Below, piece after piece: positions 1 to 61,433 of a DNA stretch of 61,433 nucleotides. Source of the DNA: an uncultured bacterium (lineage in GTDB: Bacteria > Bacteroidota > Bacteroidia > CAILMK01); NCBI GenBank assembly GCA_903829945.1, contig CAIKRV010000091.1, positions 1 through 61,433 on the forward strand, given 5' to 3'. The position numbers were made by a program, and so were the translations under genes. Every line of letters begins with the position of its first letter. The first letter of the stretch is position 1. The notes below the pieces were generated by a model, which was not told the origin of the DNA, searched no databases, and saw only the letters and a program-made list of their open reading frames with translations.

Positions 1-667
1 CCAAATGAACTGTGATACCTTTCATATTTAATAATATTTTTATGCCGTTGCAAATTTCATCTGCACTGCTTGGTTTCCTAAATTCATCGGTAAATAAATT
101 CACTTCTTCATTTTGTTTTAAGGAGCTTACCATTTTCTGTATAAAACTTGGTTTGCCATTAAAACTTGCGCCATACATTAGCGGTATGCGAGCAATTACT
201 ACTTCAGGATAAATTTCTTTAACTTTAAATTCAGCTTCCAATTTATGTTTTCCATAAACACTCAATGGAACTGTTGGATCAGATTCATTATAATTTCCTT
301 TTTCACCATCAAAAACCAAATCGGTAGAAGCAATCATTAAAGGTATGGCAAATTTTTGAGCACTTGAGGCTAAGTTTAGCGCTGAAATTACATTACAAGC
401 ATAAGAAAGCTCAGGATTTATTTCACAAGCATTAGGATCAGTTAATGCTGCCAAATGAACTATATAATCCGGCCGTATATCTGAAATTAATATATTGACA
501 GCAACATGATCCTCCAGCGATATTTGAACCGTTCGAACATTTTCCTGAAGAATTTCAGAATTTAAATAACAAGCATAAATATCAAAATCATCGGCATAGT
601 TTTGAATAAAATTACCTCCTAAAAAACCACTGGCACCAGTAAGTAAAAGTTTAGGTTTTGTAATCAT
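1..667 (-). CDS. dTDP-4-dehydrorhamnose reductase-like SDR (RmlD family), 3' end cut by window edge
   Basis: A reading frame open from an ATG at 667 to the window edge gives about 222 residues with no stop, so the gene is partial. It starts MITKPKLLLTGASGFLGGNF, a Rossmann nucleotide-binding motif (TGASGFLG, residues 10-17). It then has STDLVFDG (114-121) and YGKHK (Tyr138/Lys142, the YxxxK catalytic pair), the order typical of the RmlD substrate-binding family, which reduces dTDP-4-keto-6-deoxy sugars. It lies 23 nt downstream of rmlB on the same strand and appears to be the next gene of the nucleotide-sugar operon. RmlB making the 4-keto substrate next door fits this role. Exact substrate is uncertain because the C-terminal substrate region is missing and RmlD-like SDRs are diverse. 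Confidence 0.75.
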   Translation of the reverse strand, partial: MITKPKLLLTGASGFLGGNFIQNYADDFDIYACYLNSEILQENVRTVQISLEDHVAVNILISDIRPDYIVHLAALTDPNACEINPELSYACNVISALNLASSAQKFAIPLMIASTDLVFDGEKGNYNESDPTVPLSVYGKHKLEAEFKVKEIYPEVVIARIPLMYGASFNGKPSFIQKMVSSLKQNEEVNLFTDEFRKPSSADEICNGIKILLNMKGITVHL

Positions 668-690
668 TAATAATAATGTTTTATTCAGTA

Positions 691-1743
691 CTAGCCACGC
701 TTACTGTACTGCGAATCATAGTAAGCCGTATAAGAGCCGTCCATAATATGTGAGAGCCAAGTTTCATGATTTAAATACCAGGCAACCGTTTGTTTTAATC
801 CTTCTTCAAAATTCATGCTTGCTTTCCAACCCAAGGTATTTTGAAGTTTAGCACTATCAATGGCATATCTTAAATCATGTCCTGCCCTATCTTTTACAAA
901 ATGAATCAGGTTCCTCGAGCTTCCTGCCTTTCTTTGGAGTGCAGCGTCTGTAATATCACAAAGTTTTTCTACCAAATCAATATTTTTCCATTCATTGGAG
1001 CCGCCTATATTATAGGTTTCACCTATGATGCCGCGATGAAATATTATATCAATCGCATTTACATGATCACCCACCCAAAGCCAATCACGAATGTTTTCTC
1101 CTTTACCGTACACCGGCAATGGTTTATTATGCTTAATATTATGAATAATTAGCGGGATTAACTTTTCAGGAAATTGATAGGGACCGTAATTATTGGAACA
1201 ATTAGAAATAAGAACCGGTAATTGATAAGTGTGGTAAAATGACCGCACCAAATGATCAGACGAGGCCTTTGACGCAGAATAAGGGGAACGCGGATCATAA
1301 TTAGTATTTTCAGTAAAATATCCCTCCTCTCCTAAAGTCCCATATACTTCATCTGTTGAAATATGATAAAATCTCTTGTTTTCAAAATTACTCCAAATAC
1401 TGCGAGAGGCATTTAATAAATTCAGGGTGCCCAATACATTTGTTTTTACGAAAGCCGCCGGGTCCATAATGGATCGATCTACATGAGATTCTGCTGCTAA
1501 ATGAATCACTGCATCAAATTGATATTTTTTAAATATGGCATCAATAAATGCAGCATCAGTAATATCCCCTTTAAGGAAAGTATAATTAGGAAAGGATTCA
1601 ATATCCTTTAAATTTTCCAGATTACCTGCATAAGTAAGTAAATCTAAATTATAAATATGGTAATCTGAATAAAGATTGACAAATAACCTTACCACATGTG
1701 AACCAATGAAACCTGCACCGCCAGTAATTAAAATAGATTTCAT
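691..1743 (-). CDS. rmlB: dTDP-glucose 4,6-dehydratase
   Basis: Extended SDR of 350 residues, normal length for RmlB. It converts dTDP-glucose to dTDP-4-keto-6-deoxyglucose in the cytoplasm, the entry step to dTDP-rhamnose and related deoxysugars. Visible motifs: NAD-binding TGGAGFIGSH (residues 7-16), the catalytic TDE triad (Thr130-Asp131-Glu132) that separates dehydratases from epimerases, and YSASK (Tyr155/Lys159). The segment ESHVDRSI is typical of RmlB. The gene sits between galE (9-nt gap) and the RmlD-like gene (23-nt gap) in the minus-strand nucleotide-sugar operon. Function at family level is secure; the end product depends on genes beyond the window. Confidence 0.95.
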   Translation of the reverse strand: MKSILITGGAGFIGSHVVRLFVNLYSDYHIYNLDLLTYAGNLENLKDIESFPNYTFLKGDITDAAFIDAIFKKYQFDAVIHLAAESHVDRSIMDPAAFVKTNVLGTLNLLNASRSIWSNFENKRFYHISTDEVYGTLGEEGYFTENTNYDPRSPYSASKASSDHLVRSFYHTYQLPVLISNCSNNYGPYQFPEKLIPLIIHNIKHNKPLPVYGKGENIRDWLWVGDHVNAIDIIFHRGIIGETYNIGGSNEWKNIDLVEKLCDITDAALQRKAGSSRNLIHFVKDRAGHDLRYAIDSAKLQNTLGWKASMNFEEGLKQTVAWYLNHETWLSHIMDGSYTAYYDSQYSKRG

Positions 1744-1752
1744 CAGTAAATT

Positions 1753-2793
1753 TTAATTAAAAAGTGAACCGTAAATATTTCGAATATTTTCTTCCCAGCG
1801 CCAGGAAGTAATGACCATATTATCAATATCGCGCTCGGCCACCCAACCTAAAACATTGGTGGCAAAACTGGTATCGGCATAGATGGCTGCTACATCACCC
1901 GATCTTCTCGGGCCGATTTCATAATTAAGTTTAATGCCGGTCTGGCGCTCAAAAGCATGTATGACTTCCAAAACAGTATAACCTCTTCCGGTGCCCAAAT
2001 TAAACACTTCATATTTAGTAGCGTTCTTTTGCGAAACCAATCTTTCAATGGCTATCACGTGTGCTTTTGCCAAATCTACCACATGTATATAATCGCGAAC
2101 ACAAGTTCCATCCGGTGTAGGATAATCATTGCCGAAAACCGTTATTTTTTTACGGATGCCTTTTGCAGTTTGGGTGATGTAAGGCATTAAATTATTAGGA
2201 ATACCTTGAGGCAATTCACCTATACAAGCACTTGGATGTGCACCTATCGGATTAAAATAACGTAAACTAATGGCATTTAAAGGATACGTATTTACAGCAT
2301 CCTCAATAATTTCTTCGGAAATCTTTTTAGTATTGCCATAAGGAGAATATGGTTTCCTTATTTCTGCCTGCTCGGAAACCGGTAATTGATCCGGTTGCGC
2401 ATAAACGGTACAAGAAGAGGAAAAAACTATATTTTTAATTCCCCGTTGAACCATTTCCTGGATTAAATAAATTAAAGAATTCAGGTTATTTTCATAGTAG
2501 GACAAGGGATGACTAACCGATTCGCCGACGGCCTTAAATGCAGCAAAATGAATGACGCCATCGATATTTCCTATGGTATTAAAAAAATCTTCGGTCTCTT
2601 TTTTAATTCTTAAATTAACTTTATGAAATTCCGGTCGGATACCTGTAATTTTTTCAATGCCATCAAGCACCTGTAAATAGGAATTTTCCAAACTATCTAC
2701 AATAATTGGTTCATATCCCGCCTGTATTAACTCCACTACAGTATGAGAGCCAATATACCCGGTACCTCCTGTTACTAAAATACGTGCTTTCAA
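1753..2793 (-). CDS. galE: UDP-glucose 4-epimerase
   Basis: Extended SDR of 346 residues that interconverts UDP-glucose and UDP-galactose (or the N-acetyl forms). Motifs: TGGTGYIGSH near the N-terminus, SSSCTVY (125-131, catalytic Ser), YGNTK (Tyr152/Lys156) and VRDYIHVVDLA, a GalE signature. The start codon is TTG at 2793; no in-frame ATG lies upstream near the Rossmann motif, and the TTG overlaps the TGA stop of the preceding acetyltransferase gene as TTGA. This supports translational coupling. Residues that set UDP-GlcNAc use cannot be judged here. It supplies galactose-type precursors within the same operon as Ugd, Uxs and RmlB. Confidence 0.93.
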   Translation of the reverse strand: MKARILVTGGTGYIGSHTVVELIQAGYEPIIVDSLENSYLQVLDGIEKITGIRPEFHKVNLRIKKETEDFFNTIGNIDGVIHFAAFKAVGESVSHPLSYYENNLNSLIYLIQEMVQRGIKNIVFSSSCTVYAQPDQLPVSEQAEIRKPYSPYGNTKKISEEIIEDAVNTYPLNAISLRYFNPIGAHPSACIGELPQGIPNNLMPYITQTAKGIRKKITVFGNDYPTPDGTCVRDYIHVVDLAKAHVIAIERLVSQKNATKYEVFNLGTGRGYTVLEVIHAFERQTGIKLNYEIGPRRSGDVAAIYADTSFATNVLGWVAERDIDNMVITSWRWEENIRNIYGSLFN

Positions 2794-3368
2794 ATGGAAC
2801 TTAATTTAATTATTGAATTATCTACCAGTTTATATTTCTGTCCACTTTCGGGACAAATAGCTTCATTATTTTCATTAAAATGTAGTGGGTGACCATATGC
2901 TCCAATCCAACCATGTTGTACAGCAGGATTGCCATATACAAGAGCAAAAGGCTTTACTTCTTTGGTAACTACGGCACCTGCCCCTACAAATGCATAAGTT
3001 CCTATTTCATTTCCACAAACTAATGTGGCATTAGCACCAATACTGGCACCCTTACGAATAATAGTGGGTAAGAATTCATTTTTACGAACAATGGCACTTC
3101 TAGGATTAATAACATTAGTAAATACCATGCTCGGGCCTAAAAAAACATCGTCCTCGCAAGTAACACCGGTATAGAGAGAAACATTATTTTGAATTTTAAC
3201 ATTATTTCCCAATACTGCGCCCGGAGCAATATATACATTTTGACCAATGATGCAATTTTCTCCTATTATGCAATCGGAAGAAATATGCGAAAAATGCCAT
3301 ATTTTAGTGCCCACACCAATGCGACAACCTTCATCAATCACAGCACTTGGGTGAGCAAAATACGTCAT
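2790..3368 (-). CDS. WbpD/WlbB-like sugar N-acetyltransferase (left-handed beta-helix)
   Basis: Protein of 192 residues made of hexapeptide repeats (left-handed beta helix) through about residue 150. The order TIIRKGASIGANATLVCG, YAFVGAGAVVTKEV and YGNPA is the pattern of the WbpD/WlbB family, which acetylates the 3-amino group of UDP-2-acetamido-3-amino-2,3-dideoxy-glucuronate using acetyl-CoA. The C-terminal tail CPESGQKYKL is also typical of that family. The DegT/WbpE-like aminotransferase upstream in the operon would make the amino substrate. The matching WbpB dehydrogenase is not in this window, so the full diacetamido-uronic acid route is inferred. Other 3- or 4-amino sugars are possible substrates. 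Confidence 0.82.
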   Translation of the reverse strand: MTYFAHPSAVIDEGCRIGVGTKIWHFSHISSDCIIGENCIIGQNVYIAPGAVLGNNVKIQNNVSLYTGVTCEDDVFLGPSMVFTNVINPRSAIVRKNEFLPTIIRKGASIGANATLVCGNEIGTYAFVGAGAVVTKEVKPFALVYGNPAVQHGWIGAYGHPLHFNENNEAICPESGQKYKLVDNSIIKLSSI

Positions 3369-3371
3369 GGA

Positions 3372-4325
3372 TTAAGAATTAAATTCAGGTAAAGCTTTAA
3401 AATAATCCAAAGTAATTTTCAATCCTTCACTTCTGGAAACTTTCGGTTCCCATCCAAGAATGGATTGCGCTTTAGAAATATCCGGTCTTCTTTGTTGCGG
3501 ATCATCAGTAGGAAGCGGTTCATAAATCACTTTACTGCGGGAGCCCGTTAAAGCAACTACTTCATCTGCAAATTCCTTAATCGTAATTTCAGATGGATTT
3601 CCAATATTTACCGGCAAAGCATAGTCGCTTAGTAATAATTTATATATTCCATCCACTAAATCATCTACGAAACAGAAAGAGCGGGTTTGACTGCCGTCTC
3701 CGAATACAGTGATGTCTTCGCCTCTTAGCGCTTGGCTCATAAAAGTTGGTAAAGCACGACCATCATCCAATCGCATACGAGGTCCATAGGTATTAAAAAT
3801 ACGAATAATGCGTGTTTCTAATTGATGGAAGCGGTGATAAGCCATAGTAATTGCTTCCTGAAAGCGTTTGGCCTCATCATATACCCCACGAGGTCCGATA
3901 GGATTTACATTTCCCCAATATTCCTCGGTTTGCGGATGCACATGCGGATCTCCATAAACTTCGGAAGTGGAGGCAATAAGCATGCGTGCATTTTTAGCTT
4001 TGGCTAATCCCAATAAATTTAAAGTACCCAAGGAACCCACTTTCATGGTTTGTATGGGCATTTTTAAATAATCTATAGGACTGGCAGGAGAAGCAAAATG
4101 TAAAATGTATTTTAAATCACCGGGAACATGAACAAATTTTGAAACATCATGATGATGAAATTCAAAATCTTCCCTTGGAAATAAATGACTAATATTATTA
4201 ATATTTCCAGTTAGCAAATTATCCATGCCAATCACATGGAAACCTTCCTTCAGGAAACGATCGCTTAGGTGCGAACCTAAAAATCCTGCTGCACCGGTTA
4301 TTAAAACTCTTTCTTTTTTCATCAA
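3372..4325 (-). CDS. uxs: UDP-glucuronate decarboxylase (UDP-xylose synthase)
   Basis: Extended SDR of 317 residues that oxidises and decarboxylates UDP-glucuronate to UDP-xylose. Diagnostic segments: [10 protein letters not shown] (10-18 region), [10 protein letters not shown] (77-86), STSEVYGDP (119-127), [11 protein letters not shown] (Tyr149/Lys153) and [12 protein letters not shown]. The SPASP and GPRG..YDEAKR motifs are characteristic of Uxs rather than GalE or RmlB. It lies 18 nt after ugd, whose product UDP-glucuronate is its substrate, and 3 nt before the WbpD-like gene. The pairing argues for xylose in a surface glycan. An alternative product, UDP-4-keto-pentose, is less likely without an ArnA-type fusion. 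Confidence 0.92.
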
Positions 4326-4343
4326 ATTTGGTTTTTATTTTAA

Positions 4344-5666
4344 TTATTTTTTGGAATGTCCTACTACTCTTCTTCCAACAGATTCGTAATGGTATCCCAA
4401 TTCTTCCATTTGCGCAGTTTCAAATAAGTTTCTTCCATCGAATATAACTTTATTTTTGAGTGCTGCAGACATTTGATCAAAATTTGGCGTACGGAATACC
4501 GGCCATTCCGTCATAATCATTAAAGCATCTGCGCCTTCCAATGGTTGATATTGATGTTCGCAGAACATTACATTATCGCCAAATATTTTCTTAACATTAT
4601 CCATAGCTTCCGGATCATAAACAGCTACCGTTGCACCTTCAGCAAGTAAGGTTGTGATATTATTTAAAGCCGGAGCCTCACGGATATCATCGGTATGCGG
4701 TTTAAAAGCTAAACCCCAAATAGCAATTTTTTTACCCTTTAAATCATTATTAAAATAACGTTTTAAATTAGGAATCAATCTTGTTTTTTGATGTTCATTT
4801 ACATCCATTACAGCATGTAAAATTTTAAAATCATATTTATAATCGGCAGAAGTTTTAGCTAAGGCTTGTACGTCCTTTGGGAAACAACTTCCACCGTATC
4901 CAATGCCTGCAAATAAAAATCTTTTACCTATACGACTATCAGAGCCAATACCTATGCGGATTTGATCAACATTGGCACCAACTTTCTCGCAAAGGTTAGC
5001 AATCTCATTCATGAAAGTTATTTTAGTAGCTAAAAATGCATTGGCTGCATATTTGGTTACTTCAGCAGAACGTTCATCCATAAAAATTACCGGATTGCCT
5101 TGACGAACAAATGGTGCATATAATCTATCCATTAATTCCTTAGCGCGCTCGGAGCTGGTACCGATCACCACCCTTTCAGGTTTCATAAAATCTTCCACAG
5201 CTACGCCTTCACGTAGGAATTCAGGATTAGAAACCACATCGAATTCCACTTGCGCACCGGCAGCAATACGGGCCTTCACTAAATCTGCCGTTCCTACCGG
5301 AACAGTACTTTTATCCACAATAACGGTATAGGATTTTAATAAAGGGCCTAATTGATCGGCCACTTGTAAAATATATTTTAAATCAGCAGAGCCGTCTTCC
5401 CCGGGAGGCGTAGGCAAGGCAAGAAAAATAATTTTTGCATCTTTAATACCTTCTTCCAAATCAGTGGTAAAAGATAATCTGTTCTCTTTGATATTACGTT
5501 CAAATAAAATATCAAGACCAGGTTCATAAATTGGGATTTGCCCATTGCGCATTTTATCAACTTTGTTTTTGTCGATATCAACGCAACAAACATTATTGCC
5601 ATTTTCAGCAAAACAGGTCCCTGTAACAAGACCAACATACCCGGTGCCAACAACTGCTATTTGCAT
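4344..5666 (-). CDS. ugd: UDP-glucose 6-dehydrogenase
   Basis: Protein of 440 residues in the UDP-glucose/GDP-mannose dehydrogenase family. It oxidises UDP-glucose to UDP-glucuronate with two NAD+. Motifs: N-terminal GTGYVGLVTG (7-16), DKSTVPVGT (118-126), the central NPEFLREG (147-154), and GYGGSCFPKD with catalytic Cys261. A C-terminal capping domain with KPHTDDIREAP follows. It stands between the DegT aminotransferase (43-nt gap) and uxs, feeding UDP-glucuronate to Uxs and possibly to amino-uronic acid synthesis. A UDP-GlcNAc 6-dehydrogenase (WbpA-type) is the main alternative, but the sequence reads as the Ugd/RkpK type. Confidence 0.94.
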   Translation of the reverse strand: MQIAVVGTGYVGLVTGTCFAENGNNVCCVDIDKNKVDKMRNGQIPIYEPGLDILFERNIKENRLSFTTDLEEGIKDAKIIFLALPTPPGEDGSADLKYILQVADQLGPLLKSYTVIVDKSTVPVGTADLVKARIAAGAQVEFDVVSNPEFLREGVAVEDFMKPERVVIGTSSERAKELMDRLYAPFVRQGNPVIFMDERSAEVTKYAANAFLATKITFMNEIANLCEKVGANVDQIRIGIGSDSRIGKRFLFAGIGYGGSCFPKDVQALAKTSADYKYDFKILHAVMDVNEHQKTRLIPNLKRYFNNDLKGKKIAIWGLAFKPHTDDIREAPALNNITTLLAEGATVAVYDPEAMDNVKKIFGDNVMFCEHQYQPLEGADALMIMTEWPVFRTPNFDQMSAALKNKVIFDGRNLFETAQMEELGYHYESVGRRVVGHSKK

Positions 5667-5709
5667 ATTTTTAAAATTATTGATGCCTAACTTTTAGGTC
5701 AGGGTTTAT

Positions 5710-6840
5710 TTAATGATTAAAAAAATTATTTACTGTATTTGTTATAAAACTTAATTGCTCCTCAGAAAGCTCAGTATGCATTGGAAGACTAATTACTTCC
5801 TCGCTCAATTGCAAACTCACCGATAACTGAGAAACATCAAAACGACAACTTTCGGCATAAGGTTTATGCACATGAATCGGACAAGGATAATATACCTTAT
5901 TCGGCACCTTATGTTCATCCAAATATTTTCCTAAGGTATCACGTTTGCCATTTTTAACTTTAAGGGTATATTGATGGAAAATATGCGTGGAACCTGCTGC
6001 ACGTGTCGGAATTTGCAGATGAGGATTATTGCTGAAAGCAGCATCATAAGCAGCAGCGGCAGCTTGGCGTGCTTCATTGTAGGAAGCCAAGTGACGAAGT
6101 TTAATTCTTAAAATTGCAGCTTGCAAAGTATCCATTCTGGAATTGACCCCTATTTCACGATAAAAATATTGATCCCCTTGTCCATGATTGGCAATAGATT
6201 TTATTTTATCTGCTAATACATCATCATTGGTAAATAAAGCGCCGGCATCCCCGGCAGCTCCTAAATTCTTGGAAGGAAAAAATGAAGTACAACCGATATG
6301 ACCGATGGTACCTGCTTTTACATTTTTGCCTTGAAAATTATAATCACTGCCCAAAGCTTGTGCATTATCTTCAATGACGAACAAATCATGTTCTTTGGCA
6401 ATATCCATAATTAAATTCATGTTCGCACATTGACCAAAAAGGTGAACAGGAATAATAACGCGGGTTTTATCAGAAATAGCCAATTTTAGTTTGGCAATAT
6501 CCAAATTGAAGGTATTAGGATCCACATCCACCAAAACGGGAGTTAATTTTAATAACCTCACTACTTCAGCGGTAGCCACGAAGGTGAAATCAGGAGTAAT
6601 GACCTCAGCTCCTTCAGGAAGGTCCAGCGCCATGAGTGCCAATTGCAAAGCATCAGTTCCATTGGCACAACCAATTACATGTTTTACTTGAAGATATTCA
6701 GCGAGTTCACTTTCAAAAGCCGCAACATCCGGACCTTTAATGAAAGCAGTAGTGTTAAGAATCTGATTTATAGCGGAGTCAATCTCGTTCCGAATTTTAT
6801 CATGTTGGCCGGAAAGATCAACCATTTTAATAGGCTGCAT
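5710..6840 (-). CDS. DegT/DnrJ/EryC1/StrS sugar aminotransferase (WbpE-like)
   Basis: PLP-dependent nucleotide-sugar aminotransferase of 376 residues, typical length. Motifs: CANGTDALQLAL (58-69, phosphate binding), IEDNAQALGS (156-165), and FFPSKNLGAAGDAG with the PLP-binding Lys191. The C-terminal CPIHVHKPY and SLPMHTELSEEQ match the WbpE/PseC-like group. It probably transfers an amino group from glutamate to a keto sugar. The WbpD-like acetyltransferase four genes later makes a 3-amino uronic acid the best guess; other amino sugars (for example dTDP-linked, given RmlB) are possible. It is the first gene of the nucleotide-sugar operon, with a strong promoter just upstream. Confidence 0.88.
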   Translation of the reverse strand: MQPIKMVDLSGQHDKIRNEIDSAINQILNTTAFIKGPDVAAFESELAEYLQVKHVIGCANGTDALQLALMALDLPEGAEVITPDFTFVATAEVVRLLKLTPVLVDVDPNTFNLDIAKLKLAISDKTRVIIPVHLFGQCANMNLIMDIAKEHDLFVIEDNAQALGSDYNFQGKNVKAGTIGHIGCTSFFPSKNLGAAGDAGALFTNDDVLADKIKSIANHGQGDQYFYREIGVNSRMDTLQAAILRIKLRHLASYNEARQAAAAAYDAAFSNNPHLQIPTRAAGSTHIFHQYTLKVKNGKRDTLGKYLDEHKVPNKVYYPCPIHVHKPYAESCRFDVSQLSVSLQLSEEVISLPMHTELSEEQLSFITNTVNNFFNH

Positions 6841-6860
6841 TATATAAAAATATATTTTTG

Positions 6861-6893
6861 CAAAGATACATTCCTTATTGGAGAATTTCCAAA
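6861..6893 (-). promoter_or_regulatory. Promoter of the nucleotide-sugar operon
   Basis: On the minus strand a perfect Bacteroidota -7 box TATCTTTG (6868 to 6861) is preceded by a -33 box TTTG (6893 to 6890) with a 21-nt spacer. The ATG of the aminotransferase follows 20 nt after the -7 box. This is the classic sigma-ABfr arrangement and implies transcription of the seven genes from here to the window edge. Confidence 0.75.
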
Positions 6894-6946
6894 CATAGCA
6901 TCAATTTTGACCTAAATGCACCCTTTTTGGCCATCCTTAGCAGCTA

Positions 6947-6980
6947 ACTTGCCAGTTATTGTAACATTTGCTTAATTTTG
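6947..6980 (+). promoter_or_regulatory. Probable promoter of the barrel protein-waaA unit
   Basis: TAATTTTG at 6973-6980 matches the -7 consensus TAnnTTTG, with a weak -33-like CTTG at 6947-6950 and a 22-nt spacer. The ATG of the outer-membrane protein lies 16 nt after the box. It is divergent from the nucleotide-sugar promoter. Confidence 0.55.
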
Positions 6981-6996
6981 CACGCTATTCAAACTT

Positions 6997-7779
6997 ATGA
7001 GAAAAGCACTCTCTCTTCTAATTCTTACACTTTGTATCCTGAATACCAACGGATATGCTCAAAAGCATACCATTAAGGACACCAGCTTACCTGTATTTAT
7101 GGTCGGTGCACAACTAGAGGGTGATCTTACCGCAGGGGATTTAAAACAAAGGTTTGGCCCCGGAATTACCGTCGGTGGATTTGTAAGCTATAAAACTTCC
7201 TCCAATTGGATGTTTATTCTTGAATACGCTTACATGTACAGCTCTAATGTGAATGAAAACCATGCTTTGGATAGTATTTCAACCAAAAATGCTGACCCTA
7301 GTCAAAGATATCTCATCAATGCCAATGGGGAATACCAAATTTTAAATATTTACGAAAGCGGGAATATTGTTTTGTTTAAAATCGGTAAAATCTTACCCTT
7401 GCTCCAAAGAAATCCAAATTGTGGATTAACCATTAAAGCGGGAGCCGGTTTTATGCAGCATGAAATTTATTATTATTGGGTAGGCGATGCTCCACCGCAA
7501 TTGAGCGGCAATTACATTAAAGGTTATGACCGCTTGACTTACGGACCTGCCATTTCAGGTTCTCTCGGTTATCATTACATGAGTAATAATGCAAAAGTAA
7601 ATTTTGAAATTGATTTGGATATTATTAAGGGGTTCACTTACGATCAACGTCCTTATGATTTTAATACCCAACAATGGAATAATAAACTCAGGAACGATAT
7701 TTTAATGGGAATAAAACTAGCATGGTTTTTTCCTATTTACGGGAAGAATTCAAAAGTTGAAGGAAATACATTTTATTAA
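6997..7779 (+). CDS. Predicted outer-membrane beta-barrel protein, function unknown
   Basis: Protein of 260 residues with a signal peptide ending about NGYAQ (residue 22), then alternating hydrophobic/polar strands with many aromatic residues (for example FILEYAYMYSS, YYYWVG, GSLGYHYMS), as in small outer-membrane barrels. It ends in an aromatic (FY) residue pair after ILMGIKLAWFFPIYG, consistent with barrel assembly signals. I do not recognise a specific family. It lies 18 nt upstream of waaA on the same strand, so they are probably co-transcribed. A link to lipopolysaccharide or the envelope is suggested only by that pairing. Confidence 0.6.
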   Translation: MRKALSLLILTLCILNTNGYAQKHTIKDTSLPVFMVGAQLEGDLTAGDLKQRFGPGITVGGFVSYKTSSNWMFILEYAYMYSSNVNENHALDSISTKNADPSQRYLINANGEYQILNIYESGNIVLFKIGKILPLLQRNPNCGLTIKAGAGFMQHEIYYYWVGDAPPQLSGNYIKGYDRLTYGPAISGSLGYHYMSNNAKVNFEIDLDIIKGFTYDQRPYDFNTQQWNNKLRNDILMGIKLAWFFPIYGKNSKVEGNTFY

Positions 7780-7797
7780 ACCATAATTCTCAAAATA

Positions 7798-9045
7798 TTG
7801 GATATTATCAGCCTTAATTTTTACAACTTAAGCATTTTTCTTTATGTCCTGGGCATTAAGATAGCTGCTATATTTAAAAATGAAAAGGCCATTTTATGGG
7901 TAAAGGGTCGCCAACATATTTTTGAAGAAATTCAAAATAAATTAAACCCAAATGAAGAACGTATTTGGATGCATTTTGCTTCTCTGGGTGAATTTGAACA
8001 AGGACGCCCTTTATTAGAAAAAATCAAGGAAAAACACCCAAATTATAAAATAGTTCTAACGTTCTATTCGCCTTCCGGATATGAAATCAGGAAAAATTAT
8101 AGTCACGCGGATTATGTTTTTTACTTACCTGCCGATACCCGAAAAAATGCCAGAATGTTCCTGGAATTGGTAAAGCCCAAATTAGTGATTTTTGTAAAAT
8201 ATGAATTTTGGTACCATTATTTTATGGCCATCGGTAGAAGAAAAATACCGTTTCTCATGATTTCAACGGTGATGAGAAAATCACAAATATTTTTTAAATG
8301 GTACGGTTCAGAAATGAGAAAAATGCTCAATTCGGTCACGTATTTTTTTACGCAGGATCAATACTCACAACATCTATTATTAAAGTTGGATTTAGGAAAT
8401 GCAAGTATTAGCGGAGATACCCGAGTAGATAGAGTATTAAACATAGCAGAAAACACAGCAATAATTAAAGCCATTGATATTTTCTTAAACAAAGAAAAAG
8501 CTATTATTGGAGGTAGTGTATATTTGGCAGATTGTAAATTTATAAAAGATGCGATTGCATCCGGATTAATTGACCAAAAAATAATATTGGTGCCCCATGA
8601 TGTAAGTGCCGAAAATATTAATCAAATTCAAAACCTATTCGGAGAACAATCTATTTTGTATTCTGAGTTTAATAACGAAACAGAACAAAAAATATTAATT
8701 GTAAATACGGTAGGATTGCTTTCTGCAATTTATCAATATGGTACTTATGCCATTATAGGTGGAGGTTTCGGGAAAAGTATTCATAATATTTTAGAGCCGG
8801 CGGCTTTTGGACTTCCCGTAGTATTTGGACCCAATTATCACAAGTTTAAAGAAGCGAATGAAATGTTGGCTTGCAATGCAGCATATACTTTTTCCAATCA
8901 GCAACAATTTGAAAAGATTATCTCCCGATTTAAAAATGAAGAAGAACTCAATTTGAGCAGTAATGCCTCAAAAACTTATATTAATATGAATGCAGGAGGC
9001 ACTGAAAAGATTTATCATTGGATGATAGAAAAAGATATTTTATAG
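7798..9045 (+). CDS. waaA: 3-deoxy-D-manno-octulosonic acid (Kdo) transferase
   Basis: Glycosyltransferase of 415 residues that attaches Kdo to lipid A precursor at the inner face of the cytoplasmic membrane. The N-terminal helix with FYNLSIFLYVLGIKIAAIF (about residues 8-26), then ILWVKGRQHIF, matches the usual WaaA anchor and GR motif. ASLGEFEQGRPLLE (about 62-75) carries the conserved acidic acceptor-site residue. The C-terminal half has GGGFGKSIHNILEPAAFGLPVVFGP, the CMP-Kdo binding segment (shown here in parts: GGGFGKSIHN, EPAAFGLPV). The start is TTG at 7798: no ATG exists between the preceding stop and the conserved N-terminus. A terminator follows. Confidence 0.93.
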   Translation: MDIISLNFYNLSIFLYVLGIKIAAIFKNEKAILWVKGRQHIFEEIQNKLNPNEERIWMHFASLGEFEQGRPLLEKIKEKHPNYKIVLTFYSPSGYEIRKNYSHADYVFYLPADTRKNARMFLELVKPKLVIFVKYEFWYHYFMAIGRRKIPFLMISTVMRKSQIFFKWYGSEMRKMLNSVTYFFTQDQYSQHLLLKLDLGNASISGDTRVDRVLNIAENTAIIKAIDIFLNKEKAIIGGSVYLADCKFIKDAIASGLIDQKIILVPHDVSAENINQIQNLFGEQSILYSEFNNETEQKILIVNTVGLLSAIYQYGTYAIIGGGFGKSIHNILEPAAFGLPVVFGPNYHKFKEANEMLACNAAYTFSNQQQFEKIISRFKNEEELNLSSNASKTYINMNAGGTEKIYHWMIEKDIL

Positions 9046-9063
9046 GATATAACAAATTATAAA

Positions 9064-9094
9064 AAAAGGCACCTTATTGCTAAGGTGCCTTTTT
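9064..9094. terminator. Bidirectional terminator between waaA and the peroxidase gene
   Basis: A 9-bp GC-bearing stem (GGCACCTTA 9068-9076 / TAAGGTGCC 9081-9089) with a 4-nt loop is flanked by A and T runs. It can therefore end transcription of waaA (plus) and of the glutathione peroxidase gene (minus), which converge here. Confidence 0.88.
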
Positions 9095-9104
9095 ATTTTA
9101 AAAT

Positions 9105-9650
9105 TTACTTGAGTAAATTCAATATTTTTGGGTCATCCGGTTTTACACTGGATGGAAAATATGCAAGGTATTTACCATGTTCATCAATTAAATACTTATT
9201 GAAATTCCATTTCACTTCAGTTGTTTCAATGGTATTTAAAGCTTTATTGGTTAACCAATGATAAATGGGATCCATCTTATCGCCTTTCACTGTAATTTTT
9301 TGAGACATCGGGAAACTCACCTTAAATTTTGTAGAACAGAAAGTTTTAATTTCCGCATTGGTGCCGGGCTCCTGGCCTCCAAAATCATTGGTAGGAAAAC
9401 CGATAATAACCAATTTATCTTTATATTTTTCATATACTTCCTCCAATTGTTGATATTGAGGTGTATATCCGCATTCAGAAGCGGTATTTACAATTAAAAT
9501 TTTCTTTCCTTTATAATCAGAAAGATGCACTGTTTTTCCTTCCAGTGTGGTAAAAGAGTAATCATACAAATTTTTAGAATACATAGGGTCTTTCGTTTTA
9601 AATGAAACTAAAAGTAATGAACTAAATAAAAATAAGGATAGGTATTTCAT
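9105..9650 (-). CDS. Glutathione peroxidase-family thiol peroxidase, exported
   Basis: Protein of 181 residues with an N-terminal hydrophobic signal (MKYLSLFLFSSLLLVSF), suggesting periplasmic location or lipid-free export. The GPx core follows: NTASECGY with peroxidatic Cys60, GGQEP with Gln93, and the KWNFNKYL segment with the catalytic Trp and Asn. Cys105 in KTFCSTKF sits where the resolving Cys of thioredoxin-dependent GPx enzymes lies, so the reductant is probably thioredoxin rather than glutathione. It removes hydrogen peroxide or lipid peroxides. It has its own -7 box and converges on waaA. Confidence 0.9.
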   Translation of the reverse strand: MKYLSLFLFSSLLLVSFKTKDPMYSKNLYDYSFTTLEGKTVHLSDYKGKKILIVNTASECGYTPQYQQLEEVYEKYKDKLVIIGFPTNDFGGQEPGTNAEIKTFCSTKFKVSFPMSQKITVKGDKMDPIYHWLTNKALNTIETTEVKWNFNKYLIDEHGKYLAYFPSSVKPDDPKILNLLK

Positions 9651-9666
9651 ATGCGTATATTTTTCA

Positions 9667-9674
9667 CAAAGATA
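9667..9674 (-). promoter_or_regulatory. -7 promoter box of the peroxidase gene
   Basis: TATCTTTG on the minus strand (perfect TAnnTTTG), 16 nt before the peroxidase ATG. No clear -33 TTTG is seen. It lies just between the two genes, so the peroxidase is likely transcribed apart from the AlgJ-like gene. Confidence 0.6.
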
Positions 9675-9676
9675 GC

Positions 9677-10801
9677 CTATTTCCCACCATATATTTTATA
9701 GGCATCCTGAATAAAACCCCATCCAAAATTACTTAAGGTTGCATCAGTGGCCATAATTAAAATTACATCGTGATTTTCAATTTCAGCCTTTATATTTACT
9801 TGATTTATAGGAATTGACGCGCCACCAGGCAATACATTTTCTTTATAATAATACATAAAATGCGGTTGATCAAAAACGGAATGCGCCATTCCCGTGGTAA
9901 TAACCCCCCAATAATGACTATCCGAAATCGCTAAAACGCATGGCTTCATTTTAAAATTATCGGAACAATGTATTTTAGGGTAGGCTAATTTTATCGGTGG
10001 CAACGGGGCCAATAAATTAATGCCATCGGATAAGTCACAATCAGATTCTCGACATTCATAAGATTCTTCAACACCATCCCAAATTATGCTCGGCATATTT
10101 ATATGCCTCATTTCCTTAATGTATTTTGTCAAAGTATCTAAAAATATAGTATTGCCATAGGAACTCCAATGAATGCCATATTTAGAATACAAAGGATATT
10201 TACTGCTTGACTTATGTTTATTAAACCAAGTCCATAAATCTATAATATGCAAGCCATAGGTATTAGCATACTTTACAAAATATTCATGATTGGTTTCCTT
10301 CCTAACTTTATGAAAAGCATCGGGTATAAATTCCGGAAAAAAAGATGCTTTCCCGGGAGCAAAAATCAAAATAACATCCTTGTTTAACTTTTTGAGGGTA
10401 TCTTGAATATATTTAACTTTAGCCATCACTCGGGCAATGGAATCCTTGCCTAAAAAATCTTTCCCGGACCAAGCATCAATATATTGTTTCTCAAACAAAT
10501 AATCTTGCTTACCCACCACTACTCCCCTAGCCTTAGCCAAATTGAAAAAAGAATATGAAATTTGATTATTTAATCGAATAAAATCTGGGCGAAAACCGAA
10601 ACTATCATTTAAGTATTTTTCTTCATTCAGTTGCCATTCCCCACTTATCCAGGAATGCCAATTCAAGGGTTTTTTATTCACGGAATGAATATCGCCCTTT
10701 AGCGGAATAACTGTAATAAAATTAAATTTTGATTGCAGAAACATAAATGTTATGCCTGTAAAGAAAAACACAAACAATATATATTTACCTGTATTCTTCA
10801 T
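9677..10801 (-). CDS. AlgX/AlgJ-like SGNH polysaccharide O-acetylation protein
   Basis: Protein of 374 residues with one N-terminal membrane or signal segment (about 7-24) and a periplasmic SGNH-hydrolase-like domain. GKQDYLFEKQYIDAWSG (about 97-113) matches the AlgJ/AlgX start. SKYGIHWSSYG (206-216) is the Asp-x-His motif region, and AISDSHYW (291-298) is the nucleophile block with Ser295. It lies 2 nt downstream of an AlgI-like MBOAT gene; such pairs acetylate exopolysaccharides, with the MBOAT protein passing acetyl across the membrane. Oddly, the usual catalytic Asp of D-T-H is Gly here (G209-I-H211), so the mechanism may differ or this is a subfamily trait. Confidence 0.75.
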   Translation of the reverse strand: MKNTGKYILFVFFFTGITFMFLQSKFNFITVIPLKGDIHSVNKKPLNWHSWISGEWQLNEEKYLNDSFGFRPDFIRLNNQISYSFFNLAKARGVVVGKQDYLFEKQYIDAWSGKDFLGKDSIARVMAKVKYIQDTLKKLNKDVILIFAPGKASFFPEFIPDAFHKVRKETNHEYFVKYANTYGLHIIDLWTWFNKHKSSSKYPLYSKYGIHWSSYGNTIFLDTLTKYIKEMRHINMPSIIWDGVEESYECRESDCDLSDGINLLAPLPPIKLAYPKIHCSDNFKMKPCVLAISDSHYWGVITTGMAHSVFDQPHFMYYYKENVLPGGASIPINQVNIKAEIENHDVILIMATDATLSNFGWGFIQDAYKIYGGK

Positions 10802-10803
10802 CG

Positions 10804-12234
10804 TTAAAATCTAAAATAAATAAATGGGTTAAAGCTAAAACCGGTAATTGAAGCAATGCATAAAATAAATAAAATTAAACTGGACAGCGTAAATAATAAA
10901 TGCTTACTGAAATTTAAAGCTATAGAATGATAAATGAGCCTTTGAATACTTTTTCCAATCGGTAATAAATAGAAGAAAGAAAATACTAAGGAAAGTATAA
11001 GCATCCAAAGTACTCGGTGATCTAAAAACTCAAAGGAGCTATTCCAGGAGCCAAAATACATTTTGGACAAATACTGTAAGCTTAAGGTAACGGAACCCAG
11101 TCTAAAAAACACCCATCCGTTAACGACGATCAGAAAGGTAAAAATGACCTTTATTATGGACGATATTTTTTGATACCAGTTTAATAAAAATGCGCGCTCC
11201 AAAACTAAAAATAAGCCGTGATACGCACCCCAAATAATAAAACCCCAGGAGGCACCATGCCAGAATCCTGAAGCTAAAAATACCACCCATAAGTTAAAAT
11301 ATAAGCGTGATTTGGAATTTACTTTATTTCCTCCTAAAGGGATATATAAATAATTCTTCATCCAATTGCCTAAGCTTATATGCCATCGGCGCCAAAACTC
11401 TGTAATGCTTTGAGAGGTATATGGATTATCAAAATTTTCAGGGAATTTAAAACCAATCATTTTACCTATGCCAATGGCCATATCCGAATACCCTGAAAAA
11501 TCAAAATAAATCTGGAAACTATAGGATAAAATCCCCACCCAAGCACTTGCAAAATCAATTTGATGGATGGGCAATGCAAAAATTTTATCTGCCTGTTCAC
11601 CTACAATATTTGCAATAAGCACTTTTTTACTGAGCCCAATTATAAATCGATAAAGTCCTAAAAGTTTTAAATCGATGGTTTCATTGGCAGTTCTATCGCT
11701 GATCTGATCTGATATTTCATGATATCGAATAATAGGTCCTGCAATTAATTTTGGAAAGAGAATAATGTATAATTGATAATCCCAAAAATTATCCAAAGGT
11801 TTGTGAACCCTTCTATATACATCTACCACGTAAGTTAAAGTTTCAAAGGTGTAAAATGAAATACCTATCGGCAGAATTAGTTTCGTCCATTGTATTACCG
11901 GTATTCCTAAAACGGGTAGTAAATAATTTAAATTTGAAACAAAAAAGTTAGAATATTTAAAATAAAAAAGTAATCCGATATTTATACAAACTGATACACT
12001 TAATAGTGTTTTCCTTTGAGTTGGATGTTGAAGTTTCCACATCCATCTTACCAAATAAAAATCAATAAGGGTAGTTCCTAATAAGACAAAAATAAATTTT
12101 GGAGCACCCCAGCTATAGAAAAATATACTGAATAATAAAATTACAATATTTTTCAGCTTTTTTCCTGCTACATAATAGCAAAATAAAAAAGCAGGTAAAA
12201 AATAAAGTAAAAATACAATACTGCTAAAGACCAT
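10804..12234 (-). CDS. MBOAT-family O-acyltransferase (AlgI-like)
   Basis: Polytopic membrane protein of 476 residues in the AlgI/DltB/PatA group. Signatures: FPKLIAGPIIRY (160-171), FWRRWHISLGNWMKNYLYIP (280-299), and GFWHGASW with the essential His326, plus His339 in WGAYHG. It has about ten hydrophobic segments, including a hydrophobic C-terminus ending in FIYFRF. It likely transfers acetyl groups from the cytoplasm to a periplasmic polysaccharide acceptor with the SGNH partner 2 nt downstream. It sits 46 nt after the T9SS cargo gene. The substrate is unknown; the nearby surface sugar genes make an exopolysaccharide or O-antigen likely. Confidence 0.92.
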   Translation of the reverse strand: MVFSSIVFLLYFLPAFLFCYYVAGKKLKNIVILLFSIFFYSWGAPKFIFVLLGTTLIDFYLVRWMWKLQHPTQRKTLLSVSVCINIGLLFYFKYSNFFVSNLNYLLPVLGIPVIQWTKLILPIGISFYTFETLTYVVDVYRRVHKPLDNFWDYQLYIILFPKLIAGPIIRYHEISDQISDRTANETIDLKLLGLYRFIIGLSKKVLIANIVGEQADKIFALPIHQIDFASAWVGILSYSFQIYFDFSGYSDMAIGIGKMIGFKFPENFDNPYTSQSITEFWRRWHISLGNWMKNYLYIPLGGNKVNSKSRLYFNLWVVFLASGFWHGASWGFIIWGAYHGLFLVLERAFLLNWYQKISSIIKVIFTFLIVVNGWVFFRLGSVTLSLQYLSKMYFGSWNSSFEFLDHRVLWMLILSLVFSFFYLLPIGKSIQRLIYHSIALNFSKHLLFTLSSLILFILCIASITGFSFNPFIYFRF

Positions 12235-12280
12235 TCCTAAAAGCTTCCAAACTTAAATTAAGGTTGCAAATTAAAGGGAA

Positions 12281-15200
12281 TTACTTTAAAATGGTAATAT
12301 TACCCAGTTTATAATTTACCCCTCCATCCCAACCGATATATTCAGCTTGCCAAATAAAAACATTATTATAAGGCTTATCATTTAAAAATTTACCGGGCCA
12401 TCTGGCTTTTTTATCGGTATTTTCCCAAACTTGAGTCCCCCAGCGATTAAATATTTTGATATGAATATTTTTCACAAAGGCCAAACTTGGATACCAAGTA
12501 TCATTTAAACTATCTGCATTTGGAGTAAAAACATTAGCTGCATAAAGGATAGGTTTTTGAATTAATTGAATAATATTGGATTCGCTGAAAGCATCGGAAT
12601 TGGTTTCCCGCGCAATAACTTTATAATAATACAGTCCCCAATTATAATTTAAAGAATCATCAATGGTTTCATTAAATGCTCCCGAAACAGGATAAATATA
12701 GGATAATTCTGCACCGGTATCACTTCTGTAAATGGCATAGCTGGAAACATTATTAATCCAATCTTGGTATGGGTTCCATTGCAAATGATTTTCAAAAGGT
12801 ACTACGGAGCCGCTCAATACAATGGAACGCCCCACTCTGCCATCATTACTCATGAGTCCGCACTGCGTCACCATAACAATTTTATAAGTATAGGATATAT
12901 TTTGCACATCCACGTCCTGGTCTTCAAATACAGTATCCGTCGGATCTTTTAAAACTATATGTGTCAATACATAATCTTCATTAGAAATATTGCGCTTTCG
13001 ATAAAGTTTGTACATATAAAAGTCCTTTTGATGACTTTGATGCCAAATAACTTTAATGGAACGATTATTAACCACACTCACTGAGTATATATTAATAGCT
13101 GCCGGCATAGAATCATTAGGAACTGCAGAGCAAATAAAACGTGTGGAATCTCCAATCACGCCACAAGTATTGACCCCATAAATAAAATAGCAATAATTAT
13201 TATTTAAATTATCAGGAACACTATCATCGACATAGGAATTATCTACTTGCTCATTAAATGTTTTAACAATATGCATGGAACCATTGGGCAATACTTTCAC
13301 CAATCTATAGTATTTTAAATAAGGTACATTAGGGTAATCAGACCAATTAATGGTAACACTTTTTTTATCGGAACGATGAATACAAAATATACCCGGTGGT
13401 GAGACCGGCAATGGTGGTATTAAAACCAATTTTATTAGGCCGACGGAAGATTTTTGAGTTGGGCATCCATTATCATGCATGCCAAAATAAACATAATAGG
13501 TATCTACGCCAATTTGATTGCAAGAGGTTAGCCATTGTAAGGTACCATAAACTTTACTTCCTCCATTTTGAACATTTATTTTTGCCGTAGTGCCTTTGGT
13601 CAGTTTAGGGTCAAATGCGCTACCGTAATAACTCACATAAATAGAATCCTTCACATCTCTGTCAGTGAGTTCAAATTGATAAGAAAATTGTGAACTGGCA
13701 TAAACCATCAAAGTAGTATCGCGCATGGTAGGCGGATAATTTGAGGTATTCAAATCCATTTTAAACATGGCATTATTACAACCGCCTTCTGCCTTCAATG
13801 GCTTAGGACGAATACCATTATTGGTTCTTGACCATGCGCCCGGTGTGGTCGGGAAATCAGAATATCCACCACAGCCACCGCATACACTTTGGTAAACTTT
13901 TCCATCCACATCAAAACGACTGGTACCGCCATCTACATGCTCATAACTTCCGGCATCACCTCCATAATAACTGGCATATACCAAGGAGGATAAATCCTTT
14001 CCGAAAACAATTAAATAAAAATCAGAACCATCCGTACTTTTCTGAACTGCATCCTGCGTAGTGGTCAGTCCAATGGTTTTGCCATCTTCACCATTATACT
14101 CATAATTGACGGCCCCACCCCATCCCGACATACAAATTCTTCCACAATTATCTACTAAAAATGCGGAAGGAGAAATATCAGGAATTGGTCTGCCGGATCC
14201 AAAAACAGTTGACAAAGTCATTTTGCTCAAATCATCACTAAAGGCAGAAATAAATTGTTTCCCGCCGGTATTACTATACACAGTTCCAATTACAGGATAG
14301 GTTCCCTTGGTTTGACCTGCAATAAAAACTCTATTGATTTTATCTATTTGCACCAAATAACTTTGATCATAATAAGCAGTACCCACATAGGTTGCTGCCA
14401 ATAAAGATTTCCCATCTGCACTTATTTTTGCTAAAAATCCATCGGCATTTCCTCCGTAGCTTCGATTGTAGGCAGCACTGCTCACCGGAAAATCATTACT
14501 CATGGTTCCGCCGGTAACAAAAATATTTCCTTTGGTGTCAATATTTATCCCGTAGGCTGCATCCTCATCCGCACCTCCCAGCAAAGTACTCCAATATAAT
14601 CCTGACAGGTCAGATTTAAATTTAATAATACATGCATCCTGTGTTCCATTTAAAGAACTTTGAAATCCGTTGCTTGTTGGGAAATCACTGGACCGGGTAC
14701 AGGAAGCCACATAAATATTGTTATTGGAATCAATTAATACTTCACCTCTAAAATGATCTCCATAATTATAGGCCAATGGACCATCAGTGCCATTTAAGTT
14801 AAAATTATATTGTCCGTTTAATCCGTCTTTATCTGTCCCTCCTATATAAGTGGAAGCATTAAGCGTACTACCGTCTTTAGAAAGTTTACAAACAAACATA
14901 TCGCCATTTCCGGAATAATTAGAAGCATATGCCCCTGATGTCACCGGAAAATCATTTGAATAGGTTGTCCCTAAAACCACTAATTCACCATCCTTATTTA
15001 CAATCATACTATGCGGCTGCTCATTATTGGAGCCGCCCAAATAGGTAGCCCAAACTAATTTTTTACCGTCAGGAGTATATTTCAAAATACCGATATCCCT
15101 GCCAAAATCAGTAATATAACCTGAAGGATCAGTAAGATCGGTATAGCCTCCTTGATATTTTTCTTCAAATGCGCCGGTGGTAGTTGGAAATCCAGTACCA

Positions 15201-16021
15201 AAAACGGTTCCTCCGGAATAACCGCAACCCTGATGATCATAGGTGCCTGTAAAGCCGAAGTTATCCGCATAGGAACCTGAAAAAGTGGCAAATATTACTA
15301 ATGGGTCAATAACTAAAGTTACCTTAGGATTATAATTAGCAATATTAAAACTTAGTACATCTTTATTGAGTTTATAGGAACATTTTACGCCAACTTTATC
15401 TTCGCTGCCCAATTGATAGGCTTTGGGTTTTTCCTCTTTAATATGGGTTAAAGAAGTATTAATATGAAAACATGAATTTTCCAAATAGGTTTTGCCGGCA
15501 CCTTCATAAGCCAACTGAATATCGGATGCATGAGCACCGGGATGTACTATAAAATTATATTTAATGGCATCTCCGGAAACACCGATTTCCATATCGATAA
15601 GATGCCATAAATTTTTTAAGGTAATTTTCTCAAAAGCTTTGGCTCCTGATGCCCATTTAGAAGGATCTTTACCATGAATGTAATTATAACTTTCAAAAGA
15701 TGGATTCTCAGTAGCAATCGCTTCCGGAAGGAGTGCATTTTTAAAGTTAATATGAATAACATGACATTTTATGGAATCAATATTTTTATGATCATGCATG
15801 GCCGCATGCAGAGTAGCCAAATCATAAAAGAAATAAGTTAATCGCTGATTTTCGACATAAAAAGTACCACCGGGGATATATGCTTGGAAGCGCACATTGC
15901 TCTTCCATTGACCTTTGTTTTCTATTAATTTAATGCCGGAATTGGCAGACGTTCCTAGCGCACTAAGCAGTAATGCAGCCAATAAAATAAGGGGGTTTAA
16001 AAGTAAACGTCTCATAATCAT
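12281..16021 (-). CDS. Large T9SS type B cargo protein with SBBP beta-propeller repeats
   Basis: Secreted protein of 1246 residues. It has a signal peptide (about 1-26), then an N-terminal domain beginning IKLIENKGQWKSNVRFQA like the DUF7948 module that precedes SBBP repeats. About ten SBBP-like propeller repeats follow between residues 240 and 760, each with a G..DxF..K.....G....ATY.GG pattern. Two or more fibronectin-III-like domains lie at about 870-1130. The last 90 residues (VFTPNADSLNDTWYP, IKIFNRWGTQVWE) form the gliding motility-associated type B sorting domain, which directs T9SS export to the cell surface. Adhesin or surface-layer role is likely, enzyme activity not evident. Both Met1 and Met3 are possible starts. 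Confidence 0.9.
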   Translation of the reverse strand: MIMRRLLLNPLILLAALLLSALGTSANSGIKLIENKGQWKSNVRFQAYIPGGTFYVENQRLTYFFYDLATLHAAMHDHKNIDSIKCHVIHINFKNALLPEAIATENPSFESYNYIHGKDPSKWASGAKAFEKITLKNLWHLIDMEIGVSGDAIKYNFIVHPGAHASDIQLAYEGAGKTYLENSCFHINTSLTHIKEEKPKAYQLGSEDKVGVKCSYKLNKDVLSFNIANYNPKVTLVIDPLVIFATFSGSYADNFGFTGTYDHQGCGYSGGTVFGTGFPTTTGAFEEKYQGGYTDLTDPSGYITDFGRDIGILKYTPDGKKLVWATYLGGSNNEQPHSMIVNKDGELVVLGTTYSNDFPVTSGAYASNYSGNGDMFVCKLSKDGSTLNASTYIGGTDKDGLNGQYNFNLNGTDGPLAYNYGDHFRGEVLIDSNNNIYVASCTRSSDFPTSNGFQSSLNGTQDACIIKFKSDLSGLYWSTLLGGADEDAAYGINIDTKGNIFVTGGTMSNDFPVSSAAYNRSYGGNADGFLAKISADGKSLLAATYVGTAYYDQSYLVQIDKINRVFIAGQTKGTYPVIGTVYSNTGGKQFISAFSDDLSKMTLSTVFGSGRPIPDISPSAFLVDNCGRICMSGWGGAVNYEYNGEDGKTIGLTTTQDAVQKSTDGSDFYLIVFGKDLSSLVYASYYGGDAGSYEHVDGGTSRFDVDGKVYQSVCGGCGGYSDFPTTPGAWSRTNNGIRPKPLKAEGGCNNAMFKMDLNTSNYPPTMRDTTLMVYASSQFSYQFELTDRDVKDSIYVSYYGSAFDPKLTKGTTAKINVQNGGSKVYGTLQWLTSCNQIGVDTYYVYFGMHDNGCPTQKSSVGLIKLVLIPPLPVSPPGIFCIHRSDKKSVTINWSDYPNVPYLKYYRLVKVLPNGSMHIVKTFNEQVDNSYVDDSVPDNLNNNYCYFIYGVNTCGVIGDSTRFICSAVPNDSMPAAINIYSVSVVNNRSIKVIWHQSHQKDFYMYKLYRKRNISNEDYVLTHIVLKDPTDTVFEDQDVDVQNISYTYKIVMVTQCGLMSNDGRVGRSIVLSGSVVPFENHLQWNPYQDWINNVSSYAIYRSDTGAELSYIYPVSGAFNETIDDSLNYNWGLYYYKVIARETNSDAFSESNIIQLIQKPILYAANVFTPNADSLNDTWYPSLAFVKNIHIKIFNRWGTQVWENTDKKARWPGKFLNDKPYNNVFIWQAEYIGWDGGVNYKLGNITILK

Positions 16022-16040
16022 TATTCACAAACAGTGAATA
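16022..16040 (-). repeat. Short inverted repeat abutting the start codon of the T9SS cargo gene
   Basis: TATTCAC (16022-16028) and GTGAATA (16034-16040) form a perfect 7-bp palindrome around a 5-nt spacer, directly before the ATG on the minus strand. As RNA it could cover the ribosome start site; as DNA it could be an operator. No proof of either. Confidence 0.4.
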
Positions 16041-16078
16041 CCATGATACTATTGCAATTTAGCATTAATATTCAAAAT

Positions 16079-16121
16079 TCTAAGTAAGGTAGTCAATTAT
16101 CTTAGAAGTACCTTACTTAGA
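16079..16121. promoter_or_regulatory. 13-bp perfect inverted repeat upstream of the T9SS cargo gene
   Basis: CTAAGTAAGGTA at 16080-16091 and TACCTTACTTAG at 16109-16120 are perfect complements, and the flanking pair 16079/16121 extends the match to 13 bp. A 17-nt spacer separates the arms. It is 58 to 100 nt upstream of the cargo gene start. No U-run follows, so it is more like an operator or an attenuator than a terminator. Confidence 0.55.
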
Positions 16122-16215
16122 TAAGAAAAATCGACCTATGTTTAAGTTTACCTTGGCAAATATTTAATAACTTGACAATCTGATATATAGTAAAATATAT
16201 AGGACTTAAATGCAC

Positions 16216-16243
16216 AAAAAAAAGGTGCCTAAATGGCACCTTT
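16216..16243 (-). terminator. Terminator downstream of sppA
   Basis: AAAGGTGCC (16221-16229) and GGCACCTTT (16235-16243) pair around a 5-nt loop; on the minus strand a run of U (from the A run at 16216-16223) follows. It lies 18 nt past the sppA stop. The stem resembles the waaA terminator (both use GGTGCC/GGCACC). Confidence 0.88.
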
Positions 16244-16260
16244 TTAAATTTATGAAAGGA

Positions 16261-18018
16261 TTAATAAATCGTTACATCGACAGGGCATAGCATTAATACA
16301 CCACTACGTTCGGTAGCGCTTTGTGCTTTCTTTAAAATTATATATTTATCCCCGAGTTCCTCTTTAATCAGATTAACTCTGGATTCAGTTAAACCTTTGG
16401 TCAATAAACTCCATTTATTGTCATATTTGGGCATAATTTGTAGTTCATAAGCGGATAATTTTGCTCTTTTAGCTGCTGTGGCAATTGCTAAATCCAAGTT
16501 ACCTAATTCATCTACCAAGCCTAATTTTTTGCCTTGAATACCTGAATAAATCCTACCTTGAGCAATGGAATCCACCGTAGCAAGCGGTAAATGTCTGCCT
16601 TGGGAAACTCTGCGCTTAAATTGGCTATAAGTAGTATCTACATAATTTTGAATGATGGCCTCTTCTTCCGGAAGCATTTCACGATTAGGATTACCTAAAT
16701 CAGCGTATTTTCCGGTCTGAATTCTATCCCATGTTATCCCTAAATCCTTTTCCCAGAATTTTTTCATGCTTGGTAAGAGTGCAAAAACTCCTATGGAACC
16801 TGTGATGGTATTGGGTTCAGCAATAATATAATCCGCAGGTGCAGCAATATAATATCCACCGGAAGCAGCAAGATCACCCATAGAAACAATTACCGGCTTT
16901 TTCTTTTTGGCCAATACTACTTCTCTCCAAATAATATCTGAAGCCAGGGCACTTCCACCCGGAGAATTAATTCTTAAAACAATAGCTTTAACATCATCAT
17001 CCATTCTTGCTTTGCGTATTGTTGCCGATAATTTTTCAGAGCCAATGGATTCATCACTTCCTTCGCCGCTGTTAATTTCCCCTACGGCATAAATTAATGC
17101 AATTTTTGCATCGGAAGAATTAGGCGCAGGCAATACATTCTTATAATCAAGTAAATTGACAAATTTTAAATTTTCATTTTCTTTAATTTTTATAGCCCTT
17201 TTCATAGCTGATAAAACTTCATCTTTATATGCTAATTTATCTACTAATTTAGTGCGTACTGCATCTTCAGGGAAACGAATGCTTAATTTATTTGCAATAT
17301 CTTTAAGCGTATTAGGATCTAATTTTCGAGCACCGGCAATTTTATTAATGTAATCATCATAGCAAGAATTGATATACGCCATCAATTGTTCACGATTGGC
17401 CTCGCTATTATTGCTGCGAATAAACATTTCTCCGGCACTTTTATATTTACCTGCCCTGATTAGTTTAGGCTGGATATCCAATTTATCGAATAATCCTTTT
17501 AAAAACATTTGCTCGGAATGAAAACCTGCAAATGCAAAGGAGCCTACATTATTCAAATAAATACTATCTGCTACGGAAGCTATATAATAATTCCTTTGGT
17601 TATATAATTCAGAATAGGCATAAATAAACTTTCCTGATTTTTTAAAATCAATTAAGGCTATCCTTATTTCTTCCAACATAGGCAAGGATTGTGGCATAAG
17701 TCCTAAATCCAAATAAATGCCTTTGATTTTTTTATCTTCTGCGGCGCGCTTTATTTCCTCGGTAATTGTTTTTATGGAAAGCGGCATATGCATTTCCTTG
17801 GATAAAAAGCTAATATTTTCAAAAGGGTTATCCACCGGTTTTTCGCTTATTTTATCATCGAGGGTTATTTTTAAGATGGAATTGTTATCCACGGTAACTT
17901 TTTTCTTCCCTTTGGAAGAAATAGCAACGGCAATTATAATAAGCACACCAAATAATAAAAATAAACTAATGAAAAAACCAACAATAGATGCCAGCAAGTT
18001 TCTAAAAAAAGCAATCAT
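16261..18018 (-). CDS. sppA: Signal peptide peptidase SppA (67-kDa type)
   Basis: Membrane-anchored serine protease of 585 residues that digests leftover signal peptides. An N-terminal membrane helix is at about 10-33 (GFFISLFLLFGVLIIIAVAI). The tandem SppA domains carry the catalytic Lys in GKYKSAGE (Lys193) and the nucleophile Ser386 in GDLAASGGYYIA, with NSPGG at 351-355 as the oxyanion region. Length matches the long SppA form. I choose the ATG at 18018 rather than an upstream TTG at 18045, because a perfect -7 promoter box overlaps that TTG. It is monocistronic, followed by a strong terminator. Confidence 0.93.
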   Translation of the reverse strand: MIAFFRNLLASIVGFFISLFLLFGVLIIIAVAISSKGKKKVTVDNNSILKITLDDKISEKPVDNPFENISFLSKEMHMPLSIKTITEEIKRAAEDKKIKGIYLDLGLMPQSLPMLEEIRIALIDFKKSGKFIYAYSELYNQRNYYIASVADSIYLNNVGSFAFAGFHSEQMFLKGLFDKLDIQPKLIRAGKYKSAGEMFIRSNNSEANREQLMAYINSCYDDYINKIAGARKLDPNTLKDIANKLSIRFPEDAVRTKLVDKLAYKDEVLSAMKRAIKIKENENLKFVNLLDYKNVLPAPNSSDAKIALIYAVGEINSGEGSDESIGSEKLSATIRKARMDDDVKAIVLRINSPGGSALASDIIWREVVLAKKKKPVIVSMGDLAASGGYYIAAPADYIIAEPNTITGSIGVFALLPSMKKFWEKDLGITWDRIQTGKYADLGNPNREMLPEEEAIIQNYVDTTYSQFKRRVSQGRHLPLATVDSIAQGRIYSGIQGKKLGLVDELGNLDLAIATAAKRAKLSAYELQIMPKYDNKWSLLTKGLTESRVNLIKEELGDKYIILKKAQSATERSGVLMLCPVDVTIY

Positions 18019-18042
18019 ATAATAATGTTTTAAATGAATACA

Positions 18043-18050
18043 CAAAGATA
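18043..18050 (-). promoter_or_regulatory. -7 promoter box of sppA
   Basis: TATCTTTG on the minus strand, perfect TAnnTTTG, 24 nt before the sppA ATG at 18018. It excludes the longer TTG start by overlap. Confidence 0.6.
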
Positions 18051-18126
18051 ATTAAATTCAACATATTGAAATCTTTAAGTAACACATTGACTATGTGTAT
18101 ATTTAAATGAAATAATATTAAATTTT

Positions 18127-20268
<2,142 letters not shown>

Positions 20269-20306
20269 TCATTTCTTCACGCTAAAAATACTAAATTGCA
20301 ATTTCT

Positions 20307-21770
20307 ATGAAATATATTAAATATTTATTAGCCCTTTTATTGTGTTCATTTGCTCTATTTCAGCATCTTAGTGATTTGCCGGTGCGCTTATGGGATGAAT
20401 CACGATTGGCAGGGAATGCTTTTGAAATGTTTAAGTCGGGGAATTATTTAGTTACCACTTTTTGGGATACACCCGACCTTTGGAATACCAAACCGCCATT
20501 AATGATTTGGCTGCAAGTAATATCCATGCATTTGGTGGGCATAAATGAATTAGCATTACGCTTACCCTCTGCTGTTGCAGGCTTATTTACTTGTTGGGTA
20601 ATTTTTCAATTTTGCAATAAACATTTGAAATCTTATGTTTTAGGATTAATTAGTGTCTTGGTATTGGTTACCTGCCGCGGATATATCTCTGAACATTGCA
20701 CCAGAAGCGGTGATTATGATGCCTTATTTACACTGTTTACTACCTTATGCATCATCAATTTTTATTATTACTTGAGGTATTCAGATAATAAATTTTTATA
20801 CTATACCCTCATTAGTTTTACATTCGCTGCCTTAACTAAGGGAATAGCATCTTTCCTTATCTTACCCGGACTATTTATCTGCAGTTTATATGCAGGTAAA
20901 ACAGTGCAAATTTTAAAAAACAAACATTTTTATTGGGGATTTGGAATATTTATTCTTGTCATCGGCGGCTTTTATTTCTTCAGAGAAATGGCATCGGCAG
21001 GATATATCAAAGCGTGTATAGAAAATGATATTACCGGCAGATTTATGAAAGTTTCAGATGAACATAAAACTAATTTTTGGTATTACTTAAATAATTTTAT
21101 TTCCTACCGATTGGAATACTGGTTATACGTTATTCCTTTGAGTTTAATTTGTTTATTTTGGAAGGAGAAAACTTTTAAAAATAGTTATATATACCTGTTA
21201 ATTTCCAGCCTATGTTTTTTCTTGGTCATTTCCATTTCAAAAACAAGAATTATTTGGTATGATGCTCCTATTTATCCATTATTTTCCCTGATGATCGGAT
21301 TGATCATTTATAAAATTTATCTGATGATATATCATTGGGAAACGCATCAATTAAAAAATAAATGGAACATTATTTCTGCCATATTTATAATGTTCGTATT
21401 TGCCGTACCATATTATAATACGATAAAATATAATTACCTTGCCAAGGATTGGGATTTGGAAAATTACGGTATGGGAATGATGTGGCAAAAAGCTTTAAAA
21501 AATGAAATTAATCTGAACGGTTATTATGTCTGCGAGAATGGATATGAACCTATTAATAAGTTTTACAGACAAGTTTATAATGATAAAGGACATCATGTAG
21601 AAAATTTACCTTTTGATAAATTACACCCTACAGAGCAAATTGTTTTTGGACATCAGGTTATTTTGGATTACGTCAAGGCACACTATAATTTTCGAGTAAT
21701 TTATCAATTCGAAAATGTATATTTTTGCATCATTGATGGGGAGATAAATCCTGAAAAAGCCAATAATTAA
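20307..21770 (+). CDS. GT39-family membrane glycosyltransferase (ArnT/PMT-like)
   Basis: Polytopic membrane protein of 487 residues with about ten hydrophobic helices. The first extracytoplasmic loop carries RLWDESRLAGNAF with the Asp30-Glu31 pair conserved in GT39/GT-C enzymes, followed by WNTKPPLMIWLQ and ALRLPSAVAG, both typical of ArnT-like proteins. Such enzymes move a sugar from a polyprenyl-phosphate carrier to lipid A, a lipid or a protein in the periplasm. The acceptor is unknown. Its 3' end overlaps the converging OmpA-family gene by 4 bp. A weak -7-like box (TAAATTGC, 20292-20299) precedes it. Confidence 0.85.
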   Translation: MKYIKYLLALLLCSFALFQHLSDLPVRLWDESRLAGNAFEMFKSGNYLVTTFWDTPDLWNTKPPLMIWLQVISMHLVGINELALRLPSAVAGLFTCWVIFQFCNKHLKSYVLGLISVLVLVTCRGYISEHCTRSGDYDALFTLFTTLCIINFYYYLRYSDNKFLYYTLISFTFAALTKGIASFLILPGLFICSLYAGKTVQILKNKHFYWGFGIFILVIGGFYFFREMASAGYIKACIENDITGRFMKVSDEHKTNFWYYLNNFISYRLEYWLYVIPLSLICLFWKEKTFKNSYIYLLISSLCFFLVISISKTRIIWYDAPIYPLFSLMIGLIIYKIYLMIYHWETHQLKNKWNIISAIFIMFVFAVPYYNTIKYNYLAKDWDLENYGMGMMWQKALKNEINLNGYYVCENGYEPINKFYRQVYNDKGHHVENLPFDKLHPTEQIVFGHQVILDYVKAHYNFRVIYQFENVYFCIIDGEINPEKANN

Positions 21771-23734
21771 TTTATAATTAAAATTTCAGTTCTTCTATTC
21801 AAGGCCATGCCTTCCGGTGTATTATTATTACTTGCCGGTTTAGTATCACCATATCCAATTGCCACTAAGCGCTTAGGAGAAATACCGCCAATTTTTATTA
21901 AGTAATTATAGACGCTCTGTGCGCGCATCACTGATAATTCTTTATTATGATTTGCATTCCCGCTATTATCCGTATGACCGCTAATTTCAATATTAATACT
22001 TGGATTAGCTTTAAGAAGAGCAATTAAGCGGTTTAATTCATTAAAAGAGCTTTTTAATAATTCATATTTATCACTGGCAAAAAACACATTTCTTAATGCT
22101 ATTTTTTGTCCAACCTTTATAAGCGGCAATGGAATATCCTTCAAAAAAGGACTAGGGTTTTTATAATCTTTCAAAGGAATATGATCTGAATAAAAAAGAT
22201 AACCCGGCGCAGAAACATTTACTAAATAATCTTTTCCCGACGGGATCGGTATTAAAAATTCACCATTATTATCCAAGTTTCTTTTAATGACAACTTTATC
22301 AGTACTAAGATCTACCAATTCAAAAGCGGCAGCAAGACTTTTTTTACTTTCGGCATCAAAAACTTTTCCTTTAAGGTAACTTACCGGATTAGGCTTAATA
22401 GTTTCCGGAATTTTAAAATAAAAAATATCCAAACCACCTAAGCTGCCTTTCCCGGAAGAAGAATAATAAGCCAAATCTCCTCTGCCATCTACAATCATAC
22501 CCGGCTCATCACCGGTAGTATTAATAGGATATCCGACATTAATAGCAGAATCAAATTCATCTTGAGCATTTTTACGTGCTATAAATATATCATTCATTCC
22601 TAACCCTATATGCCCTCTGGAACAAAAATACAAGGTGCTATTATCCGGATGAATAAAAGGCGCCTGTTCATCTTCTGCGGTATTAATTTTAGGGCCTAAA
22701 TTTATAACATCTCCAAGTTGACCATTTTCATCCATGGCACACTTATAAATATCGCAACCTCCAAGTCCTCCCGGGCGCTTTGAAACAAAATATATTGTTT
22801 TATTATCAAATGAAATAGAAGGTTGAGTTTCATAAAAACGGGTATTAATCGGGGCACCTATATTTTTAGGTTTGGTCCATTTCCCATCCTTAAAAAACGA
22901 AATATAAATATCACAATTATCGGCTTCAATATCTCCACGCTCCCCCGGATCTACATGGTTGCAAGAGGTAAACAACATAATGCTACCATCAGGAGAAATA
23001 CACATCGCCCCTTCATTTTGCAAAGTATTTATTCCAGGGGCATCAGTAGCTGTTTGCCATACGGTATCAACCTTATGGCTTACCATTATATCCTCATTAA
23101 AGGCTTGCCTTTGTCTTTCCGGATGTTGCTCATTTTGATAGTTTGCATTTAAAGGCTTCCTACGCGTAAAATACATGGTCTCTCCATCCACAGTTAAGGT
23201 CGGGAAATATTCATTTAAACTTGTATTTATGCCTGTGCCCGCATTGATGGGATGAAATGCAACGGGATGGGCTTGAAATTGTAAAATGGCATCAATTTTA
23301 ATTATTCTTCCGGAAATAAGTTTTTGCAAATCAGGCCTTATGTCTTTTAATTTCAAATATCGAACATAATACTGCTTTGATTCCGAAAAATAGTTGTGAT
23401 TATACAACAAAGTACCCAAATTTAATAAAGCCAAATTGCTCACGGAATCATGAGATAATAATTGCAAGTATTCTTCTTTTTCTAAATCAAATTTCTCACG
23501 AATGCTGTAAATGGTACTACGCAGTTTATAGGCATCCTCATACAGCGGATCATTGTCTTTTGCTTTTTGTGCCAAGTTTAGTGCTTCCTCATAGTCCTTT
23601 TTGTAAAAGTATTTAAGGGATTTTGAATAAAGTTCTTTAGCTTCTGCCGAAGGAATATGCTTAGCATTTTGGGCAAATACAATCCCAAAACTAAATAAAA
23701 ATACCAAAACTAAAATCATCCTCCGCTTACGCAT
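21767..23734 (-). CDS. PorE-like OmpA-family protein (TPR, PD40 propeller, CRD, OmpA)
   Basis: Exported protein of 655 residues. Domains in order: signal peptide (about 1-21), TPR repeats (about 30-130), WD40-like PD40 propeller blades (about 185-440; repeated YFTRR, YFVSKRPGGLGG, YFCSRGHIGLG, YYSSSGKGSLGG), a carboxypeptidase-regulatory-like domain (about 450-530), and a C-terminal OmpA peptidoglycan-binding domain (545-655, with ISGHTDNSGNANHNKELS and RAQSVYNYL). This order matches PorE, which links the T9SS to peptidoglycan. Bacteroidota carry several paralogues with the same layout, so it may have another envelope role. Confidence 0.82.
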   Translation of the reverse strand: MRKRRMILVLVFLFSFGIVFAQNAKHIPSAEAKELYSKSLKYFYKKDYEEALNLAQKAKDNDPLYEDAYKLRSTIYSIREKFDLEKEEYLQLLSHDSVSNLALLNLGTLLYNHNYFSESKQYYVRYLKLKDIRPDLQKLISGRIIKIDAILQFQAHPVAFHPINAGTGINTSLNEYFPTLTVDGETMYFTRRKPLNANYQNEQHPERQRQAFNEDIMVSHKVDTVWQTATDAPGINTLQNEGAMCISPDGSIMLFTSCNHVDPGERGDIEADNCDIYISFFKDGKWTKPKNIGAPINTRFYETQPSISFDNKTIYFVSKRPGGLGGCDIYKCAMDENGQLGDVINLGPKINTAEDEQAPFIHPDNSTLYFCSRGHIGLGMNDIFIARKNAQDEFDSAINVGYPINTTGDEPGMIVDGRGDLAYYSSSGKGSLGGLDIFYFKIPETIKPNPVSYLKGKVFDAESKKSLAAAFELVDLSTDKVVIKRNLDNNGEFLIPIPSGKDYLVNVSAPGYLFYSDHIPLKDYKNPSPFLKDIPLPLIKVGQKIALRNVFFASDKYELLKSSFNELNRLIALLKANPSINIEISGHTDNSGNANHNKELSVMRAQSVYNYLIKIGGISPKRLVAIGYGDTKPASNNNTPEGMALNRRTEILIIN

Positions 23735-23770
23735 AGCTATGAATTCACCATTTAAAAGTTAATAAAAGAA

Positions 23771-23800
23771 AATACCCAGTAAAAATATTTACCGGGTATT
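23771..23800 (-). terminator. Probable terminator after the tyrS-DUF4468 operon
   Basis: AATACCCAGTAAA (23771-23783) pairs with TTTACCGGGTATT (23788-23800) with one mismatch and a 4-nt loop; on the minus strand it is followed by TTCTTTTATT. It lies 23 nt beyond the stop of the last DUF4468 gene and before the start of the PorE-like gene. Confidence 0.65.
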
Positions 23801-23823
23801 TATTTATAATGAATATATTTTGC

Positions 23824-24366
23824 TTACCAATCAGATTTTGCATCTACTTGGTCTTTAGCCATATTTTCTTTGAGGATTTTGATCAGCTTTCGTATATCTT
23901 GATCCAAATACGCCGTTCTTTCAGAGGCGCGCACATTTGGTTCCGGTTTATATGGCGGCATAAGTTCTTCAATCGGTTTTGGATATCCGCCCATGTCTAT
24001 ATGAAATCCTATAAACTCGTAACGGTATTTACCATCTTTAAATTTTAAATTAAATTTATATTTTATATATCCGGACTGAATATCCAAATCGGATTTCTTA
24101 TCATGCAACATCACTTGCGTTGAACAATTCATTTGAATTAATCCACCTACCGGATCTTTAACGGCTATTTTTTTATCCGCCTGTTTATACATTACATTGA
24201 TGGCCTTAATGGCTCTTTCATAAAGTTTTTCTTTAGTCATTCCTGCCATGGGTACCACCTCGGTATAAACCACTTTTTTATTGGAATCAAGAGGCAGATT
24301 TTGTGCATGAAGGAAACTGGGTAAGCCTAAGATTAAACTTAGGGCAAAGACGAATAATTTTTTCAT
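23824..24366 (-). CDS. DUF4468-like exported protein (copy 2)
   Basis: Protein of 180 residues with a signal peptide (about 1-21, ending LHAQ). The mature part begins KKVVYTEVVPMAGMTKEKLYERA, the pattern of DUF4468 domains, which have a TBP-like fold and no known activity. Its neighbour 8 nt upstream is a paralogue of the same layout (VTYTGDIDVPGLKKDSLYRKA). Both lie behind tyrS on the same strand. Later parts (FKDGKYRYEFIGFHIDMG) also match the family. The role in the envelope is unknown. Confidence 0.7.
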   Translation of the reverse strand: MKKLFVFALSLILGLPSFLHAQNLPLDSNKKVVYTEVVPMAGMTKEKLYERAIKAINVMYKQADKKIAVKDPVGGLIQMNCSTQVMLHDKKSDLDIQSGYIKYKFNLKFKDGKYRYEFIGFHIDMGGYPKPIEELMPPYKPEPNVRASERTAYLDQDIRKLIKILKENMAKDQVDAKSDW

Positions 24367-24374
24367 GGATACTT

Positions 24375-24911
24375 TTAATTTGTAAGTTTTCTTGTTAAGG
24401 TTATTATATCACTTTTCATTTGGTAATCGATCGAGTGAAAAAAATCCAATTGCTTTTGTTTACTCATTTTCACATCCGGTTCATTATAATAATAACTTTC
24501 TAATGGATGTTTTTTGCCTTTTTCGACAATGAAATTAGTATACGTATAAGTTAATTTACCATCCACTATCGTAATAATTAAGGTATATTTTACTCGGGCA
24601 TCAGGCACAGCATCACCGGTAGATTCATCAGCGGCGGTAGATTGCATTACTCCATTCACAATCATTCGTCCCTCATTAGGATCGTTTTTGCTTAATTTCC
24701 CTGCAAATCCTCTGTACATTGCTTTCAAACTTGCAAAAGCTTTTCTGTATAAACTATCTTTCTTCAAACCGGGAACATCAATATCACCGGTATAAGTGAC
24801 AACTTTCTGATCATTCATCGGCACATCTTTCAATGAAAAATCCTGCGCATGAAGTTTAATATTTAATAATAAACTAAAAATAAGAGCTAAGCCTACAATT
24901 TGGTGTTTCAT
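24375..24911 (-). CDS. DUF4468-like exported protein (copy 1)
   Basis: Protein of 178 residues with a signal peptide (about 1-22, ending LHAQ). The domain shows KVVTYTGDIDVPGLKKDSLY, then VNGVMQSTAA, then VDGKLTYTYTNFIVEKG; these line up with the second copy and with DUF4468. It is 7 nt downstream of tyrS and 8 nt upstream of its paralogue, so the three form one transcription unit. The tandem copies have diverged strongly and look like an old duplication. Function unknown. Confidence 0.7.
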   Translation of the reverse strand: MKHQIVGLALIFSLLLNIKLHAQDFSLKDVPMNDQKVVTYTGDIDVPGLKKDSLYRKAFASLKAMYRGFAGKLSKNDPNEGRMIVNGVMQSTAADESTGDAVPDARVKYTLIITIVDGKLTYTYTNFIVEKGKKHPLESYYYNEPDVKMSKQKQLDFFHSIDYQMKSDIITLTRKLTN

Positions 24912-24918
24912 ATTGGTT

Positions 24919-26208
24919 TTATTTAAATTGAATCAAGAAATAATTTTTCTTTCCTTTTTGAATCAGTAAAAATTGATCCCTTAGTATATGTTCAGTATTT
25001 ATTTTAATATCCACACCTTCAATTTTACCTTTATTTAGGCTTACACCACCGGCTTGAATCATTTTTCGTGCTTCGCCTTTAGAAGGAAAAATAGCGGTAT
25101 GGGTGGCTAATAGTTCAACAATATCTATACCGTTTTCTAAATCAGATTTATTAACGGTAAATTGAGGTACTCCTTCTAAAGCTGCTAATAAAGTTTCTTC
25201 ACTCAATTTGGCCAAAGATTCAGTAGTACCCTTACCAAAAAGCAATTCCGTAGCTTCTAAGGCTTGCAAATAATCCTCTTTGCTATGAACTAAAGTACAT
25301 ACTTCCTCAGCAAGTCTTTTTTGTAAAAGGCGTAAATGTGGTGCTTCCTTATGTTGATTCTCTAAAGATAAAACCTCATCTTTTTCCAAAAGGGTAAAAA
25401 TCTTTATGTATTTAACTGCATCTTCATCGGAAGCATTGAGCCAAAATTGATAAAAGTGATAAGGTGAAGTTCTTTTAGGATCTAACCATACTGAACCGCT
25501 TTCTGTTTTTCCGAATTTAGAGCCATCCGATTTGGTTAATAGCGGTGCTGTCAGTGCAAAGGCCTCCCCTCCGGCTTTACGTCTGATGAGCTCCGTTCCG
25601 GTTACAATATTTCCCCATTGGTCGGAGGCTCCCATTTGTATTTTGCAATTTTTGTGGGAATAAAGCCAATAAAAATCATATCCTTGAACCAACTGGTAGC
25701 TAAATTCTGTAAATGAAATACCGCTTTCATTTTCCAAACGTTTTTTTACAGAATCCTTTGCCATCATATAATTGACGGTAAGATGCTTTCCAACATCTCT
25801 TAAAAAATCGAGAAAATTGAAATTTTTAAACCAGTCATAATTATTAACAATTTCCGCTGAACTAGGTCCACAATCAAAATCAAGAAATTTCTCCAATTGT
25901 TTCTTAATTCCTTGCAGGTTGAATTGTAAAGTTTCTTCAGAAAGCAGATTTCGTTCGGCACTTTTACCGGACGGATCACCAATCATACCGGTAGCCCCAC
26001 CTACCAATGCAAATGGCTTATGACCATGCAATTGCAAGTGTTTCAACATCATAATGGGTACTAAATTTCCAATATGTAAGGAATCTGAGGTAGGGTCAAA
26101 ACCAATATACCCAAAACTCATTTCTTTGCTGAGTTGCTCTTCAATACCGGGAGTAAAATCATGAATGAGTCCCCTCCACTTCAATTCTTCTATAAATGAA
26201 CTTTCCAT
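24919..26208 (-). CDS. tyrS: Tyrosyl-tRNA synthetase
   Basis: Class I aminoacyl-tRNA synthetase of 429 residues. It has HIGN (45-48, the HIGH motif), [10 protein letters not shown] (74-83), the tyrosine-binding [13 protein letters not shown], and KFGKT (231-235, the KMSKS loop). The C-terminal S4 RNA-binding domain (about 360-429) includes [14 protein letters not shown]. The length and order match the bacterial TyrRS (TyrS rather than TyrZ type by KFGKT). It heads an operon with two DUF4468 genes. ATG at 26208 follows a TAAATTTG box by 9 nt. Confidence 0.96.
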
Positions 26209-26217
26209 AAGTTATGG

Positions 26218-26225
26218 CAAATTTA
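26218..26225 (-). promoter_or_regulatory. -7 promoter box of tyrS
   Basis: TAAATTTG on the minus strand matches TAnnTTTG; a second copy of the same octamer lies at 26238-26245. Which one is used is not clear, and the nearer one would leave a very short leader. Confidence 0.5.
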
Positions 26226-26339
26226 TATTATTTTCATCAAATTTACCCTTTATGAATGCGCATTATTCCATAGTTAATCGGGGATGCTTTATCGAAATCT
26301 AAAGGATTATCAATAAAATTGCAGAATATTGCAGGAAGT

Positions 26340-26993
26340 ATGAATTTACTTTCACATTTTTTTTCAGGAGAACAAAAAAATAATCCTTATTATAATTTTG
26401 GTTTGGTATTTCCCGACCTCCTTGGGGTCACCAACCGAAAATGGAAACCTCTGAAATTTGCAGAAAGCCATGAAATTAAACAATTGGCTTGGCAAATGGG
26501 TTGCAAAAAACATTTGGCAACTGATGGCATTTTTCATCATTTAGCATCCTTTCATGCCAATGTTGTATTCATCCGTAAGAAATTTGAAGAAAACGAATTA
26601 ATTCCGGACAATATTCGTCTTTTCTTCGTAGCACATATTTTATACGAATTAATGCTGGACCGTTTGGTACTTATTAATGACCCAAATTGTGCAGATAATT
26701 TTTATAAAGATTTAAATAGTATTGAAGATGAAGAAATAGAAAAATTGTTCAAACAAAACAACATTGAAGGTTTGCCACAATTTTTCAATTTCTTTGAACG
26801 TTTTAAGGAGTATCAATACGTTTATAATTATATTGACGATGAAAGATTATTTTTTGCATTAAACAGAATTTTAACAAGAGCTAGGCAAAGTAATTTTGTT
26901 GAAAATGACTTCCCTACCTTTCAAAAAATAAGTTTTGAGGTACAAATGCATCTTTCTACGCAATTTTTAAGCATATTTGAAGCAGTAAATTAA
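26340..26993 (+). CDS. Conserved protein remotely like acyl-carrier-protein phosphodiesterase
   Basis: All-alpha protein of 217 residues from the ATG at 26340 (an upstream TTG would add seven residues). The start MNLLSHFFSGE followed by YNFGLVFPDLLG recalls the MNFLAH ... GN ... ADF opening of ACP phosphodiesterase (AcpH, DUF479). KHLATDGIFHHLASFH (about 60-76) resembles the H-x3-D ... H metal site, and LYELMLDRLVL the later DHFL helix. Similarity is remote and I give it low weight. It lies 60 nt before the PorV-like gene and is divergent from tyrS. Confidence 0.5.
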   Translation: MNLLSHFFSGEQKNNPYYNFGLVFPDLLGVTNRKWKPLKFAESHEIKQLAWQMGCKKHLATDGIFHHLASFHANVVFIRKKFEENELIPDNIRLFFVAHILYELMLDRLVLINDPNCADNFYKDLNSIEDEEIEKLFKQNNIEGLPQFFNFFERFKEYQYVYNYIDDERLFFALNRILTRARQSNFVENDFPTFQKISFEVQMHLSTQFLSIFEAVN

Positions 26994-27053
26994 AATACTC
27001 CTAATTGGATAGCAATACAAATTAACGGCGAACTGAGAACGCGACCGGAATAC

Positions 27054-28166
27054 ATGTTTAGATATTTACACTTTTTTTTAATCCTTTTATTACCCGGAAT
27101 TCTGAATGCTCAAACATTGGGCATCCGAAAGTACAGTAATGAATTCCTAACCATCGGCGCTAGCCCTAGGGGAATGGCGATGGCCAATTCCATTGTGGCC
27201 TCTGTGGATGATGTTACCTCTTCTTATTATAATCCGGCCGGCCTTGCTTTAATGAATCATACTATGCAATTTAGTTTTATGCATAGCGAATACTTTGGAG
27301 GTATTACCAGTTATGATTATGCCGCAGCAGCTTTTAAACTTGATAGAATGAGTGCACTAGGTATTTCCTTTGTGCGGTTTGGAGCTGATAATATTCCTAA
27401 TACTTATGATTTAGTGGATCAAAATGGAGCCATTAATTATGATAATGTAACCAATTTCTCTGTTGCAAATTATGCGTTGATACTTTCCTATGGCAGGAAA
27501 TTTAATGAAATGGCCAGGTATCATGGTTATTTGATCAGATATGGTGGCAGTGTTAAAATTGTAAGAAATACAGTTGGTCCTTTTGCCAATTCATGGGGGT
27601 TTGGTGTAGATGCTGCCGTACAAGTTCAGGTCGATGATCATAGCACCATTGGAATCTTATTGAAAGATGCCTCCAATACCTTTAATGCCTGGAATTTTAC
27701 TTTCACTGATGCTCAAAAAAATGTTTTATTACAAACCGGTAATGATATTCCGGTACACAGTACTGAAATAACGCTGCCAAGATTAATTATTGGCGGAAAT
27801 CGTACCTATAACTTGAATAAGGAGTTTAGTTTGATGGGTGAAGCCGATATGGATATCACTTTTGATGGCCGAAGAAATGTACTAATGGCAACAGAACCAA
27901 TAAGTTTCGACCCACATATCGGACTGGAGGCCGCCTATAAAAAGACAATTTGCCTGCGCTTAGGATTTGGCAACTTTCAGTATTATACTGATGATAATCC
28001 TGATAATAAGAAGGTTTTTGGATTTTCACCCTCTATTGGTTTGGGGTTAATGTTTAAAAAACTTACCCTCGATTATGCCCTTACTAACTTAGGAAGCACC
28101 AGCCCGGGTTTATATTCACATATTGTAGGACTCAGATTAACCATTGATAGGGCTAAGAAGCACTAA
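27054..28166 (+). CDS. PorV/PorQ-family outer-membrane protein
   Basis: Outer-membrane barrel of 370 residues in the FadL-like PorV/PorQ group, with a signal peptide ending LNAQ (about 20). NEFLTIGASPRGMAMANS, then DDVTSSYYNPAGLAL, is the N-terminal hatch signature of the family. The C-terminus ends in strand GLRLTIDRAKKH. PorV and PorQ help the T9SS attach cargo to the surface; the window also holds a type B cargo gene and a PorE-like gene, but they are not contiguous. It is probably a PorV2-like paralogue rather than the main PorV. Specific role uncertain. Confidence 0.8.
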   Translation: MFRYLHFFLILLLPGILNAQTLGIRKYSNEFLTIGASPRGMAMANSIVASVDDVTSSYYNPAGLALMNHTMQFSFMHSEYFGGITSYDYAAAAFKLDRMSALGISFVRFGADNIPNTYDLVDQNGAINYDNVTNFSVANYALILSYGRKFNEMARYHGYLIRYGGSVKIVRNTVGPFANSWGFGVDAAVQVQVDDHSTIGILLKDASNTFNAWNFTFTDAQKNVLLQTGNDIPVHSTEITLPRLIIGGNRTYNLNKEFSLMGEADMDITFDGRRNVLMATEPISFDPHIGLEAAYKKTICLRLGFGNFQYYTDDNPDNKKVFGFSPSIGLGLMFKKLTLDYALTNLGSTSPGLYSHIVGLRLTIDRAKKH

Positions 28167-28220
28167 GTCCTTAAATCAGCATTTTACTATTAATTGAGAG
28201 ATAATTGAATTAAATTCTTG

Positions 28221-28228
28221 TAATTTTG
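28221..28228 (+). promoter_or_regulatory. -7 promoter box of ispH
   Basis: TAATTTTG matches TAnnTTTG, 16 nt before the ispH ATG. Only a weak TTGA (28194-28197) could act as the -33 element. Confidence 0.55.
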
Positions 28229-28244
28229 TTCTGATATTAACCCT

Positions 28245-29093
28245 ATGCTCAATTTACAAGTTTCCATCGACTCCAATAGTGGATTTTGTTTCGGAGTAGT
28301 ATATGCCATACAAATGGCAGAAGACTATTTAGACGAATATGGCAAATTATATTGCCTTGGTGATATTGTCCATAATGATGAAGAAGTAGAGCGACTCAGA
28401 AAAAAGGGCTTGGTCAGTATTACCCATGAGGAACTCAAAAATCTACACAACGAACGTGTGTTAATCAGAGCACACGGAGAACCACCGGAAACTTATAAAA
28501 TTGCATTAGAAAATTCAATTGAATTGGTCGATGCTTCCTGCCCGGTGGTATTAAAATTACAACATCGGGTTAGAGAATCTTTTGAAGAAGCCAGTGTTCC
28601 TATTTATATATATGGTAAACATGGACATGCAGAAGTAAAAGGATTGGTAGGGCAAACTGGAGGGGAAGCCGTTGTATTTCAGGATATTTCAGAATTAGAT
28701 GGCGTAGAACTACCTAAAAAAATCAGTCTATTTAGCCAAACCACCAAGGATACCCGTAATCTTTATCATATCAGGGATAACTTAAATGCTCGAGGAGTAG
28801 AAGTTGACTTTAATGATACCATTTGCCGTCAGGTTTCCAGCAGGGATTTACAATTAAGGGATTTTGTAAAAAATTACGACAAAATCATTTTTGTATCCGG
28901 CACTAAATCTTCCAACGGCAAAGTCCTTTATGGCATTTGCAAAGAAAATAATCCGGCTTCTTATTTTATTTCCTCGCCGGAGGAATTAGATAAGTCATGG
29001 TTCCAAGATAATGACAAAGTTGGAATTTGCGGTGCCACTTCCACGCCTTTATGGCTCATGGAAAATGTGAAATCAGCTATTGAATTGTACTAA
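28245..29093 (+). CDS. ispH: 4-hydroxy-3-methylbut-2-enyl diphosphate reductase
   Basis: Last enzyme of the MEP isoprenoid pathway, a [4Fe-4S] protein of 282 residues that makes IPP and DMAPP. The three cluster Cys are Cys15 (SGFCFGV), Cys99 (DASCPVV) and Cys194 (NDTICRQ). RAHGEPP (75-81) and KHGHAEVKGLVGQT (125-138) hold the conserved His residues, and SQTTKDTR the catalytic TT region. Length and all motifs match. It usually receives electrons from ferredoxin or flavodoxin, which fits the ferredoxin-rich window. Its 3' end converges within 7 nt on the receiver-CRP gene. Confidence 0.96.
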   Translation: MLNLQVSIDSNSGFCFGVVYAIQMAEDYLDEYGKLYCLGDIVHNDEEVERLRKKGLVSITHEELKNLHNERVLIRAHGEPPETYKIALENSIELVDASCPVVLKLQHRVRESFEEASVPIYIYGKHGHAEVKGLVGQTGGEAVVFQDISELDGVELPKKISLFSQTTKDTRNLYHIRDNLNARGVEVDFNDTICRQVSSRDLQLRDFVKNYDKIIFVSGTKSSNGKVLYGICKENNPASYFISSPEELDKSWFQDNDKVGICGATSTPLWLMENVKSAIELY

Positions 29094-29100
29094 GTAATTT

Positions 29101-30162
29101 TTAATTTTTCATTCCTTCCAACTTGGCAGGATTTAAAATGGTGATATTGCTTGCCTGAATTTCAATTATTTTTTCACTCTTAAAATCAGATAATACCCTA
29201 ATTACAGATTCCGGAGCTGTACCGACCATACTGGCTAAATCTTCCCTGGATACTGACATCTTAAAGGTATCTTCATTTTCGGATTTTTTGTACCTTTTGT
29301 ATAACATCATTAAAGAATCTGCCACACGTTTTCTAACGGAATTATACGCCAGTTTTACTAAACGTTCTTCCTGTGCCTTTAAATCATTAGAAAGCATTCT
29401 AATAAATTTATTAGATACATCTCTATTCTTATACATTAAGTCATTAAAATCCTCACGAGGGATTATGGATACTTCTGTATCCTCTAAAGCCATAGCTGTT
29501 TCCGAATAATTTGAATCTTCTAATAAGGCTACATACCCTAAAAAATCTCCTTCCTTATATAATCCGGTAATATAATCCTTCCCTTCATCGTTGGACTTAA
29601 AAGTCTTAACTTTACCTTTATTAATAAAATATAATCCGGAAGGGAAGTTCTTTTCATAAAATATAATTTCCTTCTTTTTAAAAACCTTGGTTTTTCTATT
29701 TTCAGGCAAGCGCTTTAACTCTTCCAAACCTCGAGCTTCTCTGATAAAATTATCTAATCCTTCAGCATCACGACCAAATTCCTGTTTTAAAACTTCCGTC
29801 TTTTTAAGTCGGGATTCCACGGCATTTAATAACTCCGTTTCATCAAAAGGCTTGGTAATATAATCATCAGCCCCAAGGTTCATGCCTTTGCGGAAATCAT
29901 TACGGTCGGCCTTGGCAGTTAAAAATATAAACGGAATGGTGGCCGTAGCATGATCTTTACTTAAAATATGCAAAACACTATACCCATCCAATTCAGGCAT
30001 CATAATGTCACAAATAATAAGATCAGGCTTATGTTCCTGGGCAGATTTAACACCTTTCTTACCATTTTCAGCCGTAATCACCTCAAAATTAGCTAGTTCT
30101 AAAATTTCAGCTGTGTTTTCCCGCATTTCAGGATTATCTTCAATCAGTAATATTTTTTTCAT
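29101..30162 (-). CDS. Response regulator: receiver fused to CRP/FNR-like DNA-binding module
   Basis: Protein of 353 residues. Receiver domain at 1-120 with Asp9, phosphoacceptor Asp52 and Lys104; a linker; a cyclic-nucleotide-binding-like beta barrel (about 155-245); and a Crp-type winged helix (about 270-345). The recognition helix TAPESVIRVLSDF keeps Glu318 and Arg322, the pair that reads the TGA half-site in CRP and FNR. The cNMP pocket looks degenerate (GDFLGYVAL; no Arg where CRP binds phosphate), and no FNR-type Cys cluster is present. Control is therefore likely by phosphorylation. It is last in the four-gene signalling operon. Confidence 0.9.
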   Translation of the reverse strand: MKKILLIEDNPEMRENTAEILELANFEVITAENGKKGVKSAQEHKPDLIICDIMMPELDGYSVLHILSKDHATATIPFIFLTAKADRNDFRKGMNLGADDYITKPFDETELLNAVESRLKKTEVLKQEFGRDAEGLDNFIREARGLEELKRLPENRKTKVFKKKEIIFYEKNFPSGLYFINKGKVKTFKSNDEGKDYITGLYKEGDFLGYVALLEDSNYSETAMALEDTEVSIIPREDFNDLMYKNRDVSNKFIRMLSNDLKAQEERLVKLAYNSVRKRVADSLMMLYKRYKKSENEDTFKMSVSREDLASMVGTAPESVIRVLSDFKSEKIIEIQASNITILNPAKLEGMKN

Positions 30163-30200
30163 ATTCTTATTTTATGTGCAGTGGGTGCAAGTTACAAAAA

Positions 30201-31403
30201 TTAAAATTTAGGAATTACTATCGTAAAAACAGTTCCTTTCCCTTCTTCGCTAATAAAATCAATTTCTCCTCCCAACAAAGAAACATATTTTTTCACAATA
30301 TGCAGACCAAGGCCGGTACCCTGAACATTAACTGCATTTCTAGCCCGGAAAAAGCGTTCAAACAAATGCTTTTGCTCCTCTACCGGAATGCCAATTCCTT
30401 CATCACGTACTTCAAAACGTATTTCCTGATCATTAACATTCGTGCTAAAATATATATTCTTATTGGCCTTGGAATACTTAATGGCATTTGAAATCAAATT
30501 TATCAATACATTATGAAGAATTTGTTTATCTAAAAAAATCAAATTATCACCGGTATGATTAAATACAATTTTTTGTCCTTCGGTGGCAATGGTAGAAATA
30601 TCCTCTACGATATCTTCTGCAAATTTATCTAATTCAAAATACACCGGATTAGTGTCTATTCTACCTTCTTCAAGTTTTGACAGGGAAAGGAAACTTTCTA
30701 AGATTTCCGTTAAGTTTTTTACGGAAGCCTTTATCCTACCCAAATGCTTTTGTCTTTTATCTATATCCTTATCCGAATATTTTTCCAGCAAAGTAGTTGA
30801 AGATAAAATAGTACTCAACGGGGTTCTAAATTCATGGGAAGCCATCGTTACAAACCGCGACTTCATTTCATTGAGTTCTTTTTCTTTTTGCAGGGCTTTT
30901 ATTATTTCATTTCTGGATTCATCCAATTTTATAACGGCCACTTCAAGTTCGTGGGTACGTTCCTCAACTCTCTTTTCCAGGTCCTGATTCAGTTTTTTAA
31001 TTTCTGCTATTAGGCTATAATCATTAATGCTGTACCTGATGGAGCGCTCCAATTGATATGGAACGATGGTGCCTTTTACGAGGTAATCAGCAGCACCTGC
31101 TTTCATTGCCAATTCATCTATGGCTAAATCGCCTTGACCGGTGAGCAGAATCATTGGAGCATCGCAGCCGGATTCTACCGAAGCCCTGATGAGTGCCAAA
31201 CCGTCATCAGCCCCTAAACGATAATCCACCAGATATACATGATGCTCTCTATTAGCAATGGCTCTTTCAGCATCGCTTAAATTAGATACCCAATCCAACT
31301 TATACTTTCTTGTTTGTATTTCGGATAAAATATCTCTGGTAATGATGTAATCTTCCTCATCATCATCTACCAAAAGCACCTTTATTTGACTGGAAAAATT
31401 CAC
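30201..31403 (-). CDS. Hybrid receiver-histidine kinase (soluble)
   Basis: Protein of 400 residues. An N-terminal receiver (about 7-125; DDDEED acid patch at 13-18, phosphoacceptor Asp60) is followed by a coiled coil (about 133-178), a HisKA domain with phosphoacceptor His190 (TMASHEFRTPLSTI), and an ATPase domain with N box (LINLISNAIKY), G1 DEGIGIP and G2 GTGLGLHIVKKY. No membrane segment is seen. The receiver could take a signal from the upstream PAS kinase and gate this kinase, which could phosphorylate the receiver-CRP regulator 38 nt downstream. It overlaps the single receiver gene by 1 nt. Confidence 0.9.
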   Translation of the reverse strand: MNFSSQIKVLLVDDDEEDYIITRDILSEIQTRKYKLDWVSNLSDAERAIANREHHVYLVDYRLGADDGLALIRASVESGCDAPMILLTGQGDLAIDELAMKAGAADYLVKGTIVPYQLERSIRYSINDYSLIAEIKKLNQDLEKRVEERTHELEVAVIKLDESRNEIIKALQKEKELNEMKSRFVTMASHEFRTPLSTILSSTTLLEKYSDKDIDKRQKHLGRIKASVKNLTEILESFLSLSKLEEGRIDTNPVYFELDKFAEDIVEDISTIATEGQKIVFNHTGDNLIFLDKQILHNVLINLISNAIKYSKANKNIYFSTNVNDQEIRFEVRDEGIGIPVEEQKHLFERFFRARNAVNVQGTGLGLHIVKKYVSLLGGEIDFISEEGKGTVFTIVIPKF

Positions 31404-31855
31404 TAATCTTTACTTATCGGTAATTCAACAATTTCGAACCAATATTTACTAAGGGTGGACATGGCATCAACCAAATCACTAAATTTAACCGGTTTAGTAA
31501 TAAAAGAGCTGACTCCTAAATCATAAGTTTTAACAATATCCTCCTCAGCTTTAGAGGTAGTAAGTACTACTACAGGAATGCTGCGCAGAATTTTGTTGGC
31601 CTTAATTTCCTTGAGTGCTTCTCTCCCATCCATCCGTGGCATATTTAAATCCAGAAGTATTAATCCCGGCGTTGGATATTTTAATTTATCTTCATAATTG
31701 CCTCGATGAAGCAGGTAATCCAATAAATCTTCGCCATCTTCTACAAAATGCAATTGATTTGCCAGACGGCTTTCTTCCAAAGCCTCTTTAGTCAGCATCC
31801 GATCTTCTGCATCATCGTCTGCAATTAGTATACAAATTGAATTATTTCTAGTCAT
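31403..31855 (-). CDS. Single-domain response regulator (Rcp1-like)
   Basis: Receiver domain of 150 residues. It has the acidic patch ADDDAED (12-18), phosphoacceptor Asp69 in LLDLNMPRMDG, the Thr/Lys switch residues in VVLTTS and ITKPVKF. The insertion with HRGNYEDKLKYPTPGLILL is typical of Rcp1-like receivers paired with phytochrome-type kinases. There is no output domain. It starts 1 nt after the PAS kinase stop and ends within the start codon of the next kinase gene, so it probably shuttles phosphate between the two kinases. Confidence 0.92.
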   Translation of the reverse strand: MTRNNSICILIADDDAEDRMLTKEALEESRLANQLHFVEDGEDLLDYLLHRGNYEDKLKYPTPGLILLDLNMPRMDGREALKEIKANKILRSIPVVVLTTSKAEEDIVKTYDLGVSSFITKPVKFSDLVDAMSTLSKYWFEIVELPISKD

Positions 31856-31856
31856 T

Positions 31857-33407
31857 TTATGCTTGGTTTTTAATTTGTTTTTTTGCTAAGGTTACAATAA
31901 AAGTAGTGCCTTGCCCTAAGGTGCTTTTTGCTTCTATTTTACCGCCATGATATATGGCTATTTTTCTACAAATGGCTAAGCCTACCCCCGAACCTTCAAA
32001 TTTTTTAGATTCTAATCTTTGAAAAATATTAAATATTTTATCAATGTATTTTTCGTCAAACCCAATACCATTGTCTTCAAAATAAAGTTCAATCATTTCA
32101 TCCCCCGGAGTAGAAACTAACAGTTTATCCTTTTGGATATCTTTTGCATAAACCTTTATGATAGGCTTTACATCATCTTTTCTAAATTTAATTGCATTGC
32201 TTAGCATATTTTGAAAAAGTTGACGCATTTGTACGGGTTCTGCCTGTATGGTTGGCAATTTATCAACTATAATGCTTGCACCTGATTTTTCAATGCTGAT
32301 TTCAATATCAGATAAAACTTCTCGTATGGTATTATTTAAATCTACATTAACAAAATCCTGAGCAATCGTTGTGACTCTGGAAAAGGTCAGCAAGTCATTA
32401 ATTAATTGTTGCATTCGAGCCGCAGCATTTAACATTCTATCCAAATAATCCACGCCCGCTTCACTCAATTGACTTCCTTCTTTTACTTTTAAACGATCGC
32501 CAAAGGATTGAATTTTTCTTAACGGTTCTTGCAAATCATGAGAGGACACATAAGCAAAATCTTGTAATTCGGAATTGCTTCTTTGCAAAGCAGCGGCAGA
32601 ACGCCTTAGTTTTTCTTCGGCTAATTTGCGCTCGGTAATATCATGGATAATACCGGTAAAAATAATACGTTCACCAATTTTTACTTCACTAACACTTAGA
32701 TTTATCGGGAATAATGTACCATCCTTTTTCATGGCGGTCACTTCTCTGCCGATACCAATTATTTTACCTTTACCCGTATTATAATAATTTTGCATGTAAG
32801 TATCATGCTGCGAACCAAAAGGCTCCGGCATTAAAGCATTCACACTTTTACCGCGCATTTCTTCTTGAGTATATCCGAATAATTTAGATGCTGCCGGATT
32901 AAATAGTTCAATAATGCCTTTGGTATTAATGGTAATAATACCATCCACCGCATTGTTTAGAATGGCATTAAATTTATATTCACTTTCTACAAGAGCAGAT
33001 TCTGCTTCTTTTATTTGCGAAATATCGTGTACAATACCAGTAAAGATTTTTCTATCGGATAATTGTGTTTCACTAATACTTAATAAAAATGGAAAAGTTG
33101 TCCCATTCTTGCGAAGGCCCAATACCTCACGACCTATACCAATAATTTTCTTTATTCCGGTATTATGATAATTATGAAGATATGAATCATGTGCAGAATG
33201 ATAGGGCTCAGGCATCAGCATATTAATATTATGCCCGATGACCTCATCCTCATTATATCCAAATATTCGAGCGGCTGCAGGGTTCAATGACTCTACTATC
33301 CCACGTTCATTAATGGTAATTATTCCATCAATGACGGTCTCAAAAATTGAACGTAAAATGGAATCACTTTCATGTGAGTTTATTTTCTTTCCGTCCTCCA
33401 ATACCAA
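31857..33407 (-). CDS. Soluble histidine kinase with two FixL-like heme-type PAS domains
   Basis: Protein of 516 residues: PAS1 (about 14-135), PAS2 (about 142-262), dimerisation helix with SSHDLQEP (phosphoacceptor His290), and an ATPase domain (N box FQNMLSNAIKF, G1 DNGIGFD, G2 GSGVGLAI). Both PAS domains read like FixL. His73 and His201 align with the heme ligand His200 of Bradyrhizobium FixL, and Arg93 and Arg221 with the distal Arg220 at the same 20-residue distance; IIGIGREV is present in both. No membrane segment. The start is TTG at 33407; no ATG is available before PAS1, and a TATCTTTG box lies 13 nt upstream. It heads the signalling operon. Oxygen (or NO) sensing is inferred. Confidence 0.9.
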   Translation of the reverse strand: MVLEDGKKINSHESDSILRSIFETVIDGIITINERGIVESLNPAAARIFGYNEDEVIGHNINMLMPEPYHSAHDSYLHNYHNTGIKKIIGIGREVLGLRKNGTTFPFLLSISETQLSDRKIFTGIVHDISQIKEAESALVESEYKFNAILNNAVDGIITINTKGIIELFNPAASKLFGYTQEEMRGKSVNALMPEPFGSQHDTYMQNYYNTGKGKIIGIGREVTAMKKDGTLFPINLSVSEVKIGERIIFTGIIHDITERKLAEEKLRRSAAALQRSNSELQDFAYVSSHDLQEPLRKIQSFGDRLKVKEGSQLSEAGVDYLDRMLNAAARMQQLINDLLTFSRVTTIAQDFVNVDLNNTIREVLSDIEISIEKSGASIIVDKLPTIQAEPVQMRQLFQNMLSNAIKFRKDDVKPIIKVYAKDIQKDKLLVSTPGDEMIELYFEDNGIGFDEKYIDKIFNIFQRLESKKFEGSGVGLAICRKIAIYHGGKIEAKSTLGQGTTFIVTLAKKQIKNQA

Positions 33408-33420
33408 ATTATTAGGATGA

Positions 33421-33428
33421 CAAAGATA
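33421..33428 (-). promoter_or_regulatory. -7 promoter box of the signalling operon
   Basis: TATCTTTG on the minus strand, a perfect TAnnTTTG, 13 nt before the TTG start of the PAS kinase. No TTTG lies at the expected -33 position, so an activator could be needed. Confidence 0.6.
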
Positions 33429-33469
33429 ATAAAATGATTAAAATAACTGAATTCCATTGAAGGAATATA

Positions 33470-33862
33470 TTAATCTTCAAATCTGCTGATTTTCAGGTTC
33501 AAACGTTCAGCATGCTCATTTTGATATTCTATTGACCAATAATCTGATTTTGAAGCTTCTATCCAATTATCTCCTGATTGAGTTAATATTAAAATATTTA
33601 TCCCAAAGGTTTTGAAAAATTTGTCTTTGAGTTGCTCAATAGTATGTTCCGGCTTCACCACAATTTTAGTGGTTTTTGAAATACTTGGTTTATATGAATT
33701 TAAACCAACCTCAAGCAATAATGGTGTTTTAATTTGACCATCAGGGCTTCCCAAATAAAAGTCAATTTTTAAATACGGATATTTTAAATTGAATTCCTCT
33801 TGGACTTGACCCACTGTTTTTCTACCATTGGCTGTTATATTCATTTTAGCGACGCTCAGCAT
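33470..33862 (-). CDS. Small conserved Bacteroidota protein, function unknown
   Basis: Protein of 130 residues without signal peptide or membrane helix. Either Met1 (33862) or Met7 (33844) could be the start; TVGQVQEEFNLKYPYLKIDFY after Met7 is the conserved opening I associate with an unnamed Bacteroidota family. The ending WIEASKSDYWSIEYQNEHAE suggests a mixed alpha/beta fold. It lies upstream of the signalling operon on the same strand (62-nt gap) and downstream of a large perfect inverted repeat. An AAGGGGA element just before the ATG resembles a Shine-Dalgarno site, rare in this window. I cannot assign a function. Confidence 0.6.
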   Translation of the reverse strand: MLSVAKMNITANGRKTVGQVQEEFNLKYPYLKIDFYLGSPDGQIKTPLLLEVGLNSYKPSISKTTKIVVKPEHTIEQLKDKFFKTFGINILILTQSGDNWIEASKSDYWSIEYQNEHAERLNLKISRFED

Positions 33863-33918
33863 TCCCCTTGTTATTGAAACAAAATTGAATTATTTAACTT
33901 AAAATTAAGTTGATATTT

Positions 33919-33958
33919 CTTAGGTGTAAAACTGATTTATGTCAGTTTTACACCTAAG
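33919..33958. promoter_or_regulatory. 17-bp perfect inverted repeat with CRP/FNR-like core
   Basis: CTTAGGTGTAAAACTGA (33919-33935) and TCAGTTTTACACCTAAG (33942-33958) are perfect complements with a 6-nt centre. The centre reads ACTGA-N6-TCAGT (33931-33946), matching the palindrome before nifJ. It lies between two divergent genes, 57 to 96 nt upstream of the small conserved gene and about 200 nt before the aspartate kinase gene. There is no U-run and no gene reads into it, so an operator is more likely than a terminator. Confidence 0.7.
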
Positions 33959-34120
33959 GGCATAAAATTTATATTATCCTCATATTCTATAACTTATGAA
34001 ATTATTTAAGTAATTAATTTGCATTAAATTCATAGGATTTTCATTAAATAGACACAAAGCCGACAGTAATACACTATAATTATAAAATCTAGCTTAACTA
34101 CTTTAATAATCAGTGGAGCT

Positions 34121-34153
34121 TTTGCTTCGTTTAGCTACAAATATGTAATTTTG
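34121..34153 (+). promoter_or_regulatory. Promoter of the aspartate kinase gene
   Basis: -33 TTTG at 34121-34124 and -7 TAATTTTG at 34146-34153 with a 21-nt spacer, a full consensus pair. The ATG is only 4 nt past the -7 box, so the start of transcription should fall on or next to the start codon, giving a leaderless message. Confidence 0.75.
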
Positions 34154-34157
34154 CAAC

Positions 34158-35537
34158 ATGTTAACGGTGGAAAAAATTGGCGGTACTTGTATGACTGCCT
34201 TGGAAGATGTATTAAATAACATCATTTTTTATGGACGATCCGGTCCTGAACTTTACCATAGGATTTTCGTAGTTTCTGCATTTTCAGGAGTAACGAATAT
34301 GCTTTTGGAAAATAAAAAAACCGGAGAGCCGGGCGTATATCATAGATTGGCGGGGCATAAAAACTTTACCAATGCCTTAAATGATGTAGCTGAGAAGTTG
34401 CAAGAAATGAATAAAAAATATGAAGCCATCGGACTTGATTTAAAAGTTGCTGATACCTTTATTGAAAATAGGATTATTGATGCACAAAAATATCTTGAAG
34501 ATTTGGCTAATATACTTTCTTCCGGATATGTAAGTAATGAAAGTATTTTGCAAGCAGCCCGAGAAATATTAGCCTCAATCGGCGAAGCTCATTCTGCTTT
34601 TAATTTGGTAAATGTACTTCAAAACAAAGGTGTAAATGCCACCTTCATTGATCTCTGCGGGTTTTATGATTACAAGCCATACACCATTGACCAAAGGATA
34701 AAGCATGCCTTTAAAGAAATAAAATTTCAGGATACTATTTGTGTTGCAACAGGATATACTAAAGGTACCGAAGGAATCATGCGTGAATTTGATCGTGGGT
34801 ATTCTGAAGTTACTTTTAGTAAAATTGCAGTTGCTGTAGAAGCGAAACAAGTAATTATTCACAAAGAATATCATTTGTCTTCCGCTGACCCCAATATTGT
34901 TGGGATTGAAAATGCAATACCAGTTTGTAATACCAATTTTGATGTAGCCGACCAATTGGCGGATGTGGGCATGGAAGCTATCCATCCGAAAGCTTCCAAA
35001 CCGTTAGAGATCAATGGCATTACTTTAAGAATAAAAAATACTTTCGACCCTAAGCACGAAGGCACTTTAATTACCAAAGAATTTATTTCCCCGGATAAGA
35101 GAGTTGAAGTCATTACTGGCACCGACAAGGTAGTTATTATTGATATTTATGACCCATTGATGGTTGGTGAAGTTGGATCTGACTTAAAAGTAATGACTGC
35201 ATTTGCAGAAACCGGAGTGAGTTATGTATTTAAAGCTACCAGTGCGAATAGTATTTCCGTACTTATTTGGGAAAAAGATTTTGATAAAAAATTGATCAAG
35301 CGTTTAAGTTCGGAGTTTGAAACGGTTACCCATGAAAAAGTAGCCATCGTATGTATTATCGGCTCTAATATTGACCAACCGGGGGTTTTGGGTAAAGCTG
35401 CAGCGGCTTTAGCCAATGAAAATATTAATATCCTTACAGGAGGATTTGCTCTAAGGAAGGTTAATATTCAATTTGTAGTTGCCCGTGATGACTTTAAAAA
35501 AGCCATCATTGCCCTCAATAAAACCATGTTTTTTTAA
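34158..35537 (+). CDS. Aspartate kinase, divergent type (resembles ectoine-cluster Ask)
   Basis: Protein of 459 residues that phosphorylates aspartate, the first step to aspartate semialdehyde. N-terminal VEKIGGTCM (4-12) is the KFGGTS-like nucleotide motif, with Cys where Ser is usual. GYTKGTEGIMREFDRGYSEVT (parts) is the aspartate-binding block. Two C-terminal ACT domains follow (VVIIDIYDPLMVGEVGSD; IVCIIGSNIDQPGVLGKAA). The opening VEKIGGT is like the Ask of ectoine clusters. No ectoine genes are present; instead carboxyspermidine genes lie 2.5 kb away and need the semialdehyde. Its stop overlaps the converging symporter gene by 4 bp. Confidence 0.87.
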   Translation: MLTVEKIGGTCMTALEDVLNNIIFYGRSGPELYHRIFVVSAFSGVTNMLLENKKTGEPGVYHRLAGHKNFTNALNDVAEKLQEMNKKYEAIGLDLKVADTFIENRIIDAQKYLEDLANILSSGYVSNESILQAAREILASIGEAHSAFNLVNVLQNKGVNATFIDLCGFYDYKPYTIDQRIKHAFKEIKFQDTICVATGYTKGTEGIMREFDRGYSEVTFSKIAVAVEAKQVIIHKEYHLSSADPNIVGIENAIPVCNTNFDVADQLADVGMEAIHPKASKPLEINGITLRIKNTFDPKHEGTLITKEFISPDKRVEVITGTDKVVIIDIYDPLMVGEVGSDLKVMTAFAETGVSYVFKATSANSISVLIWEKDFDKKLIKRLSSEFETVTHEKVAIVCIIGSNIDQPGVLGKAAAALANENINILTGGFALRKVNIQFVVARDDFKKAIIALNKTMFF

Positions 35538-36919
35538 ATATTATTTTCAGTTTTACTGATAACTGCTGTAGCGATGCTGTTTCCCAGAACATTGGTAGCG
35601 GCTCTTCCCATATCCAAAATGGGGTCTATACCTAAAAGTAATGCCATACCTGCTTCCGGAATTTTAAAACTGGCCAAAGTTCCTGCAATTACGACCAATG
35701 ATGCTCGAGGCACTCCTGCTATGCCTTTACTGGTCAGCATCAAAACCAATAGCATGGTTATTTGAGTATCGAATCCTAAATGTATCCCATAACATTGTGC
35801 AATAAATATGGACGCAAAAGTCATATACATCATTGAGCCATCCAAATTAAATGAGTACCCCAATGGAAGTACAAAACTTACGATTCGATTTGGACAACCG
35901 TATCTTTCCAATTCTTCTAAAGTTTTAGGAAAAGCCGACTCACTGCTACTGGTACTAAATGCTAATAAAATTGGACTTTTAATGCGCGATAATAATTGAA
36001 AAATACTTCCTCTTAAAAATATAAAGCCTCCTATACTTAATAATATCCAAAGCATCAATAAACCTAAATAAAATTCAAGTATAAAAATACCATAAGTAGA
36101 TAATATTCCTAAGCCTTGTTTGGCAATGACCGCTGTCATTGCACAAAATACGGCTACAGGTGCCAATTGCATAATATAACCGGTCATTCTAAGGATAATA
36201 TGTCCGGCAGCTTCTAAAAACTGAATGACAATTTTCCCAACATTTCCCAAGGAGGCTGCCGCTATACCAAAAATAATAGCAAATAAAACCATTTGCAAAA
36301 TTTCATTTTTAGCCATAGCATCAAATATACTTGTTGGAAATACATGATAGGCAAACTCCCTAAGGGTAAATCCTACTTTCTGAATACCGCTATTATTAAA
36401 TTGTTCCGGTAAACTTAAATGCATGGCTTGACCGGGTTGAAAAACATTAACCAAGAGCATCCCTAAAAATAAGCTCAATAAGGAAGCTCCCAAAAACCAC
36501 ACTAAAGTTTTAGCACCTATCCTACCTACTTGTTTAATATCACCTAATTTTGCAACACCTGCTGCCAAAGTACAAAAAACCAATGGCGCAATAATCATTT
36601 TTATTAATCTTAAAAAAATATCGGACACCAAGGAAAAGTAATCAATTTTATCGTTGATAATTTTACTAATTTTCTGTTGGCTTTCTCGATTTTGATGGAT
36701 CTTAGATTTTAATGTTGCATAGTTTGGATTAAGTGTATCGTTTATTAATTTTAATGCTGATACATTTTGATTAATATTTAAGTCACATTTTATTAATGCA
36801 GCATGATCATTGGCTAACCACGTTTTTTGCAATATTGAGCCACATATAACACCCAATAATAAGGCTAATATAATATAAAGAGTTAAACGATTTTTAGGTT
36901 TAGAAACTGGTACATTCAT
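35534..36919 (-). CDS. Dicarboxylate/amino acid:cation symporter (DAACS family)
   Basis: Membrane transporter of 461 residues of the GltP/GltT type, importing glutamate, aspartate or C4-dicarboxylates with H+ or Na+. The conserved re-entrant loop AFSTSSSESAFPKTLEE and GYSFNLDGSMMYMTFAS are clear, as is the second hairpin GIAGVPRASLVVI and the substrate helix IDPILDMGRAATNVLGN. About eight transmembrane helices are visible. An unusual extra N-terminal soluble stretch of about 65 residues (40-100) lies between the first and second helix. Convergent with aspartate kinase, and may supply aspartate. Confidence 0.93.
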   Translation of the reverse strand: MNVPVSKPKNRLTLYIILALLLGVICGSILQKTWLANDHAALIKCDLNINQNVSALKLINDTLNPNYATLKSKIHQNRESQQKISKIINDKIDYFSLVSDIFLRLIKMIIAPLVFCTLAAGVAKLGDIKQVGRIGAKTLVWFLGASLLSLFLGMLLVNVFQPGQAMHLSLPEQFNNSGIQKVGFTLREFAYHVFPTSIFDAMAKNEILQMVLFAIIFGIAAASLGNVGKIVIQFLEAAGHIILRMTGYIMQLAPVAVFCAMTAVIAKQGLGILSTYGIFILEFYLGLLMLWILLSIGGFIFLRGSIFQLLSRIKSPILLAFSTSSSESAFPKTLEELERYGCPNRIVSFVLPLGYSFNLDGSMMYMTFASIFIAQCYGIHLGFDTQITMLLVLMLTSKGIAGVPRASLVVIAGTLASFKIPEAGMALLLGIDPILDMGRAATNVLGNSIATAVISKTENNI

Positions 36920-36942
36920 ACTTTCAATAATTAAACACTCAC

Positions 36943-37332
36943 TTATTTTAATCCATTATTAATAAGATCTTCCATATCTTTTTGGGTACTAACACCTATA
37001 TGGGTCCAAAGCGATTTGGCATTTCGATACATCATAAACATTGGGATTTCATCAACTTTTAGGGCATTTGCTAAGGTCTTATTATCATCAATATCAATTT
37101 TATAAAAAAGCACTTTCTTCTGATAAGCTAGTGCCAATTGATTGATTAACGGCTCCATTAATTTGCATGGATGACACCATTTGGCGGTAAATTCAATAAC
37201 TACAGGAGCACCTCCGGTAATTTTTTGATAGGTCTCAAGGCTCATAGCTTTTAAAGAATCATTAATAATTCTTCTCTGTGCCATAACCGGATTTATTATT
37301 ATAATGAAAGCAAAAAACACTATTATTCGCAT
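36943..37332 (-). CDS. Exported thioredoxin-like protein
   Basis: Protein of 129 residues with a signal sequence (about 1-18, ending NPVMAQ). The thioredoxin fold has the active site FTAKWCHPCKLM (CxxC, Cys-His-Pro-Cys), then DIDDNKTLANALKVDEIPMFMMYRNAK with the cis-Pro. The Trp-Cys-His-Pro-Cys motif is more like a reducing thioredoxin or DsbE/TlpA type than DsbA. It may reduce periplasmic disulfides or the exported peroxidase. It lies 23 nt upstream of the symporter gene on the same strand and could be co-transcribed with it. Confidence 0.88.
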   Translation of the reverse strand: MRIIVFFAFIIIINPVMAQRRIINDSLKAMSLETYQKITGGAPVVIEFTAKWCHPCKLMEPLINQLALAYQKKVLFYKIDIDDNKTLANALKVDEIPMFMMYRNAKSLWTHIGVSTQKDMEDLINNGLK

Positions 37333-37353
37333 GATGGTCTTGTATTATTCAAG

Positions 37354-37361
37354 CAAAAATA
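37354..37361 (-). promoter_or_regulatory. -7 promoter box of the thioredoxin gene
   Basis: TATTTTTG on the minus strand, matching TAnnTTTG, 21 nt before the ATG. No clear -33 element. Confidence 0.5.
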
Positions 37362-37402
37362 GGTTTTTTCTTTTGTAAAATATTGTAATTTCGTTTATCC
37401 GT

Positions 37403-37951
37403 ATGAAATCATATATTAGTTTACTTCGAGGAATTAATGTCAGTGGCCAAAAGAAAATTCTGATGGCTGACCTAAAGTTATTATATGAACAACTGCAATT
37501 TGAACAAGTAAAAACCTATATCCAAAGCGGAAATGTATTATTTAAATGTGCAGACAAACACGATGAAGAAAAAATCATCCTAAAAATAAATAAAGCAATA
37601 TTTAAACAATATGCATTTGATGTAGCTATTTTATTGAGAGATCAATTAGCATTAGCAGAGATTCTTAAAAACAATCCCTATTTAAATAGAAAAGGGATTT
37701 TGGAAGATAGGCTTTATGTCACCCTATTGAGTGAAGAACCGGATAAGAAATTACTGGAAAAGCTTTTAGAAATACCTTTAAAGACAGACGAATTCCAAGT
37801 TAATGGAAAGGAAATTTATCTTTATTGCCCCGGCGGATATGGAGAAACCAAATTAAACAATAACTTCTTTGAATCAAAATTAAAACTTAAAGCCAGTACT
37901 CGAAATTGGAAAACGATAAATACCCTCTCTGAAATGTTATCAGAATATTAA
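37403..37951 (+). CDS. DUF1697 family protein
   Basis: Protein of 182 residues with the family opening SYISLLRGINVSGQKKILMA (about 3-22) and VKTYIQSGNVLFKC (about 37-50), then a conserved C-terminal TRNWKTINTLSEML. The family is widespread and uncharacterised, with a ferredoxin-like fold. No partner is obvious. It stands between the thioredoxin gene (divergent) and the carboxyspermidine operon, which has its own promoter, so it is probably transcribed alone. Confidence 0.9.
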   Translation: MKSYISLLRGINVSGQKKILMADLKLLYEQLQFEQVKTYIQSGNVLFKCADKHDEEKIILKINKAIFKQYAFDVAILLRDQLALAEILKNNPYLNRKGILEDRLYVTLLSEEPDKKLLEKLLEIPLKTDEFQVNGKEIYLYCPGGYGETKLNNNFFESKLKLKASTRNWKTINTLSEMLSEY

Positions 37952-37993
37952 GTATCTAATATTTTTTTAACCTGGCAGGATATAAGTATTTAA

Positions 37994-38025
37994 TTTGGTG
38001 GTAAAGAGGGAAAAACCTAATTTTG
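37994..38025 (+). promoter_or_regulatory. Promoter of the carboxyspermidine operon
   Basis: -33 TTTG (37994-37997) and -7 TAATTTTG (38018-38025) with a 20-nt spacer, a full consensus promoter. A leader of about 55 nt precedes the dehydrogenase ATG. Confidence 0.75.
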
Positions 38026-38087
38026 AACCAATATTTTAGAAATACACTTAATTCTTAACTATTTATTAATTTTTATCAATAATAATT

Positions 38088-39338
38088 ATGTCAAAAGTAC
38101 TCGTAATTGGATGTGGAAATGTAGGCAATGTAGGTCTGCATAAAATGGCTCAATTCCCAAAAACATTTACAGAAATTCATGTAGTGAGTCGTACCCAAGA
38201 AAAGTGCGAAACCACTAAGGAATCCATCAGGAAACGCAGCAAAGGCAAAGTAAATTTGCAAATACATGTTGGAAATGTTGGGGATAAAACTTTTTTCATG
38301 CAATTGCTAAAAGACATTAATCCGGCACTTGTGGTTAATTGGGGCAGTCCTTATGATAATTTGGAAGTCATGGATGTTTGCCTAGAGTATGGCGTCAATT
38401 ACATCGATACAGCATGTTATGAACATCCTGAAAAATATGGTTTTTCTTATAAACAACAATTGGCTAAAAATGCTGCCTTTAAGAAAAAGAATTTATTAGC
38501 CATTACCGGTGCGGGCTTCGATCCGGGTGTTTCTAATATTTTTAGTGCCTATGCGCGAGATTATATTTTTGACAGAATAGACAGCATAGATATTTTGGAT
38601 TGTAATGGAGGTTCAAAAGATAAAAGCATAAAATTTGCACCCAACTTTGACCCGGAAATAAATCTTAGAGAATTAATTCTTCCGATTAAATATTGGAAAA
38701 ACGGAAAATGGGTAGAACGTGGTAGATTGATTGACGAAAATGCACCATTTTTTGAATTTAATTTCCCGGAAGCCGGTAAGTTTACGCCATATCTTATGTA
38801 CCATGAAGAATTAGAAACTATTCCAAACCATATTCCGGGATTAAAAAGAATACGTTTCTGGATGACTTTTTCCCCGGCATACCTTACTTATTTAAGGGTA
38901 CTTTATGAAGTAGGAATGACCCGTATTGATACCATAGATTATAATGGCACTCCCGTAGTACCTGTAAAGTTCTTAAAAGCAATTTTACCGAAAGGAAAAG
39001 ATTTTAATAAAACCTATAAAGGCAAAACGAATATTGGGAATATTATTTCCGGTGTAAAAAATGGCAAGAAGAAAATAATTTACATTTATAATGTATGCGA
39101 CCATGCCGATGCCTTTAAAGAAACCGGTGGTAATGCCATTGGATATACTACGGCTATCCCTACTGTTGCCGTTGCCAAATTGGTTTTGGAAGGCAAATGG
39201 AAAGGCATAGGCGTAAAAAATACCGAAGATAAAGCATTTGATTCTAAAATATTTCTTGAAGAAATGGCAAAAACCGGCCTATCATGGAAAGTAAAAACCT
39301 TGAAGGAATTACCGGCTGCTTTAAAGAAAGAATATTAA
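38088..39338 (+). CDS. Carboxy(nor)spermidine dehydrogenase (saccharopine dehydrogenase family)
   Basis: Protein of 416 residues with an N-terminal Rossmann domain (VLVIGCGNVGNVGLHKM, 4-20) and the saccharopine dehydrogenase layout. VNWGSPYDNLEVMDVCLEYGVNYIDTACYE and ITGAGFDPGVSNIF (parts) are family signatures. It reductively joins aspartate semialdehyde with putrescine (or diaminopropane) to give carboxyspermidine (or carboxynorspermidine). The decarboxylase gene 18 nt downstream is what separates this from lysine-pathway saccharopine enzymes. Spermidine is the likely end product in Bacteroidota. Confidence 0.9.
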   Translation: MSKVLVIGCGNVGNVGLHKMAQFPKTFTEIHVVSRTQEKCETTKESIRKRSKGKVNLQIHVGNVGDKTFFMQLLKDINPALVVNWGSPYDNLEVMDVCLEYGVNYIDTACYEHPEKYGFSYKQQLAKNAAFKKKNLLAITGAGFDPGVSNIFSAYARDYIFDRIDSIDILDCNGGSKDKSIKFAPNFDPEINLRELILPIKYWKNGKWVERGRLIDENAPFFEFNFPEAGKFTPYLMYHEELETIPNHIPGLKRIRFWMTFSPAYLTYLRVLYEVGMTRIDTIDYNGTPVVPVKFLKAILPKGKDFNKTYKGKTNIGNIISGVKNGKKKIIYIYNVCDHADAFKETGGNAIGYTTAIPTVAVAKLVLEGKWKGIGVKNTEDKAFDSKIFLEEMAKTGLSWKVKTLKELPAALKKEY

Positions 39339-39356
39339 TCTCCTGAATTGAAAATA

Positions 39357-40553
39357 ATGTCTGAAATCGAAACTCCTTTCATTGAACCATGGATTGACAC
39401 CACTCATTGGAGTCTGGATGCCATACAAGCGCCGGAATCTCCATGTTATGTAATAAGTGAGGAACGATTAGAACATAATATGAAAATTTTACAAGAGGTT
39501 CAGCAAAGGACCTCTTGTAAAATATTAATGGCCTTGAAAAGCTTTTCCATGTTTAGTGTTTTTCCTTTGTTGCAACCGTACCTTGCCGGCGCTGAAGCCA
39601 GTTCCGTGAATGAAGCAAGATTAGGAGCGACTGAATTTGGAAAGGAAACTCATACTTTCTCTCCATCTTTTACAGAAAAAAATATCCATCAATATATTGA
39701 GTATTCTGACCATTTGGTGTTTAATTCTTTCTCCCAATGGGAAAGATTTAAACACCTCATCAAGGCCTCAGATAAAAAAATATCCTGCGGTATTCGAGTT
39801 AATCCTGAACATTGTGAAACTGAAACACCGATGTATGATCCTTGCGGTCCGGAATCACATTTTGGCGTTACCTTAGAAAATTTTCAAGGTCAAAATTTAG
39901 ATGGCATTGAAGGCTTGCACTTTCATAATTTATGTGAATTAAATGCAGATGCATTGGAGCGCACCTTAGCTGTATTTGAACAAAAATTCGGCACATATCT
40001 GAAGCAAATGCAATGGGTGAATTTTGGCGGTGGTCATCATATTACTCGCAATGATTATAACATTTCATTACTCTGTGATATTTTAATAAAATTCAAATTG
40101 AAATATCCTCATTTAGAAGTTTATTTGGAGCCGGGCGAGGCCATTGCGCTCAATGCCGGGGTACTCTTAGCATCAGTGGTAGATTTAACCCGCAATGGCG
40201 TTAATATTGCCGTTTTAGATGTATCTGCTACCACCCATATGCCGGATGTATTAGAGATGCCATATTTACCTACTATTCTCGATGCCAAAGCAGCCGAAAA
40301 TACGGATCAAAATGTTTACAAATTAGTTGGACCTACGTGCCTGACCGGTGATGTTATCGGAAAATATGCATTTTCTAAACCCTTAGAAATAGGTCAAAAA
40401 ATGTTATTTATGAATATGGCTATTTATACAATGGTTAAAAATACGACTTTTAATGGCGTTAATTTACCAAGCATAGCCATTCTTAAAAAAGATGGAAGTA
40501 TCCAAAAAGTAAAAGATTTCGGATATGAGGATTTCAAAAATAGATTATCCTGA
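39357..40553 (+). CDS. nspC: Carboxynorspermidine/carboxyspermidine decarboxylase
   Basis: PLP enzyme of 398 residues of the fold III (alanine racemase-like barrel) decarboxylase group. It removes the carboxyl group to yield spermidine or norspermidine. PLP-binding Lys61 lies in LMALKSFSMFS; GLHFHNLCE (about 183-191), NFGGGHH and LEPGEAIALNAG bind PLP phosphate; GPTCLTGDV holds the catalytic Cys. I choose the ATG at 39357 over a TTG 9 nt earlier. It forms an operon with the dehydrogenase. Its stop is 1 nt from the converging aminotransferase gene. Confidence 0.94.
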   Translation: MSEIETPFIEPWIDTTHWSLDAIQAPESPCYVISEERLEHNMKILQEVQQRTSCKILMALKSFSMFSVFPLLQPYLAGAEASSVNEARLGATEFGKETHTFSPSFTEKNIHQYIEYSDHLVFNSFSQWERFKHLIKASDKKISCGIRVNPEHCETETPMYDPCGPESHFGVTLENFQGQNLDGIEGLHFHNLCELNADALERTLAVFEQKFGTYLKQMQWVNFGGGHHITRNDYNISLLCDILIKFKLKYPHLEVYLEPGEAIALNAGVLLASVVDLTRNGVNIAVLDVSATTHMPDVLEMPYLPTILDAKAAENTDQNVYKLVGPTCLTGDVIGKYAFSKPLEIGQKMLFMNMAIYTMVKNTTFNGVNLPSIAILKKDGSIQKVKDFGYEDFKNRLS

Positions 40554-40554
40554 T

Positions 40555-41820
40555 TTATTTAGATAATTGCGCTAAGGCCTCGCTAAGTTTTTGCAACATT
40601 TGAGGTATTTCTTCTACCGCAATGGTTCCTACAGAAATTCTATACCATTCCGTATCCTTGGCACATCCGAAAGCAGTAAAAGGCACAATGGCCAAATGTG
40701 CTCGATCCAATAAATAAGAGGTTATATCTTCGGTACATTCCAAAACTTTACCTTCCGGAGTATGGTAACCTTTTAAGGAAAATTGCACGGATAAATAAAT
40801 GGCGCCCTGAGGGGCAATTATATTTACGGGAAAACCTTGATTTTTCAATGCAAGAATTCCTTCATAAATCAATTTAAATCTATCGGCAATTTTATGCTTT
40901 ATATCCTGCATGAATAAGGCAACGGCTGCTTCATTCTGCATAAATTTTGTAGTGCCCACTTGCTCCGCTTTTGCACTCCAGGCACCAATATGCCCCAGAA
41001 TGGCTTTCATTTTATTTATCACCTCAGGCGGACCAAAACTCCAACCAACTCTAACGCCGGTTGCAGCAAATGATTTAGAGATGCCATCTACAAAAATGGT
41101 ATAATCGCGCATTTCCGGACACAAACTTACCGGATTAAAATGCTCGATGCCATCCATTGTTAGCATCCAATAAATTTGATCAAATAAAACATATAAAGGT
41201 TTTTGTTCGGGCCCTCTCCTTTTATTTTCCTCAAGTACCAAATGACATATTTCTAAAAGCTGTGATTTGGTAAAAGCGGTTCCCGTAGGATTTAAAGGGG
41301 AGCATAATGCCAAAATCGTAGCTTCTTTTACAAACGGTTTTAATTCTTCCGCTAGCGGCATAAAACCATCTTCAGGATGGGTAATAATTTCAATTCTTTG
41401 TGCCTCGCTCAAATGGCAATAATGATTATTATTCCAAGAAGGTATAGGATATATTACCTTATCGTCCTTATCAATTAAAGTTTGATAAATTGAATATATT
41501 AAAGGCCTTCCGCCACCTGCTATTAAAATTTGCTCTACCGGATAATCTAATCCTTCATATTTACTAATAAATGCCCCGACAGCTTTGCGTAGTTCCATCA
41601 TTCCTTCGGCAGGCGGATAATTAGTTTCATTTTCATGGTAGGCATCAATAATCCCTTGCTTTAATGGTTCTGGAATAGGAAATAGTTTAGGATTAAAATC
41701 TCCGATCGTCAGGTTATAGATTTGTTTTCCCTCACGGATTTTTTGATTCACTTCAGCGGCCAAACGTATTATTTCTGAACCAATTAGATTTGAAGCTTTG
41801 ATGGAAACTTTTTTTGACAT
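40555..41820 (-). CDS. Class I/II pyridoxal-phosphate aminotransferase
   Basis: Fold-type I aminotransferase of 421 residues. Motifs: NYPPAEGMMELRKAVGAF (substrate entry), SPLNPTGTAFT (PLP Asn), LFDQIYWML, and the Lys block FVDGISKSFAATGVRVGW with the C-terminal substrate Arg in WYRISVGT. It resembles the AspB (aspartate aminotransferase) subgroup but is longer than the usual 395 residues. It may make aspartate for the kinase and spermidine route nearby, but is not in the same operon. The exact substrate cannot be read from the sequence. Confidence 0.85.
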   Translation of the reverse strand: MSKKVSIKASNLIGSEIIRLAAEVNQKIREGKQIYNLTIGDFNPKLFPIPEPLKQGIIDAYHENETNYPPAEGMMELRKAVGAFISKYEGLDYPVEQILIAGGGRPLIYSIYQTLIDKDDKVIYPIPSWNNNHYCHLSEAQRIEIITHPEDGFMPLAEELKPFVKEATILALCSPLNPTGTAFTKSQLLEICHLVLEENKRRGPEQKPLYVLFDQIYWMLTMDGIEHFNPVSLCPEMRDYTIFVDGISKSFAATGVRVGWSFGPPEVINKMKAILGHIGAWSAKAEQVGTTKFMQNEAAVALFMQDIKHKIADRFKLIYEGILALKNQGFPVNIIAPQGAIYLSVQFSLKGYHTPEGKVLECTEDITSYLLDRAHLAIVPFTAFGCAKDTEWYRISVGTIAVEEIPQMLQKLSEALAQLSK

Positions 41821-41840
41821 TAATCCTAGTATTTATGGGG

Positions 41841-41848
41841 CAAAAGTA
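41841..41848 (-). promoter_or_regulatory. -7 promoter box of the aminotransferase gene
   Basis: TACTTTTG on the minus strand, matching TAnnTTTG, 20 nt before the ATG. No -33 TTTG at proper spacing. Confidence 0.5.
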
Positions 41849-41932
41849 CGGAACTAATTTTCGATATTAGAAAACATTCAATGATAATAAATATCCACAG
41901 GGGATTTTTTATTGCCTTTTCAGGATAATTAT

Positions 41933-41946
41933 ATGATTTTCATCAT
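41933..41946. promoter_or_regulatory. CRP/FNR-like palindrome, distal site before the radical SAM gene
   Basis: ATGATTTTCATCAT: TGAT-N4-ATCA, the core form of an FNR-type site. Its centre lies about 107 nt upstream of the start of transcription predicted from the -7 box at 42033-42040, near the distances used by class I activators. Confidence 0.45.
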
Positions 41947-41997
41947 TAAAATCCCTGAAATTTTGTTGCAATTGCTGTAAAACTTCATTATTTGACC

Positions 41998-42009
41998 TGA
42001 TTATAATCA
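41998..42009. promoter_or_regulatory. CRP/FNR-like palindrome, proximal site before the radical SAM gene
   Basis: TGATTATAATCA, a perfect 12-bp palindrome of the TGAT-N4-ATCA form. Its centre is about 43 nt upstream of the predicted transcription start, close to the -41.5 position of class II CRP/FNR activation, and it takes the place of the missing -33 TTTG. Confidence 0.55.
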
Positions 42010-42032
42010 TGAACCCATGCTTGATAGATCTA

Positions 42033-42040
42033 TAATTTTG
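42033..42040 (+). promoter_or_regulatory. -7 promoter box of the radical SAM gene
   Basis: TAATTTTG, perfect TAnnTTTG. No -33 TTTG; the palindrome at 41998-42009 lies where it should be. The ATG is 31 nt downstream. Confidence 0.6.
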
Positions 42041-42071
42041 TCACGTTATCAATAAGTTAAATTATAACAGT

Positions 42072-43181
42072 ATGGAAAACAACAATAAATATATATTCTC
42101 TGAAAGACCAATGCTGGTGTATTGGGAAATAACACGTAGTTGTGACTTAGCATGCAAACATTGTCGTGCAGAAGCCCAACATACCAGAAACTCCCTTGAA
42201 TTGCAAGGCGATGAATGTTACTCAATATTAGACCAAGTTAAAAGTTTTGGCGCACCCTATCCGCAAATTGTACTGACCGGTGGCGATCCGTTAAATCATC
42301 CCGATTGGGAAAAGATTTTGATTCGTGCCAACGAAATCGGAATAAGTGTTGCCTTTGCACCCAGTGCAACCCATAATCTCACTAAAGAAGTATTCCAACG
42401 TTTAAAGGATTTAGGAGTACCTGCCCTCTCTTTAAGTTTGGATGGTGCTACCAGTCAATCCCACGATACCTTCAGAGGCGTAGAACATTGTTTTGAATAT
42501 ACCATGCAGGCATTGGGCTATGCACAGGAAGTTGGCATTCCTATTCAAATAAATACACTGGTATCCGGAAATACCCTACATGAATTGGAAGACATTTATA
42601 ATTTGCTGACCAATTTTAGCATTATGCGTTGGAGTGTATTCTTTTTAATATCCGTAGGTCGAGGAACAGCTTTAAAAGAATTAACTGCAGAAAAGACGGA
42701 GGAAGTTTTAGAATGGATTACAGCTAAAGCCAAGACCGCACCATTTGCCATTAAAACTACAGAAGCACCGCACTACCGTAGAATTTTTATTCAAAAAATG
42801 AAAAAATCCGGGGACCGTACAGTGAAATTAGCCTCATTGCCGGTATCCAGAGGATTTGGCATTAGAGATGGTAATGGCATCATGTTTATATCCCATTTGG
42901 GCGATGTAAATCCATCAGGTTTTTTAAACATTAAGGCCGGAAATGTAAGGCAACAAAATTTGGTAGATATATATAGAAACAGTGAAGTATTTTCTAAAAT
43001 CAGAAATCCTGAAAACTATGTAGGGAAATGCGGAATTTGCGAATACAAATATATTTGTGGCGGCTCCAGAGCAAGAGCTTATGCTGCTACCGGGAATTAC
43101 TTAGCCAGTGATAATCTTTGTTCTTATGAACCTGCTCATGCTAAGGAAGAAAACTTGGCAGCAGTGCTTCAAGAGATTTAA
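42072..43181 (+). CDS. Radical SAM/SPASM protein (TIGR04053-like, related to AhbD/NirJ)
   Basis: Protein of 369 residues. TRSCDLACKHCRAEA holds Cys24, Cys28 and Cys31, the CxxxCxxC site for the SAM-binding [4Fe-4S] cluster. LTGGDPLNHPDW is the GGE-like motif. The C-terminal SPASM-type cluster region reads GKCGICEYKYICGGSRARAYA and ends NLCSYEP, like TIGR04053 proteins and heme synthase AhbD. Such enzymes modify hemes or peptides. The gene stands alone with an FNR-like promoter, so an anaerobic role is likely. Heme-related function and peptide maturation are both open; no precursor peptide is visible nearby. Confidence 0.88.
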   Translation: MENNNKYIFSERPMLVYWEITRSCDLACKHCRAEAQHTRNSLELQGDECYSILDQVKSFGAPYPQIVLTGGDPLNHPDWEKILIRANEIGISVAFAPSATHNLTKEVFQRLKDLGVPALSLSLDGATSQSHDTFRGVEHCFEYTMQALGYAQEVGIPIQINTLVSGNTLHELEDIYNLLTNFSIMRWSVFFLISVGRGTALKELTAEKTEEVLEWITAKAKTAPFAIKTTEAPHYRRIFIQKMKKSGDRTVKLASLPVSRGFGIRDGNGIMFISHLGDVNPSGFLNIKAGNVRQQNLVDIYRNSEVFSKIRNPENYVGKCGICEYKYICGGSRARAYAATGNYLASDNLCSYEPAHAKEENLAAVLQEI

Positions 43182-43204
43182 ATCATATATAGTTTTAAAA
43201 TCAG

Positions 43205-43239
43205 CAAAGAGTTGTTTATGTTCTATAAACAACTCTTTG
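43205..43239. terminator. Bidirectional terminator between the radical SAM gene and the frameshifted gene
   Basis: CAAAGAGTTGTTTAT (43205-43219) and ATAAACAACTCTTTG (43225-43239) pair perfectly over 15 bp with a 5-nt loop, between two converging reading frames. The downstream U-run is weak in both directions, but the position and stem strength fit a terminator. Confidence 0.72.
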
Positions 43240-43242
43240 ATA

Positions 43243-43618
43243 TTATTCCTTTATCTGAACCATGCATTGCACTTCGGTTCTGGTCTTATACCATTCAATA
43301 CAACAAGCTTCAGGATCAATATCCGATTGACTGATTAATTGCTGAAAACAATTTCCGATCGCACTAAGATTTTGCATGTAGTCTTGAATGATTTCGGCAT
43401 AATAATTACCTTTTCTCAAAACCATTTGCTCTAACTGATGATCTAATGCTTCATTTAAAGATAATTCACTGGCTGCTGCATAATATTGAATTTTTCCATC
43501 CTTATCAGGATAGGAAATTCCATAATACATCCTTATCAGGATGATTGGTAATTTTAGTGTGAAGTGCCTGATGAGCTGCCATGATTCCTTCCGGGAAAGA
43601 ACTAGCCTTGACGAGCAT
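43243..43618 (-). pseudogene. Small conserved Bacteroidota protein gene, apparently frameshifted
   Basis: Two reading frames on the minus strand together resemble one protein of about 125 residues. The first (ATG at 43618, stop at 43505) gives MLVKASSFPEGIMAAHQALH and ends after 37 residues. The second (ATG at 43530) gives MYYGISYPDKDGKIQYYAAA through IDPEACCIEWY and VQCMVQIKE. The known family opens like the first and continues like the second in a single frame. A one-base frame change between about 43531 and 43560 would join them. A 15-bp direct repeat at the junction may explain the damage. Function of the family is unknown. It could also be a real short gene with its own start. Confidence 0.6.
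43497..43542 (-). repeat. 15-bp direct repeat across the frameshift junction
   Basis: CATCCTTATCAGGAT occurs at 43497-43511 and again at 43528-43542, 31 bp apart (not a multiple of three). Both copies encode Pro-Asp-Lys-Asp in one frame. The flanks differ, so it is a local copy rather than a tandem array. Confidence 0.7.
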
Positions 43619-43690
43619 TAGGTTTATATCACTATCGATAAATACTTTTTTTAATATTTTTAAAATACAAAAATATTAAAAAAAGCATTA

Positions 43691-43724
43691 AAAAGCCTCT
43701 GTCAGTTTTTGACAGAGGCTTTTT
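43691..43724 (-). terminator. Terminator downstream of nifJ
   Basis: AAAAGCCTCTGTCA (43691-43704) and TGACAGAGGCTTTT (43710-43723 region) form a 14-bp perfect stem with a 5-nt loop; on the minus strand the stem is followed by a U-rich stretch. It lies 12 nt past the nifJ stop. Confidence 0.9.
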
Positions 43725-43735
43725 AAAAATTTAAA

Positions 43736-46700
43736 TTACAGTTCTTTGGCCAAATCTTCCAAATGTTTCAATTTGCCGTCCGATAATTCCTTGGCTTCTT
43801 CAAACAATGTTTTTGCCAATTCAGGATTGGATTTATATACTGTTGAAAATCTGGTCTCCGACATCATATAATCTTGCAAAGACATCGTTGGAGGTTTTGA
43901 ATCTACCACAAAACGTGAACCTTTTTCTTTCCGCGGATCATAGCGGAACAAAGGCCAATATCCTGATTTTACTGCATTTACTTGCTGATCAGTAGCCTTA
44001 TTCATTTCAAAACCATGTGCTATACATGGTGAATAGGCCAATATAATAGACGGGCCATTAAAGGATTCAGCCTCATGTATGGCTCTTACTGTTTGTACAT
44101 CATTCGCCCCTAAAGCAATTTGTGCCACATATACATGCCCATAATTTACCGCCATTAAACCTAAATCTTTTTTTGCGGTTTTTTTACCGGATATGGCAAA
44201 CCTGGCACTGGCACCCAGTGGCGTAGATTTAGAAGTTTGTCCGCCCGTATTAGAATAAACTTCGGTATCAAGTACCAAAATGTTTACATTTTCATTGGAA
44301 GCAAGTACATGATCCACCCCGCCAAATCCAATATCATATGCCCAACCGTCTCCTCCTATAATCCACACACTTTGCTTTGCCAAAAATTCAGATAAATTTA
44401 ATAATCGTTTTGCATCCGTATCAGTTTGGTTTTTCAATATCAAATTCAATTGCTCTATACGTTTTCTTTGCTCTTCAATTCCAAGTTCTGTACTTTGGTC
44501 CGCATTTAATAAATCATCTGCCAATGTTCCAATTTTCTCCTTTAATTTTATCAGCAAAGTTTTGGCAGCATCAGATTTAAATGTAATGGCTTTTCGCATG
44601 CCTAATCCAAATTCGGCATTATCTTCAAATAATGAATTAGCCCATGCCGGTCCCCTGCCTTTTAAATTAGTAGTCCATGGGGTAGTCGGCAAATTTCCAC
44701 CATATATGGAGGAACATCCGGTTGCATTGGCCACCACAATTCTATCCCCGAATAATTGACTTAATAATTTTACATAGGGAGTTTCACCGCATCCGGAACA
44801 AGCACCTGAAAATTCAAATAACGGTTGCAAAAATTGGGATCCTTTTACACTGTTTGAATTTACTCTACTCCTTTCCAATTCAGGTAATCCTAAAAAAAAA
44901 TCCCAATTATTTTTTTCAAATTCATGAATGGGAATAGGATCAGCCATTACTAAAGCTTTATTCGAGGCACCTTCTTTTTTATTAATGGGACAAATCTCCA
45001 CGCATAATTGGCAACCTGTACAATCTTCCACGGATACTTGCAAGGAATAAGCTTCCTTATCTTTATTAAATTCCTTGCCTACCGAAGGATAACTTTTAAA
45101 AGTTTCCGGTGCGCTCATCAATAAATTCTTATCGTAAACTTTAGCACGAATGGCGGCATGCGGACAAATAATAATACATTTTGCACATTGCGTACATGCA
45201 TCTTCTATCCAAACCGGAACTTCAGATGCTATAAATCTTTTTTCATATTTTGAGGTTCCTACCGGAAAGGTGCCATCCACCGGCATAGCGCTTACCGGAA
45301 GACTATCGCCTTCGCCTGACATAATTTTTGCCAAGACATCCTGTACAAATTCAGGAGCATTTATAGATATATGGGATTTTTCTGGTCCTGCATTTGTTTG
45401 CATCGGATATTGTACCTCATATAAATGCGATAAGGCCATATCTACTGCATTAAAATTCTTTTGGACTACTTCATCACCTTTTCGTTTATAAGTCTTTTCT
45501 ATGGCTGATTTAATTTTTCGGATCGCTTCCTCTCTGGGCAATAAACCGGATACTGCAAAAAAACAAGTTTGTAAAATTCCATTTACACGATTGCCCATAC
45601 CGGTTTCTTTGGCCACCGATTGTGCATCGACAATATAAAACTTAAGCTTTTTAGCAATAATCAATTCTTGGGTATGCAAAGGAAGATGGTTCCATACCTC
45701 TTCTTGGCCATAAGGACTATTTAAAAGAAAAACGGCACCTTGTTTTGCAATGTCTAAAACTTTATATTTTTCTAAAAAATTAAATTGATGACAAGCTACA
45801 AAATCTGCACTTTCCACCAAATATGAAGAATTAATCGGCTTATTACTAAATCGCAAATGTGAAACCGTTAATGAACCGGATTTTTTTGAATCATAAACAA
45901 AATAACCTTGTACAAACATTTCTGTAGTATCTCCAATAATTTTGATCGTATTTTTATTTGCGCCAACCGTTCCGTCTGCGCCTAATCCAAAAAATACAGA
46001 TTCATATGCTTCACTATTTCGCTCTTTATTATAGGAAGAATAATCCAAACTTAAATGTGTTAAATCATCATTAATACCAATGGTAAAATGCTTTTTGGGA
46101 TTTGCCTTTTCTATTTCTTCATAGATGGCATTTACCATAGCAGGCGTAAATTCCTTAGAAGATAAACCGTACCTGCCGGCAATTACCTTGATTGGTTCAT
46201 TTCCTGAAAATGCTTCCATGCCTATCGTTTCTACAATTGCATTCACTACATCCTGAAATAAAGGCTCACCTAAGGCACCCGGCTCCTTCGTCCGGTCCAA
46301 AACTGCAATTGTTTTAACTGATTTTGGTAAAGCCTCCATAAATTTTTTGGCGGAAAATGGACGATATAATCGCACATTTAATAATCCTCTTTTTTGCCAC
46401 TTAGCACCATCTGCGAATAAAGCATCTTTTACAGCACCGGTACCGGAACCCATCATGACAATAACGTGCTCAGCATCCAAGTCTCCTACATAATCAAACA
46501 AATTATATTTTCTGCCGGTCAGTTGAGCAAATTGATGCATGGTTTCTTCTACAATATCCGGTAAGCGATTATAATATTGATTAGCGGCTTCTCTGTTTTG
46601 AAAAAACACGTCAGGATTTTGTGCCGTTCCTCTAATGATGGGCGCATTAGGATTTAATCCTCTATTTCTATGTTGATCCACCAAGTGATCATCAATCATT

Positions 46701-47278
46701 GCTTTAATAATATTATCTGAAAGCAATGAAACTTTTTTCAATTCATGGGAAGTACGGAAACCATCAAATATATGCATAAACGGCACTCTGGCTTTCAAGG
46801 TAGCTGCCTGAGAAATGAGTGCCATATCCATGGCCTCCTGCACGCCGTCAGCAAACAGCATGGCCCATCCTGTACTTCTTGCCGCCATCACGTCCGAATG
46901 ATCACCGAAAATGGAAAGCGCATGCGTAGCAATAGATCTGGCTGCAATATGAAAAACAGTAGAAGTAAGTTCTCCGGCAATTTTAAACATATTTGGTATC
47001 ATCAACAACAATCCTTGAGAAGCCGTAAAAGTGGAAGCTAATGCACCCCCTTGCAAAGCCCCATGTATGGTACCGGCAGCTCCGGCTTCACTTTGCATTT
47101 CGATTACTTCAGGCGTATTGCCCCAAATATTTTTTTGATCCTTTGCGGCCCATTCATCTACATGCTCCCCCATCGCAGAGGAGGGTGTGATAGGATAAAT
47201 AGCGCATACTTCATTTGTTTTATAGGCAACGTAAGCTGCAGCTTCATTACCGTCCATGATTACATATTTAGTCTCCAT
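43736..47278 (-). CDS. nifJ: Pyruvate:ferredoxin (flavodoxin) oxidoreductase, single-chain
   Basis: Homodimer-type PFOR of 1180 residues, with all domains fused: domain I (about 1-250; AIYPITPSSAMGEHVDEWAA), domain III gamma-like, a 2[4Fe-4S] ferredoxin domain (CTQCAKCIIICP and CTGCQLCVEICP, about 690-770), and a TPP domain with SGACSGCGETPYVKLL, GCSSIYGGNLP and GDGWAYDIGFGG. It oxidises pyruvate to acetyl-CoA and CO2 and reduces ferredoxin. It is oxygen sensitive. It lies downstream of the complex I operon but with a 150-nt gap, its own FNR-like palindrome and its own terminator. Confidence 0.97.
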   Translation of the reverse strand: METKYVIMDGNEAAAYVAYKTNEVCAIYPITPSSAMGEHVDEWAAKDQKNIWGNTPEVIEMQSEAGAAGTIHGALQGGALASTFTASQGLLLMIPNMFKIAGELTSTVFHIAARSIATHALSIFGDHSDVMAARSTGWAMLFADGVQEAMDMALISQAATLKARVPFMHIFDGFRTSHELKKVSLLSDNIIKAMIDDHLVDQHRNRGLNPNAPIIRGTAQNPDVFFQNREAANQYYNRLPDIVEETMHQFAQLTGRKYNLFDYVGDLDAEHVIVMMGSGTGAVKDALFADGAKWQKRGLLNVRLYRPFSAKKFMEALPKSVKTIAVLDRTKEPGALGEPLFQDVVNAIVETIGMEAFSGNEPIKVIAGRYGLSSKEFTPAMVNAIYEEIEKANPKKHFTIGINDDLTHLSLDYSSYNKERNSEAYESVFFGLGADGTVGANKNTIKIIGDTTEMFVQGYFVYDSKKSGSLTVSHLRFSNKPINSSYLVESADFVACHQFNFLEKYKVLDIAKQGAVFLLNSPYGQEEVWNHLPLHTQELIIAKKLKFYIVDAQSVAKETGMGNRVNGILQTCFFAVSGLLPREEAIRKIKSAIEKTYKRKGDEVVQKNFNAVDMALSHLYEVQYPMQTNAGPEKSHISINAPEFVQDVLAKIMSGEGDSLPVSAMPVDGTFPVGTSKYEKRFIASEVPVWIEDACTQCAKCIIICPHAAIRAKVYDKNLLMSAPETFKSYPSVGKEFNKDKEAYSLQVSVEDCTGCQLCVEICPINKKEGASNKALVMADPIPIHEFEKNNWDFFLGLPELERSRVNSNSVKGSQFLQPLFEFSGACSGCGETPYVKLLSQLFGDRIVVANATGCSSIYGGNLPTTPWTTNLKGRGPAWANSLFEDNAEFGLGMRKAITFKSDAAKTLLIKLKEKIGTLADDLLNADQSTELGIEEQRKRIEQLNLILKNQTDTDAKRLLNLSEFLAKQSVWIIGGDGWAYDIGFGGVDHVLASNENVNILVLDTEVYSNTGGQTSKSTPLGASARFAISGKKTAKKDLGLMAVNYGHVYVAQIALGANDVQTVRAIHEAESFNGPSIILAYSPCIAHGFEMNKATDQQVNAVKSGYWPLFRYDPRKEKGSRFVVDSKPPTMSLQDYMMSETRFSTVYKSNPELAKTLFEEAKELSDGKLKHLEDLAKEL

Positions 47279-47357
47279 TTTCTAATTTTTTAATTGGACA
47301 AACAATACTTCATTAGTAAATAATGCTGTAAAAATAACAAGTAAGCTTGATAGAAAA

Positions 47358-47373
47358 ACTGATAAAAATCAGT
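47358..47373. promoter_or_regulatory. CRP/FNR-like palindrome upstream of nifJ
   Basis: ACTGATAAAAATCAGT, arms ACTGA/TCAGT around six bases, the same arms as the core of the 33919-33958 repeat. Its centre is about 87 nt before the nifJ ATG. A loose -7-like TATTGTTTG (47299-47307, minus) lies between. Confidence 0.55.
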
Positions 47374-47428
47374 GCTATAAACTAGCGAAAAAGATTGTCT
47401 AAGAATAATTTAAATAAGCCTTATGCAC

Positions 47429-47788
47429 TTATTTAAAGATGGAATACTGACGTGTATTTTCATTCCAATACCAATCAGGACTTTTTTCTCCGGTAAACCA
47501 AAAATGGGGTAACAAAATAGAACCATCCGGTGTTTTTAATTTACGATTATATAATAATAATGCTAAATTAAACATAATATTAGCCACACCAACAATATAT
47601 AGCGGTTCCGTTGGTGCATCTTCGGGCTTTTTGGGCGGTGGATTATCCGCCACTATCACTTCCAAATGATTACATTCCAAAATACTTTTTATAAAATTAG
47701 CTCTGGACAATGAAATACCTTCCTCTACAATGGCACAATTTTTACCATTTAGTTCCTTGACCTCGTAAATGCCTTTTAATTGTGTCAT
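47429..47788 (-). CDS. Small protein of unknown function, last gene of the kor-nuo operon
   Basis: Protein of 119 residues with no clear domain. It begins MTQLKGIYEVKELNGKNCAI and has a Pro-rich stretch DNPPPKKPEDAP (48-59), then IVGVANIMFNLALLLYN, which could be an amphipathic or weak membrane helix, and ends with PHFWFTGEKSPDWYW, rich in aromatic residues. Its start overlaps the nuoN stop by 4 nt (ATGA type), so it is co-translated with complex I. I do not recognise it. An accessory or assembly factor of the complex is possible, by position alone. Confidence 0.65.
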   Translation of the reverse strand: MTQLKGIYEVKELNGKNCAIVEEGISLSRANFIKSILECNHLEVIVADNPPPKKPEDAPTEPLYIVGVANIMFNLALLLYNRKLKTPDGSILLPHFWFTGEKSPDWYWNENTRQYSIFK

Positions 47789-49200
47789 ATTCCAAAACTT
47801 AAATAATTAAAATACTCAAATAAGTCACCTATAAATCCAATAGCAATAATCCCAATGATGCAGAAAACCAAACTTAATTTACCTAACCAAGAGCCGGCCG
47901 TAATTAAACTTTGCTCCTCTGTAGCATCTGTAAATATTATACGTACTATTCTTAAGTAATAATATAATGAAATAATCATATTTAATACTGCAATGGCGGT
48001 AATCAAATAATAGCCCTTACTCATAGCAGAATTTAATAAAAAGAATTTACCAAAAAATCCGGCAGTCGGCGGAACACCTGCTAAGGATAACATCGCTAAA
48101 ACCATTACAATACCGAGAAATGGATTTCTTTTATATAAACCACTTAAATCAAGTATAGAATCCTTGCCATTTTGGTGATGTAAAATTCCTAATACACCAA
48201 ATGCAGCTAAATTTGAAAATATATAAATAAAGATAAAATATAAAACGGAGCCCATTGCTAAGTTGGAACCTGAAATCATGCCCAATAAGATAAATCCGGC
48301 TTGAGCAATGGAAGAAAAGGCTAAAAATCTTTTCAAATTTGTTTGACGTAATGCGAATAAATTACCAATCGTTATACTGAAAACAGTAGTTAATGATAGA
48401 GCATAAATCCACGTAGTATTAAAACTTCCGAAAACCTTATACAAAATTGTTAAAAATATAAATACAGTTGCACTCTTTGAAATAACGGATAAAAATGAAG
48501 TTACATTAATAGGTGCTCCTTCATAAACATCAGCCGTCCATAAATGAAATGGAACAATAGATAATTTAAATCCAAATCCGGCAAAAATAAACAAAAATGC
48601 AAGGACTGACAATGATCCGTCAAAATGAATAGCAACCATTTTATCAAATAATAAAGTACCGCTCAAACCATATAATAAGCTAATTCCAAATAATAAAATA
48701 CAAGATGAAAAACCTGACATCAATATCATTTTGATACCAGCTTCAGCAGAACTTTTTTCTGCCTTATTAAAACTTACTAAAGCCGCCAAAGGTAAAGAAG
48801 CTAATTCAAAACCAATATAAAAGATTGTAAAGTGTCCTGATGAAATCATTATATCCATTCCCAATAAAGTGGCAATTAAGATAAAATAATATTCTACATT
48901 ATTCTTAAAGGTATTGGTCCAATCAGAAGCTTGCATGCAAATGATTAAGGTACCGATAGCCAGGAGGTTTTTTTCCAATACAATTGTAGCGTTTGATTGA
49001 AACATGCCTCCGAATAAATTCCCATAACTTGTATTCAAAAAACCCATAATAATATTAATTGCCATCAAAATATTTATTCCAAAAATAATTCCACGATTAA
49101 TACTGGAATTGCTGGCTACTAATTTATATAGTAATAACAAAATAAGTATTCCAAACAGGAAAAACTCTTGACGTAATATTAATATATCTGAAATATTCAT
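47785..49200 (-). CDS. nuoN: NADH-quinone oxidoreductase-like subunit N
   Basis: Antiporter-like membrane subunit of 471 residues with about 13-14 hydrophobic helices. It has SGHFTIFYIGFELASLPLAAL (parts), HLWTADVYEGAPINVTSFL and AMLSLAGVPPTAGFFGKFFL, typical of NuoN. It pumps protons at the membrane arm of complex I. It follows nuoM with a 7-nt gap and overlaps the small gene downstream. Length is normal. Confidence 0.95.
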   Translation of the reverse strand: MNISDILILRQEFFLFGILILLLLYKLVASNSSINRGIIFGINILMAINIIMGFLNTSYGNLFGGMFQSNATIVLEKNLLAIGTLIICMQASDWTNTFKNNVEYYFILIATLLGMDIMISSGHFTIFYIGFELASLPLAALVSFNKAEKSSAEAGIKMILMSGFSSCILLFGISLLYGLSGTLLFDKMVAIHFDGSLSVLAFLFIFAGFGFKLSIVPFHLWTADVYEGAPINVTSFLSVISKSATVFIFLTILYKVFGSFNTTWIYALSLTTVFSITIGNLFALRQTNLKRFLAFSSIAQAGFILLGMISGSNLAMGSVLYFIFIYIFSNLAAFGVLGILHHQNGKDSILDLSGLYKRNPFLGIVMVLAMLSLAGVPPTAGFFGKFFLLNSAMSKGYYLITAIAVLNMIISLYYYLRIVRIIFTDATEEQSLITAGSWLGKLSLVFCIIGIIAIGFIGDLFEYFNYLSFGI

Positions 49201-49207
49201 TTTGAAA

Positions 49208-50716
49208 TTATATATTTAAAATTCCGTGAGGTACAACTGCAACGCTATGGTCTTTTATTTGAAGCATAATATTATTGACTCCATATTGAATTAAATCTGA
49301 AATCCAAGTAGGATATATTCCGACAAAAATGATAGTTCCAACCAAGATTACAATTAAATATTTTTCATACCAAGAGCCGTCTTTCAATGGTGAAAATTCA
49401 TTACTTAATGGTCCAAAAATAACGGAACCACTCATCCTTAAAATATATACCGCCGTTATAACAATGGATAAAATTGAGAAAATAGTAATTAAATGAATAA
49501 AATGACCATCGGCTGCATAGGAACCGAAAAATATTTTAGCTTCCGATGGAAAACCGCTTAAGCCCGGTAAACCCAATGAACATAAACCGGCAATAATAAA
49601 AGCGGTTCCAATAAATGGAAGAACTTTTTGCAAACCACTCATTTCTGAAACTATTCGGGTATGTGTTCTACCGTATATCATTCCTATTAAGGCAAAGAAT
49701 AATGCCGTCATAATTCCATGTGAAAACATTTGCATAACTGCCCCATTTAATGCCGTCGCATTCATAGCCAAAATACCTATTAAAACCAATGAAGTATGAC
49801 TAATGGACGAATAAGCATTAATATATTTCAAATCCGTTTGACGCACGGTAGCAAATGCTGCGTAGAGTACGCCAATTAATGCTAATGTTAAAAATATCCA
49901 TGCCTGATTAATGGCAGCTTGTGGCATTAAAGCCATGGCTACCCTCAAACATCCATACGCACCCATTTTCATTGAAATACCCGATAAGAACATAGAAGCC
50001 GCCGTAGGTGCTGAAGAGTGCCCATCAGGTACCCAGGTGTGAAATGGAAACATAGCGGTAAAAATACCAAACCCCGTAAATAGTAATGGGAATAATATTT
50101 GTTGCACCTTTACAGGTAATCCATTTTTAGCAATAACACTAATATCAAAGCAATGACTACCGTTATAATATATTCCCAACATGCTCACCAAAATCATTGC
50201 TGAGCCGGCCATCAACATCAATACCAACTTATTAGCACTGGCTATATGCTTGCCACTGCCCCATATACTGATTAATAAAAATTTTGGAATAATAGCGATT
50301 TCCAAGAAGAAAAATAAAGTAAATAAATCCTGCGCAATAAAGAACCCATAAGCCCCAGTACTCAATAAAAATAAATTAAAATAAAATTCGCGAGGCTTTA
50401 ATGAAATATTCCATGAGGCAAGTACCCCCGTAAAACTAATGATGGCCGTCAGTAAAATCATAGCCAATCCTATACCGTCCACACCTGTATGATAATTTAA
50501 ATTTAAAGTTTTAAACCATGGCAAAGAACTTTCATATAAAGTAGTGGACGCATTTATCAATTTAACATCCTGCAAATAAAAACTCAATAATGATAAAACA
50601 AAAAGCAACTGCAGTATCGAGCCCAACAATGAAATCCAACGTACCACTTCCTGTCTTTTAAAAAAGCATAAAAGCAAAAGTGTTAGTCCGGGAAATAGAA
50701 AAATTAAGTTTAACAT
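49208..50716 (-). CDS. nuoM: NADH-quinone oxidoreductase-like subunit M
   Basis: Antiporter-like subunit of 502 residues with about 14 helices. FFFLEIAIIPKFLLI holds the conserved helix-5 Glu, and FPFHTWVPDGHSSAPTAASM with FLSGISMKMGAYG carries the conserved Lys. LGLPGLSGFPSEAKIFFGSY completes the NuoM signature. It lies 18 nt behind the HEPN-like gene and 7 nt before nuoN. Confidence 0.96.
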   Translation of the reverse strand: MLNLIFLFPGLTLLLLCFFKRQEVVRWISLLGSILQLLFVLSLLSFYLQDVKLINASTTLYESSLPWFKTLNLNYHTGVDGIGLAMILLTAIISFTGVLASWNISLKPREFYFNLFLLSTGAYGFFIAQDLFTLFFFLEIAIIPKFLLISIWGSGKHIASANKLVLMLMAGSAMILVSMLGIYYNGSHCFDISVIAKNGLPVKVQQILFPLLFTGFGIFTAMFPFHTWVPDGHSSAPTAASMFLSGISMKMGAYGCLRVAMALMPQAAINQAWIFLTLALIGVLYAAFATVRQTDLKYINAYSSISHTSLVLIGILAMNATALNGAVMQMFSHGIMTALFFALIGMIYGRTHTRIVSEMSGLQKVLPFIGTAFIIAGLCSLGLPGLSGFPSEAKIFFGSYAADGHFIHLITIFSILSIVITAVYILRMSGSVIFGPLSNEFSPLKDGSWYEKYLIVILVGTIIFVGIYPTWISDLIQYGVNNIMLQIKDHSVAVVPHGILNI

Positions 50717-50734
50717 TTAATAATATTTTATCAC

Positions 50735-51187
50735 TTAATATGCTGGAGAATTTTCCAATAATTCATTTAAATCTATATACGACAAAACCAAAGTCTGTAA
50801 GTTTCTTGCCAATTGAGCACATTTACTTACATGTTCATGCGAAAGACAATAAAGATGATGATCATTATTATTGCTTGCACTACAATTTAAAACACTTAAA
50901 TCTATATCCGCAAATCGGTCATCTATATGTTGGCATTCGCTTATTAATTGTTCCACACTTGCATCTATATATTTTTTATTAAAGTCGTCCAAGGATTTTA
51001 ATGAATTTAATTCGGCAACTTGATGATAAATCAAAAATGCCATGAGCAAGTCTTTAATGGAATGATTTGCCGCATGACATATAGAGAAAGTTACACTATC
51101 TTCATTTGGACGCATTTGTTCCCGCTCTGCTAATTGCAAATTAGCTTCCGCTTTATTAAGTAAATTAGTTATTTCTTGATGCATCAT
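50735..51187 (-). CDS. HEPN-like soluble protein inside the complex I operon
   Basis: Helical protein of 150 residues. NLLNKAEANLQLAER and ICHAANHSIKDLLMAFLIYH resemble the first two helices of HEPN domains; the R-x4-6-H nuclease motif is absent, so it is probably not a ribonuclease. It is rich in Cys and His: C37, C85, C102 and C114-x2-H117-x-H119-x3-C123, which could bind a metal. It lies between nuoL (25-nt gap) and nuoM (18-nt gap), on the same strand, and so is surely co-transcribed. Its role with complex I is unknown; HEPN assignment is moderate. Confidence 0.6.
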   Translation of the reverse strand: MMHQEITNLLNKAEANLQLAEREQMRPNEDSVTFSICHAANHSIKDLLMAFLIYHQVAELNSLKSLDDFNKKYIDASVEQLISECQHIDDRFADIDLSVLNCSASNNNDHHLYCLSHEHVSKCAQLARNLQTLVLSYIDLNELLENSPAY

Positions 51188-51212
51188 AATTTTAACGTTT
51201 TAAATTAAACCA

Positions 51213-53129
51213 TTATATACTTATGCACAATATAAACAACAGCAGTAAACCTGCCATAAAAAACATCATATAGTATTGTAAATTTCCACTTTGCATGCCT
51301 CTAATTTTTCTCGACAAAAACAATGAAAAATTAGCCGTCAATTGCATAAAGCCATCCACAATATTTTTATCTATCCATTGAATAGGTTTTGCAATGCTAT
51401 TAAAAACGATTGACTTCGTAAAAAATAAATAAACCTCATCAATGTAAAATTTCTTATAAATAATTTGGTATAAACTACCCAGCGATGAAACCATTGTGCG
51501 TGGTCTATCCGAATCTGATTTATACATAAACAAGGCTAATAAAATTCCGGATATGGCCATTGCAATGGCTATGGCAGTTACACTGAAATTTGAAGTTTCA
51601 TCAATATGAACATCGAAATTAATAAATTTAGCAAAAGGGATAAATCCTGCCATCATTGCTCCTATGGCAAGTATTCCTAATGGTAAGTTTTCCAACCAAG
51701 AGGAATGAGGGTGAGAATTATGTTTATCTTCAGAATTAATGGCATCCCGCCAAAAAATACTTAAATATAAGCGGAACATATAAAAAGCAGTTAATCCGGC
51801 CGTCAATACCCCTAGGATAAAAATAAATCCATTTGCTTCCCAGGCAGTATTCAAAATCATTTCCTTACTAAAAAACCCGGCAAACGGAGGTATGCCTGCA
51901 ATGGCTAAACAAGCGATTAAAAATACAATATTTAAAAATGGCATCTTTTTCCGCAAAGCACCCATATCCCGCATATCGTTGCTATGCACGTAGTGTATAA
52001 CAACCCCGGCAGATAAAAATAATAATGCCTTAAATATAGCATGGGTAAATAAATGAAACATTGAAGCTGTATATCCATGCACATTTTGATTCCATCCTCC
52101 CAAGCCTAATGAAAATATCATATAACCAATTTGAGACATGGTAGAATATGCCAATACCCGTTTGATGTCAAATTGCGTACATGCAATAATAGCAGCAAAT
52201 AATGAAGTAAATGCTCCTGCATATGCAATTATTCGCAATATCTCCGGCGCAGAAAATAAATAAATCGGGAACAATCTCGCCACTAAATAAACACCTGCTA
52301 CTACCATGGTAGCAGCATGAATTAATGCTGAAACCGGTGTGGGACCTTCCATGGCATCAGGCAACCATATATGTAGTGGGAATAATGCAGATTTACCTGC
52401 ACCGCCAATAAAAATAAATAATAAACCGGTAGAAAGTGAAGACCATCCAATAAAGGTAGTTCCTAAATGTAAATGATCGATTGCACCCGCTTGCCCTAAA
52501 TTTTGAATGAGCGTTGGAATATCCAAACTACCACCAATAGAAGAAACAATTAAAATTCCAACTAAAAAAAACATATCCGCAAATCGCGTCACTATAAATG
52601 CTTTTTTAGCAGCAGCAACAGCCGAGGGTTTATCGTAATAAAAACCTATCAATAAAAAGGAGGAAACCCCTACCAATTCCCAACCCATATACATTTGAAA
52701 GATATTTACGGATAATACCAATAATAACATGGAGAACGTAAATAAACCCAAAAAAGCATAATAGGTAGCAAAGCGTTTTTCCCCATGCATATAGGATAAA
52801 CTGAATATATGTACCATTAAAGAAATTAAGGTAACTACAATAAGCATCATAACGGAAATTCCATCAATAATGGCGCCTAATTGTACATTTATACCTTTTC
52901 CAAATTGAAGCCAATCAAACTTAAATGGAATTTGCGCAGGATAGGCGCCATCTTTTGATACTGCAAAAAAAGTGTATGCGATAGAAAGAGAAAGAACAAA
53001 TGAAATGGCAATACACAAGGTGCCTAAAATTCCGGCTAATTTATTTCCAATAACCTTTCCAAATAATCCATTGAGTACAAAGACTGCCAATGGTAATGCC
53101 GGAATCAAAATAATGGATAAACTATTCAT
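51213..53129 (-). CDS. nuoL: NADH-quinone oxidoreductase-like subunit L
   Basis: Largest antiporter-like subunit, 638 residues with about 16 hydrophobic helices. FQMYMGWELVGVSSFLLIGF (about 144-163), LPDAMEGPTPVSALIHAATM and GIPPFAGFFSKEMIL are the NuoL signatures. The C-terminal horizontal helix region is present (YKKFYIDEVYLFFTKSIV). It overlaps nuoK by 8 nt. It pumps protons and couples them along the membrane arm. Confidence 0.96.
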   Translation of the reverse strand: MNSLSIILIPALPLAVFVLNGLFGKVIGNKLAGILGTLCIAISFVLSLSIAYTFFAVSKDGAYPAQIPFKFDWLQFGKGINVQLGAIIDGISVMMLIVVTLISLMVHIFSLSYMHGEKRFATYYAFLGLFTFSMLLLVLSVNIFQMYMGWELVGVSSFLLIGFYYDKPSAVAAAKKAFIVTRFADMFFLVGILIVSSIGGSLDIPTLIQNLGQAGAIDHLHLGTTFIGWSSLSTGLLFIFIGGAGKSALFPLHIWLPDAMEGPTPVSALIHAATMVVAGVYLVARLFPIYLFSAPEILRIIAYAGAFTSLFAAIIACTQFDIKRVLAYSTMSQIGYMIFSLGLGGWNQNVHGYTASMFHLFTHAIFKALLFLSAGVVIHYVHSNDMRDMGALRKKMPFLNIVFLIACLAIAGIPPFAGFFSKEMILNTAWEANGFIFILGVLTAGLTAFYMFRLYLSIFWRDAINSEDKHNSHPHSSWLENLPLGILAIGAMMAGFIPFAKFINFDVHIDETSNFSVTAIAIAMAISGILLALFMYKSDSDRPRTMVSSLGSLYQIIYKKFYIDEVYLFFTKSIVFNSIAKPIQWIDKNIVDGFMQLTANFSLFLSRKIRGMQSGNLQYYMMFFMAGLLLLFILCISI

Positions 53130-53445
53130 GATCTTGTAAGGTTTTTAGTTCTTCCGGATAAATGGTGTGAAAATTTCTATATAAATTTAATAATATAGCT
53201 ATGGCAATAGCTGCTTCCGCTGCTGCAATGGTAATGATAAAAATTACAAAGAACATTCCGTCCAAGGTACCCGGAAATAAATATTTACTGAACACAATAA
53301 AATTTACACAAATGCCATTAATCATTAATTCTAATGACATTAAAATCATAATTAGATTAGTTCGGGTAAAAAATCCATATACGCCAATAAAAAATAATGC
53401 CGTACTGACAATTAAAACATGGTATATTGGTATTCCGTGGAACAT
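53122..53445 (-). CDS. nuoK: NADH-quinone oxidoreductase-like subunit K
   Basis: Small three-helix membrane subunit of 107 residues. LMSLELMINGICVNFIVF holds the conserved Glu of helix 2, and AAAEAAIAIAILLNLYRN the conserved helix 3 Glu. It abuts nuoJ (no gap) and overlaps nuoL by 8 nt. Confidence 0.95.
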   Translation of the reverse strand: MFHGIPIYHVLIVSTALFFIGVYGFFTRTNLIMILMSLELMINGICVNFIVFSKYLFPGTLDGMFFVIFIITIAAAEAAIAIAILLNLYRNFHTIYPEELKTLQDHE

Positions 53446-53997
53446 TTATTGAATTTTAATTTTTTCGTTATTTTGTTGTTCCTGATTTTTAAAATCTTCA
53501 TCCTTTACCGCCACTGCAATACCTGCCACCATAATCACCAGCAGCAGTACAGTTATTACCTCAAACGGGAATACATATCCACTGGAATGTACATCCAATA
53601 AACCATGGCCGATTTCCGAAATATTCAACTTTTTACCGCCGTCAGGCAAGGCATTAAACTTTTGTTGCAAAATCAGGTATATGGTAATAAAAAAACCGGA
53701 ACCGGCAACAGCCATTCCCAAAAGTTTTTTAAACCATGGCACCTTAGGAACATTTGCGTCCTCCGATTGCGTCAATAAAATTGAAAATAAAATCAAAACA
53801 ACTATTCCGCCAACATAAATAGTAATCTGAATAATTGCAATGAAATTAAATTCCAATAAAAAATAAAGTGCAGCGGTTAGCAATAAACTAATCAGTAAAT
53901 ATACCGCCGATCTAAAAAAACGACGACTGCTCACGGTCATTATTGCAAAAGATAATAGCAATAATGAAAAAGCGTAAAATAATATTACTTGCATCAT
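53446..53997 (-). CDS. nuoJ: NADH-quinone oxidoreductase-like subunit J
   Basis: Membrane subunit of 183 residues with five helices. FFRSAVYLLISLLLTAALYF and AIIQITIYVGGIVVLILF (about 55-73) match the NuoJ helix 3 with its pi-bulge glycines. It overlaps the nuoI stop by 1 nt. The C-terminal tail is charged and short. Confidence 0.94.
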   Translation of the reverse strand: MMQVILFYAFSLLLLSFAIMTVSSRRFFRSAVYLLISLLLTAALYFLLEFNFIAIIQITIYVGGIVVLILFSILLTQSEDANVPKVPWFKKLLGMAVAGSGFFITIYLILQQKFNALPDGGKKLNISEIGHGLLDVHSSGYVFPFEVITVLLLVIMVAGIAVAVKDEDFKNQEQQNNEKIKIQ

Positions 53998-54464
53998 TAC
54001 TTCAATTCCTCCACAAGGTTTGAACCTTCTTTATTGAGTTTTTTCATGAGCATGGCACGGTCAGTAACCGCAAATTCAAATGCCTGATCCATTTTAAGTG
54101 CGTCAGTAGGGCAGGCATCAACGCAAAGGGCACAAAAAGTACACATGGCATGTTGCCAAACAAAAGCATCTAAGCGTTTTTTACTTTTGCCATCTGCTGT
54201 TTCTTCCCGCTTTGAGATAATGCGAATGGTCCCATTAGGACAAGCCAACTCGCATGCAGAACATCCGGTGCAGCGGTGTTCATTTTCCAAAGTATGTTTT
54301 AAAATGAGTTCTCCTTTAAATCGTGGAGAAAGCACCAATGAATCTCTATTTTCAGGATATTCTTGAGTCAAATACTTCCTGAAATGAAGGAAATTCCGCC
54401 CGGTGAGCTTCATTCCTTCAAGCATGGAACTAACTGCTACGTATATGTCTTTAAAATATCCCAT
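53997..54464 (-). CDS. nuoI: NADH-quinone oxidoreductase-like subunit I (2[4Fe-4S])
   Basis: Peripheral iron-sulfur subunit of 155 residues. Two full cluster motifs, CTGCSACELACPNGTIRI and CTFCALCVDACPTDALKM, bind N6a and N6b. In ferredoxin-linked complex I, this subunit is the likely entry point for electrons, because the NuoG clusters are missing. It lies between nuoH (6-nt gap) and nuoJ. Confidence 0.96.
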   Translation of the reverse strand: MGYFKDIYVAVSSMLEGMKLTGRNFLHFRKYLTQEYPENRDSLVLSPRFKGELILKHTLENEHRCTGCSACELACPNGTIRIISKREETADGKSKKRLDAFVWQHAMCTFCALCVDACPTDALKMDQAFEFAVTDRAMLMKKLNKEGSNLVEELK

Positions 54465-54470
54465 ATTACA

Positions 54471-55535
54471 TTAAAAATGCCAACCCATAAGGGTAATAAT
54501 AGTTACTAATAATAAATTAACTAAACTTATTGGCATTAAATATTTCCATTCCAAATTCAAGAGTTGGTCAATTCTTAATCTTGGGAAGGTCCATCTAAAC
54601 CACATGATAATAAAAATAACAAATAATGTTTTGCCGACAAACCAAATGACCCCGGGGATAAAGTTCATGATATGATTAAATGCCTCCCAGTGGCCTATAT
54701 GCAATGGCATCCAACCTCCAAAATACAAAGTAGCGGCTACTGCAGATATCACAAACATATTTACATACTCCGCTAATAAAAACATGGCTAATTGTATGCC
54801 TGAATATTCGGTATGAAAACCTGCCGTTAATTCCGATTCTGCTTCCGATAAATCAAAGGGAGTTCGATTTATTTCCGCTGTACTTGCAATTAAAAAAATA
54901 ACAAATGAAATAACGACCGGAATATGTCCTTTAAAAATCCACCAACCATTTTCCTGACTCATAATAATGGTGGTAAAATTCATTGAGCCCGTTAATACAA
55001 CAATGCTAACCAAAGATAATCCTACCGACAACTCATAACTTACGATTTGCGCACCTGAACGCATAGCACCAATTAAGGAATATTTATTATTAGAAGCCCA
55101 ACCGCCCATTAATACACCGATAACAGAAATTGAGGCTACTGCAGGCACATAAAATACACCAATTTCTAAATTCCAAAATTGGTATCCTTTAGCAAATGGA
55201 ATGGGCGCAAATGCCAAAACCGCACTGGTGATAACAATAACCGGAGCCAGGAAAAACATAAACTTATCGGACTCTCCCGGCGTAAAACCTTCCTTGGTGA
55301 GAAGTTTTAAAGTATCCGCCATAGTTTGTAAAGTACCTATATACCCCACCCGATTAGGGCCTAAACGTAATTGCATGGCCGCGGCTACCTTTCTTTCCAT
55401 ATAAATTAAAAACAATCCCAATACAGCTACTAAGGAAATAACTGCCACTATAGAAAGTACTACCTTCAGCACCAGAATTAATTCAGGATTCGTGGTGAAA
55501 TATTGAAAAAACAATAATGGTAGTATATGCAACAT
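54471..55535 (-). CDS. nuoH: NADH-quinone oxidoreductase-like subunit H
   Basis: Membrane subunit of 354 residues forming the quinone tunnel. RLGPNRVGYIGTLQTMADTL (56-75), INRTPFDLSEAESELTAGFH with its Glu residues, and FRWTFPRLRIDQL near the C-terminus are diagnostic. Eight helices fit. It starts 1 nt after the nuoD stop: there is no room for nuoE, nuoF or nuoG, which normally stand between D and H. Confidence 0.97.
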   Translation of the reverse strand: MLHILPLLFFQYFTTNPELILVLKVVLSIVAVISLVAVLGLFLIYMERKVAAAMQLRLGPNRVGYIGTLQTMADTLKLLTKEGFTPGESDKFMFFLAPVIVITSAVLAFAPIPFAKGYQFWNLEIGVFYVPAVASISVIGVLMGGWASNNKYSLIGAMRSGAQIVSYELSVGLSLVSIVVLTGSMNFTTIIMSQENGWWIFKGHIPVVISFVIFLIASTAEINRTPFDLSEAESELTAGFHTEYSGIQLAMFLLAEYVNMFVISAVAATLYFGGWMPLHIGHWEAFNHIMNFIPGVIWFVGKTLFVIFIIMWFRWTFPRLRIDQLLNLEWKYLMPISLVNLLLVTIITLMGWHF

Positions 55536-55536
55536 A

Positions 55537-56655
55537 TTATCTATCTATATCAGGTATTACAAGGTCTAAAGAAGCCATCACTGCAATTAAATCTCCAATT
55601 TTTGCACCTTTGGTCATAAAAGGCAATGCCGCTAAATTGGACAATCCCGGCGAACGGAATTTAATCCGATACGGGGAAGACGATTTGCCATCGCTCACAA
55701 TATATACCCCAAATTCGCCGCGTGCCGTTTCTACTCTTTGGTAAAATTCACCGGCAGGCAATTTAATTATTTTTTTCACTTTGGCCTGGAAATCGCCTTC
55801 AGGGATGCCATCCAATAGCTGTCTTAATATTTTTATGGATTGATACATTTCCGCAATGCGTACTTTATATCGTGCATACGAATCACCTTCCGTAAGTATA
55901 ATTTCTTCGAAGGATAATTTATCATACATTTCATAAGGGAACCATTTTCTGACATCACAGCTCAATCCGGAAGCTCTGGCCACCGGACCGGTACAACCAT
56001 ATGCCAAAGCTTCTTCTTTAGTAAGTACCCCTACCCCAATATTTCTTCCTCTAAAAATTTCATTTCCGGTCAATAGCTGATCATATTCCGACAAAGTCCT
56101 TTCAAAAGTATCTAAATAAGTTTTTATTTTATCGGCAAAACCTTCCGGTACATCTTCCATCAATCCGCCGGGAACAATATAATTCATCGTTAAACGTGAA
56201 CCGCAAACTTCTTCAAAAATATCAGTAATGGCTTCCCTGTCTCTAAATGCCAAAAAGAAAGGTGTTACTGCTCCCAAATCTAAGCCATTGGCAGCCCACC
56301 ACAATTGATGCGAAGCTAATCGAGTCAATTCACATAATATAGTTCGGATGTATTTTACTTTATCGGGCACTTCCACTTGCAGTGCATTTTCTATAGCTAA
56401 GGCACAAGCAAGATTATTCATATGCGCGGATAAATAATCCATTCTGGAAGTCATTTGAATAAATTGGCGATAGGTTAAGGCCTCACTCATTTTTTCAATT
56501 GACCTATGGATATAACCTAATACCGGCTCTACATCCAGAATGGTTTCTCCTTCTATCTTAATACGCAAATGCAATACCCCATGCGTAGACGGATGTTGAG
56601 GACCTACATTTAAGATATAGTCCCTTTCATTCAAAACTTCTACGGTTGGTTGCAT
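55537..56655 (-). CDS. nuoD: NADH-quinone oxidoreductase-like subunit D
   Basis: Soluble subunit of 372 residues, related to the NiFe hydrogenase large subunit, lining the quinone site. NVGPQHPSTHGVLHLRIKIE (16-35, with His and His-Gly residues), NYIVPGGLMEDVPEG, and the C-terminal VIPDIDR are clear. It is not fused to NuoC, which is a separate gene just upstream. Confidence 0.97.
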   Translation of the reverse strand: MQPTVEVLNERDYILNVGPQHPSTHGVLHLRIKIEGETILDVEPVLGYIHRSIEKMSEALTYRQFIQMTSRMDYLSAHMNNLACALAIENALQVEVPDKVKYIRTILCELTRLASHQLWWAANGLDLGAVTPFFLAFRDREAITDIFEEVCGSRLTMNYIVPGGLMEDVPEGFADKIKTYLDTFERTLSEYDQLLTGNEIFRGRNIGVGVLTKEEALAYGCTGPVARASGLSCDVRKWFPYEMYDKLSFEEIILTEGDSYARYKVRIAEMYQSIKILRQLLDGIPEGDFQAKVKKIIKLPAGEFYQRVETARGEFGVYIVSDGKSSSPYRIKFRSPGLSNLAALPFMTKGAKIGDLIAVMASLDLVIPDIDR

Positions 56656-56656
56656 A

Positions 56657-57115
56657 TTATAAAGTGATCATATTAATTTCATCCACATAATCTTTGCGCA
56701 AGGGATATCCAATCCATTCCTCGCCTAAAAATACTCTGCGTAATAAAGGATGATTGGTAAAGTTTATTCCGAATAAATCAAAAATTTCACATTCTAATAA
56801 TTCAGCTCCGGGCCATAAATCACAAATGGATTTTGTTTCCGGCGAATTGCGGTCAGAGATTTTTGATTTTATAATAAGTTGCGTTTTACTTTCTCTTGAA
56901 AATAAAATATACACCACTTCCATATAATCCGGCCAATCAATAGCCGTTAAACAAGAAAGTGTATCAAAACCCGGATTTACTTCAGTTTTTAAATATTTTA
57001 TTAAAGCATAGGCATCGGAAGCATTAATTAAAATGGTAGTCATATTGCTTTTTTCCTCAAATGTGCATTGAGGAAAAGCATCTGCCAATTTTATTTTTAA
57101 TTCTTCAATCTGCAT
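56657..57115 (-). CDS. nuoC: NADH-quinone oxidoreductase-like subunit C
   Basis: Soluble subunit of 152 residues. ERD-type end HPLLRRVFLGEEWIGYPLRKDY is the NuoC signature, and ELLECEIFDLFGINFTNHP precedes it. It bridges NuoB and NuoD. It has a 3-nt gap to nuoB and 1 nt to nuoD. Confidence 0.95.
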   Translation of the reverse strand: MQIEELKIKLADAFPQCTFEEKSNMTTILINASDAYALIKYLKTEVNPGFDTLSCLTAIDWPDYMEVVYILFSRESKTQLIIKSKISDRNSPETKSICDLWPGAELLECEIFDLFGINFTNHPLLRRVFLGEEWIGYPLRKDYVDEINMITL

Positions 57116-57118
57116 TGC

Positions 57119-57622
57119 TTAAAAGTTTTTGGTACGTTTTATTTTATTTTGAAGTTGAATCATCGCATCCAAAAGCGCTTCCGGTCTGGGTGGGCACCCT
57201 GCAACATATATATCCACCGGAATAATATGATCTGCACCTTTAATTACAGAATAAGTATTATAATAAAAAGGCCCACCGGAAATAGAGCATGCACCCATCG
57301 CAATAACGTATTTAGGTTCCGGCATCTGGTCATATAAGCGTTTAAGCACCGGAGCCATTCTGTTGGTAATCGTACCGGCAATAATAATTAAATCCGCCTG
57401 ACGCGGGGTAGCCCTGGCCACCTCAAATCCAAAGCGAGACCAATCATATTTTGCAGATGCTGCCGACATCATTTCAATGGCACAACAAGAAGTTCCAAAT
57501 ACCAATGGCCACAAAGAATTTGCTCTTGACCAATTAATAATACTATCCAAATGGGATAAAAAGAAATTCCCGTAAGGATAAGGCTCCGCGATCGGAAAAG
57601 GATTATTATCTTTTAATTCCAT
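57119..57622 (-). CDS. nuoB: NADH-quinone oxidoreductase-like subunit B (N2 cluster)
   Basis: Subunit of 167 residues that carries the terminal [4Fe-4S] cluster N2. [13 protein letters not shown] holds the tandem Cys, [10 protein letters not shown] the third and [10 protein letters not shown] the fourth. I choose the ATG at 57622, overlapping the nuoA stop by 10 nt; a TTG 21 nt upstream lies inside nuoA and is less likely. It passes electrons to quinone. Confidence 0.95.
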
Positions 57623-57969
57623 TTTAAAACTCCTTTTTTCCAAGCGTATAAAAGTCCGATAAACATAATAGCCATAAATATGAAAATATCCACAAAACCG
57701 GCAAATCTCATATCCTTAAGCACCACTGCCCATGGAAATAAAAAAACGACTTCTACATCAAACAATAAAAATAAAAGAGCAAAGATGTAATACCCGATTC
57801 TAAACTGAACCCATGCTTTTCCTGAGGGAGGAATACCGCATTCATACGGTTCGGCTTTTTGTGCATTGGTGCTTGACTTTGATAATAATTTTGATAATAT
57901 CAAAGTTGCGGCAGCAAAAGTAAATCCGGCTGCAATTAACATGAGTATTGATCCTGCTCCTAATTCCAT
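57613..57969 (-). CDS. nuoA: NADH-quinone oxidoreductase-like subunit A
   Basis: Three-helix membrane subunit of 118 residues. [20 protein letters not shown] (parts) contains the conserved Cys loop, and [20 protein letters not shown] the conserved acidic helix. Its ATG follows the korB stop by only 2 nt, so complex I and the 2-oxoacid oxidoreductase are in one operon. Confidence 0.96.
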
Positions 57970-57971
57970 GT

Positions 57972-59015
57972 TTATGCTATTTCAAATACATTACTGCCTT
58001 TGAACATTTCTTCCACACTTTTATATTTGGAAGCGTCCATTTTATCTTGGACCTGATGATTAAAATCTTCATCAAAACTGTCTGCATTTACTTTTCGGAT
58101 AACACCTAAGGGTACCGGAAAATCAGGCAACTTCATTCTGGATAAAATTAAATGTAGGATAGGCTCCTTTTCATAGGCATCATGCACTAAAATATCTGCT
58201 TCGGTAATGCCATTTTCTCCAATGATGACCACTTCCGGCTGTAATCCGTTTAAACGAATACCCTTATTTTTTTCTTTACCAAAAATCATGGGTTTGCCAT
58301 GCTCCAATACTAAAGTATTTTCATCACGTTTATCTTTATCCGTCACTTTAGCATGCGCTTCATCATTAAAAATAACACAATTTTGAAGAATCTCTACGAA
58401 TGAAGTACCTTTATGTGCGGCTGCTTCCTTAATGACTGCGGCCATCATTTTCGGATCAGCATCCGTAACTCGAGCAAAGAAAGTACCGCCGGCTCCCAAT
58501 ACTAATTCAGCAGGATTAAACGGAGTTTCTACACTTCCATCCGGCGTTGAAACAGATACTTTGCCTTGTGGCGAAGTAGGTGAATACTGCCCTTTGGTAA
58601 GTCCGTAAATTTGATTATTGAACATTAAAATATTGAGGTCAATATTTCTGCGTAGGCCGTGGATTAAGTGATTGCCGCCAATGGCTAAGCTATCCCCATC
58701 CCCTGTAATGACCCATACACTAAGTTCAGGATTTCCGATTTTGACACCGGTAGCCACCGCCACCGGTCTTCCATGTATGGTATGAAATCCATAGGTATTC
58801 ATATAATATGGAAAGCGTGATGAACATCCAATGCCTGAAATAAAGGCAAAATTTTCTATGGGAATTCCCAGTTCAGGTAGTACTTTTTGTACAGTTGCCA
58901 ATACTACATAGTCACCACAACCCGGGCACCAACGAACCACCTGGTCGTTCTCAAAACTCTTTTTGGTGAGGACCGGTTTTTCAATATTTTTATCAATAGT
59001 TTGCAAGTTGCTCAT
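57972..59015 (-). CDS. korB: 2-oxoacid:ferredoxin oxidoreductase beta subunit
   Basis: TPP-binding subunit of 347 residues. RWCPGCGDYVVL and GIGCSSRFPYY hold three cluster Cys, and QNCVIFND the fourth. VITGDGDSLAIGGNHLIHGL and FNNQIYGLTKGQYSPTS form the TPP/Mg site. It works with the gamma-alpha chain KorA to oxidise 2-oxoglutarate (or pyruvate or branched 2-oxoacids) to the acyl-CoA with reduction of ferredoxin. It overlaps korA by 23 nt and precedes nuoA by 2 nt. Confidence 0.95.
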   Translation of the reverse strand: MSNLQTIDKNIEKPVLTKKSFENDQVVRWCPGCGDYVVLATVQKVLPELGIPIENFAFISGIGCSSRFPYYMNTYGFHTIHGRPVAVATGVKIGNPELSVWVITGDGDSLAIGGNHLIHGLRRNIDLNILMFNNQIYGLTKGQYSPTSPQGKVSVSTPDGSVETPFNPAELVLGAGGTFFARVTDADPKMMAAVIKEAAAHKGTSFVEILQNCVIFNDEAHAKVTDKDKRDENTLVLEHGKPMIFGKEKNKGIRLNGLQPEVVIIGENGITEADILVHDAYEKEPILHLILSRMKLPDFPVPLGVIRKVNADSFDEDFNHQVQDKMDASKYKSVEEMFKGSNVFEIA

Positions 59016-60858
59016 GAGGAATTTTGTTGGTTAGTTGATAAACATAATCAGTTAAATCTTGTACCGTAAATGGTAATCCTTTTACTTTATTTAATTGTTT
59101 GAAATTAAATTGAGGATATTTATTGCGCAGCAATTGCACCAATTGTCCTAAGTTCAATTCGCAAACTACTATTTCTTTAAACTTACTAAATACTTCAGCA
59201 GTATTATTCGGCATAGGATTTAACCAAGTAAAATGCGCATGACTTACTGATAAGCCTTCTTTGCGCAAGGATCTTGTAGCGGTTTCTATAGCGCCATAGG
59301 TTCCACCCCAGCCTACCAATAAAATATCTCCTTCACTATCTCCGTCCACCTTTAAATCCGGAATATTTTTAGCTATTTTAGCCACTTTATCGGCACGGAT
59401 ATGCACCATCTGTTCGTGGTTTTCCGGATCATATGAAATCATTCCGGTTTGCGGGTCTTTTTCTAAGCCCCCTACTCTATGTTCAAACCCTGCTTGACCC
59501 GGGATTTCCCAGGAGCGAACCAAGGTTTCTGCATCTCTGATATAGGCACTCCATTTACCATCTTGCGCTTGTACATGATGTGCGCTGATGGACGGCATAT
59601 CTTTCAATTGTGGAATTTTCCAAGCCTGAGAACTATTTGCAATATATCCATCCGTAAGTAAAATAACGGGCGTCATATGTTCTATAGCTACTTTCACTGC
59701 TTCATAAGCATAATCAAAACAATTTTCCGGAAGGTAGGCGGCAATAACTGCCAAAGGTGATTCCCCGTTTCTTCCAAACATGGCTTGCAATAAATCTGAT
59801 TGTTCTGTTTTGGTAGGTAATCCGGTTGATGGCCCCCCACGTTGAACATCTACAATTACTATCGGCATTTCTGCCATCACTGCCAAATTGATAGCCTCTC
59901 CTTTTAAGGCTAATCCTGGACCTGAAGTAGTAGTTACTGCTACATTTCCTGCAAAAGCAGCTCCTATGGTAGAAGCGATGGCTGCAATTTCATCCTCCGC
60001 TTGAAATACATGAACATTAAACGCTTTATGTTTGGCCAATTCATGCATAATATCGGAAGCCGGAGTAATGGGATAGGAACCGCAAAAAAGCGATTTACCG
60101 GCACGCTCGGCAGCGGCAATAAAACCCCAGGCTACTGCCCTGTTTCCGGTAATATTTCTATACAAACCTTTTTCTTGAACCGTTGCAGGGATAATATAAG
60201 CCGAAGGCAAAAGTTCTACCGATTCTGCATAGGAGAATCCGGTATTTAAAGCAATTTTATTGGCTTCTGCGAGTTCAGGTTTTTTCTTAAATTTACTTTC
60301 TAAAAATTTAGTAGTGGATTCCAATGGTCGGCTAAAGAGCCAATAGACAATACCCAATGCAAACATATTTTTACAACGTTCATTGGTTTTATTATCCAAT
60401 CCCAAATGAATAATACTTTGTTTGGTTAATGAAGTAATTGGTGCTACAATAACATTGTAATCCGCCAATTCACCGCTTTCTAATGGATTGGCAGTGTATC
60501 CCGCTTTTTCCAAGCTTTTACGGTCAAATGCATCACCGTCAGTAATGATGGTAGTGCCTTTGCGCAAGAAACGCATATTGGCCTTTAATCCGGCAGGATT
60601 CATGGATACCAATACATCAGGATTATCTCCGGGGGTATAAACATCTATTTGTCCTATTTGGACTTGAAAGCTGGATACCCCGGCAATGGTCCCTAATGGT
60701 GCACGTATTTCCGCAGGATAATCCGGAAAGGTGACAATGTCATTGCCTAATACCATGGAGGTATCGGCAAATTGGCTACCGGTCAGCTGCATGCCATCTC
60801 CGGAATCACCGGAAAATCGGATCACAACCTTTTCAATTGTCTTTATATCTTTTTGCAT
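58993..60858 (-). CDS. korA: 2-oxoacid:ferredoxin oxidoreductase alpha subunit (gamma-alpha fusion)
   Basis: Protein of 621 residues. The gamma domain is N-terminal (1-190; IRFSGDSGDGMQLTGSQFAD, MNPAGLKANM); the alpha domain follows (about 225-610; AGKSLFCGSYPITPASDIMH, FQAEDEIAAIASTIGAAFAG, TTSGPGLALK, VDVQRGGPSTGLPTKTEQSD). The motif set matches the KorA type rather than IorA or PorA; 2-oxoglutarate is the usual substrate. It is 38 nt behind the ferredoxin gene and overlaps korB. It is oxygen-tolerant in many aerobes, using the same fold. Confidence 0.93.
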   Translation of the reverse strand: MQKDIKTIEKVVIRFSGDSGDGMQLTGSQFADTSMVLGNDIVTFPDYPAEIRAPLGTIAGVSSFQVQIGQIDVYTPGDNPDVLVSMNPAGLKANMRFLRKGTTIITDGDAFDRKSLEKAGYTANPLESGELADYNVIVAPITSLTKQSIIHLGLDNKTNERCKNMFALGIVYWLFSRPLESTTKFLESKFKKKPELAEANKIALNTGFSYAESVELLPSAYIIPATVQEKGLYRNITGNRAVAWGFIAAAERAGKSLFCGSYPITPASDIMHELAKHKAFNVHVFQAEDEIAAIASTIGAAFAGNVAVTTTSGPGLALKGEAINLAVMAEMPIVIVDVQRGGPSTGLPTKTEQSDLLQAMFGRNGESPLAVIAAYLPENCFDYAYEAVKVAIEHMTPVILLTDGYIANSSQAWKIPQLKDMPSISAHHVQAQDGKWSAYIRDAETLVRSWEIPGQAGFEHRVGGLEKDPQTGMISYDPENHEQMVHIRADKVAKIAKNIPDLKVDGDSEGDILLVGWGGTYGAIETATRSLRKEGLSVSHAHFTWLNPMPNNTAEVFSKFKEIVVCELNLGQLVQLLRNKYPQFNFKQLNKVKGLPFTVQDLTDYVYQLTNKIPHEQLANY

Positions 60859-60896
60859 AGGAGTTTTACTATTAGAGTTAAAACAAGAATGGTTGC

Positions 60897-61241
60897 TTAG
60901 CTATGCAACCATTCTTTTCTTTGTAAAAGTGTATCCACGCTTTCAGCTAAATCTTCATCCACCACGCAGCAATCCACGGGACATTTAGCAGCACATTGCG
61001 GTTCTTCATGAAAGCCATTGCACTCGGTACATTTACTGGCAACGATGTAATAAAAATCATCGGATACTGCATTTTGCATAGCATTAGCATCCAAGGATTG
61101 GCCACCAACATTAATGTTACCGTTTAGGGTAGTTCCTTCCGCATAGGACCAATTGGAAGCACCCTCATAAATTGCATTGTTTGGACATTCAGGTTCGCAA
61201 GCCCCGCAATTAATACACTCATCAGTAATTTTCAACGCCAT
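60897..61241 (-). CDS. fdx: 2[4Fe-4S] ferredoxin (Alvin-type)
   Basis: Ferredoxin of 114 residues from the ATG at 61241; an earlier ATG at 61295 would add 18 residues rich in Lys and Ile that are unlike the family. The first cluster is CINCGACEPECP and the second is CTECNGFHEEPQCAAKCP, with the long Cys2 loop typical of Alvin-type ferredoxins of low potential. A C-terminal helix follows (VDEDLAESVDTLLQRK). It heads the operon, 38 nt before korA, and is the likely electron carrier between the KorAB enzyme, PFOR and complex I. Confidence 0.93.
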   Translation of the reverse strand: MALKITDECINCGACEPECPNNAIYEGASNWSYAEGTTLNGNINVGGQSLDANAMQNAVSDDFYYIVASKCTECNGFHEEPQCAAKCPVDCCVVDEDLAESVDTLLQRKEWLHS

Positions 61242-61282
61242 AATTAAAATTTTAATTTTCGATACTATTTGTTTATCATGCG

Positions 61283-61304
61283 TTTTGATATCCATTAATC
61301 AAAA
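61283..61304. repeat. Inverted repeat in the ferredoxin gene leader
   Basis: TTTTGAT (61283-61289) and ATCAAAA (61298-61304) are perfect 7-bp complements around an 8-nt spacer. The half-sites resemble FNR halves but the spacing is too long for that family. It is about 42 nt upstream of the ferredoxin ATG. Confidence 0.35.
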
Positions 61305-61309
61305 CAGGG

Positions 61310-61317
61310 GCAAGATA
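61310..61317 (-). promoter_or_regulatory. Possible -7 box of the ferredoxin-kor-nuo operon
   Basis: TATCTTGC on the minus strand resembles TAnnTTTG with two changes at its end. No other candidate is better within the visible upstream 190 nt. The leader would be about 60 nt. Confidence 0.35.
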
Positions 61318-61362
61318 GAAAGCTCTAAAAAGGCAAAAAATGATTATTCTCAGCATTCTGCA

Positions 61363-61374
61363 TGATTATAGTCA
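61363..61374. promoter_or_regulatory. CRP/FNR-like palindrome upstream of the ferredoxin-kor-nuo operon
   Basis: TGATTATAGTCA, the TGA-N6-TCA form, very close to the proximal site before the radical SAM gene (TGATTATAATCA). Centre about 127 nt before the ferredoxin ATG and about 65 nt before the start predicted from the weak -7 box. Confidence 0.45.
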
Positions 61375-61433
61375 CTCCAACAACAAAAAAAGGATTGTGA
61401 ACCTAAAATTTATCTTCACTTTTAAAATTATAA

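Follow-up and report, generated by a model that had tools for sequence, protein, structure and literature searches.

FixL holds heme only in the second of its two PAS domains (PMC8534201), and the O2 signal of FixLJ is received by FixK, a regulator that has no Fe-S cluster (PMC4999443). How FixL converts one O2 per subunit into control of the kinase, and what role its first PAS domain (PAS-A) plays, are standing questions. A protein with two heme-binding PAS domains has been described in Aer2 of Vibrio cholerae, a dual PAS-heme O2 receptor according to later papers that cite the original work (Greer-Phillips 2018, cited in PMC7534058 and PMC8694187). In the open-access literature, with its partial journal coverage, our search turned up neither a FixL-type kinase with heme in two PAS domains nor a Bacteroidota FixL/REC-CRP system.

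Here we analyse a contig of 61,433 nucleotides from an uncultured member of the Bacteroidota (the window), which encodes a histidine kinase with two FixL-type PAS domains in tandem. A first-pass annotation of this DNA had set the tandem against FixL, where usually one PAS domain binds heme, and the published work bears this out. We propose, with a probability of roughly 60%, that the kinase is soluble, binds heme in both PAS domains, senses O2 in the manner of FixL and drives a fused FixJ-FixK regulator for low-oxygen respiration.

Results

Domain organization of the kinase

The kinase is encoded on the minus strand by an open reading frame of 516 residues (31857-33407), and domain searches together with its translation give the order PAS1-PAS2-HisKA-HATPase_c. 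The second TTG (33401) is the more likely start than the annotated beginning of the reading frame, because a TTG-GAR-GAN context is common to the window kinase and its Pontibacter relatives. About 20 bp upstream of this likely start lies TATCTTTG (33421-33428), which we take to be a match to the -7 promoter element of Bacteroidota; given this match, the kinase may have a promoter of its own. The sequence contains no membrane helix, in agreement with the earlier description of the kinase as soluble.

PAS1 (residues 15-131; 33015-33365, minus strand) falls into the FixL-type heme PAS class by sequence, profile and fold, and occupies the position of the heme-free PAS-A in FixL. PAS2 (residues 143-259; 32631-32981, minus strand) is assigned to the same class by sequence and by its place in the PAS tree. 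The HisKA domain that follows (32370-32567, minus strand) carries the phospho-acceptor H290 within SSHDLQEP, and the HATPase_c domain (31881-32237, minus strand) has intact N, G1 and G2 boxes on residue inspection (N400 and N404, DNGIGF and GSGVGLA), so that the protein has the features of a catalytic histidine kinase. When compared with solved structures, the kinase core is nearest in sequence to the bacteriophytochrome kinase 8f71, which agrees with the Rcp-type regulator encoded downstream.

Heme pockets of the two PAS domains

Both PAS copies align to the heme PAS domain of Bradyrhizobium FixL without a gap. In this alignment the predicted heme ligands are H73 of PAS1 (codon 33189-33191, minus strand) and H201 of PAS2 (32805-32807, minus strand), and the predicted distal arginines, equivalent to FixL R220, are R93 (33129-33131, minus strand) and R221 (32745-32747, minus strand). 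These are the four residues that the first-pass annotation had picked out, and its placement of all of them is correct, as are the 20-residue spacing from His to Arg that it gave for each domain and its equivalents of FixL I215 and I218 (I88 and I91 in PAS1, I216 and I219 in PAS2). The Ile/Leu distal cage is kept in both copies, and the residues Y203, Y207, I215, I216, G217, I218, R220, V222, L236 and G251 of FixL are identical in both. At the FixL M234 position PAS1 has Phe and PAS2 has Ile, and at the I238 position PAS1 has Ile and PAS2 has Val; ligand affinity could therefore shift between the two domains, and cooperative or two-threshold sensing by the two predicted hemes, as suggested earlier, is conceivable but conjectural.

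The position of FixL H214 is Lys in both domains, and that of R206 is Asn (N79 in PAS1, N207 in PAS2). Since Asn is the commonest state at the latter position among the heme PAS domains that we collected (50 of about 85), we regard the change as a trait of the family rather than as damage. In Bradyrhizobium FixL, R206A significantly reduces inhibition of the kinase by O2 (PMC10765370), and the coupling of heme to kinase may thus differ here from that of FixL. The first-pass annotation, right about the pocket residues, had overlooked this replacement, as it had the candidate target sites and the conservation of the cassette, both described below.

PAS1 and PAS2 share 62 of 117 residues (53%) and 61% of their DNA, a divergence that rules out a recent duplication artefact in the window. 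The best match of PAS1 among solved structures is the Bradyrhizobium FixL heme domain, and that of PAS2 is the heme-bearing PAS-B of the FixL tandem construct 8js5. A profile built from both domains and their relatives retrieves FixL first and DosP next, both of them heme O2 sensors. When the full-length kinase is modelled with AlphaFold2 (mean pLDDT 81.7, pTM 0.48), its PAS pair superposes on PAS-A/PAS-B of 8js5 over about 255 columns, with a target TM of 0.76 and an RMSD of about 4 Å. Modelled alone (pLDDT 87.7), PAS1 best fits FixL PAS-B and the O2-bound FixL structure 1dp6 (112 columns, 1.1 Å, target TM 0.93), followed by DosP. Modelling against FixL structures, which had been proposed as a check of the original annotation, thus favours it for the pair and for PAS1 alone; the predicted models are heme-free and have low confidence in the loop after the His helix, so the pocket geometry stands as a prediction. 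The fold of PAS1 on the FixL heme domain, at the position of PAS-A, suggests that PAS1 is itself a FixL-type heme domain. Together, sequence, profile and fold support the assignment of both PAS domains to the FixL heme class.

Distribution and origin of tandem heme PAS domains

A strict DNA motif for the heme pocket occurred 47 times in 45 of 395 genomes of the phylum, and the reversed motif, used as a control, matched in no genome listed. Only the window genome had two strict matches in one gene in this sample. The tandem is not singular, however: two Pontibacter genomes outside the sample have it with its His and Arg residues (about 65% identity over the whole kinase), and Thermoflexibacter has two heme PAS domains in a row. 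A genome of the same genus as the window organism keeps PAS1 with its pocket. Among Alphaproteobacteria the motif was found in 27 of 240 genomes, and 8 of these 27 have a tandem pair, with a spacing of exactly 384 nt in seven of them and of 363 nt in the eighth; tandem FixL-type heme PAS kinases are also encoded on Azospirillum plasmids. A 920-residue protein from a Rhodospirillales MAG (L016:3830-6592) has three FixL-type heme PAS domains, each 128 residues from the next.

The pitch from His to His is 128 residues in most tandems, with exceptions at 121, 135 and 130. A strict heptad rule was considered and rejected: 121 and 135 are one heptad away from 128, but the Azospirillum kinase L145 has 130.

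In a tree of 83 PAS domains (117 columns), in which many forks are unresolved, the window PAS2 groups with PAS2 of Pontibacter (support 95/81), and in several alphaproteobacterial pairs the two copies form sister branches. Duplication of the heme PAS domain therefore probably occurred several times independently. The PAS pairs at the loci that we fetched, a sample partly chosen by the motif, comprise 21 with both domains of the heme type and 8 mixed ones.

A conserved cassette ending in a REC-CRP regulator

Three genes follow the kinase on the minus strand, all assigned by domain search. They encode an Rcp-type single-domain response regulator (31403-31855; D69), a REC-HisKA-HATPase protein that is the second kinase of the cassette (30201-31403; receiver D60), and a REC-cNMP_binding-HTH_Crp regulator (29101-30162; receiver D52), hereafter REC-CRP. 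The Response_reg domain of REC-CRP spans residues 4-116. With a single Cys, REC-CRP has no FNR-type Fe-S cluster; the two other clear CRP-family proteins of the genome have two Cys each and no such cluster either. At the head of the cluster, as judged from the reading frame and its relatives, is orf130 (33470-33862, minus strand), whose 130-residue product has no match in Pfam or NCBIfam. In G001, a genome of the same genus, the equivalent position holds a copy with 61% identity; the Pontibacter loci yielded no relative.

Pontibacter, Persicobacter and several Bacteroidetes MAGs share the order of kinase, Rcp-type regulator, REC-kinase and REC-CRP, with a sensor part that varies between two heme PAS domains, one, or none. 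The cassette kinase of Persicobacter has no heme motif, so that the cassette alone does not imply heme. REC-CRP is the next gene after the kinase in all seven other genomes of the class with a strict heme motif (L084-L090), and a search with the PAS pair found REC-CRP or the longer cassette adjoining in 18 of 23 loci. REC-CRP itself is present in 141 of the 295 sampled genomes of the class.

Across Bacteroidia the FixL-like kinase usually stands directly before the REC-CRP gene and often close to genes of the cbb3 oxidase. In Pontibacter, ccoNO-P-G, a TauE-like gene and uspA precede the kinase; in G230, ccoNO lies beside it on the opposite strand; and in four more genomes (G110, G133, G225 and G272) cbb3 genes are no more than 10 kb away. 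The cbb3 operon of the window genome is complete and located elsewhere, with ccoN above its curated cut-off; an aa3-type oxidase is encoded as well. Judged by the linked genes, O2 is a more likely main ligand than NO or CO.

The same genome has a NorCB-like gene pair (L172:5361-7138) with a candidate regulator site, as defined below, just upstream. Its NorB-like protein matches COX1, weakly ccoN, and nothing else, and its identity as an NO reductase is putative. Genes of ferredoxin-dependent metabolism share a genome with both cbb3 and aa3-type oxidases: positions 43736-61295 of the window hold a pyruvate:ferredoxin oxidoreductase and a run of ferredoxin-2-oxoacid oxidoreductase and nuo genes, with a candidate site upstream of each.

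Candidate regulator sites

As a pattern for regulator sites we used TGAYN4RTCA, the relaxed core of the FixK anaerobox TTGAT-N4-ATCAA (PMC7888657). It matches the window eight times, and five matches are intergenic although intergenic DNA makes up 4.8% of the window; shuffling the intergenic DNA gave an expectation of 0.18 such sites, and five were reached in none of 1000 shuffles. Four of these precede a gene by 62 to 81 bp. One of the four, TGATTTATGTCA (33933-33944), precedes orf130 by 70 bp and occupies the centre of a perfect inverted repeat (33919-33958; arms of 17 bp, loop of 6 nt) in the divergent region that separates orf130 from an aspartokinase gene. A like core is found at the same place in G001. 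The repeat far exceeds the length of a CRP-type site and may also act as a hairpin. Further candidates are TGATTATAATCA (41998-42009), which precedes a radical SAM gene by 62 bp and is joined there by the fifth intergenic match (41934-41945); TGATAAAAATCA (47360-47371), 81 bp upstream of the pyruvate:ferredoxin oxidoreductase; and TGATTATAGTCA (61363-61374), 67 bp upstream of the ferredoxin-2-oxoacid oxidoreductase-nuo run.

Elsewhere in the genome, ccoI has two upstream sites 22 bp apart and the norC-like gene has one. In the loci of relatives (n=18) the pattern has 41 intergenic matches and its reversal 3, and of 12 close site pairs in these loci 8 are exactly 22 bp apart, a distance at which the control pattern gave none. 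Pairs of this kind, spaced by two helical turns, recur before cbb3 and other genes across Bacteroidota (L171:239-272, L194:15591-15624, L194:19188-19221, L187:1617-1650, L187:4097-4130, L181:7090-7123, L005:5787-5820 and L004:1324-1357). Upstream of 47 FixL-like kinase genes we counted 14 sites, against none for the control. The motif was derived in part from promoters that were later counted, which makes the relatives' loci, the reversed control and the 22-bp pairs the safer evidence. In the window genome as a whole there are 197 sites against 123 for the reversed pattern, so that many single sites are due to chance, and some lie inside genes or beside genes of no evident link to O2. A perfect anaerobox, TTGAT-N4-ATCAA, stands just upstream of the kinase gene in G001 (L002:446-459) and is absent from that place in the window.

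A second CRP-family protein of the genome (L175) has a recognition helix, GTATEVLIRQLAKFK, similar to GTAPESVIRVLSDFK in the REC-CRP comparison, and for this reason we call the assignment of the sites to REC-CRP likely only.

Discussion

Building on the domain class, pocket residues, gene linkage and site enrichment observed here, we propose a model for this locus. Both tandem PAS domains would bind heme b, through H73 and H201, and heme-bound O2, in contact with R93 and R221, would lower kinase activity as it does in FixL, so that the predicted sign of the response is a rise in activity at low O2. Helical linkers would carry the signal to the kinase core of phytochrome type, from which phosphoryl groups would then take a putative route through the Rcp-type and REC-kinase partners and finally reach REC-CRP, the presumed site-binding regulator, which would bind TGAYN4RTCA sites and adjust low-oxygen respiration. 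Its targets would be the cbb3 oxidase, the operon of the kinase itself and probably ferredoxin-dependent enzymes. The system would thereby shorten FixL-FixJ-FixK, with the FixJ receiver and the DNA-binding part of FixK in one protein; what the second predicted heme would contribute is likewise conjectural.

A competing account concerns the second heme. A single PAS domain, probably PAS2 next to the kinase, might do all of the O2 sensing, the other keeping its residues by descent or holding a structural heme. Heme in PAS-B alone suffices for FixL (PMC8534201), kinases with one heme PAS are common both in the same cassette and in the two-gene kinase/REC-CRP pair, and many tandem copies in the tree are sisters, that is, young duplications. 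The window copies, however, have diverged to 53% identity (61% in DNA) with their pocket residues outlasting much of that change; His and Arg of both copies are kept in Pontibacter, and PAS1 with its pocket is retained in the same-genus genome as well. We therefore consider a lone sensor unlikely, if a serious contender. That neither domain binds heme, their residues being relics of the FixL PAS family, is very improbable: non-heme members exist, and about 40% of the FixL/DosP PAS cluster lack the His (PMC10468136), but here His, distal Arg and distal cage are all present in both domains.

Two further accounts concern the ligand and the output. NO and CO are ligands of FixL heme too (structures 1dp8 and 1xj4), and the NorCB-like pair of the genome has an upstream site; against NO, CO or redox state as the signal of the PAS pair stand the distal Arg, a ligand contact in FixL that both domains keep, and the linkage in several genomes to cbb3, a high-affinity oxidase. 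This possibility seems to us improbable. On the output side, the TGAYN4RTCA sites might belong to L175, the kinase cassette then controlling something else. The very similar recognition helices speak for this, whereas the clustering of sites at kinase/REC-CRP loci across Bacteroidia, with 14 before 47 kinase genes and none for the control, argues that such an assignment is probably wrong.

Under the model of a two-heme O2 sensor above REC-CRP, the linkage described here offers a concrete and testable scheme for the control of low-oxygen respiration in many Bacteroidota (REC-CRP in 141 of 295 genomes). Natural kinases with predicted heme at both places, a near-constant pitch and independent origins also pose the question of whether successive heme sites act additively, cooperatively or at two thresholds. 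As a more speculative extension, which we advance tentatively and would not yet bet on, tandem FixL-type kinases may be an overlooked and repeatedly evolved group of two-heme, sometimes three-heme, O2 sensors. With their near-fixed pitch of 128 residues, the heme domains would be stacked in a common helical register; the sites might then integrate and give a response to O2 that is steeper than that of FixL or has two thresholds; in Bacteroidota such kinases would drive a fused FixJ-FixK regulator.

Comparison with known systems

The window kinase shares with FixL of Bradyrhizobium japonicum its solubility, two PAS domains, heme PAS class and His-Arg spacing, and the proximal His, distal Arg and hydrophobic distal cage of FixL are found in both of its PAS domains. 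It differs in that PAS1 carries the heme signature as well, where PAS-A of FixL is heme-free, and in having Asn for R206, Lys for H214 and a kinase core of the bacteriophytochrome type. The NCBIfam equivalog for FixL (NF041777) scores 303.6 bits against a cut-off of 850. The proximal Arg of FixL, BjFixL R206, is replaced by N79 and N207, and in place of a FixJ partner (receiver plus LuxR-type HTH) the partners are an Rcp-type REC protein, a REC-kinase and REC-CRP. The score, the partner and the replaced R206 rule out naming the kinase FixL; the best reading of its sequence is that it works like FixL yet belongs outside the strict definition.

The FixLJ-FixK and hFixL-FxkR-FixK cascades (PMC4999443, PMC7888657) likewise place a heme kinase above a cluster-free CRP/FNR regulator with cbb3 target genes, and their anaerobox TTGAT-N4-ATCAA corresponds to TGAYN4RTCA here. 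The window system differs from both by fusing receiver and CRP parts and by interposing an Rcp-type regulator and a REC-kinase. REC-CRP has the cNMP_binding and HTH_Crp domains of the FixK-like class and, as in that class, no FNR Cys cluster, but FixK-like regulators are stand-alone proteins without a receiver.

With Aer2, as described in the papers that cite its characterization, the window kinase shares two heme-binding PAS domains in one soluble protein, in the kinase by prediction. Aer2 is a chemoreceptor, and its PAS domains belong to a different heme family with the His at another place, on the E-alpha/E-eta helix (PMC10468136); the histidines of the window kinase are at the F-alpha position of the FixL family. 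The tandem kinases of the Azospirillum plasmids, annotated merely as PAS domain-containing sensor histidine kinase or PAS domain S-box protein, also have two FixL-type heme PAS domains before the kinase, at a pitch of 128 (L146) or 130 (L145) residues, but are followed by other response regulators and branch separately in the PAS tree. In Myxococcus xanthus, NmpRSTU (PMC11841059) resembles the proposed pathway in that several relay steps connect a heme kinase to a regulon for low oxygen that includes a cbb3 oxidase; the Nmp system differs in its NtrC-like output and in its globin sensor, a domain not homologous to the PAS pair of the window kinase.
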